From Phytophthora colocasiae (lineage: Eukaryota > Oomycota > Peronosporomycetes > Peronosporales > Peronosporaceae), in the NCBI GenBank assembly GCA_018806915.1, contig JAGKQI010000069.1, positions 868,001 to 932,000 on the forward strand: a stretch of DNA of 64,000 nt. The letters are read 5' to 3'. How positions within the stretch are numbered: position 1 is the first letter of the stretch; each line of letters opens with the position of its first letter. The translations under genes were made by a program, and so were the position numbers. Below, piece by piece: positions 1 through 64,000 of this stretch. The notes under the pieces are model-generated. The model made no database searches. It had not been told where the DNA came from and worked only from the letters and a program-made list of their open reading frames with translations.

Positions 1-3000
1 ATGTGCGATCGGGTGGAAGGCCTATTGGAGGCCTGCGATAAGTGGAATCTCTCGATCAGTGTGGCAAAGAGCTTCTGGGGCATGGATAAGGTGGAATATC
101 TCGGACACAAAGTGTCGATCGATGGATTGGAGAGCAAACCCGAAGGACCTGAAGTCTCTGACGGATCTACCATTCCCTGGATCACCTGATCCATGCAATC
201 GTTCCTTGGAAGTTTGAATTACTATAGTCGGTTCATCGAGGATTATGCGATCTATGCATCGGTCCTATATGAACTACGTGAGGTGGAGTTCGCAGAACTG
301 AAGAAGCGACCAGATCTACGAAAGATCATGGATAGCATGGACCTGATCACCAAGATCCCGTCGCGCTTAAGTCGGATCAGGATAGATCGCCAGATATCCC
401 GACTCAAAGAAAGCGATAGTACAACGGATCCTGACTTGGGGCGATGTCTTCACCCTGTTCAAGCGAGATCGGAACCAACCTGGGCCTAAAGACTGGTGAC
501 GAGAGGTGGGGTAGGGCATACAGGGCGTTTACAGCCTTGAAGACCAAGATCGCGTCGACCCCGATCCTTCGCCACTTCGACACGACGAAGTTACCCGTGG
601 TGATCGTGTACGCTAGTGACTGGGCGATTTCCGCCGCACTAATGCAGGAAAACGACCAGATCTACCACCCGGTCGCGTTTGCCAGCCGAACCTTGAAGAC
701 CAACGAGCTGAATTATAATGTTGCCGAAAAGGAGGTGTTAGCTCTACTTCGGATCTTGGATCTACACTACACCTTGTTGGTGGGACGTCGGATCAAGGTC
801 CTAACCCGACACTCGACGCTTGCCTGGCTGTTCAAGTCTGCCGGCCTCCAAGGACGTCTGGGACAATGGTCTGCTTTTCTGTCCCCGTGGACACTCGAGA
901 TCACGAAGTGTACGAAGGGGGAGGATGAAATACTGGGGGCGATCGCAGCTAACATAACGCCCCGATCGGAGATCGACGAAGCTCTGATCGCGATCGCGCC
1001 GCGAAAGGAGCCAAAACGTCGGATCCAGATGCCGATCCCCACTGTAGACCCAGATGAGGAGTTGTGGGTTATAAGTTTCGACGGATCGGCACGCGTGAAA
1101 CGAGGAGGAGGCGCTTTCAGCGCGATCGTGTGGAGTTTACCAGAGTGGAAGGTGATCAAGGCTAGATCGGATTATGCTGAAAGCCTCACTGTCAATGAAG
1201 CGGAATACCGTGGACTCTTGCTAGGTCTTGGCATGATCGCACAGTTAGAACGCCGCCGTTTGGTCGTTTGTGGCGATTCGAATCTGGTAATCCGACAAGT
1301 CCGGGGCGAGATCGACTGCAAGGCGCCAGGATTGACGCTACTGAAACAGAAGGTGCTAGATCACTTGCGGAATTGGGGAGATCACGAGCTGGTCCATGTG
1401 AAGAGAGACTGGAATGGGAGCGCAGATAGCTTGGCGAGTGCCGCGCTGCAGCGAGGAAGCGGGATCGAAGTCCACGATGAGACAGATCGATGCGATCTGA
1501 TCACCCTGAATCGGCTTAATGAGGTGTTGATCCCTCGAGTTGAAGATCGATCTGTGCAAGTGTCGGCAGTAGCCACGCGTGCAGCCCGAGCGCGACCTGG
1601 CGCCGCTGTCTTGCGAGAGGAACTGATCCGGGAGATGCGGGTTGATCGGATCAGGCGAGCCCAGGACGAGGAGGTCTGGATCGCAGGACTAAAGAAGTAC
1701 CTGGCTGGGCAGATCGCGGATCTTACTCGAGCCGAATTCGGATCCTACGCCAAGATCGCCTCCGAGTACGAGGTAGATGAACAAGATCTGTTGTTTTACT
1801 GCCCACCAGGGCCGAGATCAAGAGGTGATCGCGATCGCCTGATGAGACTTGTAGTTCCAGAAACGCTACAGCAGGATGCCCTCCACCACTATCATACGAC
1901 TCTGGAAGGAGGACATCAGGGGATCGGACGCACTTATCAGCGGATCCGAGATCATTTCCACTGGAGGGGATTATATCTGAGCGTACAGCGATACGTAGGC
2001 GAGTGTGTAGATTGTGAGACCGGGAAGGGGAGACCCACGATCCGGGGCGAGTCGCCGGGGAATCTGCAGGCGACATACCCATTCCAGATCATAGCAATGG
2101 ATCACATACCTTCTCTGCCCAGATCCAACAAAGGCAACACCGAACTACTGATCTGGGTCGATCTGTTCACGGGATATGTGATCGCAAAGGCCAGTTCCTC
2201 CCGATCGGCCCAGACCGTCGCGGAATCTTATGAAGAATGCGTGTTCCGCAGATTTGGTGCTAGCGAGATGATCAGGCACGATCGAGAACCGGGTTTCATG
2301 TCCGACTTCTTCAGATCGTTCAATAAGATCCTGGGGCAGCGACAACGGGCGACGATGGCCTACCGGCCGCAAGCCAACGGGACTGCGGAACGGATGGTGT
2401 AAACGGCGACTAGGGCGATCAAGATGTATGTTCAAGATCTCGATCAGAAGGACTGGGATGAATACGCGGAGAGACTGACGTTCGCCATTAATACGGCTCA
2501 CGATCGGGTTCGGGGAGATACCCTCATTACCTGGTACATGGATGGGATCCGAGATCGACGTTGAGGCAACGATCCCGATCGGATCGACCAGACGCCACGA
2601 TCGCGATCCAAGACGGTGGAGGTATCGGGTTCAGAGATACTACCAGCAGTCGCGAGAGCAGGTCAACGCTAGACTACGAGAGGCGATTGCAGATCGAGCC
2701 GATCGGCAACAATGAGGAGGTCGATCCGCATCAGATCGAAGCTGGATCACGAGTTTGGCTATACCTAGATCGTGTGAAGGAAGGGTATGCACGTAAACTC
2801 GCTTACCTTTGGCACGGCCCGTTCCGTGTTGCAGAGAAGCTCAACGAATTCACGATCAAGCTGGAGATCGCGGGATCTGATTACCATATCTTTCCAGTGG
2901 TCCATGTTTCTAAGCTAAAGCTGGTGCGGAATTTTCCGGATCGACCGCGGGTCGAGTTGACTGTGGATGAAGCAGATCGGCTAGATTTCGATGAGATCCT

Positions 3001-3256
3001 CCTTCCGGAGGACAGTTGGGTCCCAGAACTGGATGCCGACGAGTACGAGGTCGAACGGATCTCGGACATGCGAAGTGGGAAACGGACTCGCTACGGCCGG
3101 ATCTATCGTGAATTCCTGGTGCACTGGGTCGGTTATGATGAACCAACTTGGGTCGACGAAGCTGATCTTAACTGTGGAGCCATACTGAGCGCGTTCCTAC
3201 GTGATCATGCTAACCGAAATCGGTTTGGCGTGATGCAGTCGCACGAAGAGGTGTAG
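1..3256 (+). pseudogene. Gypsy copy A, 3' part of pol (RT end, two RNase H domains, integrase, chromodomain)
   Basis: This is the C-terminal two thirds of a Ty3/Gypsy polyprotein, cut by the window edge. It is closely related to the intact pol at 38141-43831. In order it shows the RT thumb, a retroviral-type RNase H (about 560-1000), a second archaeal/plant-type RNase H (about 1060-1460, motif SFDGSA then NEAEYRG and GDSNLVIRQ), an HHCC plus DDE integrase (about 1880-2420), and a C-terminal chromodomain (about 3030-3200). Against the intact copy it has a 2-bp insertion near 133, an internal stop near 189, further frame breaks near 360-490, a CAG-to-TAA stop at 2399-2401 and a 1-bp loss near 2524. 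It is a dead copy. Its GATC content is very high, as in its relatives. Confidence 0.93.
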
Positions 3257-3667
3257 ACGCAGAGAAGGCGACGTGACCGGGTCACAACGCCGAGATCGCG
3301 GATGCTGATCTGGATGTCTATCTGGATCGGATGTGGAGATTTTATATTTTTCGTGGAGATTTTATATTTTTCTTGTATATGCATGTGAAACCGGAGTGAT
3401 TGGATGGAAGGTGTGGAGATTTCGAAGATGCTAAGTGGGATCGAAACTGTGGAGTAAGTATGGAGAAGAAACGCTGGTTTTTGAAGCTGGAAAGATTACG
3501 TGGAATTGAAAAGAGGCTAGGCTGGAGTCAGATCGCGTGGCGAAGTACCGGATCGTGATAGAGGATATGTAAGCGTGCTGACCGACTCGGGCTTCAGCTG
3601 ATCACCTCCGGACTGGTCGAGATCGCGGGATCAGGGAGTCCCAGGAGGTGTAGGTGGAGCAGGCGGG
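3257..3667. other. Spacer between pol and the antisense ORF of copy A
   Basis: No coding capacity is seen. It holds the convergent 3' ends of pol and the antisense ORF. A 20-bp AT-rich unit is tandemly duplicated at 3333-3352 and 3353-3372. A short related AT-rich segment with the word GTATATGCATGTGA occurs downstream of pol in copies B and D, so this is probably a shared pol 3' UTR or termination region. Confidence 0.6.
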
Positions 3668-6193
3668 TTAAACTTGTTTTCGAGCCGTGGGATCTGCCGG
3701 GACGGGTGATCTGCCGGGCCGATCGCGGTAATGGTTGCGCCAAGGGTCCTCCTGATCGCATTCTGCCAACGAAGAGATCAGATCGGTGGGCTCCGGTCGG
3801 TTCAGAGTCGGCTGGGCCAGGTTAGCCATTAGAGAGGCCGATCCGGGGTACCAGTATACCCGATCACGGATAGTAGGGAAGTGCAGGGAAGTAGATCGAG
3901 CAGAAGATCGATGTCCGCCCACATCGCCCTCATCATGGGCAGGAATCGTCCCAACAGCAGCCGCCAACGTTCTCCGGTACGGCTACGCCGTTGCCGACGC
4001 TCGAGGTAATACCGACGGAGATCAGGATCAGCTTCATACATCGCCTTCGTGATCTCGAGATAATGGGTCGATTCCCAGTAGGCCTGCAGGTGATCTGACT
4101 CGAAGGCGGCGTAGGCATCCGCGATCTGCTCCCAGCATGGTTCCAGCACGACGATGTAGACCGAGATCGAAGGTGAGGGGGGCCGGTCGGTTGCGGAGCA
4201 CCTCCCAAGGTCGGGTAGCAAGTAGGGCCTGCACGTTGGGCCCAGTGATCAGGCTAGCCAACCAACCGACCCCGGCTCGGGAAGGGCGATTAGCCGGTGA
4301 TCTCGCGGGGTAGAGGAATCCGGGAGGTAGCAGCAGCCTCTTGGACAATGTGGAGAGGATCATACCGACGATCGCCAAAGTTCCGACGAACATCGGATCC
4401 CACGGGAAGACATCACCAGCCGCAAACTGCCGGACGTTCGCATACCCGGGAATAGACGAGCTGATCGCGAACAGGGGAGGGTGCAGCTGGGGGCGTGGCG
4501 AGCCGCCGGGAGAGCCGCCACCCGGAGATCCCCCACCGGGAGGGCTCCCGCCAGCTGGACTACCCTCGGGACCCTGAGGAGAAGTGATCGGAGTCTGTGG
4601 GGAACTGCCGCCCGGAGGTGTCGGCTGCGCCGGAGGCGTCGATGGAGCAGGCCCCCCTTGATCGCCGGATGCTGGAGGAGGATTTCCATGCCGGCGGTGC
4701 CACGACAGCGATCGGAGTATCGTAGCCCGAAGAGCGTCGTCGGATCCAGCGCCAGAATCCTCCGCGTCATCGTCATGCTCTGGATCGGGTTTACGTTTGG
4801 ACCGATCCGAGCCACCCTTCTTCGGGGAAGGTGCTTCCACGGTCACTTGCGAGGTGGCCTGGGTGCGATCTGCTTCCTCCGCATCCGGCCCAGTCGGGAT
4901 CGCGGGTTCAGGACCCAGATCGAAGGGGTCTGGGCTTTCCTCGTGCTTTTCTTCGAGCTCGGTCGCCTGGGCCTGGCCACCGGGTTGGTCTCCAGCGGGA
5001 ACATCAGGTGGGGCCGCGTCGTGATCGGCCGGGGGAGGCTCCGTCCGCGAGGTCTTGTGCGGGGGCGATGTAGCAGGAGATGGGGGCGGATTCATCTTGA
5101 GCAGCGCGGAGCCGAGACACCATTTCGGTCAGGACGTTGGTGGTCGCCATTACGTCACCTTCTGCCTGATCGTAGTTCTCCTGCAATGCCTGAAGACTCG
5201 CTTCTAACTCCTGCACTTCGGCATGGGTACCGATCAGATCATCCTCTACGACAAACAGAATATGAGTGATCATGGTCAGGTGGAGGGGGATCTAGACTAT
5301 ATGCGCACCTAGACGAGTGGATCGTTGTCGCTCGGCGCTGAGATCCGCCTGTGCTCTGTCACGATCTGCGAACGCTTGGTCTCGTTCCACGAGTAGGCGA
5401 TCCCGCTCCGAAGTGACTCGGTTCAGTTCGGAGTTAGCGTGGGCGAGTTGATCGGTGGCTAGGTCACGTTCACCAGCGATACTGGTCAGGGAAGCGATCG
5501 CTCGGGCGGAGTCCGCCAAGGCTCGATCTCGCTCAGCCAGGGCCAATCGGGTGGGAGCCCCTGTCGAAGGCGTGGGGCTGGAATCCAGTTGGAGATGTGC
5601 AAGATCAGCCGAGATCCGGTTGTAGCTGGCCTTGGCAGTGATGGAGTCTTGCTTCGCCTCAGCCAGATCGCAAGCTTGTATCGGGGCTTCCGCTTGGATT
5701 TCCTGGATGTCGTTGGTGGCTTGTTCCACCTCTTCGGTCAGACGATCCCTGTCCTCTGTAGCTCGATCTAGGTCTGCCTGGGCAGAGTTGAGACGCCGCG
5801 CGAACTCGTTGCGTTCCGATCGGAGCTGGTGAACCTGCATACGCAATCCATCGAGATCAGAGGCTTCCTCCGCGAGATCAGCGATCTCGCGCTCCAGACG
5901 CGCAATCTCGCCCTGCTGGTCTGCCCGGAACCGCTCCATGGCGTCGACATGCGCCCGAAGTTCCATGGCTTCACGACTTAGTTGATCACGTTCGCGCACC
6001 AGGCGATCCCACCCTGACTGCCCGGCATCGGCCCAGCCTCATCGGATGAGAGCGGGCGTGCGTGGTCTGGAGCCGGACCCGACGAACGTCGCGAGATGTC
6101 GGAATGGGGAGATGGCGGACCGTCGGGGGATCTTGGGGAATCGGGAGGTGTAGGCAAATAATCGCTCCCGGGATCACTTCCTTGCTGGCTCAT
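3668..6193 (-). pseudogene. Antisense accessory ORF of Gypsy copy A (coiled-coil protein, broken)
   Basis: This reading frame runs opposite to pol and lies between pol and the 3' LTR. The best start is the ATG at 6193, 126 bp inside the LTR edge. It encodes a Ser/Pro-rich N-terminus, a long coiled coil with repeated ERDxA/ADRDRA-type heptads (about 5990-5000), a Pro/Gly/Ser-rich linker with GGGSPGG repeats, and a conserved C-terminal globular region (about 4500-3670) with the motifs SSIPGY, PWDP, KRLLLPPGFLYP and LITGPNV. The same arrangement is seen in copy D (34207-36954), and its C-terminal part in copy B. Frame breaks near 6010, 5290, 5095 and 4030 show it is not intact here. The function is unknown; a structural or capsid-associated role is a guess. 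Confidence 0.75.
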
Positions 6194-6306
6194 GGAGACT
6201 GGAAGGGATCCGTTGGTGGTGGTCGAAGTGTTGTCGGGGTGACTTGTGCCTTGGGCTGAAGATTGAGAATGAGACCTGAAGTGGACCGAGACGGACCAAC
6301 TTGCAG

Positions 6307-6318
6307 GCTGGGGGCGGA
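6307..6318 (+). other. Polypurine tract of Gypsy copy A
   Basis: GCTGGGGGCGGA sits directly 5' of the LTR start. The same 12 bases abut the 3' LTR of element D (complement of 34104-34115), which identifies it as the plus-strand primer for this family. Confidence 0.8.
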
Positions 6319-7651
6319 TGTGGTGAAGCGCGAATAAGAAATCCGAGAAAGGCAACGTCAGGCCCTAAGAGAGTCGGATCAAGCGACAGGGGCCTCTGGC
6401 GAAGCAAGATGTCAGTTGATGACCCCAGATTGCGCGAACGATGGCTGACGAATGGATCCAGATCGATGTTCGTCTGGATCTCGCCAGCGATGAATGGATG
6501 GCGTCTTGGTCAAGTGAGACTAAGTGATTGGAGAACCCGTCGTGCGGTCCCGCGTGGCGGCTCAGGGTCGGAGGAGAAAAGGGCGCCTTGCCTGAGGTCG
6601 CATGAGAAGGAGATCAAGGCGGCAGAGGGTCGGGATCGGTGTGATCTATGGTGGGCCGGTGACAACATAACCGTGAGATGCTGCCGAGGGGACCTGATGG
6701 CAGTGTTAGTCGCGTGGGGAGTGGTGATCAAGTCTGGGAAGCTCAAGACCTGGAATGTCGACGACGCAGGCACGCGAGATCAAGTATGAAGGCTGCTGAT
6801 CGGGATCTTTGTTCAAGACGGTGGACCAAGATCGATGACCGAGATGGTTGATCGAGATCGGCTGATCGGCTGATCGGCTGATCGCCAGATCGGCAGATCG
6901 AGATCGCGATCAGGGGTTAGGTGAGATCAAGATCGAAGATCGGAAGGGCAGCTGTGTAGCCGGATGTCAGGTAATCGTAGGATAGCAGATGAGGATGGGG
7001 CTAGTAGACATAGGAATAACCATAAACAGAATCGAATTTGCTCTGGACATCACAAGTGCCTTCGTTCAAGACCGGAACTGGGAATTACATTGGCCCCCCG
7101 GCATCAAGAAGGTAAGGAGAAGAGATCTAGCATAGAGGTTAATTCTGGATAATACATTGGCCAGTTTTACCCTATCTAGTGATCTATCCTTTACGTGCGA
7201 ACTACGGATCGGAAGGAATTGGCTGCTTGGCCTGACGATCTCGTCGACTCTCAACCCATCAAGACACCCGCTATAGGAAGCGGCAAGAATCGTAAAGGAA
7301 GGGATCAGATCCCGAACATTGGACCTTTGGAAGACCTGGATCGAAGACCAGGTGACCGGATCAAGGCTCGAGAACTCGCCTGTAACCCGGATCAACCCCT
7401 CCGAGGTAGATTGAAGTATTCCCACGCTATCTCACACCCCCTACGTCACCCAAGACATTCTTCTCGTCCCAAGACATCTTCAGAAGTCACCTGGAAGAGC
7501 GTAACCCGCCTACCGACGGGTACACAAGGTGAACACTACACGCAGCAAGATCTCGGATCATCGAGGGACCCCCTCCGTTAGTCGGTGTCTGGGCGCAAGT
7601 GGCGATTGCGATCGGCCTCAACCAGATTTTGGCAAGATCCGCTCCACCACA
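6319..7651 (+). repeat. 3' LTR of Gypsy copy A
   Basis: The LTR begins TGTGGTG and ends CACCACA, and the polypurine tract precedes it. Its 3' half (about 7070-7651) matches the LTRs of element D. It contains a short array of the 8-mer GATCGGCT near 6860-6890 and is rich in GATC. Its first 452 bp recur in inverted orientation immediately after it. It has an open frame (6301-6789) that I do not regard as a gene. Confidence 0.85.
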
Positions 7652-8104
7652 CCTGCGTCGTCGACATTCCAGGTCTTGAGCTTCCCAGACTTGATCACCA
7701 CTCCCCACGCGACTAACACTGCCATCAGGTCCCCTCGGCAGCATCTCACGGTTATGTTGTCACCGGCCCACCATAGATCACACCGATCCCGACCCTCTGC
7801 CGCCTTGATCTCCTTCTCATGCGACCTCAGGCAAGGCGCCCTTTTCTCCTCCGACCCTGAGCCGCCACGCGGGACCGCACGACGGGTTCTCCAATCACTT
7901 AGTCTCACTTGACCAAGACGCCATCCATTCATCGCTGGCGAGATCCAGACGAACATCGATCTGGATCCATTCGTCAGCCATCGTTCGCGCAATCTGGGGC
8001 CATCAACTGACATCTTGCTTCGCCAGAGGCCCCTGTCGCTTGATCCGACTCTCTTAGGGCCTGACGTTGCCTTTTCTCGGATTTCTTATTCGCGCTTCAC
8101 CACA
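7652..8104 (-). repeat. Inverted fragment: first 453 bp of an A-type LTR
   Basis: Read on the minus strand this begins TGTGGTGAAGCG at 8104. It is almost identical to 6319-6770 and stops at the matching base. It therefore forms a long inverted repeat with the start of the neighbouring LTR, separated by 881 bp. It is either the truncated LTR of another element on the minus strand or the product of a local inverted duplication. Confidence 0.85.
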
Positions 8105-8680
8105 GCTGCATAGCAGTAGGAGGTAGGTAAGCTCCTCCTGAGCGACAGCTTAGCTGTCTGGTGCTCGTTGTCGTGTCTATGACTGTGCTAAGCACGTGTA
8201 TTCACAAGACACAGTGTCTGTGACACATAGTGGCGCTTGCGCCTGCTTCAAGGACAACTTGGGCATCAAGCCCTGCACACAGTGCTTATCCGAGGGTCAC
8301 ATTAACTGTGAAGCGAGTGGGCCCCACTGCTGTGTGGTTCGTGGAACCGTTGGTAGCTTGGAAGACTTGCCCTGTGGATCACCGATCCAGTAGTATCATA
8401 GATACGCCACCTGTGGCCTTCTTTCCATGACCGTAGAGCCCCTTGACTCGAGCCAGTAGGCTCCTATGCTTGGTAAGCATTGGGCCCAAGTGTGTACCAA
8501 GTGGCATCGCATACGGAGGCGTGTAACACGCACGAGAGACAGCGCCGTCCGCGCAAGGCAAGGTGCCGTGGCCATCGGCCGATAATCGCGTCGTGTGTTT
8601 ACACTTTCCGGATACGGTATCCGGAATCTTGGTGGGGGAGAGTGTAACGGGGATGTTACACGAATGTTTCTCGTTGGTGT
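8105..8680 (+). mobile_element. Fragment of a hairpin-type Gypsy element (internal 3' end and start of LTR)
   Basis: The segment has the same texture as element H: dense short perfect hairpins such as GACAGCTTAGCTGTC and CCGGATACGGTATCCGG. Near its end a purine-rich tract (GGTGGGGGAGAG) is followed at 8643 by TGTAACGGGG, the LTR start of the H family. It then breaks off about 40 bp into the LTR, at the junction with Gypsy copy B. A small Cys-rich open frame (8196-8393) lies inside but has no recognisable domain. Confidence 0.6.
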
Positions 8681-8682
8681 GT

Positions 8683-10740
8683 GTCGATACGGCAAAGATG
8701 CCTGTGGTGATCGTGTATGCCAGCGACTGGGCGATCTCCGCTGCGTTGACGCAAGAACATGACCAGATCTACCACCCGGTCGCGTTCGCCAGCCGAACCC
8801 TGAAAACGAACGACCTGAACTACAATGTCGCAGAGAAAGAAGTGTTATCCCTGCTACGGATCATAAACTGTATTACAACATGTTGGTGGGTCGCCGGATC
8901 AAGGTCTTGACCCGGCATTCCACCCTTGCCTGGTTGTTCAAGTCAGCTGGTCTCCAGGGGCGCCTAGGTCAATGGTCTGCACTCCTATCCCCATGGTCGC
9001 TTGAGATCACGAAATGTACGAAAGGAGAAGACGAGATACTGGGGGCGTTCGCGGCCAGCATGACGCCCAGAACGAAGGTCGACGACGCCCTGATCGCAAT
9101 CGCACCCCTTAAGGAACCCAAGCGCCGGATCCAATCCCCAGTGCCCACGGTGGGTCAAGATGAAGAGTTGTAGGTGTTAAGTTTCGACGGATCTGCCCGG
9201 GTCAAACGAGGCGGGGGCACTTTCAGTGCGATCGTGTGGAGTGGAGTATCCCTGGTTGGAAGGTGACTGAGGTTAGATCCGGCTACGCCGAAGGCCTTAC
9301 GGTCAACGAGGCAGAATACAACGGGCTCCTCCTAGGACTCGATATGCTCGCAGGTCGGGATCGTCGTCGCCTGGTAATCTGTGGTGACTCAAATCTCGTG
9401 ATCCGTCAAGTTCGTGGCGAGATCGATTGTAAGGCGCTAGGATTAACGATATTGAAACAGAGGACACTGTTCATGTGAAGAGAGACTGGAACGGGAGTGC
9501 AGACAGCCTGGCAAGCGCAGCTCTACAACGCCAAGGCGGGATCGAGGTCCATGACGATGCAGATCAGCAGGATCTAGTCACCTTAAATCGACTAGATGAG
9601 ATCCTGATCCCCAAGACCGAAGACCCGGTGGTCCGAGTGTCCGCAGTAACTACGCGGGCCGCTCGAGGGAGGGTGGATGCCGCCGTCCTACAAGAAGAGT
9701 TGGTCCGATAAATGAGGATCGATCGAATCAAGCGGGCGCAGGACGAAGAAACTTGGATCGCAGGATTTAAGAAATACCTGATCGGGCCGATCACGGGCAT
9801 CACCCAAGCAGAATCACGATCCTTTAGCAAGACCGCGTCCGACTACGACGTAGACGAACACGATCTGCTTTTCTACTGTCCTTCAACGCCGAGGTCAGAC
9901 GCCGATCGGGACCGACTGATGAAGCTGGTGATCCCTGAAACTCTACAACAGGACGTCCTTCACCATTATCATACGACTCTCGAAGGCGGACACCAGGGAA
10001 TCGGGTGTACCTACCAACGGATCCGGAGTCGGGGACTTTATCATAGCATGCAGAGGTATGTGGGGGAATGTGTGGATTGCGAGACGGGAAAAGGTAGACC
10101 TACTATCCAAGGCGAATCCCCAGGGAATTTGCAAGCGACTTCCCGTTCCAGATTATAGCAATGGACCATATACCGTCCTTGCCCAGATCCGATAAGGGCA
10201 ACACCGAGTTGCAGATCGGGGTCGATCTGTTCTCGGGATATGTGATTGGCAAGGCCAGTTCCTCTCGATCCGCCCAGACGATCGCGGAATCTTATGAGGA
10301 GTGTGTGTTCCGAAGGTTTGGTGCCAGCGAGATCATCCGACACGAGCCGGGTTTCATGTCCGACTTCTTCCGATCCTTCAACAGAATATTGGGGCAACGG
10401 CAGCGAGCGACTATGGCATATCGCCCCCAAGCCAATGGAACAGCAGAGCGAATGGTACAGACGGCAACGAGGACGATCAAGATGTATGTCCAGGATCTTG
10501 ATCAGAAGGACTGGAATGAGTACGCTGAGCGGTTAACGTTCGCGATCAACACCGCCCACGACCGGATCCGGGGAGATACTCCTCATTGTCTGCTACACGG
10601 GTGGGATCCGAGATCGACGTTGGAGGCTACGATACCAGTTGGGTCCACCAGGCATCACGATCGTGATCCTCGTCGATGGCGATATAGGGTCCAAAGATAC
10701 TATCAGCATTCACGGGAACAAGTCAATGCCTGATTGCGGG
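8683..10740 (+). pseudogene. Gypsy copy B, pol part 1 (RNase H domains to integrase)
   Basis: This is a decayed relative of pol in element D, entered abruptly inside the first RNase H domain (FDTAKMPVV region). It continues through the second, archaeal-type RNase H (SFDGSARV, NEAEYNG, GDSNLVIRQV), the HHCC finger (HHYHTTLEGGHQG, CVDCETGKG) and the DDE core (MDHIPSLPR; TAERMV at about 10445). Frame breaks occur near 8870, 9170, 9230, 9470, 9710 and 10140. The sequence stops at 10740, where element H inserted. It resumes at 24553 in the same frame (QVNA, stop, LREAV), which shows B is the older element. Confidence 0.92.
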
Positions 10741-11200
10741 TGTAACGGGGTTACACGTACAAGTGGTTGTACCACTTGTAACTCTAACAGTTAGGATAAC
10801 TGTTAGAGGTTGGAAATGGGCCTCAGACCTTGGTGTGCTGTACACACCAAAAGGATACATGGGCGAACCACATTATTGGGTGGTTCGTGTGCATTTGTGC
10901 ATATTATTGGTAGAAAGTAACGGATTTCTACCAATCACTGAGCAGAGTTTCTGCCAACCACACGTTGGCAGACCCTTTAGAAATAGATAACAAACAGTTT
11001 TAGGAGGTCCATAATTGGCTTATGCCAAATTCAATAACAGTTCTCATTTTACGGTATTTTGCAGTTAATTTAGTTATATTTGATTTAATTATACTTATTT
11101 AAATAAGTATACTTAAATTAAGTCTATTCTAATTGCACGCTTCCTCATACACGTAAGCGCACGTGTACGCCATCTAATAGGTCTAGGTAGACCCATTACA
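10741..11200 (+). repeat. 5' LTR of element H
   Basis: It starts TGTAACGGGG and ends CCCATTACA. It is 460 bp long, against 458 bp for the 3' copy. By eye the only differences are single-base run-length changes (GGGG/GGG and AAAA/AAA). Hairpins such as CTGCCAACCACACGTTGGCA fill its first half. The last part is AT-rich (about 11050-11120). Confidence 0.93.
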
Positions 11201-11202
11201 CC

Positions 11203-11220
11203 TGGTAGCACTTTGTAGTC
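11203..11220 (+). other. Primer binding site of element H
   Basis: TGGTAGCACTTTGTAGTC lies two bases after the LTR end. It begins with TGG, the complement of a tRNA 3' CCA, so a full tRNA 3' end is the expected primer. I cannot assign the tRNA. It differs from the PBS shared by elements D and E. Confidence 0.65.
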
Positions 11221-11336
11221 CGTCCCACGACCGACTGCTGTTCGTTCGTATGGAGTCATACGAACGCGGGGTAGAGAACTCCCCAATGGATGAGGGATCC
11301 GCTGGGACCCCTCACATGTCCGTGACGCGCATGGAC

Positions 11337-11506
11337 TGTTGGAAAGTGTACCCACTTTTGCTACAGAAGTTGAAGTTGCCGTTGCAAGAGTGATGGTAGA
11401 AAGTCCGCGTCCCGCGGCACTTAGTTGTATGTCAGTCTCAGATTTACCTTCTATCTAACAAGTTGACGTCTTTGCATTAAGACATCTCCCAGTGCTCACT
11501 CCGTTA
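11337..11506 (+). repeat. 5' LTR of the Copia element
   Basis: It starts TGTTGGAAAGTG and ends CTCCGTTA. It is identical by eye to 16640-16809. If the TSD is taken as ATGGAC instead of TGGAC, the LTR is one base shorter. Confidence 0.9.
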
Positions 11507-11520
11507 GGGTTATGAGCCCA
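11507..11520 (+). other. Copia primer binding site (half-tRNA type)
   Basis: GGGTTATGAGCCCA follows the LTR directly. It does not begin with TGG. Its complement, TGGGCTCATAACCC, has the form of an initiator tRNA-Met anticodon stem-loop with a CAT anticodon. This fits priming by a cleaved half-tRNA, as known for Drosophila copia and some other Copia lineages. Confidence 0.7.
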
Positions 11521-11573
11521 AACCACGTTGCGTCCAAGAGAACACGATCGTAAGAGAATCAAGAGCAGTAGCG

Positions 11574-14500
11574 ATGTCATCTTCCTCCGACTCAGACGAC
11601 GGCAAGTCCAAGCGCAAGTCCTTCAAGATTGATCTTCTGGGACTCCTGTGCGCTGGAATGGAGAAGATTGACGTTCTACAAGCACGCTATGATGAATGCG
11701 TTCGAGAAGAGCCTTCTAGACGAGATAGTGCTCGGCAAGGAGGTGAAGGACGAGAACTGGGACGACGAGAAGAAGGGTGAATTCAAGAAAAAGCAAGCCA
11801 AGATCAAGATTTTGATCCAGGATCACTGTCTGCGAAGCTTGCCAAGCAAGTCATGATGAAGGAGACTGGTACGAAGATGTGGGCTGAGCTCGTCGACATC
11901 TACGAAGGCAAGACCAATCCCGCCATGACTGCGCAGAAGGTGTATCGCCTGCAGTGCGAGCTCCACAAGACTCATCTGCGCGGAAAGGACGACTTACGCA
12001 GTCACCTGTACAAGTTGTTCGACATAAAGAACAAGCTTGCGGACCTGGGAGCGCCCGTGAATGACTTGCAGATGGTGGACAAGATGCTGCGAAGCCTGCC
12101 AGCACAGACGTGTTACGATGAGCTTCTGTAGAAAAGTACCATTTAGTTCAAACATGGCTAAATACACGCCGGAGCTGGTTCGAGAGCTAATCTTGACGGC
12201 TGAGGCAAGGAATAAAGACTGGGAAGGAAACGCCTTTGGAAACAAGTCTGGCAAGAAGAGTCAGAACTCAAAGAGCGCATCTCAGCAAGGACCAAAGAAG
12301 CAGAGCTCGAAGAGCGAATCAAAGTCGAAGACCAGTAAGACCGAGATTAAGTGCTTCAACTGTGGTGAAATGGGTCACTACAAAAGTGATTGTCCGAAAC
12401 TGGAAGACGAAGAGAAACCAAAGGCTCAAGCGAAATACGCACGATCAGGCGACAAAGTCGCAGCAGCTGAGGATGAAACACATCAAGCGGAAAGTGAAGT
12501 CGCTGAAGATGTCGAGAAAACGAGAGGTGGTCATTGGTGAAGTAGTGCGCAAGATGGCAAAGGACTATGACCCGGGTCTGTGGTATTTTTGATACGGGTA
12601 CAAACGCACACATTACCGCCTGTAAGGAGTATTTCACTACACTCCACGGCATGGATGACAGTGAATGGAACCCAAGCATTTCTGGGTTCGCCGACGGTGT
12701 CGATGCCAAGGCAGAGGGCTTTGGTACAGTGATTTTATCGACACTGATTGATGAACAAATGGTGCTTTTTGTTGGTGGAGAAATGTGCTCTACGTTCCTG
12801 GGGCTGGATGCAAACTTGTTTTCACCTGGATTGGCGTTAGACCAAGGTTTTGAAATGAGTTGGGATTCCAGTACACGGTTATTTGGCATGACGAAGGATA
12901 CTGTGGAGGTGATTCTGCACAGAGTACGACAACAGACTGTGGACTTTCACCACTCACAACATCATGGCCAAACACATCGATAAGAAGAAGACTCACGTCA
13001 AAGGCAAGGTGTTTGGCGAACTTTGCAGTTTCTGATGGAGTTGGAAGACATTGATGTATGGCACGAGAGGTTAGGACACACTTGTCCTGGAGTACATACG
13101 TTTAATGGTGGACTGAGGCATGGCTCGCGGCATCATGTTGAAACGTCGTGGCAAGATCGCCTGCTCCGATTGCCATTTTGGCAAACAACGACGCAAGACA
13201 TTCCGGAAGGCTCTCGATCGACCTATAGAGAGAGTAAAATGACATGGTCTTCGCAGACTTGTTGGATTCCTGGCGTGAACAATGGTTCGAGGTACACCGC
13301 CGTCTTAGTAATTATGGACGGATACTCGCGTTATGTGAAGACTTCACCTACTGGAAGACTAAAGGTGAGCGTGAAGTCAATGAGCACATGATGGAGTATA
13401 TCGCTTGGGCAGAGCGACAGCATGGAAGACGCGTGGACACGGTGGTAACGCGTCAGTGGAATATCGACGATGAGCTGGAAGTTGAACCAGTCAGACAAGT
13501 GCTTACCGACAAAGGGCAGGAGTTCTGGCAACGGCAACGATTGAGCGATGGTACCGCAAGAAAGGCATCGTGCATACCAAAGTCGGACCAAATGCGTCAC
13601 AGTTGAACCTCGTGGAACGCACACATCAAACTATCGTTGGAATGATCAAGACGATGATGCACCAGGCAGGTTTGCCGAAATCGTTTTGGATCCATGCACT
13701 GGAGAACGCAGTCTACGTTAAAAATCGAGTATTCTGTAAGGGGGCTGGACGGACGCCCTACGAACTGATGTTTGGATCAAAGCCAGATATTCTCCATATT
13801 CGAGCTGGTTCACTTGTATATTGCCACAACACCAAAATCAAAGCGAAAGAAACTCAGTATGAACTGTCAGAGTTGGCTTTCTGCTAGGCTACCGAGAGGA
13901 CGTGGTTGGCTGCAACGTGTATTTCCTGACGGAACACAAGACTGGATTCGTCTCTGATGTCAAGCGTGAATGAGAGCATCAATATAAGGACCGCTACGAG
14001 AGCGGGTTCAAGGTCAAGGTCGACAAGTGGCTACGGACATTCCAAGAGCTCTTTGAGGACGGTGAATTTGAGGACCTGCCAGGTGATGAAGAAGATAATG
14101 ACTCGCAGTTGGCTGGAGTGTGATGGCGAATCTGGAACACAGTATGAGTGACATTGTCATGCGAGAGCGCGAACAGTGAAGGAGTAAACGACGAAGATCA
14201 ACCACTTGAGAACGGCACTGTGTGGGACAAACTAGGTGAAGGAGATTGTGGCTCGTGTAGTGACAAAGTCTCCAAGTAGCTCATACAGTTTGACGAGTGA
14301 AAACCAGGCTTTGTGGGAAGAGATGCTACAGAACACTGAGCTGCCTGATTATGGAAGATGCGTCCGAGACGCAGGAGGGCGAAAGTGCTGGAAGTGTTCC
14401 TGTTGGGTGCGGTAAATGACCAAACTCTGGATAGAGACGCCGAAGTGTCGACGCAGAAAGTGTTGATGGTTTTGAAGACCAGAGCGTCGATGAAGACATT

Positions 14501-16625
14501 GAAAGAGACAATAGTGACCTTGATGAAGACACTGATGATGAAGAACTGGCTGGATCTGCCAGTCATGCGTCGAACCTCAAGGCACAAATAGCTGAAGAAG
14601 AAGCAAGTAGTGTTGAGGGGAATTATGATGATTTGTTTGATCCAAGTGATGAAGCTGGAAGCCATTGACTGGGGTGATGACCAGGCGTTAGTTCCAAGTG
14701 ATGAATATGAAGATGGTGCTGATAGTGGAGAACACGCATTAGTCCCGATTGGCTGCCAAGAGCTTGCACTACCAACAAAACCACATCATCGGTCACAGAC
14801 GACCTCGAGAGGTTGAAGTTCGACGCACACAAGACAGGAAGCGTACTAAGGTCGACGTGAAGCGATTCAAATCAGAGAACACTTCACGCAGACCAGGTCT
14901 CCGCGAAACATGAAAGACGACCACCAAAGCGCTTTGAGGACTATGAAGTGAGCTCGGCTTTCAAGGCACTGCATGCTAACCGCCGAGGATCTGGTGGTAT
15001 TCGTGCTTGTGAGGTGAAAATCCCAAGGACATACAGAGAGGCAAATGAGATCGAAGTATGCCAAGGAGTGGAAAGAGGCTATGGATCAAGAGATTCAAGC
15101 TCTAAAGGACAAAGAAGTGCTGAGTATGATACCAAGATCAGATATGCCAGCGACTCAACAGACAAATAAGACGATGTGGGTCTTTGCTTTGAAAGTGGAT
15201 CACCTTGGCTATGTGACTCGGTTTAAGACTCGCATTGTTGCTCGTGGAGATAAGCAGCGACGCGGTATTGATTACCAAGAAACGTTCTCACCGGTGGCGA
15301 GGATGGCCACGTTCAGACTATTTGTCGCGATGTGTGTGGCTTGGACTAGTGATCTACCAAGGAGACGTGAATACCGCTTACCTGAACGCCGCCTTTATCG
15401 ATAAAGCAGTATCTGGACGGGCTGGAAGGTTATCCCTGTGAGCTAGAGGGACACATTTACTCGGTGAACAAGGCTCTGTATGGTCTGGAGGCAATCTGGT
15501 AGGGAGTGGAATTCCTGAGTTTGACGGTTGGTTGAAAGACTATGGTTTCGAGCGCAACAGCACAGAGCCTGGCCTGTATGTCTACAAACACGATGGCCAG
15601 TTTGCGCTAGTCCTGATCTACGTAGACGACATTCTTTGCGCCACAAAGGACGAAGCGTTTAAGGTCGTTGTTTACCAAGTTCGACAACGACTACGGACTC
15701 AAGGACCAGGGATTGCTGAATAAGTACTTGGGCGTTGAAGTGGAGCAGAACACCACCTGATGAAGATTCATCAAACACAGTATTGCACGGAGGTTTTGGA
15801 AAGATTCAATTTTGAGATGCTCACGCGAGCAGGATTCCGATGGAAACCAACACTCGGTTTACTTCGAAGGATACTGATGATGAAAGTGATCGTCGTAAGC
15901 AGAAACCAGCGTTTGGCAGAGACTTTCCTTACTGAGAATGCATTGGTTCTCTGATGTACCTAGCTACATGCAGTAGACCAGACATTGCGTACGTGGTCGG
16001 CCAGTTGAGTCGATACGTACAAGACCGACACAGCAGCACATTGGTGCAGCTAAACGATTGTTGCGGTATCTTGTTGGAACAAAGAGTCAAGGCATTGTGT
16101 ACTCCACCAGCAAGGATGAGGAAGACAAGAAGGACTTGCACCTGGACGGATACTGCGACTCGACTGGGGCAACGACCCCGACACAAGAAAAAGAGTATTT
16201 CGGGCTACGTCGTGAATCTGCCGGCGGTGCCGTATCATGGGCATCAAGGCGCCAGACGATTGTTGCTCAGTCTACCGCTGGAGGCCGAGTACGTTGCGGC
16301 GTGCGAAGCATGCATGGAGGGCCAAAGTCTACGAAACATCCTAATTGAAGTGTTCCCTGAACTAGCGGTGAGCTTTACGCTTGGGATTGACAACCAGGCG
16401 GCCTTCGTGATGGCGACTAATCCTACGTATAGTAGACGTACTCGACACATTGAGCTTCGATGGCACTACGTGCGTGACCAAGCGACGAAGAAGACTGTGG
16501 ACCTGTGGAAAGTTCACACGGACGACAACCCGTCCGACATTTTTACGAAGCCCCTGGCAGGAGCGCGACACGAGAAACTTTGTGCTCTGCTAGGTCAATC
16601 CAAGGAGCCTTTGCCGAAGAAGTGA
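11574..16625 (+). pseudogene. Copia gag-pol polyprotein, broken
   Basis: Gag begins near the ATG at 11574 (Ser/Asp/Lys-rich start) and carries a CCHC knuckle, CFNCGEMGHYKSDC, at about 12355-12396. Protease shows DTGTNAHI near 12590. Integrase shows WHERLGH near 13055 and a C-terminal core around 13430-13790 (DKGQEFW, NLVERTHQT, RTPYELMFG). RT spans about 15050-15720 (YQETFSPVARM; YVDDIL near 15620). RNase H ends with FTKPLAGARHE near 16545. More than ten frame changes or stops interrupt it; some are single substitutions (a Trp-to-stop near 11665), others 1-bp indels. It cannot make a full polyprotein as assembled. Confidence 0.9.
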
Positions 16626-16628
16626 CTT

Positions 16629-16639
16629 CGGAGGGGGCG
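16629..16639 (+). other. Copia polypurine tract
   Basis: CGGAGGGGGCG ends directly at the 3' LTR start and follows the polyprotein stop codon. Confidence 0.75.
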
Positions 16640-16809
16640 TGTTGGAAAGTGTACCCACTTTTGCTACAGAAGTTGAAGTTGCCGTTGCAAGAGTGATGGT
16701 AGAAAGTCCGCGTCCCGCGGCACTTAGTTGTATGTCAGTCTCAGATTTACCTTCTATCTAACAAGTTGACGTCTTTGCATTAAGACATCTCCCAGTGCTC
16801 ACTCCGTTA
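16640..16809 (+). repeat. 3' LTR of the Copia element
   Basis: Identical by eye to the 5' LTR. Its last base (A) plus the TG of the target duplication recreate the ATG of H gag. Confidence 0.9.
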
Positions 16810-17760
16810 TGGACTGTGCCCACCTGTCAGATCCAGAGTGGGAAGCTCTCCAAAGACTTTCACAAGTCATTGGAGAGGCAGCGGTAGCGACGATGCTTCG
16901 TACGCTATCGCCGACAGAGCAACACGGTGTTGCTCTGGGGTACATTGTTAAGGAGCAACGAGATGTTGCTGCCTCGGTGGCTTCCCCTAAGCCACGCGTG
17001 GAGTCGTTGAAACTCCACGTGAGTACCTACACGGGGAAGGAGGACGAGACCCTCCTTCGTTGGCTTGTCGAACTTGACACAGCCGTTGTGGCTCGACGTA
17101 TCGTCGATCCGATGTCGAAGGTCGCGTTCGCCATGTCATGTCTTGGCGGACGTGCGAGGAGTTGGGCCTATGGGGCGCCGACTCAGATCCTACGTGCTTC
17201 AGCACGTACGAGGTGTTCGGGCGAGGAACTCGCTTGCGTTTGAGCCTCCGAAGAACGAGTTCAGATCGAGAGCGGAGTTTCTCGATCTGCAGCAGGGCAA
17301 GGATGATGTTCACACCTTTGCTCAGCGTGCCTGATACTTGGTATCGAACATAGTGGCCAACCTGATCGACGAGGCGACCAAGGTCGTCACGTTCATGAAG
17401 GGACTACGAGATGGTCCCGTCAAAACATCTCTTCCGAGAGTATCCGAATACTCTCGAGGAGGCGATCAGCCTTGCAATGCAAGAGGAGTTTCGCCGGCGT
17501 CAAGCTAAACTCCATGCGAACGCGCCGAAGCCGGCGCGTCCTGTTGTGAAGACGGGAGGTCCGGAACCTATGGACCTCTCGAGTGCTACGACTGCTGGTC
17601 AACAGCAGCGTAGATACGGCGCGTCTGATGTTACAAGCGTAGTAACATCGGTCACTATGCACGCGAGTGCACAGCGGGCGGGCGTTCAAAAATGCTGGGC
17701 GACCAGTAGGCGCGGGGCGTCCTACTGGCGATGCAGTCTCGCGTGTTGAGCTTGGACACG
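16809..17760 (+). pseudogene. Gag of element H, broken
   Basis: The ATG at 16809 opens a gag-like protein with the retrotransposon gag core about 16990-17400 (GGRARSWAYG and a following RAEFLDLQQGKDDVHTFAQ region), then a basic linker and a knuckle remnant near 17630-17670 that would read as a CCHC motif (GHYAREC). Frame breaks lie near 17200, 17330, 17420 and 17640. The start codon is formed at the Copia insertion edge. A second, separate copy of this gag lies at 58508-59290. Confidence 0.8.
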
Positions 17761-18368
17761 CGACGATGAGGACTGCTGCCCCCAGCGAGAAGGTTTCTCG
17801 CTGTAAGCTGCAAGATGACAAGCCAAACATTGTCATCCTGAACGTGATGTCGAAGAGAGCGAACTCTCTTCGTGCCCTAGTGGATTCTCGGGCGCGTCGA
17901 AACAACTTTGTTCGACAGGGAAGTCTTCGAAGGTTTGACTTCGAAGAGGCCGACACGCCTCGCGGCGTGTTGAGGTGCGGTTGGCAACAGGTGCCATCTG
18001 TGAGGACTGAGAAGCGCGTAGTCCGTGTGCGCTTCTCTTACAACCGAAGGATGTTTGTAGAAGATCTTATCGTCTTGGATCTAGACGATAAGTTCGACTT
18101 GGTATTAGGCATGCCGTGGCTTGCACGGCATGACCCGGTGATCAACTGGGAGAAGCGTACGCTCGTACGCTTCAACAACACATGCGCGACAGAGAGCATG
18201 GCCCTGTCAGTGCTGCACATGCACCGGCCGGCATGTGGATCCCCAGTTGAGGCAGCAGCGACCGCCGCTGCCTCCGATCGCCGCCGGCGACTCATCAACG
18301 ACTCTGAGAGTCGTTGGGAGAAAGTGTGTCGACTCAGAAATCTGAGCCGAAGGGTCGCGGTCACATGA
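17667..18368 (+). pseudogene. Protease region of element H
   Basis: This is an open frame with the features of a Gypsy aspartic protease: a LVDSRA site near 17880 where the family has DSGA, and the C-terminal GMPWLARHDPVINW motif near 18110-18150. The Gly-to-Arg change in the catalytic triad predicts an inactive enzyme. Hairpins run through it, for example ATGCCGTGGCTTGCACGGCA near 18110. Confidence 0.72.
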
Positions 18369-18525
18369 GTGATGGTCAGGTGAATGTGAATCACCTGACG
18401 CATAAACATCTGAATGATGTTTGTCACATGAGGATGGTCAGGTGAATGTGAATCACCTGACGCATAAACATCTGAATGATGTTTGTCACATGAGTGATGG
18501 TCAGGTGAATCGCATTCACCTGGGA
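18361..18525 (+). repeat. Tandem repeat of about 63 bp in element H
   Basis: Two near-complete units and a partial third, each containing two hairpins (CAGGTGAATGTGAATCACCTG-like and AACATCTGAATGATGTT). Units are contiguous with no unique spacers, so this is not a CRISPR array. Confidence 0.85.
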
Positions 18526-18599
18526 GAAGGTAAAATACCGGTATTACCGGTATCCTTGGAGGTACATCAAGCCCCCAAGGGTCGCGCCGACGACGTCGC

Positions 18600-18910
18600 G
18601 TCAACTCTGGGAGTTGACGAAGCAAATAATATTCGGGGAACCGAAAGGCGTGCGTCAGCTCTGGGAGCTGACGCCACTGGCGCTTCGCTGCTAGTTCCGG
18701 GAACTATGATCGGGTCATCAGCCCGGGAGCTGATGAGACGTGTATAGGCGAACAGTCGCCTGCTAGTTCCGGGAACTAGCGATCGTACATCCGCTCTGGG
18801 GAACGGATGATATGTGTACAAGCGAACACTCGCCAGCGCAGGAAGTTAGCGAGAGCACGTCGACTCCGGTAGTCGACGATGCGGTTGCTTCATCCGCCCG
18901 GGAGCGGATG
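18600..18910 (+). repeat. Cluster of perfect hairpins with similar loops in element H
   Basis: Examples are GTCAACTCTGGGAGTTGAC (18600), GTCAGCTCTGGGAGCTGAC (18654), CATCAGCCCGGGAGCTGATG (18716), CTAGTTCCGGGAACTAG (18763) and CATCCGCCCGGGAGCGGATG (18891). The loops are related (CTGGG or CCGGG) while the arms differ, so they are not copies of one repeat. No conserved domain is seen in 18370-19050. Confidence 0.88.
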
Positions 18911-19050
18911 GAGGCTCAGCGGTTCAGGGGAAACCGACTGCGCGGCAGGAGGTGCTGGCGGTTGCAAAACGCCCAGCACCCGGAACAACTCAGGTGCTCA
19001 CGTGCAGCAGCGCTGCACGCGATGAGCGGCACCCATGCCGGGCTTGATAG

Positions 19051-20992
19051 GTGCGAGTCAGCGGAAGGAATCCGCTGACGATTGGCGATAACGTCCCGTC
19101 CAAGGTGCGATGCCTTGACGTGGAGCACCTGGAGCCGGGCTCCACGGTAGACCTTCGCGGCGCAAGCTCAGGAGTTGCGCGAGTCTCAGTCCGGACTGAG
19201 ACGGGTGTATCTGCAGTGCAGACACCGAGTGCTGAGGACGTTGAACGTCTTGATACGTACTGGTACTGGGTTACAGTACCAGAGGATGCGGTTGAGAATC
19301 CGCCGACGAGTGTCGTCGGCGTTGACCGCACTTCCAACGATGAGCTGAAGCGCTTCGCGCGAGACTTGTACGATGGACGCATCGAACAAATTTGCATTCT
19401 CTCGGATATCGAGAGAGTGGATCGCGAAGCCGAAGAGCTGAAGCAGCTCGTCGTCGATGGGATCACTGAGGGTGATGACTCCTCAGTGCGAAGACTAAGA
19501 AGCAGCGCTTCGAAGAGCAGAGTTGGGACCTCGTTGAGGTCGAGTCCCTACTACGAGTTCTGCGGGAGCACAAGGATGTACTCCTGACGAGATTCCTTCG
19601 AGCTTCCGAAGGACAAGGGCGTACAGCACGAGATTGATCTCGTGCCGGGCAACGAAGTACTGTGTTACACGGCAGTGGCCACTGCCGCGTGAACAAGTGT
19701 AGCGATCGACGACTCTCTTTGAAAGTCGTCGTCTTAGCAGGTCAAGTGCGGAGTCAAAGTCCCCGCACAGTGCCCCAACGTTCTGTGTTAAGAAACTACA
19801 GGGCGGCTGGCGCATCGTTCATGCGTACAACAAGTTGAACGATGCGACGATACCGGCGCAGACGCCGATACCGCGAAAAAGATGTTATCATCGATTCGAT
19901 GGCCTTGAGCACTATCTTCAGTGCTCTAGATCTGCGTGATGGATTCTATCAGATCTCGCGTGAGAGGGACATCCCTCTCACTGCGGTAAGCACTCCAAGC
20001 GGTATGCTTTGGGAGTGGCTCGTCATGCCACAGGGGCTTAAGAACGCCCCTGCGACGTTCAATAGATGCGTGACATATCTATTGCGCTCGGTGCGCGACT
20101 TCGCACCGAGCTACTTCGACGACGTGTTCGTCCACAGCCGGGCTGTGAACGGAAAGATGGATATTGAGATGCACAAGGTGCATCTCCGAGCTGCTAGAGC
20201 TATGAGGAAACATAAGCTCTATGCGAACCTGAAGAAGTGTATTCGGGGCGAGCGAGATACCCGTGCTGGGGTGTCTCGTGGGGAAAGACGGCGTGCGCCC
20301 TGACCCAGAGAAGGTCAGAGTGATCAATGAATGGCCCACGCCATCCAACGTGAAGGAACTGAGGCAGTTCCTCATTTGCCGTACGTACTTGTGCAAGTAC
20401 GTGAAGAACTACGCGGGCAAAATTCGCCTGCTGTCACAGCTTCTAAGAAAGAAGCTGAGTGGATTTGGACGACCGAGTGCGAGGAGGCATTTGGTGCAGT
20501 CAAGCAGGGCTTGACTAAAGCGCCGATCTTGGCCGTGGCGGACCAAGATCGTCCATTCCACGTAGTGTGCGATGCATCCGACTTTGCAATCGGATGTGCA
20601 TTGATGCAACACGATCACGCCCTTCGTGATCGTGTAGTTCATTATCAATCGCGTCAGCTGAAGCCAGCTGAGCGTAATTCATCCCGCACATGACAAGGAG
20701 CTCCTTGCCATGAAGTATGCACTCGCAAAGTTCCGAGTGTATCTACTTAGGAGTAGACTGTTCGTGGTCTATACAGACCACGCATCATTGCGTACGGCGA
20801 TTGTCGCCGCACATCTCGCAACGTATGGCGAGATGGTTGTCCTTCTTCGCGGAGTACAACTTCCGGGTGGAGTACAAACCCGGAAGACTCAATGTAGTGG
20901 CCGACGCGTTATCGCGTCGACCTGACTATGCGGAGACGGTCGACGCCAACGCTGTTGGCGTCGTGAGGACAGTGTGCCGTCGTCAACGTTGA
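19051..20992 (+). pseudogene. Reverse transcriptase and RNase H of element H, broken
   Basis: A linker at 19051-19600 leads into RT. Recognisable RT blocks are LDLRDGFYQIS (about 19925), PQGLKNAPATFNRC (about 20025) and the catalytic YFDDVF (about 20112-20129), then VRPDPEKV and ELRQFL. RNase H follows with VCDASDFAIGCALM (about 20565), VVYTDHASLR (about 20765) and VEYKPGRLNVVADALSRRPD (about 20865-20925). Frame breaks occur near 19590, 19840, 20260, 20330, 20690 and 20820. It has one RNase H only. I found 23 perfect hairpins by eye between 19907 and 20834. Confidence 0.88.
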
Positions 20993-21013
20993 TTGACGAC
21001 GTGAAGAACGCGT

Positions 21014-22954
21014 ATGCAAGGGATGCAGACGCGAAGGGGCTGCTGGAGTTCTCGTAGCACCTTCCGACGTGGCACGTCGGAAGCTAACCTCATTCTTCGA
21101 GCTCGTGTACACCGCTATCGTGTACACGAAGGCCTACTGTTGTACAGTGTGGTAGACGACAATGCGGATCGCATTGTCGTTCCGAATGATCATGACCTCC
21201 GGTTGAGGATCATGTTCGAGTATCACGATGCCCCCACGGCAGGGCATCCGGGTCGTGAGAAGACATACACTCTTCTCACGCGTGACTTCTACCGGCACCA
21301 CCAGTACAGTGGGTGCGCAAGTACGTACGTGCTTGCGAGGTTTGTCAACGCGTGAAGCCTGCGCAGTTCTCGCAGGCTCCTCTTCAATCACTACCGACCT
21401 GTCGGAGTGTTGGCAGTCCATGTCCATGGACTTTGTCTTCGGTCTTCCGCCTGACAGCAAGCGGAGGACGGGCATCGTTGTCTTTGTGGACTGATTCAGC
21501 AAGATGGTTCATCTTGCTGCCGTCCCGGTTACTGTTACAGCTGCGCAGACTGCGCGACTGTTTGCTGACATGGTGTTCAAACACCATGGCATGCCGCTCG
21601 ACATTGTGTCGGACCGTGATCCACGCTTCACAGCGTGGTTCTGGCAAGAAGTGTTTACACTTCTGGTTCACAGTTATCAATGTCGACTGCGGATCATCCG
21701 CAGACGGACGGACAGACCGAACGTGTCAACCGTGTATTGGGTGACACGTTGAAGAGCTACGCTCACTCGTTCCCGCATTGGAGCGAGTGCTTCGCCGATG
21801 GCAGAGTTTGCCATCAACAACTCGGTGCATGCCTCGACAGGGCATACACCGTTCTACGTGAACGCCATGAGGCATCCACGATTGCCGAGCATGCTCGGCG
21901 GGGTAGCTTCTCCTTAAGTGGGGATCTACGGTTGCGTCCGAACAACCGCAGAATACAAACTGATAGCAGCACACTATCAGTTGCGGTGACGCGTGCAACG
22001 TCTCGTTCGGAGCAGGAACGAGCGCGCGATGTCTGTGCCGGGCACAGACATGAGAGATGATAGCGAGCAGGCAGGGCCTGCTGCTGACAGGGCGACAAGC
22101 TGAAAGGATTCAGCTCGGGTGCGCTAGACTTTGTCCAGCGAAGACAAGCCGTCATACGGTTTGTCCAGGATGTTATCGCAGCTTCTGTCGATCGACAGAA
22201 GCTGAACGCTGATAATGTTGGTAGGGCAACATAAATGAATTCAAAGTGGGTTCATTAGTTTTGTTAGCTACACAAAACCTGCCTAAACATGTAGTGCAGC
22301 CTGACTTTGGAGCAAGCAAGCTTGCTCCAAGATTCATTGGGCCGTTCAAAGTACTTGAACGGCATGGTAACGCGTACCGGCTGGACATACCGTCCAGCAT
22401 GAGGCTCCACCCGACCTTCTACGTCGGGCGGTTGAAGCTGCATGTGCAGCACGGACTACCTAGGGTTGGTAGTCCGACTGAGGAGTGCGAGAGGCCTGGA
22501 AGGCCTTCTCGAGACCGTCGACACGGTCGATCAACCGGTTCACTGTCGTCCCAAGACCGGACGAGAGGTTCGAGGCAGTCTGAGCTGCCTCGCAGACCTC
22601 AGCACGGAGGACACGAACTCTCCTGCTTCAGAGCAGCTATCTCAGCGCTTTCCTGTGTCTGCTCCAGCGCAGCAACTCGATCGTGCAGGGCACGATCGTC
22701 ATGGTCATAGCGTTGACCATGCGGAGGAGTGTTCCCACCCTCCGCCGCCGTTGCGCGACGCGCGTGGAGCGATCCGCTGGATTGTGGAGCGGATCGTGGC
22801 TCATAAGAGAAACGAACTCTCAAGGGGTTCGTTTTCGTATTCGTTGGAGAGGATTTCCTCCCCATCGAGATACATGGAGCCGCGGAACCTCCTGATTGAG
22901 GAAGTTACCGAAATTGTGAGGGCGTACGAAGCCCACCATAACTTGCAGGGTTAA
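21014..22954 (+). pseudogene. Integrase and chromodomain of element H, broken
   Basis: The HHCC finger is seen at about 21220-21370 (HDAPTAGHPGREKT, then CEVCQRVK in another frame). The DDE core spans about 21420-21740 (MDFVFGLPPDSKRRTG, DRDPRFTAWFWQEVF, TDGQTERVNRVLGDT). A stop at 21492 interrupts the core just after the first catalytic Asp. After a gap the GPFKVLERHGNAYRLDIP segment (about 22340) and a chromodomain-like end (about 22780-22950) close pol. The stop at 22952 lies about 50 bp beyond the 3' end of the antisense ORF, so the two overlap tail to tail. Confidence 0.85.
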
Positions 22955-24010
22955 ACCCTGCACGAGGAGTGCTGCGGTCAGCCACAGCACTCGGAGCTTC
23001 GCGTGGCACAACACGACCACGGAGTTCCTTGATGTGATCGGGTACACGGACGACCGTGTACCCCAGGAGATCACTTTCGGTGAGGCGTGTTGCCAAGGGT
23101 GGGCAACACGGACAGGGTGTGCCAAAGGGAACGGCACATGGGATCCCCGCTTCCATGGACTGATCATGGAGGCGTTCACACTTACCACGTGTAGTGTAAG
23201 TGTAGTAGCGATCGCGAGCCGCAGCAACGCGCTCGCGATATGCCTTCGGGTCTTTGTTGAAGTTATCAACAAAGGCGTTCCACGACTGACAAAGTGCCTG
23301 CCACTCGGGCACTTTGCTCTTGCGCGAAGTCTTCTTCGCTGCATAGTATCGGAGCTCATGGAAGAGCCCGATATAGTAGTCGCGTCTTTGAGTCTCGGAC
23401 TTAGCGGCGACGTCGTCGTCATTGATACTGTTGCATGAGTACAACAGTATCGGGTTCGGTGGTGAACTAGCACCGAACCGGTCATGGATTTCTACCTCAG
23501 TAGGCATCCATGGTGTGCGCACTGGCGGATCAGTGCGCGGGGCAGTGAGCGCCCTCGACATGGGGGACGCTTCATCATCACTGCGCGGACGCTTCGAGCT
23601 TGAAGCGTCCGAGGCCTCATAACGAGGTCGTCGAGATCCCACGGGTGGGTCTGACGTGTCTTCAGACGAAGACACGGGAGCGGGAGCCTTGACATCAACC
23701 TCCCCCTCCTCGACATCCTCCTCGTAGTCGAGGATGTCTTCGTAGTCCTCTCCAAAGAGTTCTTTGAGAGGACAGCAGGATTCTTAATCTCTGCCAGAGA
23801 AGAAGACTTCTTCTTCTTCTCATGCTTCTCCATGGAGAGCATGGTACTTGGTGACAGAGAGCTTCTCTGTCGGACTGTTGAAGCAGCAGTGCTAGTGAGC
23901 ACTGCTGAGGTCGTTGTTCCTGCTGCAGAGGCAGCGGGTGAGGCTTGCGCGTCCGCAGTAGCAGACGGAGACGTATGCTGGCGAGTCCATTGCGAAATGA
24001 ACTCGGATTT
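22905..24010 (-). pseudogene. Antisense ORF of element H, downstream of pol
   Basis: This frame is opposite to pol and lies between pol and the 3' LTR. The C-terminal 257 codons (22905-23675) are open: a Ser/Asp/Arg-rich start with a bipartite basic stretch (SSSKRPR), then an aromatic, basic region (RRDYYIGLFHELRYYAAKK; DRYYTYTTRG) and a Cys/Pro cluster (TPCPCCPP). Upstream frames (to about 24010) add a Thr/Ala/Ser-rich and acidic N-terminus with a break near 23760. The position matches the antisense ORFs of A/B/D but I see no clear sequence similarity. The function is unknown. Confidence 0.55.
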
Positions 24011-24080
24011 TCTTGGGAACTTGACGGTCTTGTCAAGTTCTGTTGATTGACGTATCGAGACCGATACGTCGAATCTTAAC

Positions 24081-24089
24081 GGGGGATGG
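24081..24089 (+). other. Polypurine tract of element H
   Basis: GGGGGATGG directly precedes the 3' LTR. Confidence 0.7.
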
Positions 24090-24547
24090 TGTAACGGGTT
24101 ACACGTACAAGTGGTTGTACCACTTGTAACTCTAACAGTTAGGATAACTGTTAGAGGTTGGAAATGGGCCTCAGACCTTGGTGTGCTGTACACACCAAAG
24201 GATACATGGGCGAACCACATTATTGGGTGGTTCGTGTGCATTTGTGCATATTATTGGTAGAAAGTAACGGATTTCTACCAATCACTGAGCAGAGTTTCTG
24301 CCAACCACACGTTGGCAGACCCTTTAGAAATAGATAACAAACAGTTTTAGGAGGTCCATAATTGGCTTATGCCAAATTCAATAACAGTTCTCATTTTACG
24401 GTATTTTGCAGTTAATTTAGTTATATTTGATTTAATTATACTTATTTAAATAAGTATACTTAAATTAAGTCTATTCTAATTGCACGCTTCCTCATACACG
24501 TAAGCGCACGTGTACGCCATCTAATAGGTCTAGGTAGACCCATTACA
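24090..24547 (+). repeat. 3' LTR of element H
   Basis: 458 bp, starting TGTAACGGG and ending CCCATTACA; nearly identical to the 5' LTR at 10741-11200. It is followed by the GCGGG target duplication. Confidence 0.93.
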
Positions 24548-24552
24548 GCGGG

Positions 24553-25127
24553 AAGCGGTCGCTGGCCGAGCTGATCAGCATAATGAGGGGATTGATCCTC
24601 ACCGGATCGAACCCGGATCCCTGGTTTGGCTGTACCTGGATCGGGTGAGAGAAGGTTACGCGCGAAAGCTGGCACACCTGTGGCATGGCCCGTTACGAGT
24701 AGCAGAGAAGATTAATGAGTTCACGATCAAGCTGGAGATTGCAGGATCGGGATACCACATATTCCCGATAGTTCATGTCTCGAAGGTGAAGCTAGTACGG
24801 AGCTTCCCCGACCGACCCCGAGTCGAGCTGACGGTGGACGAAGCCGATCGCCTGGATTTCGACGAGACCCTACTACCGGAGGATAGTTGGACCCCAGATC
24901 TAGAGGCCGATGAGTATGAGGTCGAGCGAATTTCCGATATGCGAAGCGGGAAAAGGACCCGCTATGGCAGAATCTACCGGGAGTTTCTGGTACATTGGGT
25001 CGGTTATGATGAACCGACTTGGGTCGATGAAGCTGATCTCAACTGTGGAGCCATACTAAGTGCGTTCCTGCGGAATCATGTGAATCGGAACCGATTTGGC
25101 GTGATGCAGTCGCACGAAGAGGTGTAG
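24553..25127 (+). pseudogene. Gypsy copy B, pol part 2 (integrase end and chromodomain)
   Basis: This continues copy B across the H insertion. From about 24645 it is open to the stop at 25125-25127 and carries the GPLRVAEKINEFTIKLE segment and a C-terminal chromodomain with DEYEVERI, FLVHWVGYDEPTWV and an aromatic cage pattern. It is very close to the matching parts of A and D. Confidence 0.92.
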
Positions 25128-25488
25128 ATGGATGGCGGGTGAGGCAACAGGGTTGCTTCACCGAGACCGAAGAAGCTGATGCGGAGTAAAATCCAGATCA
25201 GGGTGAAAGTTTTATATTTGTGTATATGCATGTGAGCAGGGAATTTGACGTCGGAGAAAGGTGATCCTGAATGTCGAGATGGAGATGAAGGAGGATCACG
25301 TCCTCAAAACGATTGAGTAGAATGGAATGACTATGGGAATGGAGATTACGAATGGATTACAAGAATTACGAATGAAATGTGAAGCATATAGAGCAGCCCT
25401 AGCTGGGGGTTCCGGGTCTGGACCAGGGGGAACCTTGTGCCTTGTTGCAGGTGATCGCGGTTCTGGCAATTAGAAATCCAAGCACGAC
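25128..25488. other. Spacer between pol and the antisense ORF of copy B
   Basis: Noncoding as far as I can see. It shares the AT-rich GTATATGCATGTGAGCAGGG word with the corresponding spacer of element D (complement of about 38030-38050). Confidence 0.6.
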
Positions 25489-26534
25489 TTACGGGGAGGC
25501 TGCCCCAGCAGGAGGAGGATTGAACTTACCGAGGAGGCGGGGAATCCTGGTAGCGGGATGGTTGACTGGGTCATTACGAAACTGGTTACGGCACGGATCC
25601 GCCTCATCGCACTCCTCCAGAAGGTTCGCTGGCTCTGGAACGTTCACGTTGGAATCCGCCTGGTTGGCACGCCGAGAAACCACGCCGGGATACCAACGAA
25701 CAGCATCCACTGCAGGAATAGGGAGGTGGAGGAAGAACGGATCCAGTAAAATGTCGAGATCGAACCACTGATTGCGCATCATGGCGGCGAAGGGGGCGAG
25801 GACTGACACCAAGCGGACCCAGCGCGACCCCGTCTGGACTTACGAGCGGCGTAGGATTGCTGCAGCGTGAGATCCGCGGACTGCATGGCAGTGGTAATGT
25901 CGAGATTGTGGGTAGCCTCCCAAAACGCCTGACGGTGCCGTTCTTCCAAAACGCGATATGTGGCAGCTACGGCCGCGAGAGGTGTTCCTCTCGCTCATGG
26001 TAGGTCGAGGTCGAACGTGAGAGGACCCGGGTTCGCGAAGTCGTTCCACGGCTCCTGGGCCATCAGATCGAGCACGTTCACGCCCGTAATCAACTCGTTT
26101 AGATAGTCGGTGCCGGGAGTCGGTGCGGGTCCAGCCTGCATCCGAGAAGGAAACAGCCAACCCGAAGGGATCAGCAACCGTTTGGCCAAGGAGTTGGCAA
26201 TCAGACCCACGATCGAATATTGCCCGATCACCTGCGGGTCCCATGGCTCAACGTCCGCAGCGGCGAAGGTGCGCTGCCGATCGTAACCCGGGATGAAAGA
26301 AGCGACCGGGAACAGAGGTGGTTGGAGCCCAAGGGGCGAAAGGAGGCGACTGAGGAGGTGACGGTGAACTCGGGGAGGATCCCGAAGGCGATAGGTTCGA
26401 CCCATCCGGAGATGGGCTTGATCCGTCCGGAGATCCCGATCCACGAGCGCCAGAAGATCTGCCTTTTGGAACCTGGCCGGATTCCCGCCGAGCTGAGGAG
26501 ATAGACCGTTGTCGAGCCATGCGTAGTGCATCAG
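25489..26534 (-). pseudogene. Antisense ORF of Gypsy copy B, C-terminal part
   Basis: This is the C-terminal portion of the accessory protein also seen in A and D: an RS/SP-rich stretch (RQRSIS, RSSGARGSGSPDG), then SFIPGY, EPWDPQVIGQYSIVGLI, KRLLIPSGWLFPSR, LITGVNVLDL and the end region HLPIPAVDAVRWYPGVVSRRAN. The N-terminal coiled coil is missing because element E abuts at 26535. A frame break lies near 25990-25810. Its natural C-terminus (GKFNPPPAGAASP) shows that the D copy lost its own end to an insertion. Confidence 0.82.
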
Positions 26535-28563
26535 TGTCGCGAAGTCGGTGAAACTTTGGTCGCGGAGCAGGGGGCGTATAGTGAACCCTAGTTATACGAC
26601 TACTGAAAAGGGGTTTCAGAGTCGTACAACGGTAGGTTGGCGTGTGGTACCTTGCGGTATCCTCGTGGGTTCGTTGTCTTCAGAAATATGACCCTCGCCG
26701 GAGTCTGAGAATGTGTTGTGAAGAGAAGTTAGGGTTCCCTTGGAATCTGGTGTCGGTATTCAGAAAATCCTTCCAGGAGCGTTCGGGAGTCGGAATCTCT
26801 GCGGTCGAAAAGAGATTAATATACCAGAGAAAGTCTAAAATCGGTGTCTGAATACCACAAATCCAGAACCGAGATACCTGACTTTCTGAGATAAACAACC
26901 AATACACAGAGTTCGAAAATATACAAATATATACAGCCGTTCTTATTCTTTCTAGGCCCTTGAACAGTGGGCTAACACTCCAGGTCAACTAGGGACTTGC
27001 TACCAGACACCTGGTCTGTCTGGTATCCCTTTACGTTCGCGCACGATCCTCTAGTATAGAGGAAAAATATAAACCAATACAATCGGCTATATATAACAGT
27101 CTACCTTGCACTCTGAAAACGACTGTCTAGTTTCCAGAGCCTGTCCAAACAAGCAATATGAAATGGGCTACCGCTAGAGACAAAACAAACGACCCAACTA
27201 GGATATGGAATAGGCGGGTCCTTTCAGGTCGCTACGTTACCTGATCTCCGCCTAAGGGGATTGAATAGGCGAGAGATCACACGGCAGCGATGCTTGGCGT
27301 GGCCTTGCAAACAGAAATACAACGACTTCTGGGTTACACGGCAAATTGAACTCTGTTTATCGTTTATCTTCCTCATAACTATCATATATCTCTGGTAACT
27401 CTCTCCTTCTTGTCGTCTTTTGCGTCCTTTATGCAGTCAGCCATCATATGTCAGGTACACTTGGTTCTTGTATGCATCAGGTATCTTGACTTGGCTTCAG
27501 TATGCAGTTTGCGCAGCCGATCTCGATGGGTTAACAGGTAGAGACGTCATTACGGGGGATGTGCAGGTCAGTAATCACTTGAATGCGTGACTTGAACTTG
27601 GGTTCACTTGATTTCAGTATGGTCTCGGATCTTCGGTGGTTTCAGAGTCTGGTATCACTTGGTTTTCAGAGTCTTAGTCACTCAGAGTTAGAGATACCAG
27701 AATCTTGAGTAGGAAACCAGAGTACGGAGTACTAATGCTTCAACGCACATGTAGATCTTGAGGATTGCGCGGGTGCCGCGCGATACTTGGTCTCTGCGGG
27801 TACATATAGTGAATCCTTGAACCATCAATCGTCGCGCTGGACGGTAACGGGATGAGGTCTCTCAGAGATACGTTCTTCTGAGAGACTTTCCGCCAGAACT
27901 TAGGCACTCATCGTCGGGGAAAGTCCGGTGACCAGACAGAGTGTAGTTGACCTTCAGAGTTGTGCACACTCTGAAGTACACTTCTGGTCCTTTGGGCACC
28001 TTTACAGTCAGGCGAAGGTTTACCCACAATCTTCCACAGATGTCGAACGGGTGTGGCCGCGTCCCAAAGTCCCTTTCGCTTATAACCCACATTATAACCA
28101 ATCACATCGTAACGTAATATCCACCTGTCGCTCGAAAATCGGAAATAACATCATGTCATCAGTCCCATGCTCAGCTGCTATCCTACGATCGCCTGACATC
28201 TGGCTACACAGCTGTTCTCCGATCTCCGATCTTGATCTCACCTAACCCTTGATCGCGATCCCGATCAGCGATCGCGAACAGTGATTCCGATCATGAGTCT
28301 CCTTGCTTGATCTCGCATCCCCGCGTTGTCAACATTCGAAATCATGATCTTCCTGAGCTTAAGCATCGCTTCTCCGTGCGACCGATGCTGCAAACACTGT
28401 CAGGGTCAGAAATCTCCTCTTCGGATGATCTCTGCATGATCGCCTCCTTGATACTCTTTGAACCTCCTTCGGCTTAACACGGCGTGGGAACATCACTGAT
28501 GTCCCTGCTGATCCTTGGATATTGGTATCTTCCGCGGTCCTTCGTGGTCAGGTCATTGTTGAT
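26535..28563 (-). repeat. 3' LTR of element E, truncated at its start
   Basis: This matches 55534-58032, minus the solo LTR and two small insertions, from TGTCGCG up to GTCATTGTTGAT, where similarity stops sharply. The right LTR continues another 368 bp to an A-type LTR start. So here the LTR start, the polypurine tract and the adjoining part of the accessory ORF appear to have been deleted. Confidence 0.82.
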
Positions 28564-29242
28564 ACGGTGGTCCCTGTGTACTCGTGGGTTACGAGGCACT
28601 CACTGATGAAGACCTCCGGGAGCTGGAGCGGGTGATCCCAAGCTTCGATCCTGACGAAGTTGTATCTCCGTGTGCTCAGACTCCAGACGTGCGCACTCTG
28701 GATGCTCTGACGTTGTCTGTGGAGGTTCGCCGGGAACTGGAGTCTCTGGTTTCTCACGTCTCCCCCACTCGACTTGCCGAGAAAGTTTTTCGGCTGGATG
28801 CTTGAAACTCATGGCCGCTGCTCATCGCCGCCTTCGGGAACGCGTTGGTTCTCAAAACGGCGTCGCTCTGATAGATGCTGCAGCAGCTCGCTCCGAGTGT
28901 GAAGAAATCAAGCGCGAGTGGGTACTGCACTGCCAATACTGGAAGTACGAGCTTAAGTGTGCCCAGCAAGACGCCGGTGTGGTAGAAGAACGCATGGCCT
29001 CGGAGATTCAGGATCTCAAGGCTCACTACCAGGACCAAGTGGAAGCTCTGAAGTCAGACAAGGCAGATCTGAAGTCCCAAGTCGCTGATCTTCACGCGCA
29101 GGTCTCGATTCTGAAGTCGCGTCCTGAAGTCAAGCCTACAGATCCATGGAGATTCTCAGAGTTCTTACAAGAGAACTCTGAAATTCGTGTGTTTGGATAT
29201 GTGATCGACCATGTTACTGCTTATATAAAAACGACTATGTGA
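28564..29242 (+). pseudogene. Coiled-coil part of the accessory ORF of element E (antisense to E pol)
   Basis: A plus-strand frame follows the broken LTR edge (DEDLRELERVIPSFDPDE) and, after a frame change near 28805, gives a strong coiled coil at about 28812-29130 (VVEERMASEIQDLKAHYQDQ; DKADLKSQVADLHAQV). Position next to the LTR, antisense strand and coiled-coil nature match the N-terminal part of the antisense ORFs in A and D. The last 30 codons (after about 29150) look unrelated and lead into AT-rich noncoding DNA. Confidence 0.6.
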
Positions 29243-29461
29243 ATGTGAATGTGGAAGTGAATTTGTGGAGAATTAAGTGCTGAGGGGTACGAGGTATGAA
29301 CAATGAGATGATGAGAAGAAACGTGAATAAGTGGAGTGATATTGAAAGGTTAAGGGATTAGGAGGCTACACTGAGGCCGGGCCTTACGCCACAAATGCAG
29401 ACAACTATTTGGCTTCTCGAAATACAGCCTTCCCGTGGGCACCGTGATGGACATCTGAGCT
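29243..29461. other. AT-rich noncoding stretch in element E
   Basis: It resembles in composition the pol 3' spacers of A, B and D, but as read here lies in the orientation expected of a plus-strand element. I see no gene. Confidence 0.4.
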
Positions 29462-30857
29462 TCAATAGCGAAGAGAGATCGGGTTCTCGGAACGCTCCGT
29501 AGGTGTCATATAATCCTTCTTGACGTCGGCAGAAACATACTGGAGCCATTCTTCGTCCACGTTCACCGTGGCCCATTGCATCTGAGCAGGCTCAACGACA
29601 TCCAAGTCACCCAGTTGCGTCTCCAGACTCAGACACTTAGGACCACCAAGCTGTGCCACTCTGGGATCTTGCCAAATCCAAGGACAGGACTTGTCTGGGA
29701 CAACCCAGATGCCAGGCTCTGAGAGTAACGACTCTGGGAAATCTTTATGCCCCAGAACCTTTCGGATGAGGGCGTTGTGTTGACGAATCATGGCGGCTCG
29801 ACGCATGGACCGGTACTTGTGAAGCTCCGCAGACTTGTCGTCCGCTTCAACGTCCATGGTCACCCAATGCGTTCGCTCCCAGAAGGCTTGAGCGTGCTTC
29901 TTCATGCTGCGTACGATGTCTTCCACGTCAGCTAACACCATGGGTCCCAGTTCGTCCCGCTTGTGGAAATAAAACTCAGAAATACGGTTGTCGAACATGA
30001 CTTCCCAAGGGCGCGCTTCTTGCGGATGACCGCACAGTACCGCTCCGAATACCAGCGCTTCTTGAGGATGGCACATGAGTGTTTGTGCACCTCGTAGTCT
30101 GGGAAACCCAGTGTCTGGCCAGTGGTGGTTCTGGTGGTGCTGACTCGCTGTACTCGGATGCCATAGTACAACCAGGAGGATGCCTCACAGTCTGGTGTTT
30201 CCACCACCTGGAGCTCCTTGACTGTCAGAGAATTATAGGGCTTGGAGACCAGGCTCCGTGCCTTCCCTGAAGAACCCTTGACTTCGATCCACTTCCGCTG
30301 GTGGACTTCGGACGAGACTTGGGACTGGTGTGGGCTTTTATGGACGCAAGACTTCTCTTGGATTTTTTGGTGGGGATGATAGGCCCATCACCAGGGTCCG
30401 AGTCGTCATCAGAGTCCCGAGGACGCTTGGAACCAGGACGCGGGTGGTCATCGGACTTCTTGTTTCCAGACTTCTCGTTTCCCGACTTCTAGTTTCCAGA
30501 CTTCTTGTCCCCGGACTTCTTGTTTCCAGACTTCTCGTCCCCGGACTTTTTGTTCCCGGATTCCTTGTTCTCAGACTTGTCGCTCTCAGAATCCAGAACC
30601 CTGGTAGCCTTCGCAGCTTCCTCGGTGGCCTGACGAGCTCGTTCCTCAGAAAGCCGCTTCTTGAAATCAGGAACAGGCTTCTTCCGCGCGTCCAAGGCTG
30701 TCACACTGATGACGGTCGTCCAGTTATCAGGAACGATAGTGTCCTCTTGATACGACACCAGAAGGTCATGAAGCCGATCCCAATTACCAGAGATTTCAGA
30801 AATAGGCCTCTGAAAAACATGCACTCAGACTACCATTCTCTGAAAGTCAATGTCTGA
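29462..30857 (-). pseudogene. C-terminal part of the accessory ORF of element E, in sense orientation
   Basis: Minus-strand frames encode DNWTTVISVTALDARKK, a run of about six KKSGDKKSGN-type repeats (30490-30570), an acidic/basic linker (KRPRDSDDDSDPGDGP) and a C-terminal region (about 30040-29462) with PWEVMFDNRISEFYF, QAFWERTHWVTMDVE and LHKYRSMRRAAM. The last block resembles the C-terminal region of the antisense ORF of D (PWNDFANPG; QAFWGATHNFEI; LQRYYVARKARR). An internal stop at 30489 and a frame change near 30076-30207 break it. It is on the same strand as E pol, opposite to the arrangement in A, B and D. Confidence 0.65.
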
Positions 30858-30899
30858 AATCCTTCAGATATCAGACTTCCAGATGTATTTTCAGAGTCA

Positions 30900-32794
30900 T
30901 TAGACTCTGCGGTGATCGTCTCCAGCCTGCATTGCCTGAAAACGAGCTCGTGCTCGTGCGCTCTGGTTGAATTCGTAAAGTAATGCTCTACAGTTCAACT
31001 TCGATAATGGTAACCACTCAGTTTCATCGTAACCTTTCCACTTAACCAGATATTCGTGCAGGCGTTTAGACGTCCTGGTACGCTTGCTCCAGCGGGTGTC
31101 CAGAATCTTCTCCACTTCGTATTCGTCATTCTCAACGTCAGGTTCCCAACTATCTTCTGGTAACAAGGCAGCGTCAAAGTCATCATCTTCCGGAATCTGG
31201 AGCTCTGCTGTTGGTCGTCTGGGAAACAGGGCTCTGGGCTTCAGACGGCTCACATGCACCCAGGGGTTTACGCGATAACCGGTATCTTCAACCTTGAGTC
31301 GTACTCTGAAATCGTCCAGCATTTCATCGATCCTGAAAGGTCCGTGCCACATGTGCGCCAGTTTCCTGCTCAATCCCGTTTGTACCTTAGGGATGTAAAG
31401 CCATACGGAGTCGCCTATAGCAAAGCCTGATTTCAGACGCTCTGATAACTCGTTCCACTTTCTGGTTTGTTCTTCAGACCAATCACATTTTGCCTTCTTC
31501 TGGAGATCTTCGGCACATGCCAGAGCATAACTATAGTCTCGTTGCATCTTCCTTCTCCACTCGTAAGCGGTCCGCTCCTGAGTCGTTGACGGCTTGGGTC
31601 CAAGCATAGCGGACACCGTCCCGTGACATCCAAACCATGTACCAAGTAGAAAGGCGTTTCTAGACGGGTGACGTCAAATAACGTATTCAGGGCGAATATC
31701 AGACGTTCAGCATGATCATCCCAGTCACTTTGATCAGCCTCAGAGATATATGCCTTAATCGCGCGCCACAGTCTGTACTGATCGCTCTTGCTGGCCGTTA
31801 GCTTGAGGCCGGTACCCCAGCGTAGCTCGTTGTCTGCTCCCCAAAAGCTCTCTGAAACACTTGAACACCTCACTCATGAAGCGGGGATCTTGATCATGAC
31901 GAATCAGAGAGCTAGCTCCAAAGTTTCTGAAAACGCGTTCCTCATAGGCCTCTGCTACATCTTGAGCAGTGGTGACACATTGGCTTGCACATCACGTATC
32001 CTGAAAACATATCCTGGAAGAGCAAGAGAAATGTATTTCCACGTGCCGATTTCGGCATGTGTGTCACAAAATCCATAGACACCACTTCAAACGGCCGGCT
32101 AGGCTCAATATTCCCAGGTGAAGGTCCAGGATTTGGGGGGTCGCCCCTTGCCGCTGGCACAGTCCACACATTCCTTCACGAATCTCTCCACAACGGCATA
32201 CATACCTAACCAGTAAAAGTCCGAACTCAACTTCTCAAAGGTTCTCCTAATCCCCTGATGTCCACCTTGGTAATCTTCGTGAGCGTAATGTAATAAGTCT
32301 GAATGCAAGTCTCTGGGAACCACCAGCCTGAGTTCGTCAATATTGTCCCGGGGCCGTTCTCGAGTAGCGCGGCTCAGGCGATACAGCACGTTTCTAGAAT
32401 CCAGAATGAAGTCTTCGGCAACTCTGGCGAGTTTCCTGACTCGGGGTCGCGGTAAATCTCCCACGTCGCCTTTCAGAAACTTCATGAGCTCAACTAAGTA
32501 CGGATCCTGGCTCTGATGTGCCTTAATCCGTCGCCAGCGTTCTGCCTGAAACTCCAAAGGCCCCAAAGGTTCTTGTTCGTCATCATCCTCAGGCGGATTA
32601 GCGTCAGGCGGAGCTTGGGCATGGGTCACAGTAACCAATACTCTGGCCGATCGAGGCAGGGGTGCGGATTCCGGACCAGAAACATCCTCAGATTCTGGTG
32701 ACGCATCCTGATTTTCAGAGTCTGGTTTTGATTCTTGGACTTCCGTGTTCGGGTCTAAGCGAGGCTTCATCAGTTTTTCTTGAACCTTGGATAC
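30900..32794 (-). pseudogene. Element E pol, part 2 (end of second RNase H to chromodomain)
   Basis: From the D insertion edge, E pol continues with an acidic linker (about 32770-32540), the HHCC finger (HYAHEDYQGGHQG; CVDCASGKG, about 32310-32150), the integrase core (SMDFVTHMPKSARGN near 32080; later NTLFDVTRLETPFYLVHG near 31660) and a chromodomain (about 31130-30980: DEYEVEKILDTR, YLVKWKGYDETEW). Frame breaks lie near 32140, 31940, 31880 and 31640. The stop is at 30900-30902. Confidence 0.88.
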
Positions 32795-34103
32795 TGTGGT
32801 GGAGCGGATCTGCCAAAATCTCGTTGAGGCAGGTCTCGATCACCACTTGCGCCCAGACACCGACTAACGGAGGGGTCCCCCGATGATCCGTGATCTAGCT
32901 GTGTGTAGTTTCACCTTGTGTACCCGTCGGTAGGCGGGTTACGCTCTTCCAGGTAACTTCTGAAGATGTCTTTGGGACGAGAAGAAAGTCTTGGGTGACG
33001 CAGGGGTTGGAGGTAGCGTGGGAGTTCTTCACTCCACCTCGGGGTACTTGATCCCGGTCGTAGGCGAGTTCTCGAGCCTTGATCCGGGTGCCTGGTACTT
33101 GATCCAGGTCTTCCAGTAATCCAATGTTCGGGGTTCAGTCCCTTCCTTTCGTTGCTTGCCGCTTCCTTTAGCGGGGATCTTGAGAGGGTGAGATTCGACG
33201 GGATCGTCAGGCTAAACAACCAATTCCTTCCGATCCGATGTATGCACTTCAAGGATAGCTCACTAGATAGGGCAAAGCTGGCCAATATATTATCCAGACT
33301 TAACCGCTATACTAGGTCACGTATCCCTACCTTCTTGACGCTTGTAGGGCCAATGTAGTTCCCGGTTCCAGGCGTAGCGAAGACACTTGAGTGGTTCAGG
33401 GCAAATTCGATTCTGTTTATGGTTATTCCTATGCCTACTAATCCCATCCTGATTTACTATCCTACGATCACATGACACTGGCTACATAGCTGATCCCTAG
33501 CTTGGCTCCCCTTACCCTGATCGTGGGCCGATTTCGTACTTAACCGAAGCTTGATCTCGTATTTAACCGAAGCTTGATCTCGCACTTAACCGAAGCTTGA
33601 TCTCGCACTTAATCGGGACTCAATCGCCGCCCGATCCCGCTTGGTAGTCGTCCGGAGAATCCGGATCAGACCACCCGAAAAGTCTGCGTCGTACCTGGGG
33701 CTGAACTTGGTCCGGAGCTGGTCTTGTACTTAAACGGGAGAGGATCATTGCGTGATCCCGCTTCGTCGCCGCCTGGGGAAGCAGGATCATGCCGTTAAAA
33801 GGCTTCGGGGCGCTGGGGTGAGCTGATCGTGCTCACTTGGGACCCCGCCATCGTCGATCGCGCGAGAACATCCTTGATCTTCCCATTCTCCCTCCGGTAG
33901 GACTCGGATCACCCACGAACACCGCTCCGCTTGCTCTTCCGCCGGTGTCTCTGCTGCCTGTTCCCCGGCGGGACCCATCGCACCTTTGTCTGATTCGACT
34001 CAGATCTGGGGATCACAGGTTCCCCCTGTCGCTCGTTCCGACTCTATTTGGGTTCGTGGCTGATATCGCCTCTCCGGGAAAAATCCTCGTCCGCTTCACC
34101 ACA
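32795..34103 (-). repeat. 3' LTR of element D
   Basis: 1,309 bp. On the plus strand it starts TGTGGTGGAGCGG and ends CTTCACCACA, giving 7-bp terminal inverted repeats. It contains three full 23-bp units (core TTAACCGAAGCTTGATCTCG) at about 33538-33606, against six in the other LTR. Confidence 0.95.
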
Positions 34104-34115
34104 TCCGCCCCCAGC
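34104..34115 (-). other. Polypurine tract of element D
   Basis: On the minus strand GCTGGGGGCGGA directly precedes the LTR start TGTGGTG. The same 12-mer occurs in copy A (6307-6318). Confidence 0.85.
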
Positions 34116-34206
34116 ACGTAAGTTGGGCTGCTGCAGCTCACTTCGGGCTTATTTCCACATTCATCACCTGGGACACAAGTCGTTCAAGCACCACCACTCC
34201 TTCACG

Positions 34207-36954
34207 ATGTTCGATCCGCCTCCCTCGCCCCCTTTGACGCCGAGAACGCCTTCGAGCGAGCACTCGATCCGATCCGTCCGATCCACCACCTCACGCTTCT
34301 CAACCCCCGGGGTAAACCCTGAGCTGGTCACCTTGCAAGCGAGGCTGGCCCATAGCCAACGGATGCGCGAGACCTTGAGTCGCGATCGGGACCACCTGGA
34401 CGACAATTGCCCGCCGGTTGCGATCCGACATGGAGGATATGGAGCGCTTCCGGGACGACCAGGCGGAGGAGATCCTGCGGCTGAACGCCGAAATCGCTCG
34501 CCTGCGGTCGGGAACCGGGGACGTTGTCAGTGGGGACGCGGTCTCCGCCTTGCAGGATCAGCGGGCTCAGCACGACGCCGAACGGCGGGAGTCCGAGCAG
34601 CAAATGGCCCGGATCCAGGCGCAGCTAGACTCCGCGCTCGAGGATCTCGACTTCCGGTTGGCCGAACTTCGCGTAGCAGGGGAGACAGAGATCGAACTCC
34701 GGGATGAGCTTCAGGATCGTGAACGGGAACTTGCCGCCGTGCGCCATGACTTGACCCTCACTCAGCGTAGCCTCGACCGCTGGCAGAGGAACGATTCCTT
34801 CCCAGGCCCACCAGCGACCATGGCCACGTCTGCTGACCTGGCTCGCCCTTCAGCAGAGGAAGCTCGATTGAGGTTGGAGTTAACGCGGACTCAAGCGGAA
34901 TTGCTCACGTCTCGAGCCGAGGTCGCGTACCGGAACGCGAGGCAGAGGGCCACCAGGCAGAGCTGGCCCGGGCACACCTCGCCCTGGAGGATGTGCCTGC
35001 ACCGGATTCTCGCGCTCCTCCCTCGGGCGCGACTGCCGACGCCGCCGCCATCTTCAATCTGGAGCAAGATCTGGCGGACGCTCTGGGAAATCTGGAAATA
35101 ATTCAGCACGACCGAGACCAGCTCTCCGTCCAGCATCGTGCCGCAGTGGTCGAGCGGGATCAGGCCGTCGCAGACCTGGACCAGGCCCGCCTCTACCGGG
35201 ATCAGGCGATGCAAGATCTCAGTCGAGTCACGGCGGATCGTGACCGAATCCGAGTCGACCTGGACGACGCCACCCAAGATCGTTTATCAGTCCTCGCGGA
35301 CCTTGACGTGGCCCGTTCCGCCCGGGATGCGGCGACACAGGAACTCGACCAACTCCGGCAGCAGAACACAGAGCTCCAACAGGCTCACCAGGAGCTGGAC
35401 GCCGATTATGCCGAAGCCGAACAACAGCAGCATCATGCCGAGGATTCCTCTGCTCGGTTGTCTTCGTGGATCGCGGATCGACGGGCGGCTCGTGCCACCA
35501 AACGATCTCGAAGCGCCTCCGCTTCCCCGGCCGTTCCTCCTTCTTCACGCAAGCGTCCAGCTCGGAGCTCTTCAGCCCCCCGTGATCTAAGACCTGCGGC
35601 TACCGAAGCCCCTGGATCAACCCAGCCTGCCCTACCAACGGTGGCTCCGGCAGGATCAACGGCAAGCCCGCTGGATCTGTTGGCAGATCAAGCTTCTGGG
35701 CAGGCCGGAGGGGAGGAAACCGACACTCCAGCGCCTGATCCGACCCCGGCGCCGACTGATCAGCCTGGATCGCTCCCCGCCGATGGTGATTCGCAAGACG
35801 AGGAAGAGGAAGACTCCGACTACGATCCCGAGCACCCATTCTCATCGCCGTCCGAAGAGGACGAGAGTCCAGAACCCAGCAATGGGACTAGTCCTGAGGC
35901 TGAATCGGACCATTCCAATGAAGCGGGGGACTCCGAGGAGGACGATATTCTACGTATGAGTCGGCAACGATCTATCTCGACGCACCGGCGCGAGTCTGGT
36001 CAGGTTCCGAGAGGCAGATCTTCTGGCGCTCGTGGATCGGGGTCTCCGGACGGCTCAAGCCCATCTCCGGATGGATCAGGCCCACCGTCTCCCGGATCAC
36101 CTCCGGGTTCCCCGTCACCGCCGCCACCTCCTCTCGGCGGTTCTCCGCCCCTCGGGCTCCGACCACCCCTGTTCCCGGTCGCCTCTTTCATCCCAGGGTA
36201 CGATCGGCAGCGTACCTTCGCGGCCGCGGACATCGAACCGTGGGATCCGCAGGTGATCGGGCAGTATTCGATCGTGGGCCTGATCGCCAGCTCCTTGGGC
36301 AAACGGTTGCTGATCCCTTCGGGTTGGCTGTTTCCTTCTCGGGTGCAGGCTGGACTCGCGCCGACCTCCGGCACCGGCTATCTCAACGAGTTGATCACGG
36401 GCGTGAACGTACTCGATCTGCTGGCTCGGGAGCCGTGGAACGACTTCGCGAACCCGGGTCCCCTCACGTTCGACCTCGATTTGCACGAGAGGGAGGGAAC
36501 ACCCCTCGCGGCCGTGGCCGCCACCTATCGCGTCCTGGAGGAACGGCACCGTCAGGCATTTTGGGGGGCCACCCATAACTTCGAGATCACCTCTGGCATG
36601 CAAGATGCGGATCTCGAACTGCAGCGATATTACGTCGCTCGCAAGGCTAGGCGGAGTCGGGCTGGGTCTGCTTGGCGCCAATTCCTCGCCTCCTTCCCTG
36701 CCATAATGCGCGACCAGTGGTTAGATCTCGACATCCTGTTGGATCCGTTCTTCCTTCACCTCCCCATTCCGGCCGTGGATGTGGTTCGTTGGTATCCCGG
36801 CGTGGTCTCTCGGCGTGCCAACCTGGCGGATCCCAACGCGAACGTCCCAGAGCCGGCGAACCTGATCGAGGCTCTGGAGGAGTGTGACGAGGCGGATCCA
36901 TGGCGTAACCAGTATCGGCAGGACCCGGTCAACCATCCCGCGGGAAATAATTAA
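34207..36954 (+). CDS. Antisense accessory ORF of element D (coiled coil plus conserved C-terminal domain)
   Basis: This frame is opposite to pol, 104 bp inside the 3' LTR. It runs from MFDPPPSPPLTPRTPSS through a Ser/Arg-rich start, a long coiled coil (about 34420-35460; repeats such as DRDQ, VVERDQAVADLDQAR), a basic RS-type stretch (KRSRSASASP), an acidic Pro-rich linker, a second RS/SP-rich segment and a conserved C-terminal region of about 230 residues (SFIPGY, PWDPQVIGQYSIVGL, KRLLIPSGWLFPSR, LITGVNVLDL, QAFWGATHNFEI, RWYPGVV). The last 653 codons are continuous. One-base frame changes near 34415 and 34985 interrupt the N-terminal half. The C-terminus is replaced by an insertion at 36942. 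Conservation with A and B at the protein level suggests a real gene. It has no known function. Confidence 0.8.
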
Positions 36955-37743
36955 AAGCTGTTGCGTAGGCACTACATACCTGTTGCTCTAGTCTCAAATA
37001 CTAATGACCTGTTACAACCACTACGATCCTGTTAGTCGACAACAGGATTGCAGCCTAGAGCCTGTTACTCGGATCCGCTCTAATCTCAAGTACTAATGAT
37101 CTGTTACACGTACTACGTTCCTGTTAGTCGCTAATGCGCACGAGGTACTGCTAGGATTACAGATAAAACCTTACTTCGAAGAGGTTGCTGAGACTGTTTC
37201 TGCATAGCAGTTGTAAAACGGCTTGGAGGTCAGTGCTAACATCGGTCTCTCTTTTAGGCAAAACTCCTCATAAAACAATCAGCCCAGTGCAATGGGCATT
37301 GCTGCGGGGACAACATACAGCTCAGACAGCTCATATGCTCCCGATAACGACGATTCTGATGCATTCAACTCGGAGATCTCTGAGATGGATTTCGAGTTCG
37401 ATGTCCCCTCCATCTAATAACGTCCATAACGAGGACAAAATATAGAGGGGCGAGATTTCGTTCTTGTTGGAGTACTGTATACGTTCACGACAGCTCGCAA
37501 CAACATGTATGAACGTGACGAACACATCCACGAAACGCGCTACCAGACACCTCGGCTTCTCGTGTTTGTTTGCCGGAGTCACAGAAATTTTCAGCATCAC
37601 TACGAATTACTGTTGGAAAATCGGTGTAAAAATAGTGCGAAAAATGTTTTAAACAGATAAACAGTAGTTATGACAGGCGATAAGGGAGTAATAATGCTAC
37701 GACAGCAAAGTAGTGCAATAATAACAGATTTTAAATAGCAGCC
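36942..37743. mobile_element. 802-bp DNA-transposon-like insertion in the antisense ORF of element D
   Basis: Copy B lacks this segment at the homologous site. It is flanked by a 9-bp direct repeat, CCATCCCGC (36933-36941 and 37744-37752; 8 bp if the first C is excluded). The ends (GGGAAATAATTAAAAG and, inverted, GGCTGCTATTTAAAATC) are only weakly similar. Subterminal CTGTTA motifs recur in the left 200 bp and as TAACAG on the right. A short acidic open frame ending near 37417 may be a transposase tail. An 8-9 bp duplication fits a hAT or MULE-like element. It is non-autonomous as far as I can see. Confidence 0.65.
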
Positions 37744-38140
37744 CCATCCCGCTACCAGGATCCCCCGCCTTATCGGCAAGTTCAATCCTCCTCCCGCTGG
37801 GGCCGCTTCTCCGTAAGTCGTGCCAACCTCGATCACCTGCAGCAAAGCTCGGGGCTTCTCCCCGAGTTCGGATTCGGAACCCCATCTAGGGCCGTTTTGC
37901 ATTCTTCCATCTCCATTCGTAACTTTCATAATCTCCATTCGTGATTCTCGCAATCTATCATTTTGGGAACGTGATCCCCTCTCATCTCCATCTCGGCATT
38001 CCGGATCACCATTTCCCAACGTCAAATTCCCTGCTCACATGCATATACACAAATATAAACTCTCGCTCTGATCTGGATTCTCCTCCACATCAGCTCCCTC
38101 GATCACGGCGAGGCAACCCTGTTACCTCGCCTGACCCCTC
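37744..38140. other. Spacer between the antisense ORF and pol of element D
   Basis: It holds the original end of the antisense ORF (to about 37815), then noncoding sequence with the AT-rich GTATATGCATGTGAGCAGGG word in the complement. Pol and the antisense ORF converge here. Confidence 0.6.
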
Positions 38141-41100
38141 TTACACTTCTTCGTGCGACTGCATCACGCCAAACCGATTCCGGTTAGCATGATCACGTAG
38201 GAACGCGCTCAACATGGCTCCACAGTTAAGATCAGCTTCGTCGACCCAAGTCGGCTCATCGTAACCAACCCAGTGCACCAGGAATTCACGATAGATCCTG
38301 CCGTAGCGAGTTCGTTTCCCACTTCGCATGTCCGAGATCCGTTCGACCTCGTACTCATCGGCACCCAGATCTGGGACCCAACTGTCCTCCGGAAGGAGGG
38401 TCTCATCGAAATCGAGCCGATCTGCTTCATCCACCGTCAACTCGATCCGCGGTCGATCCGGAAAATCCCGTACAAGCTTTAGCTTGGAAACGTGGACCAC
38501 TGGGAAGATATGGTAATCAGATCCGGCGATCTCCAGCTTGATCGTGAATTCATTGATCTTCTCTGCGACACGGAACGGGCCGTGCCAAAGGTGGGCGAGT
38601 TTACGCGCATATCCTTCTTTCACACGATCTAGATACAGCCAGACTCGTGATCCAGCTTCGATTTGATGTGGATCGACATCCTCATTGTGCCGATCGGCCC
38701 GGTCCGCGATCGCTTCTCGTAACTTAGCGTTGACCTGTTCTCGTGACTGCTGGTAGTATCTCTGAACCCGATATCTCCATCGTCTTGGATCGCGATCGTG
38801 GCGTCTGGTCGACCCAATCGGAATCGTTGCTTCCAACGTCGATCTCGGATCCCACCCGTGTACCAAATAGTGAGGGGTATCTCCCCGAACCCGATCGTGA
38901 GCCGTGTTTATAGCGAACGTCAGTCTCTCCGCATATTCATCCCAGTCCTTCTGATCGAGATCTTGAACGTACATCTTGATCGCCCTAGTCGCCGTTTGCA
39001 CCATCCGTTCTGCAGTCCCATTGGCTTGCGGCCGGTAGGCCATCGTCGCCCGTTGTCGCTGCCCCAGGATCTTATTGAACGATTTGAAGAAGTCGGACAT
39101 GAAACCCGGTTCTCGATCGTGCCTGATCATCTCGCTAGCACCAAATCTGCGGAACACGCATTCTTCATAGGATTCGGCGACAGTCTGGGCTGATCGGGAG
39201 GAGCTGGCCTTCGCGATCACATATCCAGTGAACAGATCTACCCAGATCAGTAGTTCGGTGTTGCCTTTGTTAGATCTGGGTAGGGAGGGTATGTGATCCA
39301 TTGCTATGATCTGGAATGGGTATGTCGCTTGCAGATTCCCCGGCGACTCGCCCCGGATCGTGGGCCTCCCTTTTCCGGTCTCACAGTCTACACACTCGCC
39401 TACGTATCGTTGAACACTCCGATATAATCCCCTCCAGTGGAAATGATCTCGGATCCGCTGATAAGTACGTCCGATCCCCTGATGTCCCCCTTCCAGAGTC
39501 GTATGGTAGTGGTGGAGGACATCCTGCTGTAGCGTTTCTGGAACTACGAGTCTCATCAGGCGGTCGCGATCACCACTTGATCTCGGCCCTGGTGGGCAGT
39601 AAAACAGCAGATCCTGTTCATCTACCTCGTATTCGGCGGCGATCTTGGCGTAGGATCCAGATTCGGCTCGAGTAAGATCCGCGATCTGCCCAGCCAGGTA
39701 CTTCTTTAATCCTGCGATCCAGACCTCCTCGTTCTGGGCTCGCCTGATCCGATCAACCCGCATCTCCCGGATCAGTTCCTCTCGCAGGACAGCGGCACCA
39801 GGTCGCGCTCGGGCTGCACGCGTGGCTACTGCCGACACTTGCACAGTTCGATCTTCAACTCGAGGGATCAACACCTCATCCAGCCGATTCAGGGTGATCA
39901 GATCGCTCCGATCTGCCTCATCGTGGACCTCGATCCCGCTTCTTCGCTGCAGCGCGGCACTCGCCAAGCTATCTGCACTCCCATTCCAGTCTCTCTTCAC
40001 ATGGACAAGCTCATGATCTTCCCAATTCCGTAAGTGATCCAGCACCTTCTGTTTCAGTAACGTCAATCCTGGCGCCTTACAGTCGATCTCGCCCCGGACT
40101 TGTCGGATCACCAGGTTCGAATCGCCACAAACGACCAAACGGTGGCGTTCTAGCTGTGCGATCATGCTAAGACCTAGCAAGAGTCCACGGTATTCCGCTT
40201 CATTGACAGTAAGGCTTTCAGCATAATCCGATCTAGCCTTGATCACTTTCCACCCCGGTAAACTCCACACGATCGCGCTGAAGGCGCCTCCCCCTCGTTT
40301 CACGCGTGCCGATCCGTCGAAACTTATAACCCACAGCTCCTCATCTGGGTCTACGGTGGGGATCGGCATCTGGATCCGACGTTTTGGTTCCTTCCGTGGC
40401 GCGATCGCGATCAGGGCTTCGTCGATCTCCGATCTAGGCGTTATATTAGCTGCGATCACCCCCAGTATTTCATCCTCACCCTTCGTACACTTCGTGATCT
40501 CGAGCGTCCATGGGGATAGAAGTGCAGACCATTGTCCTAGACGTCCTTGGAGGCCGGCAGACTTGAACAGCCAGGCAAGCGTCGAGTGTCGGGTTAGGAC
40601 CTTGATCCGACGTCCCACCAACAAGGTGTAGTGTAGATCCAAGATCCGAAGTAGAGCCAAGACCTCCTTTTCGGTAACATTATAATTCAGCTCGTTAGTC
40701 TTCAAGGTTCGGCTGGCAAACGCGACCGGGTGGTAGATCTGGTCGTGTTCCTGCATCAGTGCGGCGGAAATCGCCCAGTCACTAGCATACACAACCACCA
40801 CGGGCAATTTCGCCATGTCGAAGTGACGGAGGATCGGGGTCGACGCGATCTTGGCTTTCAAGGCTGTGAACGCTCTATATGCTCTATCCCACCTCTCGCC
40901 GCCAGTTTGTTGGGCCAGATTGGCTTCGATCTCGCTTGAACAGGGGGAAGGCATCGCCCCCAAGTCGGGCTCCGGTGTACTATCCCCCTTATGAGTCGAG
41001 GTGTCTGGTGATCCATCCTGATTCGGCTTAAGTGCAACGAGATCCCGAGTGATCGGGTCCGTGCCATCCATGATCTTTCGTAGATCTGGTCGCTTCTTCA

Positions 41101-43831
41101 GTTCTGCGAACTCCACCTCACGTAGTTCATATAGGACCGATGCGTAGTTCGCATAATCCTCGATGAACCGACTATAGCAATTCAAACTTCCGAGGAACGA
41201 TTGCATGGATCGGAGTGATCCGGGGAATGGTAGATCCGTCAGAGACTTCAGGTCTTTCGGGTTTGCCTCCAATCCATCGATCGACACTATGTGTCCGAGA
41301 TATTCCACCTTATCCATGCCCCAGAAGCTCTTTGCCACACTGATCGAGAGATTCCACTTATCACAGGCCTCCAATAGGCCTTCCACCCGATCGCACATTT
41401 GATCCCATGATCCAGCCGTGATCAAGATATCGTCGATGTATGATCTCCGACCTAGCACCGACGGGCGACCGGGATCTTCCGGGATCCCTGATTCGAACAC
41501 ATCCGCAGAGCCTTCCACATCTCCGGACTGGGAGATCTTCAGAAATCCATATAGGGCATTGTCCACAAGGCGTTGATAGATCTGGGGAGCGTTCTTCAGC
41601 CCGAACGGCATGCGATTCCACTCGAAAAGGCCGAATGGAGTGATGATAGCCGAGATCGCGCGAGCTCGATCGGTCATTGATACAACCCAGAATCCACTCG
41701 CCATGTCTAATGAACAATACCACAGAACCTTGTCAAGATCTTCTAACAGGTCATTGATCAGAGGCATTGGGTAGATCATCAGCCTTGTGAGACCGTTCAC
41801 CAGCCGATAATCGATACATAGTCGGATGTCTACGCCGTTCTTCTTGATGATCACCACGATCGGAGACGCCCATGGCGATGTCGATGGCCGAATGATCTTG
41901 GCAGCTAGGAGTCCTTTGATAAGATCCGATACTTTCTCGCGGAACTGTGGCACCACCTTTCGGACTCGTTGTGCAATCGGCTTTGCATCACCTACATCGA
42001 TATCACATATAACACCCTTGGCCGCTGGAGGAAGTGCGTTTCCTTTCCCGATCAGGAGATGTCGCTTCTTCCAAATAATCTGTCGAAGTTTCTCGATCTC
42101 CTCCGGGGTAGCCGATCCCGGATTCCCTACTTGCAGATCTTCAATCCTGACTTCTTCGGTGGTGGAGATCTGGATCTCTGGTACTACTGCGAGATTATCG
42201 GCTAGATCTTCGGCCGAAAAATCGCCGCTTTCGTGTAATTGGGTCTGATCGGCATTCTCGATCCGTTCAGGAGATGTCGGATTGGGTTCGTTCGTTGATG
42301 GATCAGGGAGTCTATCGTCCTTGGCCGTCAGGATCGGGGTGCTTTCAACCGTGGGGCCGGCGTCAGCGTCGGATACATGTCGGATCTCGATTTTGAAATC
42401 TGGTTTTTCTGTTTTTACCTCGATCTCTTCTTCGCATGTCCGATCTGTCCGATCTGGGGCCTGATCTGGCAAGCTCTCATTCGTCTCAGTCTCACCGCCC
42501 CCAGCTTCGCCACTCGGGGTCTTGTCGGAACTGATCGTAATCGGCGGGGTATCCATGGGATCCGGTTGGGGATCGATGAATGTGACCTTGACTTCGGCCG
42601 CATCGGTTGATGATCGAGGTTCCCATCTCTGTATTGGCGCAGGATCAGGATCGCTCTTGGTCGTCCTACCTCGGCGGAGTATGGATCGCGGCGTAACGTA
42701 GGTCGGCCGTTCGACTGACGGTAAGGGGATCTCTACGGATACCTGAGGTTCTGGCCTTGCGTCCACAGTCGCTTCTAGAGCTAGGTTCTGCCACTCCATG
42801 TAGCGCCGGGATCCGACCGACACAAACCCGGGGAATCGAGGCACTTTTTCCTGATCAAGTACCATTCCAACATGTAATCTGTGATCCAATCGTAAAATCT
42901 TCTCGCTCAAATTCGTGATCACTAAGTACCGAGTTCGGCCGGGTCCACTTACCACGGTGGGTACCCATTGGTCGCCTCTGGTCACCCACAATTTTTCTGT
43001 CGCCGATAATTTCACTCTCGATGCGATCTCTTCAGATCCCCCAACTGGGATATGTAGATCTTCCTCCAATTTTACCGATCTTACCTTCTCCCCGTATAAT
43101 CTCTTGCGACCACTAAGTGGGATCCCCACTTCATTAGGTAAGCACATCGATCCCTTCGCAAGATCCATCCGGACCCCAGCCGGGATCATGAAATCCATAC
43201 CCAGGATCGCATCTTGCCCGGATAGATCCCCGATCCAAATATCGAAAAAGTAGACCAGGTATCCTGCAAGCGTGATCTTGATCCTCGTTCTTCCCTCGGT
43301 GGTGTACACATTATCACCGATCCCAACACACTCCTGTCTCTGACTAGTGTCAAAGTGGCACCCAACCTTACGAGCAAAGGTGGTATCCAAGATGGATACC
43401 TCGGCGCCAGTGTCCAGGAGCAAGATCGCTCTTTCGTGATTGATCTTGCCTGAGATCTTGGCTTGGCGGAACCATTTTCTGGGTGCGTGGTATTTCCAAT
43501 ACCCCCTGGATTCTCCTTCCTTGAGATCCAAAGCCACTTCTGCACCAGATCGCGAGAACTCATCGATCCGGGGAAGACTCGCGATCTTAGCAGTATACGA
43601 ATGCAACTTACATGTATTACCGCGCAGATCCGAATTCTCCCTATCTTGATCTCTCGATTTCTTGTTCACATATGCATAGATGCAGTACTCAGAACGCTCG
43701 GCTCGTACCGGTTTCCAAACCGGCGAGCGTCCTAGTTTAACATCTTTTCCACCTTCTCGGGGAACAATCCGGCATGTCGGGTCGGGTCGTACCACTTGCG
43801 GATCTGGTTGTAGAATTCTTCCATAGGGCAT
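38141..43831 (-). CDS. Gypsy pol polyprotein of element D (1,896 aa, intact)
   Basis: This is a Ty3/Gypsy polyprotein that makes and integrates the element DNA. Seen in order: aspartic protease with LLLDTGAE (catalytic Asp about residue 140) and the LGMDFM flap region; reverse transcriptase about 630-930 with LCIDYRLVNG and the catalytic YIDD at about 798; retroviral-type RNase H about 1005-1130; a second, archaeal/plant-type RNase H about 1165-1300 (SFDGSARV, NEAEYRG, GDSNLVI, GSADSLA); integrase with an HHCC finger about 1440-1495 and DDE core about 1510-1610 (AMDHIPSLP, RHDREPGF, TAERMVQ); and a chromodomain about 1824-1872. It overlaps the gag end by 100 nt in another frame, which suggests frameshifted expression. 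Dual RNase H is known in the oomycete Gypsy groups called Chronos and Archon. The first ATG of the frame is given; the mature start depends on gag-pol processing. Confidence 0.95.
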   Translation of the reverse strand: MPYGRILQPDPQVVRPDPTCRIVPREGGKDVKLGRSPVWKPVRAERSEYCIYAYVNKKSRDQDRENSDLRGNTCKLHSYTAKIASLPRIDEFSRSGAEVALDLKEGESRGYWKYHAPRKWFRQAKISGKINHERAILLLDTGAEVSILDTTFARKVGCHFDTSQRQECVGIGDNVYTTEGRTRIKITLAGYLVYFFDIWIGDLSGQDAILGMDFMIPAGVRMDLAKGSMCLPNEVGIPLSGRKRLYGEKVRSVKLEEDLHIPVGGSEEIASRVKLSATEKLWVTRGDQWVPTVVSGPGRTRYLVITNLSEKILRLDHRLHVGMVLDQEKVPRFPGFVSVGSRRYMEWQNLALEATVDARPEPQVSVEIPLPSVERPTYVTPRSILRRGRTTKSDPDPAPIQRWEPRSSTDAAEVKVTFIDPQPDPMDTPPITISSDKTPSGEAGGGETETNESLPDQAPDRTDRTCEEEIEVKTEKPDFKIEIRHVSDADAGPTVESTPILTAKDDRLPDPSTNEPNPTSPERIENADQTQLHESGDFSAEDLADNLAVVPEIQISTTEEVRIEDLQVGNPGSATPEEIEKLRQIIWKKRHLLIGKGNALPPAAKGVICDIDVGDAKPIAQRVRKVVPQFREKVSDLIKGLLAAKIIRPSTSPWASPIVVIIKKNGVDIRLCIDYRLVNGLTRLMIYPMPLINDLLEDLDKVLWYCSLDMASGFWVVSMTDRARAISAIITPFGLFEWNRMPFGLKNAPQIYQRLVDNALYGFLKISQSGDVEGSADVFESGIPEDPGRPSVLGRRSYIDDILITAGSWDQMCDRVEGLLEACDKWNLSISVAKSFWGMDKVEYLGHIVSIDGLEANPKDLKSLTDLPFPGSLRSMQSFLGSLNCYSRFIEDYANYASVLYELREVEFAELKKRPDLRKIMDGTDPITRDLVALKPNQDGSPDTSTHKGDSTPEPDLGAMPSPCSSEIEANLAQQTGGERWDRAYRAFTALKAKIASTPILRHFDMAKLPVVVVYASDWAISAALMQEHDQIYHPVAFASRTLKTNELNYNVTEKEVLALLRILDLHYTLLVGRRIKVLTRHSTLAWLFKSAGLQGRLGQWSALLSPWTLEITKCTKGEDEILGVIAANITPRSEIDEALIAIAPRKEPKRRIQMPIPTVDPDEELWVISFDGSARVKRGGGAFSAIVWSLPGWKVIKARSDYAESLTVNEAEYRGLLLGLSMIAQLERHRLVVCGDSNLVIRQVRGEIDCKAPGLTLLKQKVLDHLRNWEDHELVHVKRDWNGSADSLASAALQRRSGIEVHDEADRSDLITLNRLDEVLIPRVEDRTVQVSAVATRAARARPGAAVLREELIREMRVDRIRRAQNEEVWIAGLKKYLAGQIADLTRAESGSYAKIAAEYEVDEQDLLFYCPPGPRSSGDRDRLMRLVVPETLQQDVLHHYHTTLEGGHQGIGRTYQRIRDHFHWRGLYRSVQRYVGECVDCETGKGRPTIRGESPGNLQATYPFQIIAMDHIPSLPRSNKGNTELLIWVDLFTGYVIAKASSSRSAQTVAESYEECVFRRFGASEMIRHDREPGFMSDFFKSFNKILGQRQRATMAYRPQANGTAERMVQTATRAIKMYVQDLDQKDWDEYAERLTFAINTAHDRVRGDTPHYLVHGWDPRSTLEATIPIGSTRRHDRDPRRWRYRVQRYYQQSREQVNAKLREAIADRADRHNEDVDPHQIEAGSRVWLYLDRVKEGYARKLAHLWHGPFRVAEKINEFTIKLEIAGSDYHIFPVVHVSKLKLVRDFPDRPRIELTVDEADRLDFDETLLPEDSWVPDLGADEYEVERISDMRSGKRTRYGRIYREFLVHWVGYDEPTWVDEADLNCGAMLSAFLRDHANRNRFGVMQSHEEV

Positions 43832-46064
43832 TCTCCAGCCTCATGGATCTCCCCACAACCACGGCAGGTATACAGACAGCGATCCGTTGGATGACCCCTC
43901 TTCCCGCACTTATCACAGGTTAGACGTCTCCAGCAGTCTAGATCCGTATGCTTCCGCGATCCACAGTGTGAACAGCGACCTCGATCGTGATCTGATGTAC
44001 CCCTGCGATCCGCGATCCGGCCTCGATCTTGCGCGTTCACCTGCGATCGCGACTGATCCTGTTGGTGGGGAACGCCCCCAGTACCGATCTGCTTGTCTTC
44101 CGACGCGGCAAGATATATTCTCCGGAGATCGCCTTCAGAATCGGATCCGTCCGATCCGGATATTTCCTCTGATTCCGAGCTCGGATCTTGGATTTGGATC
44201 GCCCGTATCACTGCTCGGGTGGGTGCTGCCGGGGCACTGGCCGGTGCCTTTTGTCTGTACTTCGATCCGAACGCAGATTTACGCTGTCTGCTTTTCGCCC
44301 GTTCTCGGGCACGAAGTACCTCCTCAAGTTCATCGACGTCGCTCAGTCGGAGTAGGGTCAGCCGATCAGCTAACTCCGGATCTCCCAATGTCTCGATGTA
44401 ATGGTCCTACATGTTCCCGGCGGGCCTTAGGGCTCCCATCCTTGATCTTCAGTCTATCACGTAAAGCCGCCACGTTGAGACGGTAGAGATAATCGAGAGG
44501 TGTCTCTTCCGATCGTTTGCGAGCGTGATAGTATTGCCACGCGACCGACATACCCAACCCGCAATATTGGGTCTGGAAACTGTCCAACAGATCCGCCCAC
44601 TTGGTTTTCGTCGTTCGACTGAGCTGCCTGTACCAGTTCTTTGCCGGTCTCACCATCAGATCTGCAAACGTGAGGCATTTTTCTTCTTCCGTAGCCTGAT
44701 CACGCTGGAACGCTGACTTGACCTTACTGATCCAGGCCCGAGCGCGATCTTCGTCCAGATCTTTACCCGCAAAATCTTTCAGATCTGAGATTGCTGAGAT
44801 CCGGACCCGCTGGATCATCGACGATCCTCCTTGACCGATCGCCGCGGATGCGATCGCCGCGCGGCTCGACATTTGTCCACCGGAACTCGGTATACCCAGA
44901 TCGTCCGGATCGTATTCCCATGCGTCAGGATCTGAGGCCGTAACGGATTCCATGTCAACATCCAGCTCCCCTTTGATCGGCGATCGGGGCGTCGTGAGAC
45001 TCCGTTCCTTCAAGAAACGATCCATCGCCATTTGGAAGTAGTCGTCCAACTTGTTGCTCGATCCAGTGGCATTAGCAGTCGGCGCGGTCTGGTCTGTCCG
45101 GATCCGGCGATTTTCTTGCTGATCCGGCGTCTTGGCCTCCAGCTTCGCAGCCACCGATCGCGTATCCTGTTTCTTCATACGCGATTTCAGGAACTTGGCG
45201 CCGGAGGGCCCTAGCGACATGCGTTGCAGCCTTCTCGGGCTGTCGGAATCTGGTTCCGAGGTCGCTGACGCATAGCATGACGATCCAGTCTGATAGCCTG
45301 GATCTGGCGTCAGTGGGCGTTCGCCGACCAGGATCTTGAGGGAATCGAATAGATCATGGGTCGCAGATTGAATCGCTTGCAGTTCCAAGTCAAATAGAGA
45401 GTTTGGGTCGAACTTTCCAGCCACCAAACCAGCTTCTTGGAGCAGATCAAGTAGGATCTTCACCGCGTTCAGGCGGTCAGAGCTAGTCCGGGGCTTCGAC
45501 ACTGAACCGGTGAGGTTACCGATCTGGCGGACTTGTATGATCGTAAGAACAGGATCGTTAAGCAAGGTCTCGCTTAGCCTCTTCCTGTAGTAGGCCTGCT
45601 CGATCGCGTCCTTGGTGATCATCGATCCTGGGCTGATCATTATCTTCTGGCTCTGAGTCTGGAGCTTTCAATTTCGTCCGGGTGCTCTTGATCTTCTTTT
45701 TCTTGGTCGATCTTGAGGCAACAGTGGACTTGGTGAGCAGATTAGGTTTCAGCTTTGCTGATTCCTTATCGCTCGTGTGCGGATCTCGATTCTCATCGAG
45801 ATCCGCGGTGGCCCTCGAAGGGGCCTTGGGAGGAATACGAGGTTTTTCTTCAAGATCTGGATTGCGATCCAGGTCTGCCTCGTGCCTGTCAGTAGAGATC
45901 CTCCCAGAACTCTGCTGATCGGTGGATCTTTCTGTTTTCATCGGTGCCTCCGTCGATCCAACCTTCGTAGGCACTTCTTCCCCTTGTTCTTCTTTAATCT
46001 TGACCTCTTCTTGGGACTCACGGTGATATCCGAAGTCACCAGAAGATCCGGGCACGCGCACCAT
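43732..46064 (-). CDS. Gag of element D (leader, gag core, CCHC knuckles; two frame changes)
   Basis: The first ATG (46062-46064) lies in the primer binding site, one base after the LTR. It opens a 168-codon Glu/Lys-rich leader to 45558. The gag core ORF (45640-44366, ATG at 45640) overlaps the leader by 83 nt in another frame. It carries a retrotransposon-gag domain at about 44830-44420 (WISKVKSAFQRDQ, DLLDSFQTQYCG, DYLYRLNVAA). After a one-base frame change near 44405 it runs on to 43732 with three CCHC-like knuckles (CSHCGSRKHTDLDC, CDKCGKRGHPTDRC, CRGCGEIHEAGEC). The changes may be programmed shifts, real lesions or run-length errors (the second sits at a GG). Confidence 0.82.
46046..46063 (-). 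other. Primer binding site of element D
   Basis: On the minus strand, one base after the LTR end (CCACA then A), the sequence is TGGTGCGCGTGCCCGGAT, complementary to a tRNA ending in GGCACGCGCACCA. Element E has almost the same PBS. The tRNA isotype is not assigned. Confidence 0.82.
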
Positions 46065-47441
46065 TGTGGTAGAGCGGATCTGCCAAAATCTCGTTGAGGC
46101 AGGTCTCGATCACCACTTGCGCCCAGACACCGACTAACGGAGGGGGTCCCCCGATGATCCGTGATCTAGCTGTGTGTAGTTTCACCTTGTGTACCCGTCG
46201 GTAGGCGGGTTACGCTCTTCCAGGTAACTTCTGAAGATGTCTTGGGACGAGAAGAAAGTCTTGGGTGACGCAGGGGTTGGAGGTAGCGTGGGAGTTCTTC
46301 ACTCCACCTCGGGGTACTTGATCCCGGTCGTAGGCGAGTTCTCGAGCCTTGATCCGGGTGCCTGGTACTTGATCCAGGTCTTCCAGTAATCCAATGTTCG
46401 GGGTTCAGTCCCTTCCTTTCGTTGCTTGCCGCTTCCTTTAGCGGGGATCTTGAGAGGGTGAGATTCGACGGGATCGTCAGGCTAAACAACCAATTCCTTC
46501 CGATCCGATGTATGCACTTCAAGGATAGTTCACTAGATAGGGCAAAGCTGGCCAATATATTATCCAGACTTAACCGCTATACTAGGTCACGTATCCCTAC
46601 CTTCTTGACGCTTGTAGGGCCAATGTAGTTCCCGGTTCCAGGCGTAGCGAAGACACTTGAGTGGTTCAGGGCAAATTCGATTCTGTTTATGGTTATTCCT
46701 ATGCCTACTAATCCCATCCTGATTTACTATCCTACGATCACATGACACTGGCTACATAGCTGATCCCTAGCTTGGCTCCCCTTACCCTGATCGTGGGCCG
46801 ATTTCGTACTTAACCGAAGCTTGATCTCGTATTTAACCGAAGCTTGATCTCGCACTTAACCGAAGCTTGATCTCGCACTTAACCGAAGCTTGATCTCGCA
46901 CTTAACCGGGACTTGATCCCGCACTTAACCGAAGCTTGATCTCGCACTTAATCGGGACTCAATCGCCGCCCGATCCCGCTTGGTAGTCGTCCGGAGAATC
47001 CGGATCAGACCACCCGAAAAGTCTGCGTCGTACCTGGGGCTGAACTTGGTCCGGAGCTGGTCTCGTACTTAAACGGGAGAGGATCATTGCGTGATCCCGC
47101 TTCGTCGCCGCCTGGGGAAGCAGGATCATGCCGTTAAAAGGCTTCGGGGCGCTGGGGTGAGCTGATCGTGCTCACTTGGGACCCCGCCATCGTCGATCGC
47201 GCGAGAACATCCTTGATCTTCCCATTCTCCTCCGGTAGGACTTGGATCACCCACGAACACCGCTCCGCTTGCTCTTCCGCCGGTGTCTCTGCTGCCTGTT
47301 CCCCGGCAGGACCCATCGTACCTTTGTCTGATTCGACTCAGATCTGGGGATCACAGGTTCCCCCTGTCGCTCGTTCCGACTCTATTTGGGTTCGTGGCTG
47401 ATATCGCCTCTCCGGGAAAAATCCTCGTCCGCTTCACCACA
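46065..47441 (-). repeat. 5' LTR of element D
   Basis: 1,377 bp, nearly identical to 32795-34103. The length difference is almost all due to three extra 23-bp units (six full units at about 46808-46945). By eye there are about seven substitutions elsewhere plus run-length changes. Confidence 0.95.
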
Positions 47442-47445
47442 ATAC

Positions 47446-48240
47446 CAGTTGCAGGTGCATAAGTTCATCATCATCTTGTACCCGCCAAGTTTCCCCAAGG
47501 GTCAAAGTCTTCGAGGTCAGGTAGTCCGCCGCTTGGTTGAACTCGCGTTTCACATGCACCAACTTCAGAGTCTGAAACTTGGTTTTCAGAGACTCAAATT
47601 CGGCCAACCTCCGTTGCAAGTTAGGCTGATTGCAGTTGATCAATCCCTGAGCCTGTTGTATCGCGATGCGTGAGTCTCCCACAACCACCAGCTCTTGTAT
47701 TCCATGCTCGAGTGCCATCTTCAGACCATAATTCAGGCCACAGTACTCTGAGTCGTTCACCGTAACTTCTGTCAGAGGAAATCCTCGGGCTTCCAGAACA
47801 CTCCACCCCGGGAGTTCCTAGAGTATACACCCACAGCTTCCTAGACGAGTTGACGTCTTTGCGGCACCGTCGAAACTCAGAACATAACCCTGATAGTCTG
47901 CTTCCAGCATTTCCACACTGATAGGAACTGGCGGCTTGACTCGCCCCTTGACTGGAATCAGACTTTCAGAGACTTCGTCCAGATGCTCCCTGGGGGTAAT
48001 GCCCGCGCCGAGTATAGCTGGGAGTCCATCTTCATCACGCTGAATCCGGCGTATCTCCAAGTTCCACTGCGACAACTTCAGACCCCAGTTGACGTTTCTG
48101 CCGTCGGTGGAGCTCGATGTCAACAGCCATTTCAGGACAGAGTATCTGGTATAGACCACAATCACTGGACTTGACTCCTCCAGAGCTCTGAAATTTTCCA
48201 AAACTCTGAGGATCGCGATTACCTCTTTCTCAGCGATATG
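47446..48240 (-). pseudogene. Element E pol: two RNase H domains
   Basis: From about 48240 leftward lies the end of the retroviral-type RNase H (VVYTRYSVLKWLL, WNLEIRRIQ), then the archaeal-type RNase H (GYVLSFDGAAK near 47880; DSEYCGLNYGLKMAL near 47745; VVGDSRIAIQQAQG near 47680; HVKREFNQAADYLTSKTL near 47530). A frame break falls near 47800. The domain ends at the D insertion (47442). Confidence 0.85.
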
Positions 48241-49822
48241 ATACCTGAGTTCAGCATCGTTCAGGACACGACCTGTGAACCGGACCGGGTGAATTATTCC
48301 CTCATATTCCTGTCCTAAGACTGCCGAGGCAGCCCAAGGGTTCGCATGCGGGATGACAACAAACGGTCTGGTCCGGTCTGGGTGTCTGAGTAATGGAGTA
48401 GAGACTATCTTGCGTTTCAGGATCTCGAATGCCTCTTCGCACGAGTCAGGTCTCGTCCAGCACGAATCTGCTCGTCCGTCAGCTCGTAGAGTGTAGCAGC
48501 GATAACTGGTAAATCCTCAATAAACTTGTTGTAATAATTGAGGCTTCCCATGAAACTCTGAACTCCCTTCAGCGTAGACGGAAATGGCAGCTCTTCAACT
48601 CCTTTGACGATCTTGGATGTTGCCCTCAGACCTTCGGCACTGATTTCGTGGGAGAGGTACGGTATCGACAACTTCCCAAACTCGCTTTTGGGCAAGCTCA
48701 CAGAAATGTTCCAGTAACGAAGTCTGAATTGCAGGGCATTCAAGTCGTCGCATAGTTGGTCCCAAGTCGGCGCTCCATGGGCAATGTCGTCGATACACGA
48801 ACTCCTCCCCAGGACTGGGCCCATGCATGTGGGGACAGGAATATTCCTCTGAAAACGGTCATCTGACTTGTGAGTGCTGGCATCTCTGAAATCGGTGTAT
48901 GGTTCTCAGAGTCTGAAAGGTGTTTTTCAGAGTTCTGAGGCTGGAGTTGCAGAAATTCCAGAACCTCCGCATCAACTTCAGCTTCTTCTTCTGGTGATAG
49001 TCTCACAAAGCCCCACAGGCAATTATCCAACATAGCTTGATACACAAGAGGGCGTTTTTCAGACCGAACGGCATCCTCACCCACTGAAAGTGTCCAAACG
49101 GGCAAATGAAAGCTGATATCAGTCGTGCTCGTTACGTCATCCTGATCGCCCAGAAACCACTAGCCATATCCAGACTCATGAACCACATAGCAGCCTCAAA
49201 GCCGATTAGGAGGTCGTCAATAAGAGGCAGAGGGTAACGCGATAGTTGAATAAAGCCATTCACAATGCGATAGTCGATGCACATTCGTATGTCAACGCCA
49301 TTCTTCTTTAGAACGATCACGATAGGAGATGCCTATGGTGAGTTGGAGTACTCGATCAAACCAGTTTCCAGAAGTTTCTTCAGAAGCTCGTACACCTTCA
49401 GCATGAGGTGAGGAGCGACGGACCTCGGACGTTGAGCTACCGTTTTGGCATCTCCCACATCCAGATCACAGACCACGCCCCTTGCCGGTGCGGGCGCTGC
49501 ATTGCCGTCTCCCAGGAATATTTTCCTCATGGTGCCTCAGAATATCACGCAGTTTCTTCTCCATTTCTGGAGTCGTCTTTCCTGGTTCTCCAACTTCGGC
49601 GCTAACGATATCACACTCTGGTGTCAACTCTTCCAGCTCTGGCAACGTGACGAATTGGTCGCGTAATTGAGCGAGGAGTTCCGTACCTTCTCGCATATAC
49701 ACACCTGGCTCCATGTCTAACTCTTCATTCGAAACGTTCATACACCGCTCGTATTCCACTCGTAACTTTTCCATAGGCGTTCCAGGCATCCCCTGAATGG
49801 GGATATCCCAAGTCTCATCCAT
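48241..49822 (-). pseudogene. Element E pol: reverse transcriptase
   Basis: Frames at 49822-49466, 49530-49333, 49320-49132, 49105-48740 and 48824-48417 together give the RT: CDLDVGDAKTVAQR, KKNGVDIRMCIDYRIVNG, LDMASGFWAI, then RSSCIDDIAHG where the catalytic Tyr of YxDD is Cys, and LGSLNYYNKFIEDLP. A stop at 49333 and several frame changes inactivate it. The first part of RNase H lies at about 48400-48240. Confidence 0.85.
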
Positions 49823-51250
49823 TAAGTCGAAATCATCCGCAGGTAACTCAGGAGTCTGAGGACCATCTAGGAGACACTCGGTTTTGAGTCGAGGACGTCA
49901 TCATCGATAGCAATGGAGGTGTCACCAGAGTCTTCCTGTGAAGTACTTTCAGGAGTGTTTCCAAGTTTCTGATATCTATACTGACATTCGCACTTCCCGT
50001 TGGTTCACTGTGACAACCATCATCCGTCTGGGTGGAAGCATCCAGGGCAAAGCGCACTCGCTTCACGGTCGGTGGTGAGTCTGGTTTCACGAACTGCACT
50101 CGAGCGTTGTCGAACCTTGGACGTAGTAGTATTTCAGTCGGCCATGGATAGTCTGGATGATCCACACACGGGGGTTGCGGCATCAGAGCCTCAACTCTGC
50201 CTCTCGCTTCATGCGCCTCTTAGTCTCTGGTGACGGGGTGCTTTCCAGAATCAGAACTTCCCAGTCATGATAAGCGGCGGAACCTGGACGCACAAAACGT
50301 CCGTGCCTCTGGAAGAAACCATATTCCACGATCCTCGCGACATCAGAGAGTTCATTGACCCACGTATTCTTATCAGAAATATTTACCACGCGAACTGCCA
50401 CAGGCCAGGAGCGAGCCGCGTAAATCAGCTGAGTAACCCAGCGATCACCGCGTCCGGCCCACACAACTTCCCGTTGGGGGTTCGTTGGTCCATAGTCAAT
50501 TCGAACAATAAACTCCTCACCCGGACTCAGAAGAACAGTCTCACTTGGTCTAACTGACCGGTTACGACCAATGTGATCACCAGGTTCCCAATTGCACATC
50601 ATCACCACTACCTCGTCCGGTAGCGACACCAGACCTTCACGAGCGCTAATCCTTACTCCGGCAGCAAACATAAACCCATTCCCAAAAGCACGTCAATTCC
50701 TTCACCGATATTCGCGACCCAAACATCCACAATGTATACCACTCTTGGTCCAAGTGTCAACTTGATCTCAGTGCTGGCACCGATGTATGTTGGAACGCCA
50801 CCCATCCCCGACACCTTGGTCTGCTTGTGCGACTTAAGTCTGAGTCCGATCTTACGCGCAAAGTCGTAACTCAGAATATTTATGGTCGCACCAGTGTCCA
50901 AGAGAATCTTAGTTCGATGATCATTCACAGCACCATACACCATCACCACATCCCTCTTCGAACGATCAGGTAGTTATCCTCCCACCAGCCATAACACTCG
51001 CCATCCTTCAACCTGAACGACACTGTGTCGTCTGACGTCGGATCAGCGTTTTCAGCGATTTCAGGTACCTTGCTTCCTGAGTTTCCCGGAGACATGGTTG
51101 ATTCTCGGGCAAAAGTAGTCATGCATTGTTGGTTGTTATCTTGAATCTTTCTCAGCTCTGGTTTTACACACACTAGAACACACAACTCTGGGGTAACGCC
51201 ATGCCCGGCGCGTTTCGGATCCCCATCCGACGGGCACATTAGTTTAACGG
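49823..51250 (-). pseudogene. Element E protease and linker
   Basis: The frame 50949-50653 has the aspartic protease triad (KILLDTGATINIL) and the far end of the domain (GIDVLLGMGL). Upstream, 51239-50943 carries a linker with GECYGWWEDNYL, matching the GESRGYWKYH stretch of D. Downstream, 50671-50183 and 50183-49848 carry a linker (EEFIVRIDYGPTNP; WVNELSDVARI) comparable to the protease-RT spacer of D. Three frame changes separate the pieces. Confidence 0.8.
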
Positions 51251-52917
51251 CTTCCCAGAGTCTGCCTCATCACCCAGGAGTTTCTCCCGTAGGTGGTTCG
51301 GCATGTCCTTGAGTGCACCTTGTCGAGCGAGTTGCTTGAGTGCTTCCAGAGTTTTCAGATCTTCACAGGGTTTCCAGGGTGCACTTTTCCGCATACTTTA
51401 CAGGGTGCCATCCGACGGGTCTCCCTTCTCCTGACATCGGTCACACGTGACATCTCTCCAGCAATCTTCCTCTGAGTGCCCTGAGCGTTGACACTTTTCA
51501 CAGAACTTGTTCCAGTAGCCACTATTCTCATGACGCCTCTGGTGGAATCCTTGACCTGACGATCCAGACGGGGACTGGAGCGGCGGACGCCATCCCATGT
51601 TATCCATTACTCGATATACCTCGTTCGTCAGAGTCTGCGTCCAATCCGCACTTGGTGGAGCTCTTGAATTGCTCGAAGCAGCTTGCGCAGTACTTTCATC
51701 GCGAGTAGACTCTGAAATCGCACTTGGAACTCTGGAATCACCCGTCTGGTCTCTGGTATCCTGATTGGATTTCAGAGATTCCTTATGATTTTCAGAGTTT
51801 TCAGAGTCATAATCTTCAGAATCCACATCTCTTGCGACATAAGTCCGGTGCACACGCTTGGGCTCGCGGAATATTATCAACCCGGAAATCTCGCGACTTG
51901 GCAGGGGTCATCTCTTGGTCTCCAGCTCGCCATACATCTTCATCTTGCTGCAAGGCATACTCCAGGTCTGAAAATCCGTCGAAATCTCTGACCTTGCAAC
52001 GAAGTTTTCAGACGTGCATCCTTCAGCTTTGTGATGAGTCGCAACACATGCTTCTCAAGACGCTTGGATGACTTTCTGAAATCAATGTCAGCCTTCCCAG
52101 CGGCAGAATTAAGTCGGTAGAAAAATGCAAGCGGAGTCTCAGAGTCTTTCATAGCCATCGTAAAATACCTCTCGGAATACGATGACCGAGCTTTGCAGTA
52201 ACGTTTCTTGAACTCTGAAGACAGTTCTTTCCAGTCACGGGACACACTTTTGGGAAGCTGGTTAAACCAGTCTCGCGCAGACATAGGGAGCTTCAACTTG
52301 AGTTCCTGGATGCGCGTCTTAGTCGACCACCCTCCTTGAGATGCCATATCCGTAAACCGCTCCCACCAGTGGACGCGTTCCCTGAGCGTAGCTCTGGGGT
52401 CGAATTCTCCGAGGTTGTTAGAGTTTATGAATGGCCTCAGTGTCAGCAGCGTGGTTCCGGCCTTCGCTTGAGTTGCTGCTGTCAGATTTACCACTTCACC
52501 TGGTTCCGAGTTCTCTGATGACGAGCTCGCAGAGCCCGAACTCGAGTCATCAGAGTCTCCACCAGAATCTGGCGCTCTATCACTGCGCTTCTCTCTGCGA
52601 GACGCTTTTCGGTCTCCATTAGGCCGCTTAGCTTCCGTTTTCCGCGGCGGATCTCGTCTTGGAGTAGACGCATGTCTAGTGTCACCCTTGGCCTCTGTCA
52701 CCGGGGTCACTTGAGTCACCTGGGTGGCCGTAGCAGTAGTAGCGACGCCATTCCCCTCAGCCTTCACTCGCTTCGTCCCCGTGCTTCGTGCATGGGCAGC
52801 TGCTGGAAGGTCGCAACCTCTCCGTCTTGAGGACCGGTGAATGTGACATGGGTTCAACCCCAACCCTACTTGCGTCACTTCTGATTTCCGACCCTGATAT
52901 TGGGTACATAGTTGCAA
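51251..52917 (-). pseudogene. Element E gag core and CCHC knuckles
   Basis: The frame 52917-51940 holds the gag core (RERVHWWERFTDMA, WFNQLPKSVSRDWKELSSEFKKRYC, TPLAFFYRLNSAAG). The frame 51880-51398 adds a Ser/Asn-rich stretch and knuckles (CEKCQRSGHSEEDC, then CDRCQEKG). Order and motifs match gag of D, but sequence divergence is high. A frame change near 51940 and breakage after 51398 leave it non-functional. Confidence 0.85.
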
Positions 52918-52993
52918 CTTCAGGGTCCCCGGTATGGAACACTTGGTTTGCAGTTGCTGAATTAGGGTGACCGACCCTTCGCGCCTCTTGAAC

Positions 52994-55440
52994 TTAAGAT
53001 AATGTCGCTCGAAGGTTTCTCAACTGACCGGCTTGGAACCGTTGCATGTTCTGAGAACTTTCTTTCTCCCTGTCGCGCTCGGCTTCTACGACTTTCATTC
53101 GCTGCTGTAGGGCTTCCATTTGAGAAATCCAGTCTCGCTTCATCTCGTCAGTCGCACGTGCACGTTCAGCTTCGGTCTCAGCCTCTCTTTGTCGCCAGCG
53201 TTCAACAAACTCTGATTCCAGACGTTGGTTTTCAGAGTTCCAGAGCTCCGTTTTCAGAGTTTCTAACTCTGCCGCGCTGCGATTCCTGAGTTTGCTCTCA
53301 GATACCAGACTTCTGCGTTCTTCGGCGTCGTTAGCGCGTCTCTCAGCCTCCAGCCTCGCGTTTTCGGACTTCAACAATCGCTCAGTGAGTGTCTGAACCT
53401 CGCGTCTTGCCTCCAAGTCACGTTGTTCTCGATGACGATCGCGTTCCATGGACTCCAAGCGTTCTCGGGCCAAGAACTCCATCTGCGCTTGCTCTATCCG
53501 GCTTTGCCACTCCTGTTGCTGCCTCATGACGTTCAACTCGATCTGGGCAGGTCCTGATCTCTGAGAACTTCGAGCTTCAGACTTCGTACGACTCGACGCG
53601 ATGGAACTCAAGCGTCGGGACGGTGGTTTTAGAAGGTCTTCACTCTTCACACTTTGATGGTGGCTCTGGTGACTTTCGCTCCGAGTGGAGGCAGATTCAA
53701 GTGGAATCCCTGGAGTCAATTGTATGAAATCCCGTGAAGAATTTCCGACGGACGCCTGGTTTCCAGACTTCGCGTCCGGCACTTCTGGTTTCTCTTCCGG
53801 TATGTCGATATCTTCAAGCTCTGGATTCACCGGTAGCAGCGTTCGCGTCACTTGGATCCCCATGCCTTCAGAAACCATTCTTCTCACATCGGCGCCTTGA
53901 GCAATTAATGCCAGACTTCCTGTGGACAACGGCATGTGTGATGCCGCCCCTCGACTCATAGACATCAGCGACGAGTCCGTAGAGCTTCCGCGTGAAGTCT
54001 GGAATCCTGACGACTGGTCATCCGAGGTCCCAATGACACTGGGAATTGGCACGTCCGTCATCCGAGTCTGAGAAATGCTGTGATCTTCAGACGTCAGGTT
54101 TTCAGAGTCCGGTCGCGTGTTATCGGAACGACTCTCGTACTGCGGCAGTGAAGACAACGACGGCGTTGATAAGGCTGACGGTGTTGACGGGATTTGTGGG
54201 CGCGGCGGTCTCTGCTGTGAGCGCTTGGACTGCGGTGGCTCGTCACTGCTGGAACCATCAGAACTGTGCGTCACTCGGAGTCCGGTCACCCGGAGTCGCA
54301 TGAGCAGTCGTTGTCCTTGTAGCGTCCTTGTCAGGTAATACACGGTCTGATTCATCTTGGCTTGTTGTGTCTTCTCGTTTTATGCTTTCCGGGAGTCGGT
54401 TTACTTGTAACCTGGCGGTCCCTGTGGCCCACTCAACCAATTCCACAGCGAGTCGACTCTGAAGTTCGGACGCTACACTGCGTACTTGAGACTCGAAGAC
54501 AGCTGACGCCTGCGTCTGAGACCATGTCGGGAGGAGGTTCCGGAACTCAAAACCCGCCTCGTACAACATTGTCTGAAGAATTGCCACACACTCTGGTGCT
54601 GTCAACGTGCTCATCGGGATCTCGACATAGGAAAGATCTTGGATTCTACCAAAACTGTGACGCCTCACATGAAACTCTGAAATCCACATATCCTCAGGGA
54701 AGACGGAGGAACATCGCCACTTGATATAGTCGCCGGTCGCTGCAGCAGCTTTCTGGAAAGCATCAGCATTAGGCTTCATCGTCGGCCACATGTACTCGAG
54801 GACGACCTTGCCTGTACCCATATCTCTCCAGCGGCGGAACTCACGACGCACATATTTCAGAGCTCGTTCCCCGTCAAGCGAATCAGCCCTCCCAGACTCA
54901 TCGGACGGTGTCTTCAAAGATTCTTCGGACTTGATGGCCGTGTCATCAGACATTGGTGCGTCTTTAGACTTTGGGGACTGTAGACCTTGACTTCCAGAGA
55001 CTTCAGGTTCTGGTTTCACTTCATCCACAGACTGGCCGGAAGTTGTCGAATCTGAACACAGATCGATCACTTCCGGGGACTCAACCATATCGGCGCCTCC
55101 TTCAGACGCCTCATCACCACCCTCGCGGGCTTGGTCACCTCGTCACCAGAAACTTCGACTTCTGACGGGCCTTCAGAACCTTGTTCACCAGAGACAACAG
55201 GTGTCTCCTGAGCTTCTGGTTCTTCAGCAGGCTGGTCGTCGACCGCCGGTTCTGGGACGCTCACACTCTCAGCTACCTTCTTCTCTCGCGCAGCTTTCCT
55301 CTTCTCGCGGGCCGCCTTCTGGATGGCATCCAAGTCTGGTTGCTCCTCAGGCGACAGACCTTGTAGACGCTTGGATTGACGTGTCGGAATACTCCGACCA
55401 CGACCACGGTGTCCTCCTCTCGTAGATCCTGGTGTAGCCA
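52994..55440 (-). pseudogene. Element E gag N-terminal extension with coiled coil
   Basis: A likely start, MATPGSTRGGHRGRGR, lies at 55440, 91 nt after the PBS. Three frames follow: a basic/acidic stretch to 55067; 55088-54258 with an acidic start (SPEVIDLCSDS, a SUMO-interaction-like pattern) and a possibly folded region (FPEDMWISEFHVRRHS); and 54355-52994 with a Ser/Pro-rich section ending in a strong coiled coil (about 53540-53010: RERLESMERDRHREQRDLEARRE). The extension is much longer than the 168-codon leader of D. Confidence 0.7.
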
Positions 55441-55513
55441 TCTTGAATATAGACGTTTGACAGGAAACTTTCTCTTCTTGTACTCTCAAATCCGGGTGAT
55501 ATCACGATTCCAA

Positions 55514-55531
55514 AATCCGGCACGCGCACCA
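55514..55531 (-). other. Primer binding site of element E
   Basis: On the minus strand TGGTGCGCGTGCCGGATT, two bases after the LTR end (GCGACA). It shares its first 13 bases with the PBS of D, so both families use the same tRNA primer. Confidence 0.82.
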
Positions 55532-55533
55532 GT

Positions 55534-58400
55534 TGTCGCGAAGTCGGTGAAACTTTGGTCGTGGAGCAGGGGCGTATATTGAACCCTAGTTATACGACTA
55601 CTGAAAAGGGTTTTCAGAGTCGTACAACGGTAGGTTGGCGTGTGGTACCTTGCGGTATCCTCGTGGGTTCGTTGTCTTCAGAAATATGACCCTCGCCGGA
55701 GTCTGAGAATGTGTTGTGAAGAGAAGTTAGGGCTCCCTTGGAATCTGGTGTCGGTATTCCGAAAATCCTTCCAGGAGCGTTCGGGAGTCGGAATCTCTGG
55801 GGACCGAGATGGTTTCCAGGAAGTAGGCGGTCGAAAAGAGATTAATATACCGGAGAAAGTCTGAAATCGGTGTCTGAATATCACAAATCCAGAACCGAGA
55901 TACCTGACGTTCTGAGATAAAACAAACAATACACAGAGTTCAAAAATATACAAATATATACAGCCGTTCTTATTCTTTCTAGGCCCTTGAACGGTGGGCT
56001 AACACTCCAGGTCAACTAGGGACTTGCTACCAGACACCTGGTCTGTCTGGTATCCCTTTACGTTCGCGCACGATCCTCTAGTATAGAGGAAAAATATAAA
56101 CCAATACAATCGGCTATATATAACAGTCTACCTTGCACTCTGAAAACGACTGTCTAGTTTCCAGAGCCTGTCCAAACAAGCAATATGAAATCGGCTACCG
56201 CTAGAGACAAAACAAACGACCCAACTAGGATATGGAATAGGCGGGTCCTTTCAGGTCGCTACGTTACCTGATCTCCGCCTAAGGGGATTGAATAGGCGAG
56301 AGATCACACGGCAGCGATGCTTGGCGTGGCCTTGCAAACAGAAATACAACGACTTCTGGGTTACACGGCAAATCGAACTCTGCTTATCGTTTATCTTTCT
56401 CATAACTATCATATATCTCTGGTAACTCTCTTCTTCTTGTCGGCTTTTTGCGTCCTTTATGCAGTCAGCCATCATAGGTCAGGTACACTTGGTTCTTGTA
56501 TGCATCAGGTATCTTGACTTGGCTTCAGTATGCAGTTTGCGCAGCCGATCTCGATGGGTTAACAGGTAGAGACGTCATTACGGGGGATGTGCAGGTCAGT
56601 AATCACTTTGAATGCGTGACTTGAACTTGGGTTCACTTGATTTCAGTATGGTCTCGGATCTTCGGTGGTTTCAGAGTCTGATATCTTGGTTTTCAGAGTC
56701 TGGTATCACTTGGTTTTCAAGTCTTAGTCACTCAGAGTTAGAGATACCAGAATCTTGGTAGGAAACCAGAGTACGGAGTACTAATGCTTCCAACGCACAT
56801 GTAGATCTTTGAGGATTGCGCGGGTGCCGCGCGATACTTGGTCTCTGCAGGTACATATAGTGAATCCTTGAACCATCAATCGTCGCGCTGGACGGTAACG
56901 GGATGAGGTCTCTCAGAGATACGTTCTTCTGAGAGACTTTCCGCCAGAACTTAGGCACTCATCGTCGGGGAAAGTCCGGTGACCAGACAGAGTGTAGTTG
57001 ACCTTCAGAGTTGTGCACACTCTGAAGTACACTTCCTAGTCCTTTGGGCCCCTTTACAGTCAGGCGAAGGTTTACTCCACAATCTTCCACAGATGTCGCA
57101 CGGGTGTGACCGCGTCCCAAAGTCCCTTTCGCTTATAACCCATAGTATAACCAATCACATCGTAACGTAATATCCACCTGTCGCTCGAAAATCGGAAATA
57201 ACATCATGTCATCAGTCCCATGCTCAGCTGCTATCCTACGATCGCCTGACATCTGGCTACACAGCTGGTCTCCGATCTCCGATCTTGATCTCACCTAACC
57301 TGTAACGGGTTACACGGCGCTGCGCGCCTTGGCTACAGTTGGTGTGGCACACACCGACTATCACACGTCACAGATCTGTGTATGACACATCGTGTTTCCA
57401 CACGTCACATATGTAGCCACTTGTTGGCAGTTAGCTCAGAGCCACACATTGCATTTAGACTAGGATTTAGTATGTTAGATACTAAATCCGTTACATTTAG
57501 GATTAGAGGCAATCAAAATCAATAAAAATCAGTTTGCATTTTACATAATTAGTGGTAGTTCCTTTATTATAGGAACACTGATTGTGAGAGTCCCGTATTT
57601 AGTGGACTACCTGGTTCTTGTATAGAACCGAAGGCTAGCGCCTTGCAAGCAGGACTCTACGAGTCGACTAAACTTCCTCTGCGCCGTGCACACCTACGCA
57701 GCCCCGCTGCATAACACCTTGATCGCGATCCCGATCAGCGATCGCGAACAGTGATTCCGATCATGAGTCTCCTTGCTTGATCTCGCATCCCCGCGTTGTC
57801 AACATTCGAAATCATGATCTTCCTGAGCTTAAGCATCGCTTCTCCGTGCGACCGATGCTGCAAACACTGTCAGGGTCAGAAATCTCCTCTTCGGATGATC
57901 TCTGCATGATCGCCTCCTTGGGTACTTTGAACCTCCTTCGGCTTAACACGGCGTGGGAACATCATTGATGTCCCTGCTGATCCTTGGATATTGGTATCTT
58001 CCGCGGTCCTCCGTGGTCAGGTCATTGTTGATCCAGAGTAGATCGCGCCGGGCCCGATCCGTCGCCGCCTTGATCCCCTGATCTCCTCAGAACTCGGATA
58101 TTTCTCGTACGATCTCAGGAAAGGCGTTCTCTTCTCTTCCGGTGCCGAGTCATCACGTGGGACTGTACTGCGGAGTTCTTCGATCCCTTAGTCTCACTCG
58201 GTCGAGTAGTCATCCATCATCGACCTGCCAACTGGAGAGATCAAGACGATTACAAGCCTAGATCCATTCATCGGCTGTCGTTCGCGTAATCTGGGGTCAT
58301 CAATCGGCATCTTGCTTCGCCAGGGACCCCTGTCGCTTGATCCGACTCTCTCTGGGTCCGACGTTGCCTTTCTCGGATTTCTTGTTCGCGCTTCACCTCA
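55534..58400 (-). repeat. 5' LTR of element E (chimeric)
   Basis: Read on the minus strand it starts TGAGGTGAAGCGCG at 58400 and ends CGCGACA at 55534. The first part (58400 to about 57130) is clearly related to the first 700 bp of the LTR of copy A, and is GATC-rich. The remainder is specific to E and rich in TCAGAG. A solo LTR is inserted at 57301. Compared with the left LTR it also has about 30 extra bases near 55800. Confidence 0.75.
57301..57711 (+). mobile_element. Solo LTR related to element H, in the LTR of E
   Basis: It starts TGTAACGGGTTACAC as do the LTRs of H and ends CCCGCTGCA. The homologous site in the left LTR of E (about 28244) lacks it. Flanks read TAACC and TAACA, an imperfect target duplication. 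It has hairpins and an AT-rich second half, like the H LTRs, but is otherwise diverged. Confidence 0.75.
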
Positions 58401-58507
58401 GTAGGTACCCAGTTTCAAGGATCTGTCCTTATCGTGGCACCATGTCGCACGTCACCTATCATCGTGGTCGTTCTGCGCCATATCCAGCTTGATTTGAATC
58501 CACTCCA
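58401..58507. other. Short unassigned stretch with an LTR-like end
   Basis: It ends CCACTCCACCACA, similar to the 3' end of A-type LTRs (CGCTCCACCACA), so it may be the tail of a deleted LTR. Nothing else is recognised. Confidence 0.35.
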
Positions 58508-59290
58508 CCACAGTAGCGACGATACTTCGTACGCTATCACCGACAGAGCAACGCGGTGTTGCTCTGGGGTACATCGTTAACGAGCAACGAGATGTTGCTG
58601 CCTCGGTGGCTTCTCCAAAGCCACGCGTGGAGTCGTTGAAACTCCACGTNAGTACCTACATGGGGAAGGAGGACGGACCTCCTTCGTTTGCTTTGTCAGA
58701 CCCGATACAGCCGTCGCGGCTCGACGTATCATCGATCCGATGCTCGAAGGTCCTGTTCGCCATGTCATGTCTTTGGCGGACGTGCGAGGAGTTGGGCCTA
58801 TAGGGAGCCGACTCTCCGGATCCTACGTGCTTCAGCACGTACGAAAAGTTCAGGAGGAACTCCCGGGCTGGCGTTTGAGTCTCCGAAGAACGAATTCAGA
58901 TCGAGGGCGGAGTTTCTCGATCTGCAACAGGGCAAGGGTAATGTTCACACCTTTGCCCAGCATTCTCGATACTTGGCATCGAACATAGCGGCCAACCCGA
59001 TCGACGAGGCGACCAAGGTCGTCACGTTCCTGAAGGGACTGAGAGACGGTCCCGTCAAGCGTATATCTTCCGAGAGTATCCGAATACTCTCGAGGAGGCG
59101 ATCAACCTTGCAATGCAAGAGGAGTTTAGCCGGCGACAAGCTAAATTCTATACGAACGTGCCGAAGCCGGCGCGTCCTGTTGCGAAGACGGGAGGTCCGG
59201 AGCCTATGGGCCTCTCGAGTGCTACGACTGCTGGTCAACAGCACAGCAGCGTAGGGGCAGCAAGGTTCGATGTTACAAGTGTGGTAACAA
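58508..59290 (+). pseudogene. Gag fragment of a second H-family element
   Basis: It matches H gag from about 16885 to 17640, including GYIVNEQRDVAAS-like and RAEFLDLQQGKGNVHTFAQ segments and the start of the CCHC knuckle (CYKCGN). It has several frame changes and one undetermined base (58650). Some hairpins that are perfect in H are broken here (GAGCAACGCGGTGTTGCTC). Confidence 0.82.
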
Positions 59291-59552
59291 TGAAGCTTGC
59301 CCTTTGTGACTGTGCTACCATAACAGAAATTGTTTGTTTTTAGCACCATTCCACAAACTCTTTTTGATAGCCCTCATACTTTCTTCGGGTGTTTGTTGGA
59401 CGAGAATCCAAGGTAGTTTGAAGTGTGGCACGCTCGCTTTCCTCAATTTGCATCTGAATGGCGCTGTCGCTCACCTGAACTTGCCGAGTAGATCAAGCCT
59501 GTTGTTGCTGAAGGCATTGCTGCTGAAGCTGCCGTTTGTGCATAGGAACGGA
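59290..59552 (-). pseudogene. Crypton-like tyrosine recombinase fragment
   Basis: On the minus strand a Gln-rich start (QLQQQCLQQQQ) is followed by EESERATLQ, then RPTNTRRKYEGYQKEFVEWC and, after a one-base frame change, CYGSTVTKGKLH. This is the pattern of the N-terminal core-binding region of Crypton recombinases, which are frequent in oomycetes. An in-frame stop near 59500 and the break at 59290, where the H-family fragment begins, leave only a remnant. The catalytic domain is absent. Confidence 0.5.
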
Positions 59553-59946
59553 TAGATACCCCCGAGTTTTTCGACATGCCCTCTGGAAATGGCGTCTCTT
59601 TAGGATATCGATTTGCTAGACGATATCACTAAAGAGATATTTCCTTTCACACAATTTCTTGGATGATACTCATTAACGATGTAATCCTGTATTTGAAAAA
59701 TGTATCCAGATAATAATAACTGGACTCCGTTTGGCTTCAGATCGACCGAAAAAGACCCTAGAGCCGATCCGGGTCTGGGGAACCCGCAACACAAGTGTGA
59801 AGAGAGTGGAGGTAGAAGTACTGTGTGAGTTACGAGGCATGAAAGATGGCCAGCAGTTCGTTTATTGCATGTAGGATTCGGAAGGCCGCTGACTCAAGAA
59901 TGAGTGCGCTATGGCTTGTAAGTCAATCGGTAGTCTCAGTTGCCGC
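59553..59946. other. Intergenic sequence
   Basis: I see no gene or known repeat. One local inverted repeat (AGATATCGTC/GACGATATCA-like, about 59605-59635) is present. This is the transition from transposon-derived to host gene sequence. Confidence 0.5.
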
Positions 59947-60802
59947 TTACGCCGTCTTAATTTTGCTCTTCGGCATGGGTAGAAGCACACTCGTCTGGGC
60001 TTTATACGTCTGGTAATCCTTGGTCTGCCCCCAACGCTCTTCTGCTTGTTTCTCCAATAACGGAACTCCCGACACGAAAAGTAACAGGAAACCTACAAAG
60101 GCGGGACTCACAGCAGCCCACGTCTTCAGGTAGTTGGTCGGCAACGTGTGGACACTCACACAGAAGACGCCGATCCACATCATGATCTCTCCACAGTAGT
60201 TAGGGTGGCGACTGTAGTACCAGAGTCCGTTCTGGATAAACTGGCCCTTCTTGTTCTCGTCGCGGCAGAACTGCGTCTTCTGGTAGTCTGCTGTCACCTC
60301 CATTACGTATCCGAGAACCCACAGCAAGACTCAGTTACATCCATAGACGAGACCCGGAGGTCACGGACGCCGTGTCTGAGCGTCAGAAGTATTGGGAGCA
60401 CTGTGAGCAGCACCCACAGACCCTGAATGCTCCAGACCCCAAGGAAACGCAGCGGGTTCACGCGAATGTCTTTGAAGCGCTTGTCTTCTCCGCATTCGCT
60501 GATGCGCAGAAACAGGAAAGAGCCCAAACGCACGCACCAGAGCCACACGAGAACAGTGAGCAGCGACTCGCGCCAGGTGACGGAGCCACTGGAGGTGTAA
60601 GCCAAGAGGGAAACCAGTGCGTAAGTGGCGGAACCTGTGAGGTCGAAGAAGCGCTCGTCCTGGCGGGGACAGCGTAGAGCGCTGAGAGCCACTGGACGCC
60701 CACACACACAGCAGCGTACAGCTGCATGTCCGTGTAGTGGGCCACCAGCGAGGCCAGTGAGAGGGCGACAATTGACCCAGCAATATCACGCAGGAAACCC
60801 AT
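59947..60802 (-). CDS. DUF1295 / steroid 5-alpha-reductase-like membrane protein (two frameshifts as assembled)
   Basis: This is a multi-pass membrane protein of about 285 residues, the usual size for DUF1295. The ATG at 60802 opens a hydrophobic N-terminus. Family hallmarks are DERFFDLTGSATY (about residue 50), a Trp-rich helix (WLWCVRLGSFLFLRI), and the C-terminal signature YSRHPNYCGEIMMW (about residue 205) with LLEKQAEERWG near the end. The SRHPNY block is the likely cofactor-binding end shared with steroid reductases and isoprenylcysteine methyltransferases. The substrate is unknown. Two frame changes (near 60665 at a run of four G, and near 60326 at AA) would each be repaired by one extra base of the run, so they may be assembly errors. 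It is transcribed away from COG7. Confidence 0.85.
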
Positions 60803-60948
60803 GGAGAGAGCTTGTCACTGTTAGAATATCCGATAAGCTTGAATATTGTATGAACCATCTTCAAGTCATCGACCATCGAAAAGCTACTTTTCAGAAACAA
60901 CCCATTGGGTTTTATTAACAGGTTAAATCACCCAAATACTCAACCCAC
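60803..60948. promoter_or_regulatory. Divergent promoter region between DUF1295 and COG7 genes
   Basis: 146 bp separate the two start codons. Such spacing is typical of gene-dense oomycete islands. I see no TATA box. TCAGAAACAACCC-like and CAACCCAC words may belong to initiator elements, but I cannot place a start site. Confidence 0.5.
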
Positions 60949-63887
60949 ATGGAGGGTGATACGGTGCTGCTCGAGTCAGCGGCCTCTGCGTCTCCAAGCT
61001 TCGACGCCTTCGCGTGGGTAGAGGAAGCGCTTTCTTCTTGTTCTGGAGATGCATCCGCCCTAGCCCCTCTCGTTCCTCAGCTAGCTTTACGCTCGCAAAC
61101 GCTGGCTCAGACGCTCCACGCGTCGCTCCAGCACGTTTCGCCTCTCTGGTCCTGCGCTCCAGACGCGTCTCCAGACTCTTCAGCAGGCCGTAACACCTCT
61201 GTCCAGGCGTCTGGACGCTGTGCGAAAGCCTGCGCCTCTGGATCGGTATCAACGGCGTCCTCTGTTTCTTCTGGTCAAGATCTACGCCACCTGGTGACGC
61301 TGCACGAGGCGAAACGTCGACTACAAAGCTGCTCACAGGCGCTCGTAGAGGCTGCGAGATGGGGGCGCAATGTACGTGCGTGTTTCGCAGCTGTGGAGGA
61401 CCCTACACTGCTATCACATGCTCTTAAAGGTGACAGCTCCAAGGTCAAAGGCAGAACTGAAGATAGTGATGCGGCAGAGAATTTAGCCGAACGAGTACGG
61501 GAGATGCAGACGAGTCTGGAAGTTTTGAAGGAGCTACCGGGGGCTTGGGACCGCAAACAGACAATGGAGAGACTTTGTGCTCAGATTGAGGCCGCAGTGC
61601 AGCCCCGACTCGCTACAAAGCTCCGTGAAGACGATCTGGGCGATGTGGCGCCTTTGCGTTGGTGTCTGGACGTTCTTGGCAGTGTGGACCGAGCTCACCT
61701 CCTACGAGAGGAGTTCGGTAAGGCAAGGCCAGCTCATGTGCATCGAGTCTGGTACTCTTACACTGACGAGATGCAAACTGAACCGGACAATAAGGTCGAC
61801 AATGCGGGGGAGGTTTTTGGTAATTGGTTGGAAAATTTCTACACGGACGTCCTGAGGATGTTGCAGCGAGAAAGTCGCAGCGCCCGGGAGCTCTTTGGCG
61901 CTGATATGGTCGTTTCCGTCCTTCTCGATCTGCTTCACAGCACGTTTGAGCCACTTACCAAGTCATTCCGAGACCGTTTGGTGCACAGCAGCCCTTCAGG
62001 CTCAGATTTCAAGCTTGCTCGCCTACTGCACTGCTTCCACGCAACGCGAGGATTCGCTAGTCAAACAGTGCAGCTCTTCCGGTCTCTGGAAACTGATCTT
62101 GGGGTGAATTTGACTGGAAATGACGCCACCACTAGTGCAGAGGGTATTCGGCACATCATTTTCGAACCATACCGACTGTATTTCACAGAATACGCGCGTT
62201 TCACTAGCGATGCACTCACCGATGCATTGCTGAGACTGGTACCTGCTTTTAACGCGAAAAACAGATCTGAAGAAGCAGAGTTCGAAGAGGAAGGCCAGGA
62301 TTCAGGTGATGTTGCACCACTTGAGGATTTTTCTCAACGTCTTGAGGAAGCGTCCGAGGCTGTTTGGGAGCTCATTGACGAGAGTCTACAACAGTGCTAC
62401 GAGTTTACGGGTGGCGCTGCATTTCCCGAAGCTGTGGAAGCCATTGGTACGGCTGTGCAGCAGTTTACGTTAGCTTTGAGCTCTACAATTCCAGCCATTC
62501 GTAAGTACTGCAAAGCTGAACCTGCTTCTCCTGTGGAAGACGCCACTGGGGGATCTTTGGTGGCTTCCCCTGACTGGAGTCGATTCCACGCGTCGTTAGC
62601 TCTACTAAAGGCTTGCGGCGTTCTAGAAGATCAACTCTGTACACTTGACGGTCGGGTTCGCATTCGCATGAGAGAGCAACTTGCCCAGTTTTTAGGTGAG
62701 AAGTCAGGATCCTCATCCCCGCGCAGCCGTCGTAAGAAAAGCCACGATGGCACTGGCATATCTCTTGTGGACCTTGTAGATCCGACGAAGCTCGTAGCAG
62801 CAGTGTCCAAGTCCTGGCTGCGGAGCGAGGATCCTACTCGTCAATCGCAATTCCATCAGTTCGAGATGGAGCTACTGGATCATTCCGGATCAGCAGGCTT
62901 TGATACCCCTGCATCTCGCGTCCCATCCGCAACGGTGAGTTAGTGTCCACTTGTGTGTTTTCTAACTTCGTAACTTGCTCAACAGTGTGAATTATGACTA
63001 TTGCAGCTGCTGGATGAGGCCCAGCGTGCCGTGTGGTCTTGGACGAAGGAAGTACAGCTTCTCACGTATGACACAGTGTCCCTACCTATCACCCGTGGAC
63101 TAGAGACACTTCCCACAAACGAAGGTACGCCAATGCGCTTGCGTTTTACACGTCTAGCTGGGTTCAGTGCTAATGATTCTTTACGATATGATAGAACTGG
63201 CGCAAAGTGCCGGACGAGGCTTTGGGAGATTTACCAACCTTCAGTATGCTTCCACAAGACTATATCACAATGGTAGCTGACCTCCTGCTGTCACTGCTTC
63301 CCCAACTTGAGCCCTTCGCGGAGAGCAGCAGTCTCGAAAGTGCGTTTGTGGCCTCTCGAGGTGCTCAGGAAGTGTGTGTTCAAGGCGAGTGGAATCGTCT
63401 CGGTCAGCTTTTGCATCTCTCACCGGCTGAGCTAGCGACGTGCCAGAAGATTTTTGGATCGGACGGCAAAACTGCATTCACCGAGTCAGCACCGACAGCG
63501 ACGGCGACGGAGTTTGTCGATTTGTGGACTGGAGCAGTGGCAAGTGGGACTCTGGCAGCCTTTTTGCGGACAGTGTGTTCAATCCCATTGTTGTCGGACA
63601 TGGGAGCTCAGCAGTTGGCAGCAGATCTGGGCTATTTCCACAATGTCTTGAGCGCTGTGGGCGGAGAAGGAAGCTTTATCATTGACGACTTGCGCCGTGC
63701 GTTGGAGATGGACGTACAAGCGCATATTCATCACGCTGAAGAGCTGAAAGCCGACCAGGAGGACTCGGAAAAGCAGGCACTAGCCAAGATCAACGACTGC
63801 ATCGCTGCCATGCGTCAACGCGCACTTGAACGCCATCGGCTGTCTACCAGTTCAGGATCAGGTGCGATCTCTTCACAGTTCACGTAG
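60949..63887 (+). CDS. COG7: COG7, conserved oligomeric Golgi complex subunit 7
   Basis: COG7 is a lobe B subunit of the eight-subunit COG tether, a peripheral Golgi complex for retrograde vesicle transport. Exon 1 (60949-62934) has 662 codons; a 72-nt GT-AG intron in phase 0 follows; exon 2 is 63007-63887. The protein is about 955 residues, longer than animal COG7 (about 770). Family features are the N-terminal FDAFAWVEEAL, LHEAKRRLQSCSQALVEAARW (about residue 110) and, near the C-terminus, DLPTFSMLPQDYITMVADLLLSLLPQLEPF, a typical COG7 block. There is no signal peptide or membrane segment. The exon 2 frame breaks at 63204-63206 (AAA); one extra A restores it. This may be an assembly error. 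Confidence 0.9.
62935..63006 (+). other. COG7 intron
   Basis: GTGAGT donor and TTGCAG acceptor, 72 nt, phase 0. It carries in-frame stops, so splicing is needed. The size is normal for Phytophthora introns. Confidence 0.85.
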
Positions 63888-64000
63888 GCGTTCGGAGTTG
63901 CATTGGCAGTGTGAAAAGTCTAAAACAAGCTGCAGCTGACAAAGCAAAATAGCTGAACGAGATTTTTCCTTCCTTCTGTTGCACTTTCCAGTCAAACAAG
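63888..64000. other. COG7 3' flank
   Basis: The last 113 bp show no gene; it is likely 3' UTR and intergenic sequence. Confidence 0.5.

What the first reader, a model, noticed from the sequence alone, without database searches (positions are those of the whole stretch)
10741..24547. Element H is saturated with perfect short hairpins, coding region and LTRs alike
From 19907 to 20834, inside RT and RNase H, I find 23 perfect inverted repeats by eye (arms 5-12 nt, loops 1-14 nt), about one per 40 bp. Examples: GAGCACTATCTTCAGTGCTC (19907), GGAACTGAGGCAGTTCC (20355), CGTACTTGTGCAAGTACG (20384), GTGGTCTATACAGACCAC (20764). About eleven have arms of 8 or more. With uniform base use and loops up to 14 I would expect roughly 0.2 such in that length. 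The arms differ, so this is not a dispersed repeat. LTRs, gag, spacer and antisense ORF show the same texture. The D, E, Copia and host genes do not. In the related gag fragment at 58508 some hairpins carry mismatches, so perfection decays in dead copies. Inference: either quasi-palindromes are perfected by intrastrand template switching during reverse transcription, or RNA structure is selected.
Basis: partly seen in the sequence, partly recalled or inferred. Interest (0 to 1): 0.88.

Follow-up and report, generated by a model that had tools for sequence, protein, structure and literature searches.

The report
Retrotransposon family packed with perfect hairpins
A family of copy-and-paste genetic elements in what is likely a Phytophthora-like water mould carries a perfect short DNA hairpin about every 55 bases, some twenty times more than chance, in its genes and its ends alike, and several hairpin loops lie flipped between copies, so a copying slip called template switching likely writes them, probably while the element copies itself.

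Summary
Element H (10741-24547, with a nested Copia) has 132 perfect hairpins (arm >=7, loop 1-15) in 7,278 internal bases; Markov shuffles give about 6.7. Codon-preserving shuffles of pol frames in other copies give 4-6 against 57-86. LTRs, gag, pol and antisense ORF share the texture; the nested Copia and the other Gypsy elements examined do not. A related family (K, RT 72% identical) has it at 5.6-8.1 per kb. Hairpin places mostly turn over between H and K; K subfamilies show 8 distinct compensated pairs. Sense-RNA selection is not supported: G.U and A.C departures are about equally common, sense and antisense fold alike, pairs lie close together, loops shrink to 0-2. At nine hairpins copies differ by an inverted loop, a known mark of template switching. 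I favour template switching during the element's own replication, held in check by protein selection. Against it: rare variants show no bias toward perfecting stems, neither arm looks overwritten, no switch footprint was found in K. Selection for strand-symmetric DNA hairpins is the main rival. Nine paper searches listed no description of such an element.

The parts
10736..10740 (.). Target-site duplication GCGGG, left copy (right copy 24548-24552)
   Evidence: sequence
10741..11200 (+). 5' LTR of H (TGTAAC...ATTACA), hairpin-dense
   Evidence: 99.6% to 3' LTR; 8 hairpins arm>=7 in 461 bases
11337..16809 (+).
   Evidence: terminal repeats; 5 hairpins against 4.4 expected
16810..17750 (+). gag region, 12 hairpins arm>=7
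   Evidence: gag frame in copy L015: PF03732, PF19259, PF00098; counts
17751..19800 (+). protease and spacer region, 39 hairpins
   Evidence: PF08284 in copy L024
19801..21000 (+). RT and RNase H region, 26 hairpins
   Evidence: PF00078, PF17917, PF17919 in copy L024
21001..22050 (+). integrase region, 18 hairpins
   Evidence: PF17921, PF00665 in copy L024
22900..24000 (-). antisense ORF region (a 552-codon frame is open in some other copies), 21 hairpins, all with arm>=8
   Evidence: no Pfam match
24090..24547 (+). 3' LTR of H
20609..20635 (.). Hairpin in RT with loop CCCTT here and inverted loop AAGGG in most copies
   Evidence: 4 against 15 of 20 scored copies, AAGAG in one; reverse-strand match of this stretch at 31 of 39 other RT matches
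18503..18521 (.). Hairpin with loop CGC; GCG in other copies
   Evidence: CGC 6, GCG 4, GAG 3
21156..21180 (.). Hairpin with centre GGATC, inverted to GATCC in L017
23799..23819 (.). Hairpin with loop CTTCT, inverted to AGAAG in L014
24130..24156 (.). LTR hairpin with loop GGA, inverted to TCC in one of the two LTRs of L011
24297..24319 (.). LTR hairpin with loop CACAC, in L016 inverted and 2 bases shorter (GTG)
   Evidence: (12-base cover)
16846..16877 (.). gag hairpin with one mismatch here; in L014 the arm is perfect and the loop is inverted relative to the allele of three other copies
22307..22330 (.). Hairpin whose centre is inverted with a 1-base length change between L009 and L017
58513..59243 (+). 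Dead gag fragment, 90% to H, decayed hairpins (9.5 per kb)

Best explanation
The H family of Ty3/Gypsy retrotransposons is saturated with short perfect hairpins that are likely written and kept perfect by template switching, in which the growing strand briefly copies a nearby complementary stretch and then returns, probably during the element's own replication. Shown: the excess, its presence in coding and non-coding parts, its presence in H and the related K family but not in the other elements examined, turnover of most hairpin places between H and K, compensated pair changes in K, and inverted loops between H copies. Inferred: a short chance inverted repeat with a small loop is extended and repaired by copying one arm into the other; a switch between strands flips the loop; protein selection removes most events in genes; arms much beyond 11 bases are purged. 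That the enzyme is the element's reverse transcriptase is inferred from the texture being confined to two related elements and decaying in the one dead fragment examined.
For: Excess over Markov and codon-preserving shuffles. Mirror, direct and complement repeats are not raised in the same way. Arm >=8 pairs are concentrated at loops 0-16 (104 at loops 0-19, then 0-6 per ten bases), and loops of 1-2 (26) exceed what loops of at least 3 would give (about 9). Strand symmetry: G.U 9 and A.C 13 in one-mismatch stems held by at least 6 of 18 copies, 14 and 13 in shared arm variants, 23 and 33 in K; folding energies of the two strands differ by 0.0 and 1.6 with standard errors 1.0 and 1.2. Inverted loops: of 1,242 pairwise, non-independent clusters of differences, 33 are covered by a local reverse complement of 14 bases or more, against 0 for reverse, complement and distant controls (at 12 bases 35 against 0, 2, 0); by my reading these are eight hairpins, a ninth at 12 bases, and one larger inversion in L016. 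In one search all 5 allele pairs (of 92) that differ at 4 or more loop bases, at three loci, are inversions or inversions plus one change. In the first search 31 of 39 other RT matches also match the hairpin 20609-20635 on the reverse strand, as an inverted loop would. Loops vary more than other sites: shared variants 35 of 504 against 110 of 3,884, P=1.3e-5. K: 28 of 34 comparisons changed on both sides stay Watson-Crick, 8 distinct pairs; shifted controls have 15-37 changed on both sides and 0-10 Watson-Crick. H and K hairpins lie mostly in different places. Other elements with 0-0.6 per kb: 1-3349, 38051-41398, L041, L042.
Against: Rare variants do not perfect stems more than chance: at mismatched pairs of 69 loci 3 listed perfecting changes (one distinct event) against 4 others (two distinct). 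No compensated pair among 38 ungapped shared arm variants in 13 H rows. Neither arm is on the whole more diverged from K than the other. No switch footprint in 199 clusters from three K pairs. Inversions occur at hairpins that are already long, so they may be a result of the hairpins and not their cause; in L011 only one of two LTRs is flipped, which fits host replication after insertion as well. Arms carry fewer shared variants than other sites (32 of 1,887 against 110 of 3,884, P=0.008), which selection on pairing also predicts. The loop excess falls to P=0.03 if about 11 inversion columns, my estimate, are set aside. One K sequence (L033) shares 23 of 420 H pairs, above all rotations (maximum 9).
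Confidence: 0.5

Rival explanations
1. Selection for hairpins in DNA, in either strand: the single-stranded cDNA of the replicating element, or extruded double-stranded DNA, would gain from short local stems anywhere, and mutation plus selection at silent sites builds them.
For: Arms hold fewer shared variants than other sites. Compensated pairs in K, four of eight with both partners at third codon positions. Only 6 of 44 hairpins in conserved pol use the register in which silent sites face each other, so silent changes suffice for most (23 of 86 over the longer frame, null 0.38). Strand symmetry is also expected.
Against: Does not predict inverted loops or loops that vary more than unpaired surroundings. 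Needs a selection so strong that about 30% of all bases sit in arms.
Confidence: 0.22
2. Selection for structure of the sense RNA genome, as in viruses with genome-scale ordered RNA structure.
For: Dense stems in the transcript; compensated pairs.
Against: No preference for G.U over A.C in H or K; sense not clearly more stable than antisense; pairs confined to short range and loops down to 0-2; positions mostly not conserved between H and K; no Rfam match at gathering score.
Confidence: 0.1
3. Template switching during host DNA replication of the integrated copies, not during reverse transcription.
For: Spacer inversions at perfect inverted repeats are reported from wild-type yeast genes (PMC8604942, passages read); one LTR of L011 is flipped and the other not.
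Against: The nested Copia, other elements and most other stretches of the window show no excess; the dead gag fragment decays.
Confidence: 0.13
4. Artefact of composition, simple repeats or assembly.
For: None found.
Against: Markov, codon and repeat-geometry controls; high density in the 20 other genomic copies fetched (9.7-18.3 per kb over whole loci).
Confidence: 0.02

Closest known systems
Ty3/Gypsy LTR retrotransposons (nearest named proteins in Phytophthora cinnamomi, P. ramorum, P. sojae)
   Same: gag, protease, RT, RNase H, integrase in Gypsy order; LTRs; 5-bp target duplication; proteins 85-86% identical over 96-100% of the 741 residues searched
   Different: Two other RT-bearing elements of the same genome (38051-41398, L041) have 0-0.6 hairpins per kb, below expectation; whether the named relatives have the texture could not be tested, their DNA is not held here
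Template-switch mutations at inverted repeats in yeast genes (Abraham and Hazkani-Covo 2021, PMC8604942; abstract and 12 passages read)
   Same: Arm homogenisation and spacer inversion; inversions at long arms (there longer than 9, here 9 to 14)
   Different: There ten spacer inversions in coding sequences of wild-type yeasts; here nine hairpins in one 8.3-kb element that is saturated with them
Template switching creating and maintaining RNA hairpins (Monttinen and Loytynoja 2022, PMC8794818; abstract, discussion and 5 passages read)
   Same: Proposed origin of perfect stems, compensated pairs and rare loop inversions by copying
   Different: There in RNA genes with conserved stems; here in protein-coding, antisense and LTR sequence with stems that move; no hit for 'retro' or 'reverse transcri' in its main text
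Ty3 genomic RNA structure (PMC11381356; abstract and one section read)
   Same: A Gypsy element with structured RNA
   Different: Up to 30% of the RNA in stable structured regions, found by probing; the section read describes no saturation with perfect short inverted repeats
Genome-scale ordered RNA structure of RNA viruses (search listing and abstract starts only)
   Same: Pervasive stems through coding sequence
   Different: A property of the genomic RNA; here the pattern is strand-symmetric

Membership tests
Ty3/Gypsy LTR retrotransposon | gag, PR, RT, RNase H, integrase in this order | tested here: met
   Pfam matches on open frames of copies L024 and L015
Ty3/Gypsy LTR retrotransposon | Flanking LTRs and a short target-site duplication | tested here: met
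   LTRs 99.6% alike, GCGGG on both sides
Ty3/Gypsy LTR retrotransposon | tRNA primer site and polypurine tract | not tested
   not examined
Template-switch mutation at inverted repeats | Spacer (loop) inversion with arms kept | tested here: met
   nine hairpins among H copies; controls zero at 14 bases or more, which eight of the nine reach
Template-switch mutation at inverted repeats | One arm rewritten to match the other in one event | tested here: inconclusive
   one clear case (L014 gag hairpin); no excess of single-base perfection; none in three K pairs
Template-switch mutation at inverted repeats | Copying is Watson-Crick only, no wobble preference | tested here: met
Genome-scale ordered RNA structure | Excess stability specific to the sense RNA | tested here: not met
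   mean sense -88.6 and antisense -88.6 (L015); -88.7 and -87.1 (L024) over 35 windows each, standard errors 1.0 and 1.2
Genome-scale ordered RNA structure | G.U tolerated in stems more than A.C | tested here: not met
Conserved functional RNA elements | Stems at the same places in relatives | tested here: not met
   H against four K sequences: arm columns shared 81-137, rotation means 81-106; paired columns shared 0-23 of 420; no Rfam match

The most novel reading that the evidence does not exclude
One lineage of retrotransposons has a hairpin-writing reverse transcriptase: each cycle it can rewrite neighbouring stretches as reverse complements of each other, so that over time the whole element, silent codon positions included, is turned into a chain of perfect hairpins that move from place to place while the proteins stay the same.
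Probability: 0.33. Interest if true: 0.88.

Novelty: new variant of a known kind. Interest (0 to 1): 0.72.

Why it matters
If the cause is template switching, one element family has accumulated, inside its genes and in many copies, a mutation that is normally too rare to study. It would show how a mutational habit alone can fill a genome with perfect, compensated hairpins, patterns that are usually read as proof of selected RNA structure. If the cause is selection, it would be a kind of genome-wide DNA structure in a retrotransposon that the searches made here did not find described.

Tried and rejected
Composition and coding explanations were rejected by Markov, codon-preserving and repeat-geometry controls. 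Sense-RNA selection was tested by wobble counts, strand folding, range and position and is not supported. A directional arm (which would point to first- or second-strand synthesis) was sought and not found, nor a clear oriented pair bias (L015: G-C 341, C-G 303, T-A 259, A-T 268). Departures from conserved residues in arms: 5 of 120 against 10 of 221 outside at 90% conservation, no difference; right arms alone 4 of 59 (outgroup 96 of the 120 listed proteins, of 2,367 found). Bias of rare variants toward perfection: none. Switch footprints in K: 0 of 199 clusters. Relatives' DNA was sought in viral contigs and genome contigs: no relative found. L034, sought as an older H subfamily, is a duplication of window 58000-60500 with only the gag fragment. 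Nine paper searches, judged by the titles and abstract starts listed, gave no hairpin-saturated retrotransposon. Of one search's 42 COMP lines I judge most to be shifts of register from small insertions or deletions; by eye two H loci look like clean compensated changes. A search of the genome with the H Pol protein itself did not complete, so the list of relatives is incomplete; K was found only through P0020.
Full report
What is there. The closest named proteins of the element come from Phytophthora (84-86% identity for the best five such hits), so the host is likely a Phytophthora-like oomycete. A DNA search with 928 bases of RT scored 40 of 834 first-look candidates; all 40, the window's own included, match at 94% or more over nearly the whole query. 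The surroundings of 20 of the other 39 were fetched.

The observation. 132 perfect hairpins (arm >=7, loop 1-15) in 7,278 internal bases against 6.6-6.9 in shuffles; 102 against 1.6-2.0 at arm >=8. Codon-preserving shuffles of open frames in other copies give the same verdict. All parts of H longer than 400 bases show it, gag least (12.7 per kb) and RT most (21.7 per kb). Arm length has a second mode at 8-9 and ends at 12 in the window's copy; loops run from 0 to about 10, and pairs with arms >=8 farther apart than about 17 bases number 0-6 per ten bases of distance, near what the shuffled rate at short range would give, by my extrapolation.

Who has it. A related family K, found with protein P0020 and fetched as L029-L033, has 5.6-8.1 hairpins per kb against 1.0-1.2 expected; in the RT-integrase part alone eleven K sequences have 3.7-8.6 per kb. 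Its RT is 72% identical to that of H; two other RT-bearing elements compared, L041 and window 38144-43840, are 35% and 24% identical over the aligned part and have 0 and 0.6 per kb (38051-41398). L042 has 0.5 per kb but no detectable similarity to the H RT. The sample is small: two related lineages with the texture, two clear outgroups without.

Does the structure stay in place? In a codon alignment of H and four K sequences (L030 dropped for its 29 stops) H shares 7, 7, 0 and 23 of its 420 paired columns with L029, L031, L032 and L033; rotation means are below 1, maxima 9-22, so only L033 exceeds every rotation. Arm columns overlap about as rotations do. So the texture is common and the positions mostly are not.

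How the hairpins change. Among K subfamilies 85-92% alike (four of eleven sequences used), 34 ordered comparisons changed on both sides of a pair where 10.5 are expected, 28 of them still Watson-Crick, from 8 distinct pairs; shifted controls have 15-37 changed on both sides, of which 0-10 Watson-Crick. Among 13 H rows (15 of 21 aligned, L016 and L019 then dropped), shared arm variants were 14 G.U, 13 A.C, 11 other and none compensated, 19 more with a gap; single-copy variants 41, 42, 75 and 1, 299 more with a gap. Hence no wobble preference in either class, and almost no compensation within the recent copies. Loops carry more variants than unpaired surroundings, and arms fewer shared ones.

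Inverted loops. Copies of H differ at nine hairpins by an inverted loop. The clearest is in the RT region at 20609-20635: CCCTT in 4 copies, its reverse complement in 15 of 20; in the first search 31 of the 39 other RT matches also align to this stretch on the reverse strand. In L014 a gag hairpin has its arm perfected and its loop inverted together. Of 1,242 clusters of three or more differences, 33 are covered by a local reverse complement of at least 14 bases, none by the three controls (clusters are pairwise and not independent). Such inversions are a known result of switching between strands (PMC8604942, PMC8794818; passages read).

Reading. Sense-RNA selection predicts wobble tolerance, strand bias and stable places; none was found. 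Template switching predicts Watson-Crick copying, strand symmetry, short range, loop inversion and turnover; these were found. It also predicts a bias of new variants toward perfection and an overwritten arm; neither was found. Protein selection shapes what survives: in conserved pol 6 of 44 hairpins use the register in which silent positions face each other, null 0.38 (tested), though over the whole 1,370-codon frame it is 23 of 86. I therefore give the switching model 0.5, selection on DNA hairpins 0.22, switching by the host 0.13 and sense-RNA selection 0.1.

Limits. Single-copy variants mix events before and after insertion. The element's enzyme was not tested; its part is inferred from where the texture occurs. 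Outside H the window has a mild excess of long arms (10 against 1.7 at arm >=9 in 24548-58000), six of the ten in one duplicated element.

Noticed in passing
window 57301-57711: A 411-bp insertion, absent from the paralogous copy near 28247, starts with the first 15-16 bases of the H LTR but is otherwise not alignable to it; an 88% match lies inside K copy L029 (4543-4956). Likely a solo LTR of a third family with the same LTR start; it carries an 11-bp-arm hairpin.
   Followed up: partly
window 26528-28563 and 55526-58032: A duplicated element with a mild hairpin excess: in the first copy 7 with arm >=7 against 2.0 expected, 3 with arm >=9 against 0.12.
   Followed up: no
window 22900-24000, minus strand: An antisense open frame downstream of integrase, 552 codons long in several other H copies, without any Pfam match.
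   Followed up: partly
window 19907-20834: The window's own H copy differs from at least 19 of 20 other copies at 27 alignment columns of RT, several of them small deletions, although its LTRs are 99.6% alike.
   Followed up: no
P0020, residues 2-212 and 530-1187: A Phytophthora ramorum database protein matches H in its first part (87-88%) and K best in its last (up to 79%): a recombinant element or a joined gene model.
   Followed up: no
L016 LTR region: One copy shows a larger inversion, of about 57 bases or more, of LTR sequence next to a hairpin.
   Followed up: no
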